Shown: positions 1 through 28,266 of the stretch, piece by piece
How positions within the stretch are numbered: the stretch's first letter is position 1
Layout: each line of letters opens with the position of its first letter
DNA from: a virus
DNA length: 28,266 nt
Virus record (IMG/VR): IMGVR_UViG_3300011114_000217
Coordinates: 1-28,266 of that record
Direction: 5' to 3' (one strand)
The notes under the pieces: generated by a model
The model's input: the letters and a program-made list of their open reading frames with translations, nothing else
Databases searched by the model: none
What the model was told of the DNA's origin: nothing
Translations under genes and position numbers: made by a program

Positions 1-1606
1 TCTTAAATGGTTTTTTAGAATCGTAGGTATATTCGTATATATTAGAACTAGGCGAAGCTAAAGCTATTTTTTCAACAGGGATAGTATCAACTACCGATAC
101 GGCTAAGTCTGATGCTTCTTTATAAAGAATGTCTACTTCCGTAATTTTATATTTAGATCTTAAATCAGCCCCATTAGAAGGTAAACGCAAACGTAATAAT
201 ATTTTATTAACCTTATTTTGCATAAATTCAACTATAGTACTTTTGTAAGTCGCTTCTTGATCATCCTCTATCCATTTAGGTGGATTAGTATAAAATGTAA
301 ATATCTCTCTATTTGGTATTGCACCCACAATTGCAGGCTTGCTCATTGTTAAATAAGGCGGATTCCATTCTACAACATAGGTCTCAGGGTCAATCCATGT
401 AGCATTAACTATTAATTGCCCTGGAAGTGGAACTATTAAATTGTCTTCAAACTTAATAACGTAACCAGCAGAAACCCCAGCGGCTCCTTGTATTCCATCT
501 GTTGCTTTTGTGCCGCTTATAATAGATACTTCTGGATTTTTCTTTCTTCCAAAATAACCATCTTGTTTTGGTATAAATGCTGATTGCGTAAATGGGGCAT
601 ATATAGAATATTCACCATCATCAAATTTAAATCTATAACTAAACTTAACAAATTTGTCTTCTAAAAAATTAGTATCTCCTATATAAGTTGAATCATAATA
701 TGGATTAGCATTAAATTTTAATACCGTAGCAGTTGTTACTGTTATAGGAACACTTAAAACTACTGTGTTTCCAGAAAAACTAACAACAAAAGGGTTTCCA
801 GGAATAAGAACGCCTGTATCTAAAGTTACTCTTTGGAATGGTAACGGCCTAACGGTAGTTCCAGTAGATGTTGTATTGGATTTAGGAGGTACAGTCGATG
901 TATACGAGGTGCTAGTTAATGCAATTGTATTGCTAGTAGTATTTACATTTGATTTAGCAGTACACCCAACAAAAGGGAGATACTCGCTAACAACATCGTA
1001 CATTGTAGTTTCGTACGCTCCTCCAGCGTCTGCAACGGTGCTAACCTTATACATCTCAATTGGAGTATATGGATTAAGTTTTGCTACAGATATTTGTTCT
1101 TCTGTTGTGTAATATCCAGGTTGTTGTTGTGCTGTTACAATATTAATCTTTCTAGGTTGATTTCTATTGTCTGTCCAAAATAATAATTCCTCTAATAAGT
1201 TTACACCTATTACAGGGTTTGTTATAGAGAAATTAAGGAATGCTCCTTCAACTAGTTTAGTTATTGCTCCGGTTAAATCATTATACATATATATATAATT
1301 TTCCGCAGTAGTACTATAAGAGGGAGCTCCTTCAGGTTGATTATAATCCGTTAAGAAAAATATTATAATATTATTTTTTTCATCAGTATAAGTACCAATG
1401 CATTGCAAATCATTATTGCCTGTTACAACTCTAAAGTCTAAAGACAATTCATTACCTAATGAAGTTTGTAAATCACCTACACTAGAACCTTCTGATTTAT
1501 TTATTTGTAAATTTAAAGCATTCCTGTATTCTCCAGGAGGAATTATTCTAGGATCTACATCCTTATTCATTTTAGATCCTAGAAAATTATTTTTAACTTC
1601 AGCCAT
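1..1606 (-). CDS. Tail/neck stabilization protein, P22 gp10-like (partial, C-terminus beyond window)
   Basis: A minus-strand reading frame is open from the ATG at 1604-1606 to the window edge, giving 535 codons without a stop, so the C-terminus is missing. The N-terminus reads MAEVKNNFLGSKMNKDVDPR, then IIPPGEYRNALNLQINKSEG. This opening (F-x-G-x-M-N-K-D-x-D-x-R ... P-x-G-E-Y-R-x-A-L-N) is what I recall for the protein labelled 'stabilization protein' in crAss-like and marine Bacteroidota phages. About residues 135-155 read LLEELLFWTDNRNQPRKINI, a beta-propeller-like blade signature of that family. By analogy with P22 gp10 it would sit in the neck or tail and hold packaged DNA. It is the last gene seen in the run capsid, adaptor, ring, stabilizer, six bases after the preceding gene, which supports the call. 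The exact structural position is inference. Confidence 0.75.
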   Translation of the reverse strand, partial: MAEVKNNFLGSKMNKDVDPRIIPPGEYRNALNLQINKSEGSSVGDLQTSLGNELSLDFRVVTGNNDLQCIGTYTDEKNNIIIFFLTDYNQPEGAPSYSTTAENYIYMYNDLTGAITKLVEGAFLNFSITNPVIGVNLLEELLFWTDNRNQPRKINIVTAQQQPGYYTTEEQISVAKLNPYTPIEMYKVSTVADAGGAYETTMYDVVSEYLPFVGCTAKSNVNTTSNTIALTSTSYTSTVPPKSNTTSTGTTVRPLPFQRVTLDTGVLIPGNPFVVSFSGNTVVLSVPITVTTATVLKFNANPYYDSTYIGDTNFLEDKFVKFSYRFKFDDGEYSIYAPFTQSAFIPKQDGYFGRKKNPEVSIISGTKATDGIQGAAGVSAGYVIKFEDNLIVPLPGQLIVNATWIDPETYVVEWNPPYLTMSKPAIVGAIPNREIFTFYTNPPKWIEDDQEATYKSTIVEFMQNKVNKILLRLRLPSNGADLRSKYKITEVDILYKEASDLAVSVVDTIPVEKIALASPSSNIYEYTYDSKKPFK

Positions 1607-1612
1607 TTAATT

Positions 1613-2863
1613 TTAGTGTTTAATCCATTTAGATTGACCTCTTAATACTTGAGTAATTTCTTCTAACTTGATATTAGATAATCTTATTTTTGCATTTCTT
1701 AATTTAGCAGTTCTTTCTTGTTTAAGTCTTTGCACTAAATATTCCGGTTGATTTGATCTTGATGCAATTATACCATGTAATATATAAGCGTACATTGCTT
1801 CCTCAGCCATTTTAGGCACTCTAGAATCTAAATCATATGCAAGTCCGTCAGATACATATTCTAATACTATTAATTTATGTACAAGATCACTACTAAAAGA
1901 TATTTTACCCTCTCTTTCATTTATTGTAAAATATCCATTAATATTAGCATATTGAGGGTCTAAACCATATCTTCTTCCATACCAAGCGCTTTGCACCCAC
2001 ATATTGCCATTATACCAATCACCAACAAAATTGCCAGCGTCAAAAGTAAGTGGAACATCACTGTGAGTTCTCCATCTTTGCTCTGTTAAAGAGTCTCCTT
2101 GAATATTTGCACTAAAGTTATCCTGAATGGGTACACCTCTATTGTCTTGAATAGGATTCTCGTAAGGGCTTATTGTTAAATTATTTGTAGGATATATAAT
2201 ATGTTTTACACCACCTTCATCTATCCATGACATACGAACGTAATTAACATAATCTTGAGGTATTACAATACTTAAACTTGGCGGTATATTTAATTCTTGA
2301 GATTTAATACTTTTTAAAGTATCATAACTAAATTCTTGCATGCTTCTTTTAGCATGAAATATTACGTCAGTTCTTTTTACAGAAGGTATTAATTTATCAG
2401 GACCTACATAAGCGCTCATAAAATTATTTATGACATCATTTAAAGTTACATAAGAATAACCTCCGTAGTTTTGTTCTACAGTATTACCATAAGCATCTTT
2501 ATTACCATAATTACCGCCGTCTAATATTTTTAATTGAACAACCACATAATAGTTATCAGGAATTGCGGTTGTAGTAGTTATAGTATTACCATTAACAGTA
2601 AAACCAGGGGTTCCAGAAAGTCCTTGCGGATATTCTAAAAATGTACCTGGATAACCAAATTGACTGGTATATAGTTTAAAATTATTTAATGGATAATTAA
2701 CATCTAATTCATCCCAAGCGTTTGCACCACCGGATATTAAATCAGTATTAAATGTAGTAGTGAAAGAGGTTTGGCCAAGTGCGTTGTTCACTTGAAAGCC
2801 TTGTGCTCCTTCGTAATATTGTCTATTTGTTTCGGTTATTAAACCGCCATTAGGTGTAGGCAT
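1613..2863 (-). CDS. Neck/tail ring (tail tubular-like) structural protein
   Basis: 416 residues, starting MPTPNGGLITETNRQYY. The N-terminal third is beta-rich and Gly/Asn-rich. The middle (about residues 155-235) carries the block RTDVIFHAKRSMQEFSYDTL followed by a proline-rich strand region (NIPPSLSIVIPQDYVNYVRM), which I recall as highly conserved in adaptor/ring proteins of marine Bacteroidota phages. The C-terminus is a charged helix (RLKQERTAKLRNAKIRLSNI) ending in basic residues. It lies between the 253-residue ring-like protein and the stabilization protein, where T7 gp11- or P22 gp4-like neck components sit in short-tailed phages. A structural neck role is well supported by context; which ring it forms is inferred. 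The leader has no Shine-Dalgarno match. Confidence 0.7.
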   Translation of the reverse strand: MPTPNGGLITETNRQYYEGAQGFQVNNALGQTSFTTTFNTDLISGGANAWDELDVNYPLNNFKLYTSQFGYPGTFLEYPQGLSGTPGFTVNGNTITTTTAIPDNYYVVVQLKILDGGNYGNKDAYGNTVEQNYGGYSYVTLNDVINNFMSAYVGPDKLIPSVKRTDVIFHAKRSMQEFSYDTLKSIKSQELNIPPSLSIVIPQDYVNYVRMSWIDEGGVKHIIYPTNNLTISPYENPIQDNRGVPIQDNFSANIQGDSLTEQRWRTHSDVPLTFDAGNFVGDWYNGNMWVQSAWYGRRYGLDPQYANINGYFTINEREGKISFSSDLVHKLIVLEYVSDGLAYDLDSRVPKMAEEAMYAYILHGIIASRSNQPEYLVQRLKQERTAKLRNAKIRLSNIKLEEITQVLRGQSKWIKH

Positions 2864-2869
2864 GTCTTA

Positions 2870-3631
2870 TTAGCTTTTTGAATTAACTTCCTCTGATTGT
2901 GCTTTTTGAGATGCTGCTTGTACAATTTCAGGATCACGGATTATAACACCTGCATAACCAAGTATTCTTATTATAATATTTGTTTTTTCTGTTGGATCTA
3001 ATTCAAATTGTACTGAACTTGCTGAATCATATATATAAGGACCAGTAGTCCAAGCGCCACCCCCTAAACCTTTATAGCCCCAAACTATATCATTTGGTTT
3101 TCTAACATAACTGCAAGATATATCATTTACTCCAGTTATTGTTTTAGGTGATACATATATTTTAGGCACAGAAGTATTACTACCAGCAGTACCAGCAGTT
3201 GAATTTTCATATAAGTAAATTGGGAATGTTGTAGTAGGTTTTGTTAATGTAGATAAATTCAAGTATAATAAATCATTCTTTTGAACTCTCTCTACTTCAA
3301 TTTCATCTTTATATATAACTGTTCCAATACGATGTGTATTAGTAGGCGGAGCATAATAAGCAGGGCTTCCCACCGGTGTGGTATAAGTACAATTACCAAA
3401 TGTTTTAAATATAGCTATTTTATTATCTATATTTTTTTGTCTATCGGCATATTCTGCGTCAGTTTGAGGAACTCTAAGTTGTTGGTTTAAATCTTCAAAA
3501 TATGTTTCAAATATTTCTTGCTGAACTTGACTACCTATCTTATTAAATTCTTCAGGAGTAATATATCCCCTTTGCTCTTTGTTGAGTATTAATAAGACTG
3601 TTTTATATACTGAATCTACATTTACTGCCAT
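2870..3631 (-). CDS. Head-tail ring/adaptor structural protein
   Basis: 253 residues. The N-terminus is helical with the phrase LNKEQRGYITPEEFNKIGSQ, followed by QQEIFETYFEDLNQQLRVP. This is a very recognisable block in marine Bacteroidota phage structural proteins next to the capsid gene. The middle is beta-rich (residues about 75-200) and the C-terminus is a helix. Six bases separate it from the 416-residue ring protein downstream, so the two are probably co-translated partners. An intergenic hairpin lies just upstream. It probably forms one of the dodecameric rings joining portal and tail; that assignment is inference from gene order. Confidence 0.65.
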   Translation of the reverse strand: MAVNVDSVYKTVLLILNKEQRGYITPEEFNKIGSQVQQEIFETYFEDLNQQLRVPQTDAEYADRQKNIDNKIAIFKTFGNCTYTTPVGSPAYYAPPTNTHRIGTVIYKDEIEVERVQKNDLLYLNLSTLTKPTTTFPIYLYENSTAGTAGSNTSVPKIYVSPKTITGVNDISCSYVRKPNDIVWGYKGLGGGAWTTGPYIYDSASSVQFELDPTEKTNIIIRILGYAGVIIRDPEIVQAASQKAQSEEVNSKS

Positions 3632-3652
3632 CTGTTATCTTTATTATAATAT

Positions 3653-3692
3653 TTAGGCAGTTATTGCAGTTTTAAGTACAATAACCGCCTAA
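3653..3692 (-). terminator. Strong intergenic hairpin (terminator or mRNA-processing element)
   Basis: Arms TTAGGC-A-GTTATTG (3653-3666) and CAATAAC-C-GCCTAA (3679-3692) pair over 13 bp with one A/C mismatch and a 12-base loop. It fills the gap between the 285-residue gene (stop at 3709) and the ring-protein gene (start at 3631). No U-run follows in the minus-strand transcript, so it is not a textbook intrinsic terminator. It may protect the 3' end of the upstream mRNA or attenuate the downstream genes. Confidence 0.45.
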
Positions 3693-3708
3693 TTATTATT
3701 ATTACGTA

Positions 3709-4566
3709 TTATTTTAATTTTTTCTCTATTGACTTGAAGATTTGTATACCTTCGTCAGTCTTAAAGAATGCGGCCATTGCAGAATAAGGATTCTCATCAA
3801 ATGGCACTGTCATTAATTTCCTATCATTTTCTCCCCAATGGAAAGTTCTTTGATCTTGTGATAGTTTAATTATATTTGCTTCTGTTGCTCTAATAGCTAA
3901 GTTTCTAAGTGGAACATTATCGTCATTAGCCAATTCTAAGAACAAAGAAGGGTTTCTTCTAGCTAGTAACAATAAATCTCTTTTTATCTCCTTAGAACTC
4001 ATCTTATTGACTCTAGAACCAACTTCTACTCTTACAATTGCTTCTGCAACATCAATATCCATATCAAAAGCAGCATTCATTGCTTCAACTTCTAATTCTA
4101 AATAGTCTAAATCATCTTCTGCTTCACCTGTAGCGTCAAACTCATAATACTTAGTTCCTAAACCAGGATGGTATATTGATAATAATTTTTGTAAGTTTTG
4201 TTTTTCTTTAGGAACAAATAAAGTTCCGTTTTCAAATAAAACATGACCTAATGTTACTTGACCTTTTTGATCTTTAACTAAAGGTGAATTTTGATTTGTG
4301 GCATATCTTAATTCTTCTTGATTGCCAGTTTCTTTATCAAACCATAACAATGGGTATCTAAGGGTGTGTTTACATTGCAGTGTATATGTTAATGGTGAAA
4401 AATTATCTGCAATAATGTAAGTTCTATCTTTTATTTCCCAGTTATTTTTTGGAAGTTTACCTTCAATAGTTTTTGGTTTTGGAACCACTTCAATATAATC
4501 TTGTACTTCAACATTATTTGTATCTACGTACTCTTCTTTAACTTTTGGTTTTTGCGTTGTCGCCAT
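3709..4566 (-). CDS. Conserved protein downstream of the capsid gene (unknown, probably structural)
   Basis: 285 residues. The N-terminal ~40 residues are charged and low in complexity. Then comes a globular region with NWEIKDRTYII, HTLRYPLLWFDKETGNQEEL and RYATNQNSPLVKDQKGQVTL, which I recall as conserved in marine phages that share this gene order, without a known function. The middle (about residues 140-185) is acidic and helical, and the C-terminus is helical (FFKTDEGIQIFKSIEKKL). It lies directly after the major capsid gene, separated by a strong hairpin, and before the ring proteins. A head-completion, capsid-auxiliary or maturation role would fit, but no motif decides it. The leader is almost purely A/T. 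Confidence 0.6.
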   Translation of the reverse strand: MATTQKPKVKEEYVDTNNVEVQDYIEVVPKPKTIEGKLPKNNWEIKDRTYIIADNFSPLTYTLQCKHTLRYPLLWFDKETGNQEELRYATNQNSPLVKDQKGQVTLGHVLFENGTLFVPKEKQNLQKLLSIYHPGLGTKYYEFDATGEAEDDLDYLELEVEAMNAAFDMDIDVAEAIVRVEVGSRVNKMSSKEIKRDLLLLARRNPSLFLELANDDNVPLRNLAIRATEANIIKLSQDQRTFHWGENDRKLMTVPFDENPYSAMAAFFKTDEGIQIFKSIEKKLK

Positions 4567-4603
4567 AATATAATATAATTTAATAAATTTTTAAAAGGTA
4601 ATA

Positions 4604-4632
4604 ATTACCCTCGTAATTTCAACGAGGGTAAT
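4604..4632 (-). terminator. Perfect 10-bp hairpin after the capsid gene (terminator-like)
   Basis: ATTACCCTCG (4604-4613) pairs perfectly with CGAGGGTAAT (4623-4632) around a 9-base loop, 12 bases past the capsid stop codon at 4645. In the minus-strand transcript a short T4 run comes only after seven further bases, so a partial terminator or a 3'-end stabiliser for abundant capsid mRNA is more likely than full termination. Confidence 0.55.
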
Positions 4633-4644
4633 ATCACCATATTT

Positions 4645-6108
4645 TTACACTGATGCAGTAAACAATACGAAATTGTTAGCAGCTTGTGTAACTAAACATC
4701 TTTCAGACAAGAAGTGTACTTGCATTGCATCAAGATCAGAAGTGTAAGCACCTCCAACAGATCCAGTAATCCAAGATTTCATTCTTCTATCGTCAGCTTG
4801 GTTAGCTCTATAACGAACGTGTAAGAAAGGTCTACGGATGTTAGTACCTAATTGTTGATCGTATACAGTAGATGTTCCAGCAGGAATCAATACACCATCG
4901 ATTGAAGTATTAGCAACACCTCCACGAGTAGAAGCATCATTCAAATATTTCCAATCAGTTTTGTAGAAATCGTAAGATCCTCTTCTAAATCCAGAGAAAC
5001 CTAAGTTTAAAGCCATTTGCTCAGAATTTTCAAATAAACCGTAAGCAACACCTCCAGCAGCACCAGAAGATAAAGAAGCTAACATATCATCAAAGTCAAG
5101 AGAAGTTGCTCTATTCAAGAAGAACATGTTTTCTTCAATAGCTCCTTGAGTATCTAATCCTTTCAAGATTGAATCAAAATCACTTAAACCACTTGCCGCA
5201 GTAAAGTTATTTACGATATTACCTCTTTCTCTAATAGCAGCAAAAAGACCTTGTGTTCCTTTGTAAGTTACACCAGTAGCAGGAGTCAAAGTTGATACAC
5301 CTGAACTAGCAGCTGATAATTCACCTTCAATAACTGACATTTCTAAGTAATCTTCAAAACGTAATCTTGTTTCAGATTCAGCTTTTAAATACCATAAGAA
5401 TCCACCAGTACCATCTTCAGTAGCAACTTCAACCCATCCAATTTGTGCAGTATCAGATCCAGAGATTTGGTATCTTTCTTTGATAATGATAGGAGAGTTA
5501 TTATATTGTGTGAATGATGGAGTTACAGCATTGATAGATGCATCAGTAGTTCCTTTTACAAATTCAGAACCATAAACAAAGATCTTAAGACCTGTTGCTC
5601 CAGAGAATGATACAGTACCAGAAGTTAAACTAGCTTGAGTATAAGGATAAACAGTAAGTGTAGCGGTAGTACCTGTAGTAGATGAAGCATTAACAAGCAC
5701 TTTAAGTTCAGTACCAGTTGCAGGATTCATAACCACTAAAGTTTGGCCAGGAGAAACAACGTTTTGAACGAAGTTAATACCAGTTCCGCCAGTTGTAAAT
5801 GTTAAAGTAGTTGCAGAAGCACAAGTTACATTATTGTAAGCAATATGCAATCTATTTTGTTCAGACCAAATAACCTGATCAGAAGACATTGGCATTTCAG
5901 CCCCTACCATACGTAAGAATCCAGAAAGAGTTCTGTTTCCATAACGTTCTACTTCAGCTTCGTAGATTTCAGGTAAATATTGTTGAGCAAAATCATTACC
6001 ACTTCCATTTGCAAAGTTTAAGTAGTTTGTCTCTAACGCTTGTTGTTTTTGAGACGGTTTAATAGAACCAAAGTTAGTTCCAGTAACCGAGTTAACCATG
6101 TTTGACAT
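4645..6108 (-). CDS. Major capsid protein (HK97-fold, crAss-like type)
   Basis: 487 residues, close to the ~490 usual for crAss-like capsid proteins. The N-terminal arm is followed by FAQQYLPEIYEAEVERYGNR and FLRMVGAEMPMSSDQVIW. A Thr/Ser/Gly-rich insertion follows (residues about 95-170, possibly an extra surface domain). Next comes the core, with GWVEVATEDGTGGFLWYLKA and RLRFEDYLEMSVIEGE. The C-terminus holds the phrase RRPFLHVRYRANQADDRRMK. Its position after portal and scaffold-like genes and before ring proteins fits. A strong hairpin follows the gene, as expected for an abundant transcript. The leader (TTAAAAATTACAATT before ATG) is A/T-rich without a Shine-Dalgarno site. The fold is inferred from family resemblance and synteny. 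Confidence 0.85.
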   Translation of the reverse strand: MSNMVNSVTGTNFGSIKPSQKQQALETNYLNFANGSGNDFAQQYLPEIYEAEVERYGNRTLSGFLRMVGAEMPMSSDQVIWSEQNRLHIAYNNVTCASATTLTFTTGGTGINFVQNVVSPGQTLVVMNPATGTELKVLVNASSTTGTTATLTVYPYTQASLTSGTVSFSGATGLKIFVYGSEFVKGTTDASINAVTPSFTQYNNSPIIIKERYQISGSDTAQIGWVEVATEDGTGGFLWYLKAESETRLRFEDYLEMSVIEGELSAASSGVSTLTPATGVTYKGTQGLFAAIRERGNIVNNFTAASGLSDFDSILKGLDTQGAIEENMFFLNRATSLDFDDMLASLSSGAAGGVAYGLFENSEQMALNLGFSGFRRGSYDFYKTDWKYLNDASTRGGVANTSIDGVLIPAGTSTVYDQQLGTNIRRPFLHVRYRANQADDRRMKSWITGSVGGAYTSDLDAMQVHFLSERCLVTQAANNFVLFTASV

Positions 6109-6119
6109 AATTGTAATTT

Positions 6120-7310
6120 TTAATTGTTAAATTTCTTTGTTTGTATTCTTAATTTAGAAGAATCAAAACCACTAATAGATTTAACTTTTAAACCGTTGAT
6201 AAATACCTCACCAGACGTTTGTCTTGCTTGAGCAGCACCAGGATTTTTTGAGTTAGTAACTACCTCTTTAATTGCATCTGCCTTTCCTTGTTCGTAAAAG
6301 TGTTGTGCAATCTTATCAGAGTTCATAGCGGTATACAAAGCCTTGTGATAACTTTTAGTGTCATTAATGTTTCCTTCTTTATCCAGGAACTTCCCGAGGA
6401 AATTATTAATATCTGACTGTTTCTCTGCGATCTGTTCGTTGTTTTGCACAGTATATCTAAATCTTTTTTCACCAACATTGTATTCAAAACCTTTGAAATC
6501 GTTGTTAAATAAACTTTTAGTGTCCTGTTTGAAACGTTCATGACGCATCTTAGACTCATCTTCATTCTTCTTGTATCGGTTAAAAAAGTCATAAGCCTCT
6601 TGTTGTTCTTTGGTTACGCCGGGTCTCAACTTGATTTCGTCGTAATATTTACCTTTAAGATCTTCCAAGAAATTTCTTGCTTTTGCAACCTCTTCTTTAA
6701 ATGCGAGTTTCTTTTTTCTAATGTCTCGCTCATCATCTAAATCTTCATCATAACTAAATTTATCCTCCATTAAGAATTCAATCTCTTCAAGGTCTAAATG
6801 TGGTCGTGATTTTTTATAATATTCTTTTATTAAAACTTCATTGTTTATTGAAGAATAATCAGTACTTAATCTAACATAATCTTCAACTGATCCGCCAGTT
6901 TCTTCCATAAAGGAAACTAGTTTCTCTATATTCTCCGGCAATGGTTTACCAGTATTTATTTGTTCTTGAATATGTTTTTCAGCCTGTGCTTCAATAATAG
7001 TAGCTTCTTCTTTTACTTCTTCGTCTGTAATTTCTTGAATAACATCTTCAGAGGTCCCTTCGTTTCTTTGCTCCATTTCATGCAATCCCACTTCGGATTG
7101 TTCTGAGCGTAACATGCTTTCATCTGTGCTTTGTTTTTGAACGGCATCTGTATCTGTATTTAAATTTGGTATTACTACTTTAGTAACTTCTGGCTCTGCT
7201 CTGTTTACTGATAAATCTACTTTTGCAACTTTATCGTCTTGAGTTAAGCTTTTAGGTTTCCTTGGTTTTGAGATTTTAAAGTCTCCTTCTTGTTTTACAA
7301 TTTCTGACAT
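6120..7310 (-). CDS. Scaffold-like protein between portal and capsid genes
   Basis: 396 residues, mostly predicted helix. Residues ~1-120 are charged and disordered with acidic runs (EDVIQEITDEEVKEEATIIE). Residues ~130-260 form long helices with coiled-coil character, including a Lys/Glu-rich stretch around DEDLDDERDIRKKKLAFKEE. The C-terminal tail is basic and short (SSKLRIQTKKFNN). This build (acidic, helical, basic tail) and the slot between portal and capsid genes are typical of internal scaffolding proteins that guide procapsid assembly. No protease motif is seen, so a self-cleaving scaffold/protease fusion is not supported. Function is inferred from context and composition. Confidence 0.6.
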   Translation of the reverse strand: MSEIVKQEGDFKISKPRKPKSLTQDDKVAKVDLSVNRAEPEVTKVVIPNLNTDTDAVQKQSTDESMLRSEQSEVGLHEMEQRNEGTSEDVIQEITDEEVKEEATIIEAQAEKHIQEQINTGKPLPENIEKLVSFMEETGGSVEDYVRLSTDYSSINNEVLIKEYYKKSRPHLDLEEIEFLMEDKFSYDEDLDDERDIRKKKLAFKEEVAKARNFLEDLKGKYYDEIKLRPGVTKEQQEAYDFFNRYKKNEDESKMRHERFKQDTKSLFNNDFKGFEYNVGEKRFRYTVQNNEQIAEKQSDINNFLGKFLDKEGNINDTKSYHKALYTAMNSDKIAQHFYEQGKADAIKEVVTNSKNPGAAQARQTSGEVFINGLKVKSISGFDSSKLRIQTKKFNN

Positions 7311-7344
7311 GATATGATAATATAAAATTAGTTAATAAGTATTG

Positions 7345-9735
7345 TTACATACCAAACATTCCGGCTAAATCGTCAGAGCCTTCAAAGTCTTTAGGTAATG
7401 CATTATTCTTTCTTTGATCTATTAATTCTGATTGCTGTGTGGCTTGTATTTTTGTTCTTTTATCTTTTCGATCTTCTGCTTCCGTTTGTAGTTGCATTTT
7501 GGTTTGTATTCCAGCTTGTGCTAATTGAAGATCATATTGGAATTGTTGTTCCATTATTTGCTGCTTAAATTGCATTTCAGCTTGCATCTTTTGCATTTCA
7601 AGTTGAGCTTTAGCTTTTTCTATATTTATAGTTTCCTGCGTTAATGCTTGATGCTTTTGAACTTCAAATAACGCCGCTTGTTGTGCGGTTTCTTGATTTG
7701 CTTGTGCTTGCGCTTGTATGTTTCGCATTTGCGATTCTTGAGCAGCTTTTTGTTTTTTATTCTTTCTTAATTTTAGCATTTGATTTGCTAATTTTAAGTT
7801 CTTTATTTGACGTATATCGATAGCATCATCTAAATCTATTCCACCGCTTTGTAAAGCAACTTGAATATTTTGTTCTAACATTGCTTTTTCTTCTTCGTCT
7901 GGTTCCAACTCTAAGTATATACCAAAGTCATAAAGATTTAAATTTTTAATCTCTCTTAATGTAGAAGTATTATATGTAGTAATACTTTGCTCTAATACTT
8001 TTGCAGTAAGCGGGTAATCCAAGCAATCTGCAATTCTAAGAGAAATGTTTTCACACGTTCTAAGAGTTAAAAACATACTTGCCTGTACCAAATGCTTTGT
8101 AGCGGTATTTGATGCGTTTACGGCCATCTTTTGAAGTCCTACTAATGCATCTCTATCTGGCATACTTCCATCACGCGCTTCATTAAGCCCCGTGACATCA
8201 CGTATCATCTGTAAATAGTATTGATAAGTTTGTATAAGAGAAGCTATTTTTGCTTGTCCAGATGAACTACTTAATTCCTGAATTGGAACTCTAGCAATAT
8301 TTTGACCACCATCTTGAGTTAAAGATCTACCAATTATACTACCGGTTTGGAAGTACATATTTAATGCTTCCGCAGGATTATAATTTGTACCATTACCTAA
8401 ATCAATTTCGGCTAAACCATCAATATCTAAAAATACCCCATCAGGAATTACTTTAGACATTACTTGTTGTAGTTTTAAATGCGTCAATTGAATCATATCA
8501 GCAAATCCTGTAATCTTACTTACAGTTGAATCAATTCTTCCTTTGTACATTCTAGGTGCACAAATAACATAATTCATTTCTACCTTAGTAGTATCTGCAT
8601 AAGGTCTTGACATGTTTTCTGATAACTTCCATTCCAACATGGTATTAGTACCCAGAATTTTAGCCCCAGTATAAAGCACCTCTATAGTTCTAGAAATTCT
8701 TTCAAAATTGCTGTTTGGTGGTGGATTAAAATCATCTGTTTTTTCAATAGCTTTTTCTAAACCATTATCACCGTATTTTATTTTAAACACTTGATTCATA
8801 TAAGTCTTGTATTCAAAATACATTACTTGAACCGTATTCTCATCGTAATTTCCCCATCCTGTTATATATTGTCTGTTACCAGGCATCTGTTGTATTCTAT
8901 ACAGCTCTTCATCAGATATGTGTGGAAATTCTTTTTTTAATTCTGGAATTGTAACTGCTTTAACTTCTCCAACATAATATATATCATCAAAGTTTGGATC
9001 TTCCGTATAAGAGTAAACTAAATAAGCAGGATCTACATATTCAGTTTTTATTCCTTCGGTTACATTAAAATTTGTTTTAACACAAGCAATACCTAAAACA
9101 GTTAAATCATAATTTAATCTTCTTCTAGTTAAATCCCATTTATTTGCAGCAAGGACATTATTAATCGCCTCTTCTTCTGCAATTTCAATAGATTGCTTAT
9201 ATGACAATTGCATATGTAAATCTAATTCCTCTTGGTTCTCTGGCAAAGCATCGGCGGATAACGGAGAAGCTGAAAAGTCTTGTCCTGTTACTCCGTTTGC
9301 TTTATTTAATAAATCCTGAGAATACATGTCTCTTAATATAGATTGAGCATAAGCCGTTCTATTCTTTAAAGATTCTTGATCTTGAGCATATGCTTTTATG
9401 TCATAAGTCTTTTGAGACATGCCGTTCACTACAATATCCACAAATTTAGATATAACTGGTACCGGTTTCCAATCTATATTAAGATAAGATAAGTCGCCGT
9501 TAGTAGCTAATTCATCTTTGTATTTTTGAACTGATTGTTCTCCTCTAGCATATAATCTTAATTGATGAAAATTATTCCAGTTGGATACATATCTATTTTG
9601 ACTGGTTCTTCCTTGATCAAACCATTCTTGTTCTATAGCACGAGATACCTGTAATCCGTATTCTTCAGATGCCTTATCCGCATCACTAACAACCTGACTA
9701 GGAAAAGCGCTATTTGTATTTGTGTATATATTCAT
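7345..9735 (-). CDS. Portal protein (crAss-like type)
   Basis: 796 residues, the size usual for crAss-like portals. The start overlaps the terminase stop by four bases (ATGA), so the two are coupled. The central part contains the portal-type phrases TRRRLNYDLTVLGIACVKTN and EYVDPAYLVYSYTEDPNFDD, then a wing/stem region with YYLQMIRDVTGLNEARDGSM, which I recall as near-invariant in these portals. The last ~150 residues form a long Gln/Ala/Met-rich helix (around QAEMQFKQQIMEQQFQYDLQ), matching the C-terminal barrel helix of large portals. It would form the dodecameric DNA gate at one capsid vertex and dock the terminase. The C-terminal tail (EGSDDLAGMFGM) is acidic. Confidence 0.88.
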   Translation of the reverse strand: MNIYTNTNSAFPSQVVSDADKASEEYGLQVSRAIEQEWFDQGRTSQNRYVSNWNNFHQLRLYARGEQSVQKYKDELATNGDLSYLNIDWKPVPVISKFVDIVVNGMSQKTYDIKAYAQDQESLKNRTAYAQSILRDMYSQDLLNKANGVTGQDFSASPLSADALPENQEELDLHMQLSYKQSIEIAEEEAINNVLAANKWDLTRRRLNYDLTVLGIACVKTNFNVTEGIKTEYVDPAYLVYSYTEDPNFDDIYYVGEVKAVTIPELKKEFPHISDEELYRIQQMPGNRQYITGWGNYDENTVQVMYFEYKTYMNQVFKIKYGDNGLEKAIEKTDDFNPPPNSNFERISRTIEVLYTGAKILGTNTMLEWKLSENMSRPYADTTKVEMNYVICAPRMYKGRIDSTVSKITGFADMIQLTHLKLQQVMSKVIPDGVFLDIDGLAEIDLGNGTNYNPAEALNMYFQTGSIIGRSLTQDGGQNIARVPIQELSSSSGQAKIASLIQTYQYYLQMIRDVTGLNEARDGSMPDRDALVGLQKMAVNASNTATKHLVQASMFLTLRTCENISLRIADCLDYPLTAKVLEQSITTYNTSTLREIKNLNLYDFGIYLELEPDEEEKAMLEQNIQVALQSGGIDLDDAIDIRQIKNLKLANQMLKLRKNKKQKAAQESQMRNIQAQAQANQETAQQAALFEVQKHQALTQETINIEKAKAQLEMQKMQAEMQFKQQIMEQQFQYDLQLAQAGIQTKMQLQTEAEDRKDKRTKIQATQQSELIDQRKNNALPKDFEGSDDLAGMFGM

Positions 9736-11954
9736 TTGTATATTTTTGATGAAGAACCTGTATTATCATATTTTTTAAACCCTAAATCATACACGGGTCT
9801 AACCAATGGCATTGTGGGTATATATCTATGTTTATTACACGCCATTATAGCTAACCCCGAACTAATAGAAGCATCATGTTTTGTTCTATCATTAATATTG
9901 AATCTAGCCCAGTCATTTAATGTTTTATTAAAATACATATCTCCATATCCATTTTCTTTTAACCCAACATAATCCTCTATATATGATTCTATTGCCGCAG
10001 CATGTGCTTGTTTTATATCTTCGCTAGAGTTTGGTATTCCGCCAATATCTTTTTCTGTTATAGATAATTTATTCCATACTTTATCAGGTCTATTCATAGA
10101 GTAACCTCTATATCCTCTTCTTTTAAAATGGAACAACAATCTAGGTTTATTATTCTCCGCGAGTATAGGCATGCCATAAAATACACAAGCCATTAATACT
10201 TCTTCAAAGAAAATTTCCGCTGTTTGCGGTCTTGCAATATATTCTAAAAAGAAACTATTTGGAGGAACATCTTCCATTGAAAACTTGGTTAGCCCACTTA
10301 AAGCTCCGTTAGAACCTTTGCCGTCTACAGTCCCTGATATATCATAAGGGTCACAACCAAATGCGCCACAATGCTCATTACCAGGATATTTAAGACCATT
10401 TTTTATTATAATATTATTTTGCAAATGTATTGGAGGAATCCATGAAACAAGAAACCTACCGTCTTTATTTGGATAGAATACAACTCTTGTATCTTGCATG
10501 CCGTTCTCCCATTGAAAACTTCCTCTGGTTAAAATACTTGTATTCCTTAAATCCTCATTGTAATCTATCTGCTCGTATATTTTTGTAAGATTAAACAAAG
10601 ATTGCTTTGCTTCATCTCTAAATGCGTGTTGTTCTGTTCTTGGAAATTGGCGGTAGTATTCATTTAATCCGTCTTGATCTGATTTTAAACCATCTACCTC
10701 ATTTTGCCAATGCTCAATAACACCATATTCTATTTCGTTTCCGTCAACCCCTTTGATGGGTTTTTCTGGAGTATCGAATACAGGTAAGCCATAAGTATCA
10801 ATGAATCCCTCGTAGGACCACTCCATAGGTATAAACAAACTATATAATCCTGAGCTAGTCTGTCCGTTGCGGTTTCTTTTTGTAACATCGGAATTATAAT
10901 AAAGTTTTTTAAAGTTCTCCCCTCCTTTATCTAAGGCATTTGATGTTGAACCCATCATACATTTACCAATAATTTTACTACCTAATCTTAAGGTTGTTTT
11001 TGTAACCCTCCAGTTATTTAATATATTATCGGGTCTTTCCCATTTACCACTTTCATCATGTACCAAAAGTTTTAACTTTTCACCATCATAGGAGTTGTCT
11101 CCAGTGTTTTTCCAGTCGATCGTTGTATCGAGTCCTTCAAGTTCCTCTAATTTTTCATTAGAATCTAACTTTCGTCTTGTTAGTTTCGATGCTGGAATCC
11201 TATATGCAAGTTCTGTTTTAGGTCTATCCATACCATCCTGGATAGGTTTAAAAAAGAAAGGATAATTAATTGATATTGGAACTACCTTATCTGTAAACAT
11301 CTTTTTAGCATCTGCCCCAGATTTAGATAATATACCAAACCTAGAATCGCTAGATATTGTAGCTAGATTAACTAATTCAGATGAAGACATAAAAGAAAAT
11401 CCAGAACGTCTATTTTTTAAATAACACATTCCATATGCCCTGCTATCTGCTTTACAAGCTTCCCAAAATATAAAGAACAATCTATTTGACTCTCTAAAAT
11501 CCGGGGCACCTACGTCAATCTTGCTCCATTGTAGGTACATATAATGCGTTCCTGTTATATATGTAGGTTTACCATTATTGTAAAAGAATAAGCCTTCTTC
11601 TCTATATTTGAATTCGTTATCAATGTAATCGTACCATCGATCTTTAAAAGCGTCTGTTTGTTTATTCCAATCAAATGTACTTTTAATTTTACTTATTTCT
11701 TTAGGGAAATCCATTTGTTCCCAATATTGCTCCTCTTTATTTTTAGATCTAGAGTAAACATTTTCTGCTAATGGTAATGCTATTTTTAAATTTTGGATTT
11801 CAAGTATTTCACCAATCTTTCCAGTCTTACTAATAACAACCACGTCATGAGCCTTATCATATCCATATTTCCATTTGTTAAGGCGGTTATTTTGTTTTAT
11901 AACACTAGACTTTATATAGTCTGGTATTATTTTATATAGTGTTTGTTCGTACAT
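9732..11954 (-). CDS. terL: Terminase large subunit (packaging ATPase and nuclease)
   Basis: 740 residues. The N-terminal region has GKPTYITGTHYMYLQWSKID, a hallmark of crAss-like terminases. A degenerate Walker A follows at about residues 180-188 (KNRRSGFSF, lacking the usual GKS/T). Walker B is KLLVHDE at 295-301 with Glu301 as the likely catalytic base, and the coupling motif is MGSTSN at 334-339. The RNase H-like nuclease shows GCDPYD (Asp535), a candidate Glu600 in ILAENN, and TKHDAS (Asp694). It cuts concatemeric genome DNA and pumps it through the portal encoded immediately downstream (ATGA overlap). The start forms a TAATG overlap with the preceding small gene. The deviant Walker A appears normal for this family rather than a sign of decay. 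Confidence 0.92.
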   Translation of the reverse strand: MYEQTLYKIIPDYIKSSVIKQNNRLNKWKYGYDKAHDVVVISKTGKIGEILEIQNLKIALPLAENVYSRSKNKEEQYWEQMDFPKEISKIKSTFDWNKQTDAFKDRWYDYIDNEFKYREEGLFFYNNGKPTYITGTHYMYLQWSKIDVGAPDFRESNRLFFIFWEACKADSRAYGMCYLKNRRSGFSFMSSSELVNLATISSDSRFGILSKSGADAKKMFTDKVVPISINYPFFFKPIQDGMDRPKTELAYRIPASKLTRRKLDSNEKLEELEGLDTTIDWKNTGDNSYDGEKLKLLVHDESGKWERPDNILNNWRVTKTTLRLGSKIIGKCMMGSTSNALDKGGENFKKLYYNSDVTKRNRNGQTSSGLYSLFIPMEWSYEGFIDTYGLPVFDTPEKPIKGVDGNEIEYGVIEHWQNEVDGLKSDQDGLNEYYRQFPRTEQHAFRDEAKQSLFNLTKIYEQIDYNEDLRNTSILTRGSFQWENGMQDTRVVFYPNKDGRFLVSWIPPIHLQNNIIIKNGLKYPGNEHCGAFGCDPYDISGTVDGKGSNGALSGLTKFSMEDVPPNSFFLEYIARPQTAEIFFEEVLMACVFYGMPILAENNKPRLLFHFKRRGYRGYSMNRPDKVWNKLSITEKDIGGIPNSSEDIKQAHAAAIESYIEDYVGLKENGYGDMYFNKTLNDWARFNINDRTKHDASISSGLAIMACNKHRYIPTMPLVRPVYDLGFKKYDNTGSSSKIYK

Positions 11955-12229
11955 TACTTAGATCTCCCTTCCGCAAAACCTTTAAACACTTTTACTTCTA
12001 CTTCTTTATCTCCTTCAATTAGTAATTTTTCTTCTTCTTCTATTCTACTTAAAATTTCAAAAGCATCAAATATTGCTAATTTTTTTGTTGCCGCAGCATT
12101 TTTTAATTTATCCGCAGATAAATCATCTTCTCCATTATCTAAAATAGCTTCTTCAGCAACCTTAATTAATTCAAGAACTGCTTTGTGCCCAGCTTGGATT
12201 ATATTCTGCTTCGTTTCCTTTATATTCAT
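11954..12229 (-). CDS. Small helical protein upstream of terL, candidate small terminase subunit
   Basis: 91 residues, almost all helical and charged: a helix over residues 1-30, an acidic turn (NGEDDLSADK), then a second long helix (NAAATKKLAIFDAFEILSRI) and a short tail. It ends in a TAATG overlap with terL and begins inside the preceding gene, overlapping it by 59 bases. I recall the LSADK-x-K-N-A-A-x-x-K-K-L-A-I-F-D-A block as conserved in marine phages directly upstream of this terminase type. Small terminase subunits are short, helical and usually encoded just before terL, so that role is plausible. No helix-turn-helix is evident, and the call is contextual. Confidence 0.5.
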   Translation of the reverse strand: MNIKETKQNIIQAGHKAVLELIKVAEEAILDNGEDDLSADKLKNAAATKKLAIFDAFEILSRIEEEEKLLIEGDKEVEVKVFKGFAEGRSK

Positions 12230-12779
12230 ATTTAATTACAATATCATTAGATTTCATACAATAAAGTCTTTGCCCGTCAACAATAAACTCAAACTCTCCA
12301 TTAGGAGTATAACCAACAAGGTCTCCCTCGTTGATTTTAAGCGCTTTTAAAGAACTATTACCGTATTTTAATATACCAATAAGGCGTTGCTCTTTATCTA
12401 GCTTTAAATGATCAATATTTTTTAAAGGTTTAATAAAGCATCTATCACCAAATGACATCCATTCTTTATCTCTTTTGTATAAATAAATTTGATCTATATC
12501 ACAAAAATATAAATCATCTATAAAGTATGATCTACTATTTTTTTGTTTGCCCTTCATATCATAGAATCTTCTAAAAACATTATGGTGTATTATTACAAAA
12601 TCTCCAACCTTAATGTCTGTTGAATAAGCTAGCGGGATTGAGACAACCTCCGCTAAGTTATTCACCGATTTAAAACTTTCTATTTTTGTATTAAGTATTA
12701 GGTTTCCGCCCTCAACTTTAATTTCATTATCGTATCTATTCCCTAATGGTTTTACGATAAAACTAAATACACTTGTCAT
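12171..12779 (-). CDS. Tandem GroES-like (double co-chaperonin) protein
   Basis: 202 residues that read as two Cpn10-like barrels in a row. Unit 1 (about 7-103) has FIVKPLGNRYDN (compare GroES 'PLGDRV'), a glycine-led strand GGNLILNT at the place of the GroES mobile-loop anchor, then IKVGDFVIIHHN (compare 'VKVGDRVLY') and a closing strand DIDQIYLYKR. Unit 2 (about 109-186) repeats this: SFGDRCFIKPL, then IGILKYGN, INEGDLVGYTPN, and EFIVDGQRLYCMKSNDIVIK (compare 'I-D-G-E-E-Y-L-I-L-R-E-D-D-I-L'). A plausible job is a phage-specific cap for the chaperonin during folding of a capsid or neck protein, as T4 gp31 does with gp23. It lies just upstream of terL and is linked by TAATG to the small gene before it. 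That it acts with the GroEL encoded at 19273-20817 is inference. Confidence 0.7.
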   Translation of the reverse strand: MTSVFSFIVKPLGNRYDNEIKVEGGNLILNTKIESFKSVNNLAEVVSIPLAYSTDIKVGDFVIIHHNVFRRFYDMKGKQKNSRSYFIDDLYFCDIDQIYLYKRDKEWMSFGDRCFIKPLKNIDHLKLDKEQRLIGILKYGNSSLKALKINEGDLVGYTPNGEFEFIVDGQRLYCMKSNDIVIKYEYKGNEAEYNPSWAQSSS

Positions 12780-13006
12780 TAGTATTCTAAATCATATTCT
12801 ACAGATATTGCCATATTAGAATTAAATTTCTTCCAAGGCATTACTTCTTCTCCTTTTTTTATGTATATATTATATGAAGCATCAGTAGAATCTAATTTTA
12901 TATAAATTATCTCATGGCCTCCATATACGGATTGACCAATAGAATAATGCATTGCTTCATTCTTATAATCAATACCAATACTTATTTTTCTAATAATGTG
13001 ATCCAT
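12779..13006 (-). CDS. Small conserved phage protein of unknown function
   Basis: 75 residues, beta-rich: HIIRKISIGIDYKNEAMHYS, a Gly-Gly-His turn (YGGHEIIYIKL), then IYIKKGEEVMPWKKFNSNMA and a short acidic C-terminus. I recall this arrangement (R-K-I-S-I-G-x-D-Y-K-N-x-A-M-H-Y ... W-K-x-F-N) from marine phages, where it sits beside the tandem GroES-like gene, with no known function. It forms TAATG overlaps at both ends, so it is translated with its neighbours. Possibly a partner of the co-chaperonin-like protein, but nothing in the sequence proves this. Confidence 0.6.
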   Translation of the reverse strand: MDHIIRKISIGIDYKNEAMHYSIGQSVYGGHEIIYIKLDSTDASYNIYIKKGEEVMPWKKFNSNMAISVEYDLEY

Positions 13007-13260
13007 TACTTAGTTGCTTCTTCTGTGTCTTCTATTAAAGTATAAGACCCATCTTCTAAATTAATATTAATTGCGCCGTATTCTTCTTGCAATTCATTCT
13101 TAAATTCTTCAGCAACTTTATTTACTTCAGCTACTTGATGCAATAGGCTATGCTTTTGTGATTCTAGCAATCCAATATTTGTTAAAATATTTGCTAAATC
13201 TTTTTGATGCTTTAGAATTGTATTCAATTGCTCTTCTTTAATCTTTGTTGTTGTTTCCAT
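13006..13260 (-). CDS. Small coiled-coil protein of unknown function
   Basis: 84 residues. Residues ~5-60 form a heptad-rich coiled coil (TILKHQKDLANILTNIGLLE, then HSLLHQVAEVNKVAEEFKNE). A short conserved strand segment follows (YGAININLEDGSYTLIED). The C-terminus ends in acidic residues and forms a TAATG overlap with the next gene. A short coiled coil ending in a beta segment is loosely reminiscent of prefoldin-type holdases and of short phage scaffolds, but there is no decisive motif. Its neighbours are the Dps-like protein upstream and a conserved small gene plus the tandem GroES-like gene downstream. Confidence 0.6.
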   Translation of the reverse strand: METTTKIKEEQLNTILKHQKDLANILTNIGLLESQKHSLLHQVAEVNKVAEEFKNELQEEYGAININLEDGSYTLIEDTEEATK

Positions 13261-13287
13261 TTGATTTGATTTAATTATTAATTGGTA

Positions 13288-13650
13288 TTATGACAATGTT
13301 AAAAGGTATTTTAGTTTTGCTGTTTCGCCAGACAATGACTGAGCAAGATTAGATATGTCTCCAAACTTTGCAGTATCTCCGTAAGATTCTAAATCTTTAG
13401 AGAATTTCATTACTTGATCAGCAATTGCCATACAATCTGCTTTTGAATCAATTGCTTCAATCTTTAATGACTGAATTCTTTTTCCGGTATAACCCATTAG
13501 TTTTTCAACTACATCATCTTTGAAATCTTGTAAGAATTCATAGAATGCTCCAGTTGCTTTATGCTCGGCAAAGCTTCTTGTTTGCCAATGTATCATGTGA
13601 ATTTGTTCGTGAAAGAACGCTAATTTTCCTGCAATTTCTTCTGTTGTCAT
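13288..13650 (-). CDS. Dps/ferritin-like helical protein (DUF5856-type)
   Basis: 120 residues, all helical. The phrase IHMIHWQTRSFAEHKATGAF followed by YEFLQDFKDDVVEKLMGYTG matches my memory of the DUF5856 phage family and resembles Dps. There, His-Trp, a second His, and an Asp-x3-Glu pair make the intersubunit iron site. Here His21-Trp22, His30, Asp45 and Glu49 keep the Dps spacing from the second His onward (15, then 4 residues), with the segment between the two His shortened by three. It could bind iron, protect DNA, or have become a structural or packaged protein. It opens the gene group leading into the terminase. The leader is A/T-rich (AAATAATAAAATAAAATAAT before ATG). Confidence 0.6.
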   Translation of the reverse strand: MTTEEIAGKLAFFHEQIHMIHWQTRSFAEHKATGAFYEFLQDFKDDVVEKLMGYTGKRIQSLKIEAIDSKADCMAIADQVMKFSKDLESYGDTAKFGDISNLAQSLSGETAKLKYLLTLS

Positions 13651-13668
13651 ATTATTTTATTTTATTAT

Positions 13669-13941
13669 TTATACTGGGCAACTAGTATATACCGGTCCGC
13701 TTATATTGCGTACATAAGTCCCTATTGTTAATGTTTCAGCTCCCAATAAAACTCTAGTGCCTGGAGACGTTTCAACATAATCCCCGGTTTGATATATAGA
13801 ATTATTTACTAACTGCGTTGTTTCGCCCGAATCAATTGCGCCTCCGCACAGTTCGGCAATAACAAAGTAAACCATTTGGCCGGGTGTTCCTTGCGAACTT
13901 GCCGCAGGCCAACCAATACCTATACCCATTCCCCAACCCAT
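13669..13941 (-). CDS. Small glycine/tryptophan-start beta protein, probable virion component
   Basis: 90 residues. It opens with an unusual Gly/Trp/Met run (MGWGMGIGIGWPAASSQGTP), followed by a beta-rich body (MVYFVIAELCGGAIDSGETT; residues 45-85 mostly strands) ending SCPV. Similar 'GWGMGIGIGWP' openings recur in small marine phage proteins as far as I recall, without a known role. It forms a TAATG overlap with the head-spike-base-like gene before it, so the two may form a joint decoration or spike structure. Cys pairs are possible (three Cys). Function not recognised. Confidence 0.55.
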   Translation of the reverse strand: MGWGMGIGIGWPAASSQGTPGQMVYFVIAELCGGAIDSGETTQLVNNSIYQTGDYVETSPGTRVLLGAETLTIGTYVRNISGPVYTSCPV

Positions 13942-14246
13942 TATCGAAGAGCTATTATATCAGAGCAAGTTGTATTTATATCACCGCTATCATTGGCCCA
14001 TACTGCATTCACAATTACCGGAAAAAATGTACCATCAGGAATTTTACTAAACACTGTCCATGCATTAAGAGCAGAACCGTTAAACGCATTACCGCCAACT
14101 ACTCTACAAACCAGTGTTCCGCCTGTACCTATATATAAAGCCGAAGGCTGAAAAGAAACTGCGTTATCAGGGTCCGACGGATCGGATGTAATAACAACAG
14201 TTTGTGATATTGTTCCAAAGTCTGGTTGATTACCGTATTGTCCCAT
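13941..14246 (-). CDS. Head-spike-base-like small beta protein
   Basis: 101 residues. It begins MGQYGNQPDFGTISQTVVIT and then shows SALYIGTGGTLVCRVVGG, IPDGTFFPVIVNAVWA and a C-terminus CSDIIALR. The pattern A-L-Y-[IV]-G-x-G-G-x-L ... [IV]-P-x-G-[TS]-x-[LF]-P-[IV] ... D-I-[IV]-A-L resembles the spike base proteins of gene transfer agents (RCAP_rcc01079-type) and related phage decoration proteins. It would sit on the capsid surface and anchor a spike or fibre. The gene overlaps its 90-residue partner by TAATG. The resemblance is from memory of the motif spacing. Confidence 0.55.
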   Translation of the reverse strand: MGQYGNQPDFGTISQTVVITSDPSDPDNAVSFQPSALYIGTGGTLVCRVVGGNAFNGSALNAWTVFSKIPDGTFFPVIVNAVWANDSGDINTTCSDIIALR

Positions 14247-14248
14247 AA

Positions 14249-14506
14249 TTATTTTTTAAATATTTTATTGTATATTTCTTTTTTGTTTTTTATAACGTCT
14301 CCTAACATAGGGAACTCTAAAACAGTATCTCCAGGAAATGAATAATCTTCACCCGGTTGCATTTCCTTAGAATTGCCTTTATTATCTATACCTAATACGG
14401 GAAAATCTACATCTTTCATTGTGATCTCCCCGCTAGGTATTACATTGTAAGGTCTATCTTTATCAGGACTATTTTTTTTATAACCTGCTGTGGATAGATT
14501 TTTCAT
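14249..14506 (-). CDS. Small conserved virion-type protein with NSPDK / ITMKDV / PGEDYSFPGD motifs
   Basis: 85 residues. Conserved blocks in order: GYKKNSPDKDRPYNVIPSGE, ITMKDVDFPVLGIDNKGNSK, MQPGEDYSFPGDTVLEFPML, then a basic C-terminus (KNKKEIYNKIFKK). I recall this set (I-P-S-x-x-I-T-M ... P-V-x-G-I-D-x-x-G ... P-G-x-D-Y-x-F-P-G) as one of the commonest small proteins in marine Bacteroidota phages, function unknown. It directly follows the 335-residue tagged protein with no gap. The NSPDK near the N-terminus may be a weak form of the SP tag seen in other genes here. Confidence 0.65.
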   Translation of the reverse strand: MKNLSTAGYKKNSPDKDRPYNVIPSGEITMKDVDFPVLGIDNKGNSKEMQPGEDYSFPGDTVLEFPMLGDVIKNKKEIYNKIFKK

Positions 14507-15514
14507 TTAATATTTTTTCATTTTAATAGGGGCCTTTGCTTTCTTTTTTAATTGCATTGCAACAGGTTTATCAGTAGCGGTTCCTTTTTGAGAATTTCTA
14601 GCCGCTAGTCTTTCTTGTTTAGCTTTTTCTGCTAGTGCTTTGCGTTCTGCTATTCCTTTTAATGTTTCAGCTTTTTTTGCTGCTAATCTTTCTTGTATAG
14701 CTTTTTTATCTGCGTCTTTTTGATCAAGTTTAGTTATAGTGCTTTTAATATATTCTTGTCTTCTTTTTTCACCACTGCCTGGAGAAGTATCCATTGTTCT
14801 ATTAGGTCTATCTTTGCCTCGCATTGGACCATAATCACTCCAAGCATCATCGTATGGGCTAACAGAATTACTTCCATAAGCATTGCTAATTCTGTTTTCT
14901 TCTGCAGTAACTGGCTTTACATTAAAACTATTTTGACTGCTAGAAGCCATATTATTAGTTATCACATTTTTACCTTCATATTTGTCAATGTAATCTTTTT
15001 GTTGAGAAGATGATACAAAAGAATTATCATTTGTCCAACCAGACTCTGAACCTCCGCCAAAACCCGTATTGTTACCGGCAGTTCCTGTTTTATACCAACT
15101 TCCGTAGCTTTTAGGTTCTGCCGCAGTAGGTGTTATTGGAGTTGGCTTATCTACACCTGTATCTGATAATTTTACAGTTTCAGTTGCAGATCGCTTTTCA
15201 TATTTAGCTTTATTTTCTGCTGAGGCTGCCTTCCATTTTTTAATTTCAGCAGGAGTTTTAGCAAACCTTTCAACTTTTTGACCTTCTTTTTCAACAGTAG
15301 CTGTCCCTTCAAAATTTCTAATATTCTTAGAGTCTCCTTTATTTTCGCCAGCAGCTAATTGTTTTGCTTTTGCGTCAGCCTCCGCCTTTGCTTTAGCTTG
15401 AGCACTTAAGTCTTCACCCGTTCCTATATTTATTTTTGTTTGCATGAAAGGAGTAGGAATACCGTGTCCGGTTTTAGCAAAAGGGGATCTCCCTGGTTTC
15501 ATTTGAAATGCCAT
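14507..15514 (-). CDS. Large disordered SP-tagged protein, probable virion cargo
   Basis: 335 residues, with an opening MAFQMKPGRSPFAKTGHGIP that I recall from marine phage proteins. After this tag the protein is Ala/Lys/Gln/Ser/Thr-rich and mostly disordered. A charged helix (about 40-110), a Gly/Ser/Asn-rich middle (about 140-230) and a highly basic helical C-terminus (around RLAAKKAETLKGIAERKALA), ending KKKAKAPIKMKKY, make it look nucleic-acid-binding. Its opening is shared in outline with the genes starting at 27797, 18571 and 16281. It may be packaged or attached to the virion interior; no enzyme motif is present. Function is not recognised. Confidence 0.6.
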   Translation of the reverse strand: MAFQMKPGRSPFAKTGHGIPTPFMQTKINIGTGEDLSAQAKAKAEADAKAKQLAAGENKGDSKNIRNFEGTATVEKEGQKVERFAKTPAEIKKWKAASAENKAKYEKRSATETVKLSDTGVDKPTPITPTAAEPKSYGSWYKTGTAGNNTGFGGGSESGWTNDNSFVSSSQQKDYIDKYEGKNVITNNMASSSQNSFNVKPVTAEENRISNAYGSNSVSPYDDAWSDYGPMRGKDRPNRTMDTSPGSGEKRRQEYIKSTITKLDQKDADKKAIQERLAAKKAETLKGIAERKALAEKAKQERLAARNSQKGTATDKPVAMQLKKKAKAPIKMKKY

Positions 15515-15532
15515 TTTTTTATTTTTTTATTG

Positions 15533-15901
15533 TTATTTAATCTTAGTATATACTATTGTTCCGTTTCCGTCTCCAGTAATAACACATTTTAATGTATTTT
15601 TATCTATAAATGTATATGTGTTTTCAGTTACCCAATTATTAGGAATAAATATTGTTCTAATAAAAATGTAATCTTTTTCAACTCTTAATGTAATAACATC
15701 TACTGATCGACCTGAAGTACTACTTATTGACTGTGTTTGTAATCTGCCTAAAGAATCTTTCCAAAAAAATAATTCTGTACATTCTTGATCAGGTTTCCAA
15801 TAGCCAATTAAATCCTCAGTGTTAATTTTTTCTTTGCCAACTTGAGCGTTGACATTTAAACTAAACAATGCAACTGCAATAATTAAAAATGCTTTTTTCA
15901 T
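15533..15901 (-). CDS. Secreted lipocalin-like small protein (possible moron)
   Basis: 122 residues with a clear signal peptide: MKK, a hydrophobic core (AFLIIAVALFSL) and a probable cleavage after VNA before QVGKEK, the N-A-Q type common in Bacteroidota. The mature part (~102 residues) starts with a G-x-W motif (LIGYWKPDQECTELFFWKDS) and continues as alternating strands, as in small lipocalin-like barrels. It lacks an SP tag and looks host-derived. Exported proteins in late phage operons often alter the envelope, for example to block superinfection, but that role is speculative here. A perfect all-AT hairpin (15907-15934) lies in its leader. Only one Cys is present. Confidence 0.6.
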   Translation of the reverse strand: MKKAFLIIAVALFSLNVNAQVGKEKINTEDLIGYWKPDQECTELFFWKDSLGRLQTQSISSTSGRSVDVITLRVEKDYIFIRTIFIPNNWVTENTYTFIDKNTLKCVITGDGNGTIVYTKIK

Positions 15902-15951
15902 AATTAAATAATATTAGATTTATATAATATTATTATTACGCGCATTATGTA

Positions 15952-16281
15952 TTATTTAACTTTCTTTCCTTGCTTAGCGTAAGCTTCTTGCTCCCACGGT
16001 AAGTTTTTTGCGCCCTCTTGCATAGAGGCTCTAGGATATTTTTTTCCTTTCCAGATTACATGTGTGTCAGTATAATCTAAATCGCCACGTTTCATCTGAT
16101 CAATATGAACCATCTCATGTTCTATTGTCTTATTTTTTTTTAATTCTAACGGAGATATATTCTTATTTACTAATATGGTCCCATTTGATTGAGCCATACC
16201 CAAAACATTATCATCCATGTCCGTACTATAAATAGGTGTATTGTGCGCTTCGTAAGGCGCTCCTTTCATTATAAATGCCAT
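15952..16281 (-). CDS. Small zinc metallopeptidase-like protein (HEMVH) with virion-tag-like start
   Basis: 109 residues. His55-Glu56-Met-Val-His59 (HEMVH) is a zinc-binding HExxH helix, and Glu97 or Glu99 in LPWEQEAY about 40 residues later is a good third ligand, so a gluzincin-type site is complete. The body contains YSTDMDDNVLGMAQSNGTIL and GKKYPRASMQEGAKNLPWEQ. The opening MAFIMKGAPYEAHNTP resembles the MAF-x-x-K tags of other genes here, with A-P in place of S-P. It could be a virion-borne peptidase (cell-wall entry, or processing of structural proteins) or act on host proteins. A hairpin separates it from the preceding 89-residue gene. Peptidase family not assigned. Confidence 0.65.
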   Translation of the reverse strand: MAFIMKGAPYEAHNTPIYSTDMDDNVLGMAQSNGTILVNKNISPLELKKNKTIEHEMVHIDQMKRGDLDYTDTHVIWKGKKYPRASMQEGAKNLPWEQEAYAKQGKKVK

Positions 16282-16300
16282 TTGTATACGGTTTAAATTA

Positions 16301-16337
16301 TTAAATTCCCCTATAAATTACTCTATAGGGGATTTAA
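16301..16337 (-). terminator. Strong intergenic hairpin after the 89-residue gene
   Basis: CCCCTATA (16308-16315) pairs with TATAGGGG (16324-16331) around an 8-base loop. The stem is extended by TTAAAT/ATTTAA past a single bulged T, making about 14 bp in all. It starts nine bases past the stop of the 89-residue gene and precedes the metallopeptidase gene. No clear U-run follows in the minus-strand transcript, so terminator or mRNA-stabiliser are both possible. Confidence 0.5.
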
Positions 16338-16345
16338 AATTAATA

Positions 16346-16615
16346 TTACGATACTACCGCAGCAGTAACTGTTACTCCAGCAGGTAAATTTACTGGTGTT
16401 AAAATTGGACCAGATGGGCTTACAATAGCAGAAAGTACTGCGTTATAAAAACTAGTTGTTGTAGCTCCAGCAACTGTTAAGGTAAGAATCTTTGTTCCTA
16501 AATAAAGCACTACTGAAGTTGCGCTTACATAAGCTACATGCGTTATAGCGTTTACGTTTAATTGTAATGTTGGTGTACCAGTAATGGTGGTTGCAATAGA
16601 AATAAAATTTGCCAT
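16346..16615 (-). CDS. Small beta-rich protein, probable abundant virion (decoration-type) protein
   Basis: 89 residues, rich in Thr, Val, Ala and Ser with alternating strands: FISIATTITGTPTLQLNVNA, VVLYLGTKILTLTVAGATTT, a short helix (SFYNAVLSAIVSP) and PVNLPAGVTVTAAVVS. No Cys and no charged patches. Its leader (16616-16650) is a purine- and C-only stretch (AACAAACACAAACAAAAAAC), likely unstructured, and a strong hairpin follows the stop, so it looks like a separately regulated, highly expressed unit. A capsid decoration or tail-associated protein fits, but no family is recognised with certainty. Confidence 0.6.
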   Translation of the reverse strand: MANFISIATTITGTPTLQLNVNAITHVAYVSATSVVLYLGTKILTLTVAGATTTSFYNAVLSAIVSPSGPILTPVNLPAGVTVTAAVVS

Positions 16616-16670
16616 GTTTTTTGTTTTTTGTTTGTGTTTGTTTATTTACGTATATAAAGAATGTTAATCA

Positions 16671-16901
16671 CTAACATTTTTTCATTTTAGCAGGAGCTGA
16701 TTTAGTTCCTGTAGGTTTTGGCGATGCGGTTGCCCCCTTATTCATTGTTTGTTTCATTGGAGGTTTAACTTTTCCATATTCTTTTTTCATTTCTGCTTTT
16801 GATTCGCCTTTTTCATGCTTCATCATTGCTTTCTTAGAAGGATACGTTTCTCCTGTTGCTTTTTCTTTAACTACTTTCTTTTTTAATACTGGTGATTTCA
16901 T
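16671..16901 (-). CDS. Small very basic protein starting MKSPVLKKK
   Basis: 76 residues, about one third Lys. It opens with an SP tag (Ser3-Pro4) and continues with GETYPSKKAMMKHEKGESKA, then a proline/alanine-rich tail ending KSAPAKMKKC. Likely disordered, with strong positive charge suited to contact with DNA or RNA. Its C-terminal PAKMKKC resembles the basic end of the 335-residue tagged protein (PIKMKKY), a second sign of a shared design. The stop codon lies inside a 7-bp hairpin (16660-16678). Function unknown. Confidence 0.55.
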   Translation of the reverse strand: MKSPVLKKKVVKEKATGETYPSKKAMMKHEKGESKAEMKKEYGKVKPPMKQTMNKGATASPKPTGTKSAPAKMKKC

Positions 16902-16915
16902 AATATGATTTTTAT

Positions 16916-17491
16916 TTAATAAGGTTTTGTAAAAGTATTTTTTTTCTTTAATATATTTCCAAATAATTTTTTTGAAGCTGTTCCAGCTGGATCAAAAGCT
17001 TCTTGCCAAGATTTACCAATTTCTTCTTTACTAGGCGTTTCTGTTACTATTTTAGAATTAACATTTACAGGATTTTTTTTAACACCAACATCAGATTTTA
17101 AAGTTGGTTTTTCAATCTCATTATAAGTTTCAATTCTAGCGTTAGTTTTTGCTAATCTTTTATCAACATTTGCTGCTCTATTTGTAAGCCTTGTACTTGT
17201 ATCATAATCAGCTTTAGAGGCCCTATCTTTTAAGTCTTTAGATTTATTTTCTAATCTAGCTTGCTTTTTAAGATCTGAAGCATTGTCATCAGCAGCTGTT
17301 CTACTACCTAATGCAGCTCCAACTACTTTTCCAAAACCAGCAATAGATTCTGCAATGCCACCATCGTCATAAAGAGCATTTGGATTATATCCGCCACTTT
17401 CATAAACACCGCCTTCTCCCCCTTGATCTACCATACTTCTTTGAAGATGGAAAGGAGAACTACTATTTTTTTTAATTAGTCCTAAAGACAT
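16916..17491 (-). CDS. SP-tagged helical/disordered protein of unknown function
   Basis: 191 residues. It opens MSLGLIKKNSSSPFHLQRSM, an SP tag at Ser12-Pro13. A Gly/Tyr/Asn-rich segment follows (GGVYESGGYNPNALYDDGG), a short hydrophobic helix (SIAGFGKVVGAALG), then a long charged helix (about 65-130, with KDLKDRASKADYDTSTRLTN) and a basic C-terminus (NILKKKNTFTKPY). The short hydrophobic helix could touch membrane or pack in an assembly. It starts four bases after the 72-residue gene... on the upstream side, in a tight operon of similar tagged proteins. No enzymatic motif; probable virion-associated protein. Confidence 0.55.
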   Translation of the reverse strand: MSLGLIKKNSSSPFHLQRSMVDQGGEGGVYESGGYNPNALYDDGGIAESIAGFGKVVGAALGSRTAADDNASDLKKQARLENKSKDLKDRASKADYDTSTRLTNRAANVDKRLAKTNARIETYNEIEKPTLKSDVGVKKNPVNVNSKIVTETPSKEEIGKSWQEAFDPAGTASKKLFGNILKKKNTFTKPY

Positions 17492-17495
17492 ATTA

Positions 17496-17714
17496 TTAAA
17501 ATTTAGGTTTAGCTCTTTGCGTTATTGGTGCGCCGTTGTAATGCGGTTTTATATTGTTAAATATCATTCCATCTTTTCCAGCGCTATCACCTTTACCTTT
17601 AGGCAATGCGGTAGTATCAAACGGCCCATTCCATAGAGCATTTGCTCCAACCCCTGCTAAAGCAGCTTCTTTATCGTCCCTAGTCATAGGGTGTTTTCTA
17701 ACGTCTAAGTTCAT
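17496..17714 (-). CDS. Small conserved protein of unknown function (ALWNGPFD motif)
   Basis: 72 residues. It contains RKHPMTRDDKEAALAGVGAN, ALWNGPFDTTALPKGKGDSA and a basic C-terminus ending RAKPKF. No signal peptide, membrane segment or enzyme motif. It sits between two SP-tagged genes with gaps of two and four bases, so it is translated with them and is likely part of the same set, although its own N-terminus has H-P-M rather than S-P. Function not recognised. Confidence 0.5.
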   Translation of the reverse strand: MNLDVRKHPMTRDDKEAALAGVGANALWNGPFDTTALPKGKGDSAGKDGMIFNNIKPHYNGAPITQRAKPKF

Positions 17715-17716
17715 AA

Positions 17717-18571
17717 TTATTGATTTATATCGTAAATAGGTGTTGTTGGTACTTGCACTCCAAGCGGTGGTGGTATAGGCATTCCTGTGTTTACTGGCGC
17801 AGGTGCATTTGGATTTGTATTCATTGTAGGATCAATTTGATTACCTGTCAATGGATCTACCATTTGCATAAAAGGAGAATTAGGCACAGCCTTCCCCATC
17901 ATTTTTTCTATTGTTCCCGAATTGCTAAAAGCTTTAGGGCTAATTTTGTTATATTCCATTTGTTCTTTTTTTAATTGTGGAAACGGCGAGTTCATATTAT
18001 TTGGATCTACCATTATAGGACCAGCAGGATCACTAAACATTTGTCCTCCATTTGTTCTGTCATAAATATTAGTATTATGCGAATCTACTCTTCTTAATCC
18101 TCTGCCGTGCGTCCCTTGCATTACTGATTGAGGTCCGCCGTTAATTGTATTGGTTGGCACTGCCCCAAACCAATTTTGCCCTTTATTTGTTGATCTATTA
18201 CGCGTAACTGTTCCTGAGCTAGTTGCATTCCTAGTTGATGATACTGGCATTGCTGCTGCAGTTGCTGCTGCGGTCGCCGTTGCTGCCGCTGCTTGTTGGC
18301 CTTGTGTAATCCAACTATTTGGCCCAAAATCCTGTGTTGCATTGCTTGCTGGTTCTGGACTATTATAATATCCTGGTAATTGATTTGCATTTAAAGTTGG
18401 AGTAGTATTTACAGCACCTGCTAATCCCGCTGCCGCTGCTGCACCTGCTGGAGTATTACTATAAGCAATTTGAGCCGCTGTCATTGGAGGCGGTATAATA
18501 TTGCCTGCAATCGAACCAAATAAACTTGATGCGTTTTGTTGTAAAGGACTACTTCTTTGTTTAAAACTCAT
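17717..18571 (-). CDS. SP-tagged Pro/Ala/Asn-rich disordered protein, probable virion component
   Basis: 284 residues. It opens MSFKQRSSPLQQNASSLFGS (tag at Ser8-Pro9). A hydrophobic Ala/Gly/Pro stretch follows, then an alanine-rich run (QQAAAATATAAATAAAMP, about 92-110), an Asn/Gly/Arg middle and a proline-rich end (VNTGMPIPPPLGVQVPTTPI). Further SP repeats occur inside (NSPFPQLKK, ISPKAF, NSPFMQ), so the motif is iterated. The start overlaps the end of the winged-helix gene by 11 bases. Composition points to an extended structural or cargo protein rather than an enzyme. Confidence 0.55.
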   Translation of the reverse strand: MSFKQRSSPLQQNASSLFGSIAGNIIPPPMTAAQIAYSNTPAGAAAAAGLAGAVNTTPTLNANQLPGYYNSPEPASNATQDFGPNSWITQGQQAAAATATAAATAAAMPVSSTRNATSSGTVTRNRSTNKGQNWFGAVPTNTINGGPQSVMQGTHGRGLRRVDSHNTNIYDRTNGGQMFSDPAGPIMVDPNNMNSPFPQLKKEQMEYNKISPKAFSNSGTIEKMMGKAVPNSPFMQMVDPLTGNQIDPTMNTNPNAPAPVNTGMPIPPPLGVQVPTTPIYDINQ

Positions 18572-19013
18572 TATTTCGTGTTTTATCTTTATTTGTATTT
18601 TCTATAGCGGTTATCATTACTGTATCCATATATGTTTTACCGCTCATTATAGAATTTCTGTGACTTGTTGGTATATCTTCTTTACCTAACATTATACGAT
18701 ACATTTTGCTTATCAGTTGTTTACACTTGAATGAAACTTTATATATATTATATTTTTGAGTTGTGTGGTTATGATTTCTCCATACTACAATCCAACCCTC
18801 TTTCAATAAATTGTTCCAGCGTTTATTATCCCAACTATATGCGTAAGTACCTATTTTATAATCTTGTTTAGTAAAGAATTCCATGCAATCAAAATAGATT
18901 AGGAGTTCTAAATCGGCATCGGTTAAATTGTTATTCCTGCATGCCCATCTCCTTATTATTCTATAATGTTTTAGCAATCCTATTTCTTTAATATCACTAG
19001 CCTCCAGTCTCAT
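18561..19013 (-). CDS. Winged-helix (MarR-like) DNA-binding protein, candidate late regulator
   Basis: 150 residues. Residues ~15-110 fit a winged helix: LLKHYRIIRRWACRNNNLTD, a helix pair (ADLELLIYFDCMEFFTKQDY), a recognition-like helix (SWDNKRWNNLLKEGWIVVWR) and a wing (NHNHTTQKYNIYKVSFKCKQ), then a dimerisation-like helix (LISKMYRIMLGKED). The tail includes IPTSHRNSIMSGKTYMDTVM. I recall this as a common marine phage family without a proven role. It forms a TAATG overlap with groES, so it is made with the chaperonin. It could control late genes, possibly through the paired dyads at the right end, but this is inference. Confidence 0.6.
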   Translation of the reverse strand: MRLEASDIKEIGLLKHYRIIRRWACRNNNLTDADLELLIYFDCMEFFTKQDYKIGTYAYSWDNKRWNNLLKEGWIVVWRNHNHTTQKYNIYKVSFKCKQLISKMYRIMLGKEDIPTSHRNSIMSGKTYMDTVMITAIENTNKDKTRNNEF

Positions 19014-19273
19014 TATAAAACAACAACTACATCTTGAATTTTTATAACAAAATATGATTCTTTATCTAATTCTATTTTGTGACCAGCGTGTCTATCGTAA
19101 AAAATCAAATCATTTGGTTTAACCCCAACAACTTCATCCCCTACTGACATTACTTGCGCCTCCACATATCTAATATCTTCTCTTTGATTCTCAGCAAGTA
19201 GCAATCCTCCTTTTGTTGAGGTTGTACCTTCTTTTACTTTTTGTATAATTAAATTCCTACCTATTGCTTTCAT
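19013..19273 (-). CDS. groES: Co-chaperonin GroES
   Basis: 86 residues, slightly shorter than the ~97 of bacterial GroES. It keeps the start AIGRNLIIQKVKEG, a mobile loop (about 14-28) with the hydrophobic tripeptide as Leu24-Leu25-Leu26 after Gly22-Gly23 (GGIVL in Escherichia coli), the barrel core QVMSVGDEVVGVKPNDLIFY and the final strand YFVIKIQDVVVVL. It would cap the GroEL ring. The start forms a TAATG overlap with the end of groEL and its own stop overlaps the winged-helix gene, so the three are coupled. The order groEL then groES is the reverse of the usual bacterial groES-groEL operon. Confidence 0.88.
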   Translation of the reverse strand: MKAIGRNLIIQKVKEGTTSTKGGLLLAENQREDIRYVEAQVMSVGDEVVGVKPNDLIFYDRHAGHKIELDKESYFVIKIQDVVVVL

Positions 19274-20817
19274 TATGCTCTCAAGTTATTGATTACACAA
19301 TCGGTTGACAATATTGTTGTAGCAACAGATGCTGCGTTTCTTAATGCGCTTTTAGTAACTAACAAAGGATCAATTATACCGGCTTTAATCATATCAACAG
19401 TTTCGCCGGTTATAACATTAAGCCCATACCCAACCTTTGATATTATTTCTATTGGAGCATTTTCAATTCCTGCATTATCTAATATAGTTTTAAAAGGTGC
19501 TCTTATTGAATCTAATAATATTTCTTCTCCAACAGAGAATGTATCTATATTATGTGAAGCGTTTAGTAAAGCAATTCCTCCTCCTGGTACAATACCTTCT
19601 TTGATTGCTGCTTTAGTTGCACATATTGCATCTTCAATTCTATCTGCTTTTTCTTTTAATTCTATTTCAGAATTTGCACCCACTTTAACTATAGCAATTT
19701 TAGCTGTTAAACGAGCTAATCTTTTTTCTAGTTTTATAACAGTGTAATTTGGATTGTTTTCTAATAAAGCCTTTTTAATGTCATTTATTATTTCCAATAT
19801 ATCTGCAGGTGTTTCTCCCACATGAAGCACTGTTTCTTCATGACTAGTAATACTCTTAATACAATTTCCTAAATGCTCAGGTTGTATTAAATCTAAATCA
19901 TCTCCTAAATCTTCGTTTATAACAGTTGCCCCTGTTAATAAAGCTAAATCATCTAAAATTTCTTTTCTATTGATTCCAAAAGTAGGAGCATTGATAACAT
20001 TAACTTTTATATTGCCTTTAGATCTATTCATTGCTAAGGCAGATAATACGCCTTGCTCTAAATCTCCTATAATAAGTAATGACTTTTTGTTTTTTATAAC
20101 ATACTCTAATACAGTCTGTATTTGTCGTATGCTCTCAACAGGTGATTCAATTAGTAATACCAAAGGATTATCTAACTCTGCTGTTTTATTTTTTTGATTA
20201 GTTATAAAATGAGAATTTGTTAATCCCATGTTACATTGCACGCCCTCAACAACTTGTAGGCTGCACTCCGGATCTGAAGACGTTTCCATCATTACAATTC
20301 CAGTATTCCCTACCGATCTAAATGCGTCTCCAACTAACTTGCCTAGTTCAGGGTCGTTATTAGTGGATATTGTAGCTATCTGATCTAGCATTGCATCATC
20401 TACTTTTATAGAAAGATTATCTAAATATTCTATAACATTTTCAACAGCCTTATTTATGCCTTCTTTTAATTTTCTAGCATTTACATTTTCTAAAGCATAA
20501 GCATTTTTTAAAATAGAATGAGCTAATACTGTAGCGGTTGTAGTTCCATCACCTGCTTCTCTTACTGTTTTTCTAGCAGCTTCTTTTAATAAAGTTGCTC
20601 CCATGTTTTCTACCGGATCTAATAATATAATTGAATCCGCAACAGTAACACCGTCTTTTGTTATAACTGGTTTTCCAGTAGAGTCTTCTAAAAGAACACA
20701 TTTGCCACTGGCCCCTAATGTGGAACTAACAGCTTTAGTTAATTTTTCTATTCCAGCAAATACTTTATCACTAGCTTCTTTTCCAAAGCTTAGATTTTTG
20801 ACTATAGCTTCTGACAT
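19273..20817 (-). CDS. groEL: Chaperonin GroEL
   Basis: 514 residues (bacterial GroEL ~545), full-length across equatorial, intermediate and apical domains. ATP-site residues are intact: Asp55 in TKDGV, Asp90 in GDGTTTATV, Asp396 in RIEDA, the GGG at 412-414, and Asp483 in GIIDP. The apical substrate/GroES groove differs from E. coli by alignment: Tyr199 to Leu199, Tyr203 to His203, Leu234 to Gln234, Val263-Val264 to Ala262-Met263; Phe204, Leu237 and Leu259 are kept. The flexible Gly-Gly-Met tail is absent (ends TDCVINNLRA). It probably folds phage proteins such as the capsid protein. It lies after the lysis genes and is coupled to groES by TAATG. Virus-encoded GroEL is known from virioplankton and some jumbo phages. 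Confidence 0.92.
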   Translation of the reverse strand: MSEAIVKNLSFGKEASDKVFAGIEKLTKAVSSTLGASGKCVLLEDSTGKPVITKDGVTVADSIILLDPVENMGATLLKEAARKTVREAGDGTTTATVLAHSILKNAYALENVNARKLKEGINKAVENVIEYLDNLSIKVDDAMLDQIATISTNNDPELGKLVGDAFRSVGNTGIVMMETSSDPECSLQVVEGVQCNMGLTNSHFITNQKNKTAELDNPLVLLIESPVESIRQIQTVLEYVIKNKKSLLIIGDLEQGVLSALAMNRSKGNIKVNVINAPTFGINRKEILDDLALLTGATVINEDLGDDLDLIQPEHLGNCIKSITSHEETVLHVGETPADILEIINDIKKALLENNPNYTVIKLEKRLARLTAKIAIVKVGANSEIELKEKADRIEDAICATKAAIKEGIVPGGGIALLNASHNIDTFSVGEEILLDSIRAPFKTILDNAGIENAPIEIISKVGYGLNVITGETVDMIKAGIIDPLLVTKSALRNAASVATTILSTDCVINNLRA

Positions 20818-20876
20818 AATTTTATTTGATTAAATTTGATATAATTTATATATTACTTGTTTTTTACATTTTTTAC

Positions 20877-21008
20877 CTAACCTTGACCTCTGTATTTCTT
20901 TTTATAAAGTTTAGAGGTTTTAATTTTAGATGTTTTAGTTTTAGCGTGGACCCCAGGTCTTGAGATATCTTTTACAACCCTATTAACAACCGCCGTTTGT
21001 TTTGCCAT
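20877..21008 (-). CDS. 43-residue basic protein (KTKTSKIKTSK...YRGQG)
   Basis: A short minus-strand frame starts ATG at 21006-21008 and stops TAG at 20877-20879. The product begins MAKQTAVVNRVVKDISRPGV, then HAKTKTSKIKTSKLYKKKYR and GQG. I recognise the H-A-K-T-K-x-S-K ... Y-K-K-x-Y-x-G-Q-G pattern as a very widespread small protein of large marine phages, function unknown. It overlaps the spanin candidate's end by 37 bases and is the last gene before groEL, 59 bases upstream. Strong positive charge suggests nucleic acid or ribosome contact; this is a guess. Confidence 0.65.
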   Translation of the reverse strand: MAKQTAVVNRVVKDISRPGVHAKTKTSKIKTSKLYKKKYRGQG

Positions 21009-21460
21009 AATAAATATAATATTAATATTAATAAAAGTAACCAGATAATCCACCAATAATTTGCTTTTTTATCTATAGTCTTATTTTTAGTAGAAATTGT
21101 TTCTGTTTTATTTACTTTAGCAATTGCTACAGAGTCCGTATGCTTATTATTAGACTCTGTTTTGTTATTTGTATATAAAGTATTAACTTTATTTTTTTTT
21201 ATCTTTAAAACAACGTTTTTGTAAACCTTACCTTCTACAACAATTTCTTTACATGTATCAATTGGCGTAATTGTTATCTCGCTATTATCGATTGTTGTTA
21301 TTATATTAGTAGAATCTGTTTTCTGCTTTGTTTCTATTGTTGTAACTAAAACTTTTGTTTCAGCAATACTGTCTTTTTTTATATTAAGTTTATCTACTTG
21401 TACATGCCTACTTGCACATGATGTTAATATAATTAAAAATAATAATATAATTTTTTTCAT
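20972..21460 (-). CDS. Candidate unimolecular spanin (lipoprotein with C-terminal membrane span)
   Basis: 162 residues. The N-terminus is a lipoprotein signal (MKKIILLFLIILTSCASR, lipobox LTSC with Cys15). The middle (about 20-130) is a hydrophilic Thr/Lys/Asn-rich beta-type segment, and the C-terminus has one strong membrane helix (about 134-152, WWIIWLLLLILILYLLW) followed by basic residues (QNKRRLL). An outer-membrane lipid anchor and an inner-membrane helix on one chain is the defining layout of unimolecular spanins (T1 gp11 type), which fuse the two membranes in the last step of lysis. It is coupled by TAATG to the peptidoglycan-enzyme gene. Sequence identity is not expected in this class, so topology and context carry the call. 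Confidence 0.7.
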   Translation of the reverse strand: MKKIILLFLIILTSCASRHVQVDKLNIKKDSIAETKVLVTTIETKQKTDSTNIITTIDNSEITITPIDTCKEIVVEGKVYKNVVLKIKKNKVNTLYTNNKTESNNKHTDSVAIAKVNKTETISTKNKTIDKKANYWWIIWLLLLILILYLLWQNKRRLLIGL

Positions 21461-21846
21461 TATGATAATATAGTTATTGTTATATATTCTGCCGCCTGCA
21501 TTTTTTTAAATAATTTTTCAAAGGCTTTTCTTGATTGTCCTATATAGTTTTTATTTCTTGATTGCCCGACCAATATGCACCCTTCAGTATCGTGATTTGA
21601 ATTACCACTATGTATGCGCACTCCTTCAAAGTTAGGCACATCTAATAATAAAGGCAATAATCTTTTAAACCTATTAGACTCATTGATTATCACTTTATAT
21701 GTCCCCTTAGGTATTGCGGTTTCTCCTTTAATTTTTACTGCTCTTTCTGTGTCTTCTAATGTATAACATTGGAATAACCCATCAATTGACAATTCTCCTA
21801 TTGTAGACGTATCAGTCTTGTGTAGTCTCTTTACTGTTATCTGCAT
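21460..21846 (-). CDS. DUF5675 protein, YkuD-like peptidoglycan enzyme (candidate endolysin)
   Basis: 128 residues. Blocks in order: STIGELSIDGLFQCYTLEDT, IKGETAIPKGTYKVIINESN, FEGVRIHSGNSNHDTEGCIL and KAFEKLFKKMQAAEYITITI. This is the DUF5675 family as I recall it. His79 and Cys90 in I-H-S-G-N-x5-T-E-G-C parallel the catalytic His and Cys of L,D-transpeptidases (H-G-T ... S-H-G-C-x-R), so an L,D-transpeptidase/peptidase-type reaction on peptidoglycan is plausible. No signal peptide, as for a holin-dependent enzyme. It lies between two membrane-protein genes and the spanin candidate, starting 35 bases inside the 66-residue gene. The lytic role is inferred from context. Confidence 0.7.
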   Translation of the reverse strand: MQITVKRLHKTDTSTIGELSIDGLFQCYTLEDTERAVKIKGETAIPKGTYKVIINESNRFKRLLPLLLDVPNFEGVRIHSGNSNHDTEGCILVGQSRNKNYIGQSRKAFEKLFKKMQAAEYITITILS

Positions 21847-22012
21847 TTTTATTTCCTTTTATTTTAATTAATACCCAATCTGATATTTTCATTGATGTAT
21901 ATATTATTGATATTAACAATAATAGTATTTTTAGACTTGCTTCCAAATTTGTAAGACTCATTATAAGGGTTAGAGCGTTTAAAGAATAAACACGAATACT
22001 ACATTGATCCAT
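21812..22012 (-). CDS. Small membrane protein in the lysis cassette (second holin or antiholin candidate)
   Basis: 66 residues. The ATG at 22010-22012 shares a base with the stop of the holin candidate (TAATG), which fixes the start. A hydrophobic stretch spans about 10-45 (NALTLIMSLTN, then SLKILLLLISIIYTSM), giving one or two membrane spans. It is followed by a charged C-terminus (KIKGNKNADNSKETTQD). The C-terminus overlaps the DUF5675 gene by 35 bases. A partner of the upstream holin candidate is likely from position; holin, antiholin or unrelated membrane protein cannot be told apart by sequence. Confidence 0.5.
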   Translation of the reverse strand: MDQCSIRVYSLNALTLIMSLTNLEASLKILLLLISIIYTSMKISDWVLIKIKGNKNADNSKETTQD

Positions 22013-22194
22013 TATCTTTTAAGTTTATTAATAATGTCCGTAAATCCTTGAACCCCTACATATGCTGCAGCTATCATTGCAAAGTCGCCTGATGTTAAAT
22101 TGCCAGTAAATAATCCAGCGCATGAAACTATAAACACCATTAGTTTTCTACTAATCCATTTATTTAATAATATATCTATTTGTTCTTTACTCAT
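22012..22194 (-). CDS. Holin candidate (two membrane spans)
   Basis: 60 residues. A charged N-terminus (MSKEQIDILLNKWISRK) is followed by a hydrophobic segment (LMVFIVSCAGLFTGNL, about 18-33) and a second one (FAMIAAAYVGVQGFTDII, about 38-55), with a basic end (NKLKR). I recall K-W-I-S-R-K plus L-T-S-G-D followed by a second span as a common short holin-like layout in Bacteroidota phages. It lies first of the two membrane proteins directly before the peptidoglycan enzyme. Its stop overlaps the next start and its own start overlaps the stop of the 52-residue gene. Confidence 0.6.
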   Translation of the reverse strand: MSKEQIDILLNKWISRKLMVFIVSCAGLFTGNLTSGDFAMIAAAYVGVQGFTDIINKLKR

Positions 22195-22352
22195 TATTGT
22201 TGATTTTTAATCTCTTGTATTTCTTGGTATATTCTTAAAAGTTCTTCTTCTTTTTGTTTTAATAAATCTTCTTGAGGAATGTCCTCAACTTCAATATATT
22301 CAACTCTTATTAAACCATTATCATCATAAATTTCGTTTCTAATTTGTGCCAT
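22194..22352 (-). CDS. 52-residue acidic coiled-coil protein
   Basis: A minus-strand frame starts ATG at 22350-22352 and stops TAA at 22194-22196, sharing a base with the holin start (TAATG). The product opens MAQIRNEIYDDNGLIRVEYI, then EVEDIPQEDLLKQKEEELLR, and ends in a helix IYQEIQEIKNQQ. The second half is a heptad-type helix rich in Glu, Leu, Gln and Ile. The first half (N-E-I-Y-D-D-N-G-L-I-R-V-E) resembles a small beta hairpin. It lies between the fibre gene and the lysis genes; no function recognised. Confidence 0.6.
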   Translation of the reverse strand: MAQIRNEIYDDNGLIRVEYIEVEDIPQEDLLKQKEEELLRIYQEIQEIKNQQ

Positions 22353-22363
22353 AATTAATATTT

Positions 22364-25300
22364 TTATAAAGTTATACCTACTAAAAATGGATTTGAAAGT
22401 AAAAAAGGAGTTCCAAATGTAGCAGGTGCAGATCCGTAAGTTGCTGTTATATAATAAGCACTATAAACTGATGACGCGCTCCAAGAAATTGCAATTAAAC
22501 TGGATGATGCTAATGCACTTAATGTTTGAGTGCTAGAAGTGTGAACACCTATCCAATAAGTTGTTCCAGCTGTAAATGTTTGAACAGTTGTAGCTGTTTT
22601 CACACCTATTGTTGCGCAACTTAAATCTGCACTTTGATATAATCTTGTGTCTGGTTTTCCGTTTAAATCAGAATAAATTAAAATTTGAGCGTTTGAACCG
22701 ACTAATAAAACTGATACATTGATATATAAAGAAGCTGAAGTTATTGTTTGTACTGGAATAAACGGAGCGACTATTAATCTATTTGCTGTTGCCGCAGTAG
22801 CTAATGTGCCTCCTGCTGTAATACCTTGGGTTATACTATTTCCTACAGATGGTTTTATATAAGCATGAAGACCCTTAACTGATAAATCTCCACTTCCTAA
22901 AACAGTAGTTCCATTAATAGTTTTTATGTTGGTACCACTAATTAAATTATCTTGCTTTGATGCAATTTGTGTTTGTATTGCAGAAGTAACCCCTTTTACA
23001 TAACTTAATTCAGTAAGAGAAGGATATGTTGCTGTTGATAATGTTTGTATATTTTTGCTTGCATCTAATGCTAATAATTGCGAGGCGGTTAATGAACTTA
23101 ATATTGGCGGGGTAGAAAATGTTTTTGCACCAGCTATTGTTTGTCCATTTACAGTCATCAGCCCTCTTGCTGTTGCAGAAGCATCTGGTAAATTAAACGT
23201 GTGAGTTGTACCAGAAGAACTAATAGCAAAATCAGTTCCACTTGTTCCTGTGATTAATGTCTGAGACGCACCTGTTAAACTATTAATTGCGGTTATTCCA
23301 GTTCCTGCCATTATACCTGACTGCTGAGTAACAGTCATTACTACAGAAGCAGTTGATGGAGGAGGAGTTCCGGCGGGTTGAAAAGAAATATATACAGATG
23401 TATTCACTGTACTCCAAACAAATTCGTAATAATCACCTGCTACTACATCTAAAAGAAAATTCCATGAAGGGAGTGTGTGTCCATCGGCCGATCCGTGCTT
23501 AGCTGGAACTAAAACTATTCCTGAAGAACCTGGTACATCTGCACCGTTTTTTCTAAGCCAAATAGTGACATCGTGCTCTGCCGAAGTAGGATTAGTAAAT
23601 TGTGCTGACCATTGAATATTATATATTCCCGTGTTTGCAATTGTAATTCTTGAATTGCTAACTATAGTAACTCCATTAGACAAATCAGTTATGCCTAAAA
23701 GCATTGGGTAACCTGTATTAATTGCAGCGGCTGTTTGATTTGTTACGTCTTGAAATGCCCCATAATACCCTGTTGGTGTAGCAGCGGTATTAGTGCTCCA
23801 CTTTAACCCTGTTGATGTTGTACTATCTGCTAATAATACTTGAGTGTCTAATCCAACCGGTAATCTTGTGTTGGTTGTATTAAAAGTATATAAATCACCT
23901 TTAGTTGTAAGAGGCGAAGCAACTGGCGTTGGTATGTTTAATACATTAGCCACTAAAGTAGCTGCTCCCGTTCCTGTTGTTGTTAAACTTGTTATTCTAT
24001 TTGTATATGCCGTATCCCAATTTGCTGAATTATCAGTAATATAAGATATTGTACCGGCTGTAGATTTAACCAATCCCGTTCCACTTAGAGCGTTTTGCTT
24101 TGCATTCCAAGTAGACGCTGAGGTTATTCTACTATCGGCTAAAGTGCCTGACCAGCCTAATGTTAAAGATGTTGCTTGTAATAATGCAGTAGAAGGCGTT
24201 CCTCCTAGTGTTAGTGTTACATTTGTATCATCTGTTTTAGTTAAAGCAGCAGGTGTTACAGATGCCGTAGCATTTAATGTAGTGCCAGTAAAAGATAATC
24301 CTGTTCCTAACGTAATTTCTTCCATTATACCAGATCCAGCGGTAGATCTACCAATTAATTTATTAGTAGCCATTAATGTGGATATAACCGGAGTGGTTCC
24401 ACCTGAGGATACAATAGGGGATAATGCAGTAACACTGGTTACACCTCCTGCAATATCGGCTGTTGTAGCTATTGTATATGTTCCAACTGGTTTATTAGGA
24501 AATTCTAATATAACATTGTTTGTTATATTATTTATTCTAATAGATCCAAATGTATTATTTTTGTAAAATGTAATTTTACCGCCCCCGGCACTTGGCCCTC
24601 CAGAACTTAAATTTACAGATCCACTTGCAAGACCCTGATTCCAATCTAAATTGACGCCATTTGTATCAATTGCAGCAGTTCTATTTTCACCATTAAAGGC
24701 GGCAGTTGCAAGCATGCCGTATCCAGCATAATCTGCAGTATAATTTGTTTGAGTTGGCGAAATTAATTCGTAATAAGAATTCAACGATGTTAAAGTATCC
24801 GTATACGTATAATCCCCACTTAAATTGGTTAGTATTATACTATTGCCGGTAGTATTACCTGCTGTTGTAACATCGTCTAGTGTTGGCGTTCCACTACTGA
24901 AGGCAATTATATCATAATAATTATCTTTTAATATAACTCCATTTCCGCCTATATACTGTAAATCTAATGTATAAAAATACGGGTCTACTGTTACCGTATA
25001 GCCAGTTATTTTATAATTACCAAAAGTATTTATTTCGTTTTGATGCGCTATTAATATTTCTTTGCCGTTTAAGTAAGCTAAAAATATTTCTACCTCTTGC
25101 CCAGAAAGATCTATTGTAGATACTATAAATTGTGTTATACTTGAAAATGGAGTGTTGTTTCCTCCTCCTCCAGCAAATGATATTGTTTTGCTTAGGTTAT
25201 TGTATTCTGTAAATTTAAAGGACATCTGCCCGGTAATCGAAACTTTACCGTTTATATTTAAATAATTGGCAATTCCTTGTGCGGTATAATTTACAGTTGT

Positions 25301-25381
25301 ATTTGTTGCTGCTTTAGTTCCTAAGAATAAATCAGCATCTTCTATAATAACATCTTTTGGATATGAATTACCTATTGGCAT
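22364..25381 (-). CDS. Large tail/receptor-binding fibre protein with C1q-like knob
   Basis: 1005 residues. The N-terminus ([20 protein letters not shown]; residues 1-60) looks like a virion anchor. Residues ~60-310 are beta-rich. A repetitive shaft (~310-535) carries [20 protein letters not shown] and similar G/S/T runs. Residues ~538-685 form a C1q/TNF-like jelly roll ([20 protein letters not shown] to the strand [10 protein letters not shown]). A second shaft includes [20 protein letters not shown] and [11 protein letters not shown] (~808-836), a motif typical of Bacteroidota phage fibres. The C-terminal ~165 residues form another beta domain that probably binds the host surface. Gly/Ser/Thr richness and repeated TLGG/TGTT phrases support a trimeric fibre. 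Domain assignments are from pattern, not search. Confidence 0.75.
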
Positions 25382-25394
25382 ATTATTCTTTTTA

Positions 25395-25634
25395 TTATTC
25401 TGTTACCTGTACATCAGTTATTATTCCATTAACAACTGTTACTTGGGCATTTAATAAAGCATTAGTATCAAAAACACCATTCCAACCATTCCCGGTCACA
25501 GCGTTTACTGATAAATTAACTATATCTTGTATTGGAAAAGATTTAGTTGGTAAACCATCATCCTCATATTTTGTACCTATTATGTAATCTTGTGTTGTAG
25601 GGGTTGCCTGTGGGTAACTGTATATTATAGCCAT
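25395..25634 (-). CDS. Small fibre-anchor-like protein
   Basis: 79 residues. It opens [20 protein letters not shown] then [20 protein letters not shown], and ends [20 protein letters not shown] with a final strand pair ([14 protein letters not shown]). The opening parallels that of the fibre gene just downstream (SYP-x ... D-x-x-[IL]-G-T-K ... T-x-x-[FY]-x-x-Q-[DG]-I), so it may share a virion docking site. It may be a fibre adaptor or a short companion to the fibre. The leader is A/T-rich without a Shine-Dalgarno site. Confidence 0.55.
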
Positions 25635-25652
25635 TTGTATTTTATTTATTTA

Positions 25653-26009
25653 TTAACAATTCCACTTGTCTAACGCAAGTTTCTTTCTTGTTGGTTCTCC
25701 ATTTGGTTTTTTCATAGGGCCTGGCATGCCAGACATTCTAGCACAGAATGATTTTCTACGCTTAGCGTCTTTACTACCTGCTTTTAATTCAGATGGCTTT
25801 TTGGTTACCGCTGTTTGCAATTTGCTTCCAGGGTGTTCTGCTCTATAACTTGCAACCCCTTTTGCATTTAATCCTCCTTTAGGATCTTTACCTTCTTTAC
25901 GTGCCCAAGCAGCCGTTTTTTTTAACGGTGACTCCTCACAGTCACAACTACACTTGTGCTTTAACGCATCGTTATTTGCCGCAAAGTGATTTAATATTAC
26001 TGGTCTCAT
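25653..26009 (-). CDS. Small basic Cys-containing protein with SP motif (RRKSFCARMSGM type)
   Basis: 118 residues. Near the N-terminus is KHKCSCDCEESPLKKTAAWA, with Cys20, Cys22 and Cys24 before an S-P-L-K-K tag. Then KDPKGGLNAKGVASYRAEHP, a linker (about 60-82) and KRRKSFCARMSGMPGP, ending TRKKLALDKWNC. I recall the G-G-L-N-x-x-G-x-x-x-Y and R-R-K-S-F-C-A-R-M-S-G-M ... K-W-N-C blocks (DUF6321-like) in many marine phages, function unknown. The CSCDC motif is shared in outline with the next gene but one on its upstream side, 26293-26616. Positive charge suggests nucleic acid binding. Confidence 0.65.
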   Translation of the reverse strand: MRPVILNHFAANNDALKHKCSCDCEESPLKKTAAWARKEGKDPKGGLNAKGVASYRAEHPGSKLQTAVTKKPSELKAGSKDAKRRKSFCARMSGMPGPMKKPNGEPTRKKLALDKWNC

Positions 26010-26020
26010 ATATTTATTTT

Positions 26021-26293
26021 TTAAGAAACATTACTATTACTAGATCTTCTAGCTCCCATACCAACTTTCTTCTTTGCTGATACTACTTTTGATTTTTCAC
26101 CTTTAGACATTTCATTCCAAGGTTTAGGGGAATCGCCGCTAACCCTTACTGAAGGCCTGCATGCTTTTATCCCTTTTCTATCTGCTGATCCACATTCATT
26201 TCCTTTTTCATCTGTCCACTTTTCATCGAACCATCTTTTTAACGATGCTCCTTCTTCAGTCTTACGGATTGCTTGTAATGGTGAAGTATACAT
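26021..26293 (-). CDS. Small basic protein with MYTSPLQ start and KRWFDEKWTDE motif
   Basis: 90 residues. It opens MYTSPLQAIRKTEEGASLKR (SP tag at 4-5), then WFDEKWTDEKGNECGSADRK, GIKACRPSVRVSGDSPKPWN and a very basic C-terminus (KSKVVSAKKKVGMGARR). The [KR]-W-F-x-E-K-W-x-D ... C-G-x(5)-K-x-x-x-A-C-R-P-S pattern is one I recall from many large viruses and phages, related in style to DUF5872; function unknown. Two Cys (34 and 45) could bind metal or form a disulfide. Its start shares a base with the stop of the preceding gene (TAATG), so the two are co-translated. Confidence 0.65.
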   Translation of the reverse strand: MYTSPLQAIRKTEEGASLKRWFDEKWTDEKGNECGSADRKGIKACRPSVRVSGDSPKPWNEMSKGEKSKVVSAKKKVGMGARRSSNSNVS

Positions 26294-26616
26294 TATTTAT
26301 TTTTTCTGCATTTAGCAATAGCTCCAGAAGCGTAAGCCGAAGGAAATACTTTATATGACGCTTTTACTTTATTGTAACACGCATCTTTAAGTTTCAATGG
26401 TGATTTCTGTTTTACCGGCGAATCAATAACTCCTCTGCCAATTAAAACATCTTTCTGTGTAACTTTGCCGTCACCACTTAAATCCTTTAGTTTCTTAGCA
26501 GGGCTTTCATTGCAATCACATTTCCCATTGCATCCACATCTACCGCTTTTTCCAATAGTGTAACCGTTATTCGTTGGTCCACCTAACCCTTGAGGGCCTA
26601 TACCTTTTCCGTACAT
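26293..26616 (-). CDS. Cys-rich protein with an EF-hand/dockerin-type loop and SP motifs
   Basis: 107 residues. The N-terminal part is Gly-rich with four Cys in RCGCNGKCDCNESPAKK (27, 29, 33, 35). Residues 45-56 (DLSGDGKVTQKD) fit the 12-residue calcium loop of EF-hand or dockerin (D1, S3, D5, K7, T9, D12). Two more SP motifs follow (DSPVKQKSPLKLK), then a conserved C-terminus ACYNKVKASYKVFPSAYASG ending CRKNK. I recall the Y-K-V-[WF]-P-S-A-Y-A-S-G block from many marine phages. It could be a calcium- and metal-binding virion protein near the fibres. Function unknown. Confidence 0.6.
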   Translation of the reverse strand: MYGKGIGPQGLGGPTNNGYTIGKSGRCGCNGKCDCNESPAKKLKDLSGDGKVTQKDVLIGRGVIDSPVKQKSPLKLKDACYNKVKASYKVFPSAYASGAIAKCRKNK

Positions 26617-26622
26617 ACTGTT

Positions 26623-27456
26623 TTATTTTTTAGACTTTAATAAATCAATCTCGGCTTTTAATTCTTTAACCGCATTGATAAGAGCGAATGTTAAAGCAGT
26701 TGAATTAAAATCGTATAATTCAGTATTCTCTTTATCATCTTTATTTAATCTTGCTTTGTACGTGTTTACAGTCTCAGGAAATATATCTTTTATTTCTTGT
26801 GCAATCACGCCAGTATATTCTTTTCCTTTTATAGTATTAGCTAATCCATTGTATTTGTAATTAATCGGGTTTACTAATAGTATTTCATTTAATCCTTTAG
26901 TATAAGGCTTTATATCTTCTTTTACTCTAGAATCACTTAAAGCAGACCAAGCCCCTCCACCTGGTTTTGCAGCGTCCTGAGCTGCGACAAGGGAATAATT
27001 AAAATCAGAGGTAAAATAACCACCAATACCATTAATAGATATTCCATAAACACCGTAATTAGGTAGTGCGCCGGTAACTGCTCCACGAGCATCACCATAA
27101 ACCCCTGCAAGTCCGTCTGTTATTTGCCCAACAACTCCAATCCCACTTGTTGTTGTTCTTCCAAGTACACCATATTCTGTATCGCTATATCCTGCAATAC
27201 CATAGCCTGCAACACTAGTTCCGGAAATTGCCGTTGTAGCCCCAGCTACGGATGAAATAATACCAATATCAGTTGTATTTCCAATTGCCGTTACCGCTTG
27301 TAAGGACGCTACGTTACCCTCAAATGAAACGGTATCGATTACATCCTGCATTGTATACCATTGTTGCATCGCTTGCAACGCTGCGCTACCACCGTATATT
27401 GTATTAGCGCGTTTATCTACCATGAAAACTTTTTCTTCAGTTGGAATTAAAGACAT
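26623..27456 (-). CDS. Tail spike/fibre with S74 intramolecular chaperone domain
   Basis: 277 residues. The first ~50 residues form an N-terminal region (MSLIPTEEKVFMVDKRANTI, then QQWYTMQDVIDTV). Residues ~55-150 hold short glycine-led repeats (GYGIAGYSDTEYGVLG, IGVVGQITDGLAGVYG), as in fibre shafts. Residues ~170-277 are a peptidase S74 chaperone-of-endosialidase domain: LSDSRVKEDIKPYTKGLNEI, then EYTGVIAQEIKDIFPETV, and a final helix (NAVKELKAEIDLLKSKK). Ser174 and Lys179, five apart in S-D-x-R-x-K, match the known Ser-Lys dyad, so self-cleavage after trimer assembly is expected. It adds a second adsorption protein beside the long fibre. Confidence 0.8.
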   Translation of the reverse strand: MSLIPTEEKVFMVDKRANTIYGGSAALQAMQQWYTMQDVIDTVSFEGNVASLQAVTAIGNTTDIGIISSVAGATTAISGTSVAGYGIAGYSDTEYGVLGRTTTSGIGVVGQITDGLAGVYGDARGAVTGALPNYGVYGISINGIGGYFTSDFNYSLVAAQDAAKPGGGAWSALSDSRVKEDIKPYTKGLNEILLVNPINYKYNGLANTIKGKEYTGVIAQEIKDIFPETVNTYKARLNKDDKENTELYDFNSTALTFALINAVKELKAEIDLLKSKK

Positions 27457-27461
27457 ATTAT

Positions 27462-27797
27462 TTATTTTTTAGTTATTTTATAATGTTTACCACTCTCGGA
27501 TTTTGTGCCATTCCCATCGTTACCTCTATTTCTAGAAGGCGTTTCCCAGTGCTGATCTTCATGATCCCAATCCATACCTTTACCCTTAGGATCTGCTCTA
27601 TGCTTTCTTTGGTCCTCTGCTTTCTTAGCTCTTCTATCTGGAGTCTTAGCATAAGCCAAATCCCTCGCCGCTTTAGCCTTAGCCGCTTTAGGCGATAACT
27701 TCTGTTTCATCAAAGGCGAATCATCTCCAATTCCTTCGTTTCCATAAACGTAGTCGGTTTGCTTTATAGGAGATTGCGATCTTAATTTAAACGCCAT
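27462..27797 (-). CDS. Basic SP-tagged protein (first gene of the block)
   Basis: 111 residues. It opens MAFKLRSQSPIKQTDYVYGN with the SP tag at 9-10, and repeats it in DDSPLMKQ and KLSPKAAK. The middle is a basic, Lys/Ala/Arg-rich helix (about 36-70), followed by KGMDWDHEDQHWETPSRNRG and NDGNGTKSESGKHYKITKK. I recall the D-W-D-H ... N-R-G-N-x-G-x-G-T-K-x-E ending from many marine phages; whether it is a reduced HNH-type nuclease or only a structural motif is unclear, and a full HNH site is not visible. As the first gene in the minus-strand run it lies downstream of any promoter in 27798-28070. Confidence 0.6.
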   Translation of the reverse strand: MAFKLRSQSPIKQTDYVYGNEGIGDDSPLMKQKLSPKAAKAKAARDLAYAKTPDRRAKKAEDQRKHRADPKGKGMDWDHEDQHWETPSRNRGNDGNGTKSESGKHYKITKK

Positions 27798-27908
27798 AGT
27801 TTATCCGGTTAATTATAGTATAACAATTACGCATAGTCACCAAATCTTACAGCGCGACATTAGCCTACTATTTATTTAATATAACTACCTAACGTCACAC
27901 TTTTAAAC

Positions 27909-27926
27909 TATACCTAATAAGGTATA
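27909..27926. promoter_or_regulatory. Inverted repeat 1 (TATACCT-AATA-AGGTATA), operator-like
   Basis: Perfect 7-bp arms (TATACCT and AGGTATA) flank four bases. A related dyad lies with its centre 41 bases to the right, about four helical turns, in the gap upstream of the first late gene. Symmetry, pairing and phasing suggest a dimeric regulator site. It could form a weak hairpin, but no U-run follows on either strand, so a terminator is unlikely. Confidence 0.45.
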
Positions 27927-27950
27927 TTATATACTAAAGTCTATAATATC

Positions 27951-27966
27951 ATACCCCATAAGGTAT
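27951..27966. promoter_or_regulatory. Inverted repeat 2 (ATACC-CCATAA-GGTAT), operator-like
   Basis: Arms ATACC and GGTAT flank six bases, and the right half (ATAAGGTATA) is identical to that of repeat 1, so the pair share a half-site. An A9 run follows on the plus strand. Considered with repeat 1 it may be the second half of a cooperative operator. Confidence 0.4.
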
Positions 27967-27981
27967 AAAAAAAAATATTGT

Positions 27982-27993
27982 AAAAAATTTTTT
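27982..27993. other. A6T6 tract (intrinsic bend)
   Basis: Six A followed directly by six T, just after an A9 run (27967-27975). Phased A-tracts bend DNA and often lie upstream of promoters or near replication or packaging sites. The window is AT-rich, so the tract alone is weak evidence. Confidence 0.35.
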
Positions 27994-28074
27994 AAGGGCT
28001 GGTAAAAATTGTATCACTTATATAGAGGTTTTGTGTTACCCCCCTACCCCGGGTTAGCTACTCTAAAAGGGAAA

Positions 28075-28266
28075 TGAGTTTTGTTTTACCGGGTCCCCTT
28101 TCATCTTTCCGGTTGGACAGGATCAGTGGCTGTGACCGTGACGTGTGACGGATTCGATCTGCCTATTCCGGTCTGGCATTCAGCTGTGCCGTGTGCCGTG
28201 CGCCGTGCGTTTGTTATAATGTATTGCCGCGCAGATGTTATGATCTGGTGCGTGTTGCCGTTGCCG
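28075..28266. other. GC-rich end segment with short GTGCCGT-type repeats
   Basis: By direct count 28081-28260 is 98 of 180 bases G or C (about 54%), while the coding region looks close to one third GC. It includes GTGCCGTGTGCCGTGCGCCG near 28185-28205 and GTGACCGTGACGTGTGACGG near 28132-28151. No gene is supported. It may be a special noncoding element, a genome or contig end, or an assembly join. Confidence 0.5.

What the first reader, a model, noticed from the sequence alone, without database searches (positions are those of the whole stretch)
14507..27797. A set of small phage proteins share an N-terminal S-P-[L/F/I/V] tag
At least eight proteins in this window carry S-P followed by a hydrophobic residue and then Lys/Gln, mostly in the first 15 to 30 residues: SQSPIKQ (27797), TSPLQA (26293), ESPLKK (26009), ESPAKK/DSPVKQ/KSPLKL (26616), SSPLQQ/SPFPQ/SPFMQ (18571), SSPFHLQ (17491), KSPVLKK (16901), RSPFAK (15514). 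Three of them share an M-[AS]-F-x-x-[KR] opening, and the metallopeptidase has a related MAFIMKGAP. They are otherwise unrelated, mostly basic or disordered. A common tag on unrelated proteins suggests a targeting signal (for example loading into the capsid or tail as cargo, as crAss-like virions are known to carry) or a protease site.
Basis: partly seen in the sequence, partly recalled or inferred. Interest (0 to 1): 0.8.

Follow-up and report, generated by a model that had tools for sequence, protein, structure and literature searches.

The report
Shared N-terminal tag on phage proteins
A large group of uncultured, mostly marine phages stamps the same short two-part peptide (MAFKMKG...SPLKQ) onto the front of dozens of otherwise unrelated small basic proteins made late in infection, most likely as an address label that loads them into the virus particle, much as phage T4 does with a different label.

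Summary
In the window, SP-hydrophobic-(x0-2)-K/Q occurs 8 times within the first 30 residues (7 proteins) against 0.16 expected. The full tag has two parts: a start, M-[AG]-[FY]-K-[ML]-K-G, then S/T-P-[LFM]-K-Q. One DNA pattern for the start, scanned over IMG/VR, returned contigs of which 40 of 41 tested encode a terminase 72-90% identical to the window's. Sister lineages, cultured relatives and the phage collection lack it. At family level 125 unrelated families carry the SP half, against 26-32 for each permuted control. Tags lie on the late strand only (59 vs 0 genes). Tagged proteins are basic, hydrophobic-poor and often ORFans. Both tagged families with clear cultured homologues match proteins annotated as virion components by MS/MS in Cellulophaga phages. 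In sister phages the start motif marks almost only the protein encoded between portal and capsid genes (8 of 9 hits). Best reading: a virion-loading tag, analogous to the T4 capsid targeting sequence and possibly imitating a scaffold terminus. Packaging, the receptor and cleavage are inferred, not shown.

The parts
27462..27797 (-). Tagged small basic protein MAFKLRSQSPIKQ...SPLMKQ (111 aa); phrog_6437 family, homologous to phi40:1 gp080
   Evidence: Start half and SP half both present. phrog_6437 E=8.6e-5; phi38:1 copy in phrog_6437 E=2.7e-22. Family profile hits phi40:1 gp080 E=2.9e-29, annotated structural by MS/MS.
26293..26616 (-). Protein (107 aa) with SPAKK/SPVKQ/SPLKL at residues 38/66/72 before a KDACYNKVKASYKVFPSAYASG domain
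   Evidence: phrog_727 and phrog_3477. 11 of 22 family members tagged.
26021..26293 (-). DUF5872 protein with SP half only (MYTSPLQA)
   Evidence: PF19197 E=7.4e-14; relative L176:7812-8072 carries the full tag MGFKMKGSPLQK.
25653..26009 (-). DUF6321 protein with SPLKK at residue 27
   Evidence: PF19846 E=8.1e-23; relative L158:1868-2179 carries MAFKMKGSCFQSPLKK.
17717..18571 (-). Tagged ORFan MSFKQRSSPLQQ (284 aa), further SPFPQ and SPFMQ at 195 and 232
   Evidence: no family in Pfam or PHROGs.
16916..17491 (-). Protein with SP half SSSPFHLQ (191 aa); weak match to a head scaffolding PHROG
   Evidence: phrog_206 E=1.7e-4, may be compositional.
16671..16901 (-). Small basic protein MKSPVLKK (76 aa)
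15952..16281 (-). HExxH metallopeptidase with start half MAFIMKGAP...NTPIY; family of 112 in the clade, nearly all starting M[AG][FY]K[ML]
   Evidence: Invariant H55, E56, H59, E97; M1, F3, K4 at least 90% conserved. AlphaFold pLDDT 78. Weak Foldseek match to minigluzincins and PprI.
14507..15514 (-). Tagged MAFQMKPGRSPFAK...TPFMQ (335 aa), low-complexity, probably disordered
14249..14506 (-). VIPSGEITMKDVDFPVLG-domain protein, untagged here; a relative (L218:4325-4846) is tagged MAFKMKGFSGFK
   Evidence: phrog_36695 virion structural protein E=5.6e-10; phrog_36695 is also hit by one tagged protein of the set that includes L218:4325-4846, E=1.2e-6.
6120..7310 (-). Scaffold-like protein between portal and major capsid protein; QEGDFKISK near the N-terminus and SSKLRIQTKKFNN at the C-terminus resemble the tag start; proposed model of what the tag imitates
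   Evidence: disordered tails and helical core. Homologue phi40:1 gp092 E=3.5e-79, annotated structural by MS/MS.
4645..6108 (-). Major capsid protein (context; possible receptor)
   Evidence: Matches annotated structural or major capsid proteins of Cellulophaga phages; phi40:1 gp093.
7345..9735 (-). Portal protein (context)
   Evidence: Homologue of phi40:1 gp091 and of the MW202828 P22-like portal.
9732..11954 (-). Terminase large subunit, used to define the tagged clade (about 72% identity or more)

Best explanation
The peptide is a modular N-terminal address tag, used by one clade of crAss-like phages, that loads small accessory proteins into the particle during head assembly. It has two parts: an N-terminal anchor M-[AG]-[FY]-K-[MLI]-K-(G), and after 1 to about 30 residues a second anchor [S/T]-P-[LFMI]-x-[K/Q]. 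Proposed working: the anchors dock where termini of the scaffold-like protein encoded between portal and capsid genes (window 6120-7310) dock, on the inner face of capsid protein, portal or scaffold core; the basic, mostly disordered bodies are trapped with the DNA and probably enter the next host as defence or take-over cargo. Shown: the tag, its clade restriction, its late-strand restriction, protein-level conservation, the basic character of the bodies, and the likeness of the start half to termini of the scaffold-like protein. Inferred: packaging, the docking site, injection, and whether the tag is cut off.
For: Chance excluded in the window and across families: SP half in residues 2-40 in 125 families against 26-32 for five residue-order permutations; in the terminase-selected subset 28 against 4-9. 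Collection scan: start plus SPLKQ 11 matches, all in frame, against 2 for PSLKQ. Clade-specific: 40 of 41 contigs found by the start pattern carry the clade terminase. Late strand only: SP half 59 of 832 against 0 of 491; start half 61 against 1. Protein-level: synonymous codons vary (GCA/GCT/GCG, GGA/GGT/GGC) and upstream DNA is not shared. Bodies: median pI 9.9 against 6.1, fewer hydrophobics; 53 of 138 tagged late proteins are singletons against 146 of 1145 untagged. Virion links: families 40 and 20 hit phi40:1 gp080 and gp099 and phi18:3 gp120, all annotated structural by experimental MS/MS. PHROGs with virion names among tagged members include an internal virion protein with endolysin domain, and an SLT transglycosylase is tagged. 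Scaffold mimicry: in sister lineages 8 of 9 proteins (of 585) starting M.{0,2}[FIL]K[VIML][KR] are the portal-capsid-interval protein; in the clade that family ranks first of 78 for the motif at the C-terminus and highest of the untagged families at the N-terminus.
Against: No virion proteomics exists here for any tagged phage. The MS/MS-supported homologues lack the tag, so those families can enter virions without it, and in families 20 and 40 only a minority of members are tagged. The large conserved ejection-block proteins are mostly untagged. The scaffold-like assignment rests on gene position, disordered tails and composition; Foldseek found no match. The FKxK comparison is post hoc and short. 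Members are heterogeneous: some families have only one half of the tag.
Confidence: 0.6

Rival explanations
1. The tag recruits late accessory proteins to the assembly site or scaffold but they leave before the head matures, so it is an assembly or chaperone-client signal and not a packaging signal.
For: Late-strand restriction, likeness to the scaffold-like protein, and phage GroEL and two GroES-like proteins in the same operon.
Against: Untagged sister and cultured phages encode the same GroEL/GroES set without tags; homologues of two tagged families are annotated as virion components by MS/MS.
Confidence: 0.15
2. The tag is a processing site for a maturation protease, perhaps the clade-specific metallopeptidase that itself carries the start half.
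For: The metallopeptidase family shares the tag's distribution: present in nearly all clade contigs that cover the region, absent from sisters and cultured relatives. T4-type loading tags can be removed by a prohead protease (established knowledge).
Against: No invariant scissile-type position; conserved residues span two separated blocks. Many clade-specific genes share this distribution. The peptidase fold match is weak.
Confidence: 0.08
3. The tag acts on the host side: it sends proteins to a host structure (membrane, nucleoid, secretion machinery) late in infection, without packaging.
For: Many tagged proteins are ORFans with no structural annotation.
Against: No hydrophobic signal-peptide core; restriction to one phage clade argues for a phage-encoded reader.
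Confidence: 0.08
4. The SP half is a DNA-binding turn, like histone SPKK motifs, and the tag is part of DNA-condensing proteins.
For: Bodies are strongly basic.
Against: The residue after P is hydrophobic, not basic, and the conserved F3, M5 and L/F look like protein-docking residues.
Confidence: 0.07
5. Compositional artefact or recent duplication of one 5' end.
For: AT-rich phages with Lys-rich small proteins.
Against: Permutation controls, synonymous variation with unrelated upstream DNA, zero on the early strand.
Confidence: 0.02

Closest known systems
T4 capsid targeting sequence (CTS) of internal proteins IPI, IPII, IPIII
   Same: A short N-terminal tag is the only conserved part of a highly diverse set of small virion-internal proteins; CTS loads them into the scaffolding core (PMC3012670).
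   Different: No sequence likeness claimed or tested; the phage lineage is crAss-like; the tag has two parts and is spread over far more families; cleavage and packaging are untested.
Crassvirus phi-crAss001 cargo proteins gp45, gp46, gp47, gp49, gp50
   Same: Related virion type with capsid and tail cargo zones (PMC10172136).
   Different: Those are large conserved proteins and no shared N-terminal tag is described in the passages read; the tag here is mainly on small variable proteins.
Head-packaged ejection proteins of giant phages such as SPN3US (head proteins cleaved by the prohead protease)
   Same: Many diverse proteins inside the head that enter the cell (PMC7411985 abstract).
   Different: Eight proteins of the mature head are cut by a prohead protease; no such protease was identified here and the sequences were not compared.
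Cellulophaga phages phi40:1/phi38:1 (Pervagoviridae), Elemovirus, Maribacter phage Panino, MW202828
   Same: Homologous terminase, portal, capsid and tail module; the Cellulophaga, Elemovirus and Maribacter phages contain untagged homologues of two tagged families.
   Different: No MAFKMKG/SPLKQ tags and no metallopeptidase family 6.

Membership tests
T4-type capsid targeting sequence | Short conserved N-terminal segment on otherwise unrelated proteins | tested here: met
T4-type capsid targeting sequence | Tagged proteins are found inside the virion | tested here: inconclusive
   Only indirect: untagged homologues of two tagged families annotated structural by MS/MS
T4-type capsid targeting sequence | Tag is sufficient to load foreign protein into the head | not testable with these tools
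   Needs an experiment
T4-type capsid targeting sequence | Tag removed by prohead protease | not testable with these tools
   No known prohead protease identified; metallopeptidase family 6 is only a candidate
T4-type capsid targeting sequence | Sequence homology to T4 CTS | not tested
   No alignment to T4 IP proteins was run; no homology claimed
crAss-like phage module | Homologous terminase, portal and capsid proteins of crAss-like type | tested here: met
   Homology to the Cellulophaga phi40:1/phi38:1 structural module; the muzzle C-terminal domain match in one clade member is below the curated cutoff
Crassvirales (order) | Placement in the order by phylogeny | not tested
   No tree built; closest named relatives are Pervagoviridae and Elemovirus
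Sec or TAT signal peptide | Hydrophobic core after a basic N-terminus | tested here: not met
   Tag logo shows alternating K with F/M and S-P-L-K-Q, no hydrophobic stretch

The most novel reading that the evidence does not exclude
A clade of uncultured crAss-like phages has turned the terminus of its scaffold-like head protein into a general address tag that lets almost any small protein be loaded into the virion, giving a fast-evolving, swappable set of more than a hundred families of injected effectors that can be read straight from sequence.
Probability: 0.35. Interest if true: 0.9.

Novelty: new variant of a known kind. Interest (0 to 1): 0.78.

Why it matters
What tailed phages of this kind carry into the cell is largely unknown. 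If this tag is a packaging label, a simple N-terminal pattern lists the virion cargo of a whole phage clade, including many ORFans, and marks candidates for counter-defence and take-over proteins. It also points to a testable docking site through the portal-capsid-interval protein, and could serve as a short natural tag for loading proteins into phage heads. No paper in the open library holds MAFKMKG, MAYKMKG or SPFKQ, and the tag has no match in 50,697 phage records.

Tried and rejected
Looking for tags in cultured, MS-mapped relatives gave essentially none, so no direct virion proteomics of a tagged protein was available; indirect homology was used instead. tblastn of window 27462-27797 against phages found nothing and pairwise BLASTP to phi40:1 gp080 was weak; profile search settled it. 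Simple permutation controls at gene level looked poor (SLP 35, LPS 53 against SP 33), I think because of the conserved portal N-terminus SAFPSQ; family-level counting fixed this. Foldseek for the scaffold-like protein gave nothing; for the peptidase only weak minigluzincin matches. Pfam gave few names for 99 tagged proteins. A chaperonin-client tag was considered and downgraded because untagged relatives have the same chaperonins. The Cellulophaga methylation paper does not mention gp80 or gp69. The PHROG 206 scaffolding hit on 16916-17491 is weak and not relied on.
Full report
WHAT WAS CHECKED. The window is an uncultured virus record of 28,266 bases with nearly all genes on the minus strand: a tail protein at the low end, capsid protein, a 396-aa protein, portal, terminase, then lysis, chaperonin, fibre and many small genes. 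SP[LFIVM]x0-2[KQ] occurs 8 times in the first 30 residues (7 proteins), against a mean of 0.16 in within-protein shuffles. Pfam gives DUF5872 and DUF6321 for two of the proteins and nothing for most.

THE TAG IN RELATIVES. 80 relatives by terminase showed the same thing upstream of terminase. A scan of the viral collection for MAFK[ML/I]...SPLKQ gave 11 matches, all in frame, against 2 for the scrambled PSLKQ. These contigs reveal the full element: MAFKMKGSNFYGSPLKQ, MAFKMRGMSFGNSPLKQ, MAYKMKGSSFYSSPMKQ, on unrelated bodies, up to 10 start-tagged genes in one contig. All 10 matched contigs carry the clade terminase. A 20-aa tag query has no match in 50,697 phage records, and no open paper holds the string.

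STATISTICS. Proteins were clustered after masking the tag: 1319 families, 221 with a tagged member, 155 of these singletons. By family, the SP half in residues 2-40 occurs in 125 families; the five other orders of S, P and hydrophobic occur in 26-32 each. In contigs chosen by terminase only, 28 against 4-9, and in residues 2-20, 21 against 3-5. The two halves define each other: starts chosen by the SP half show A-F-K-M-K-G, and SP sites chosen by the start show P-[LFM]-K-Q; control SP sites show no such pattern. On the 19 contigs of 45 kb or more, the SP half is in 59 of 832 late-strand genes and 0 of 491 early-strand genes; the start half is in 61 against 1. Some of these contigs were chosen by tag, but the late/early split was not. 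Codons vary synonymously and upstream DNA is not shared, so selection is on protein. Gene calls were mechanical (longest ATG ORFs), so starts may be wrong for some genes.

WHAT CARRIES IT. Tagged proteins are small (median 118 aa), basic (median pI 9.9, 82% above 9) and poor in hydrophobics. Tagged families include an HExxH metallopeptidase (112 members, nearly all with the start half), DUF6321, DUF5872, a PSAYASG domain, phrog_6437, a VIPSGNITMKDV domain, an SLT transglycosylase (L291:1939-3600) and in one contig a muzzle-like protein, a family-20 protein and the adjacent giant protein (MKKSSPLK, KPSPLK, MRKPSPLK). Conserved terminase, portal, capsid, chaperonin and most other large late families are essentially untagged; the few exceptions look like regex matches.

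VIRION LINK. Only two tagged families have clear homologues in cultured relatives, and both are annotated as structural from experimental MS/MS: phi40:1 gp080 (family 40, E=2.9e-29; includes the window's 27462-27797) and phi40:1 gp099 with phi18:3 gp120 (family 20, E about 1e-36). Those homologues have no tag, so this supports the location of the families and not the need for the tag. Where PHROGs gives a function for tagged proteins it is mostly virion structural or internal virion protein with endolysin domain.

POSSIBLE RECEPTOR LOGIC. In sister lineages (terminase 62-67% and cultured phages) tags are absent, and the start motif M.{0,2}[FIL]K[VIML][KR] occurs in 9 of 585 proteins; 8 of the 9 are the protein encoded between portal and capsid (MEIKVKEV, MEFKVKAI, MFKMKLEG). 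In the tagged clade this protein keeps [FL]K[IVMFL][KR] in its N-terminal 45 residues (51%) and C-terminal 22 residues (74%), 64 of 72 in one or both, and it ranks first of 78 families at the C-terminus and highest of the untagged ones at the N-terminus. Its model has a helical core with disordered tails that hold these motifs, as scaffolding proteins often do (established knowledge); its phi40:1 homologue gp092 is MS/MS-annotated. I therefore propose that the tag imitates a scaffold docking peptide. This was found after the fact with a short motif and should be taken as a lead.

COMPARISON. [quoted passage not shown] The present system looks the same in layout: constant tag, variable basic bodies, late genes. 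It is not claimed to be a member: packaging, sufficiency and cleavage are untested. The passages read in the crassvirus structure paper describe large cargo proteins and no such tag, and the words protease, cleavage and scaffold do not occur there (PMC10172136).

METALLOPEPTIDASE. Family 6 shares the tag's distribution (present in nearly all clade contigs that cover the region, none in sisters) and carries the start half itself. It may be a loaded effector or a maturation protease; nothing here separates these.

VERDICT. Real, clade-wide, apparently undescribed; most likely a virion-loading tag (0.6).

Noticed in passing
window 12171-12779 and 19013-19273: Two GroES-like proteins: a canonical 86-aa one next to GroEL and a 202-aa one beside the terminase gene, conserved across the clade and cultured relatives.
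   Followed up: partly
L083 (NC_021796) notes for gp69, gp77, gp80: GenBank notes cite similarity to 'Cellulophaga phage phi18:1' gp69/77/80, but phi18:1 is a 39-kb phage with 65 features; the MS/MS-annotated source appears to be phi40:1.
   Followed up: yes
window 25653-26616; phrog_727, phrog_3477, phrog_10346: DUF6321 and the PSAYASG domain are separate small genes here, but both match large PHROG profiles of 450-928 columns, suggesting the domains are fused in other phages.
   Followed up: no
L315-L341: Clade-related terminase contigs are binned into MAGs of archaea, Aliivibrio, Pelagibacter, Desulfobacteraceae and Bacteroidota, one reported inside an Aenigmatarchaeota chromosome (L336); probably binning or assembly errors.
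   Followed up: no
window 13006-13260 (family 2, 136 members): Small protein near terminase with no hit in the cultured relatives by profile; present in the clade and most 65-67% sisters; function unknown.
   Followed up: partly
L282:10320-11453, window 14507-15514, L285:1566-2561, L150:6661-7326: A second recurring N-terminal block, KQSPGRxNMPKTGRGIPS or MKPGRSPFxKTGHGIP, in several otherwise different proteins of window-like phages.
   Followed up: no
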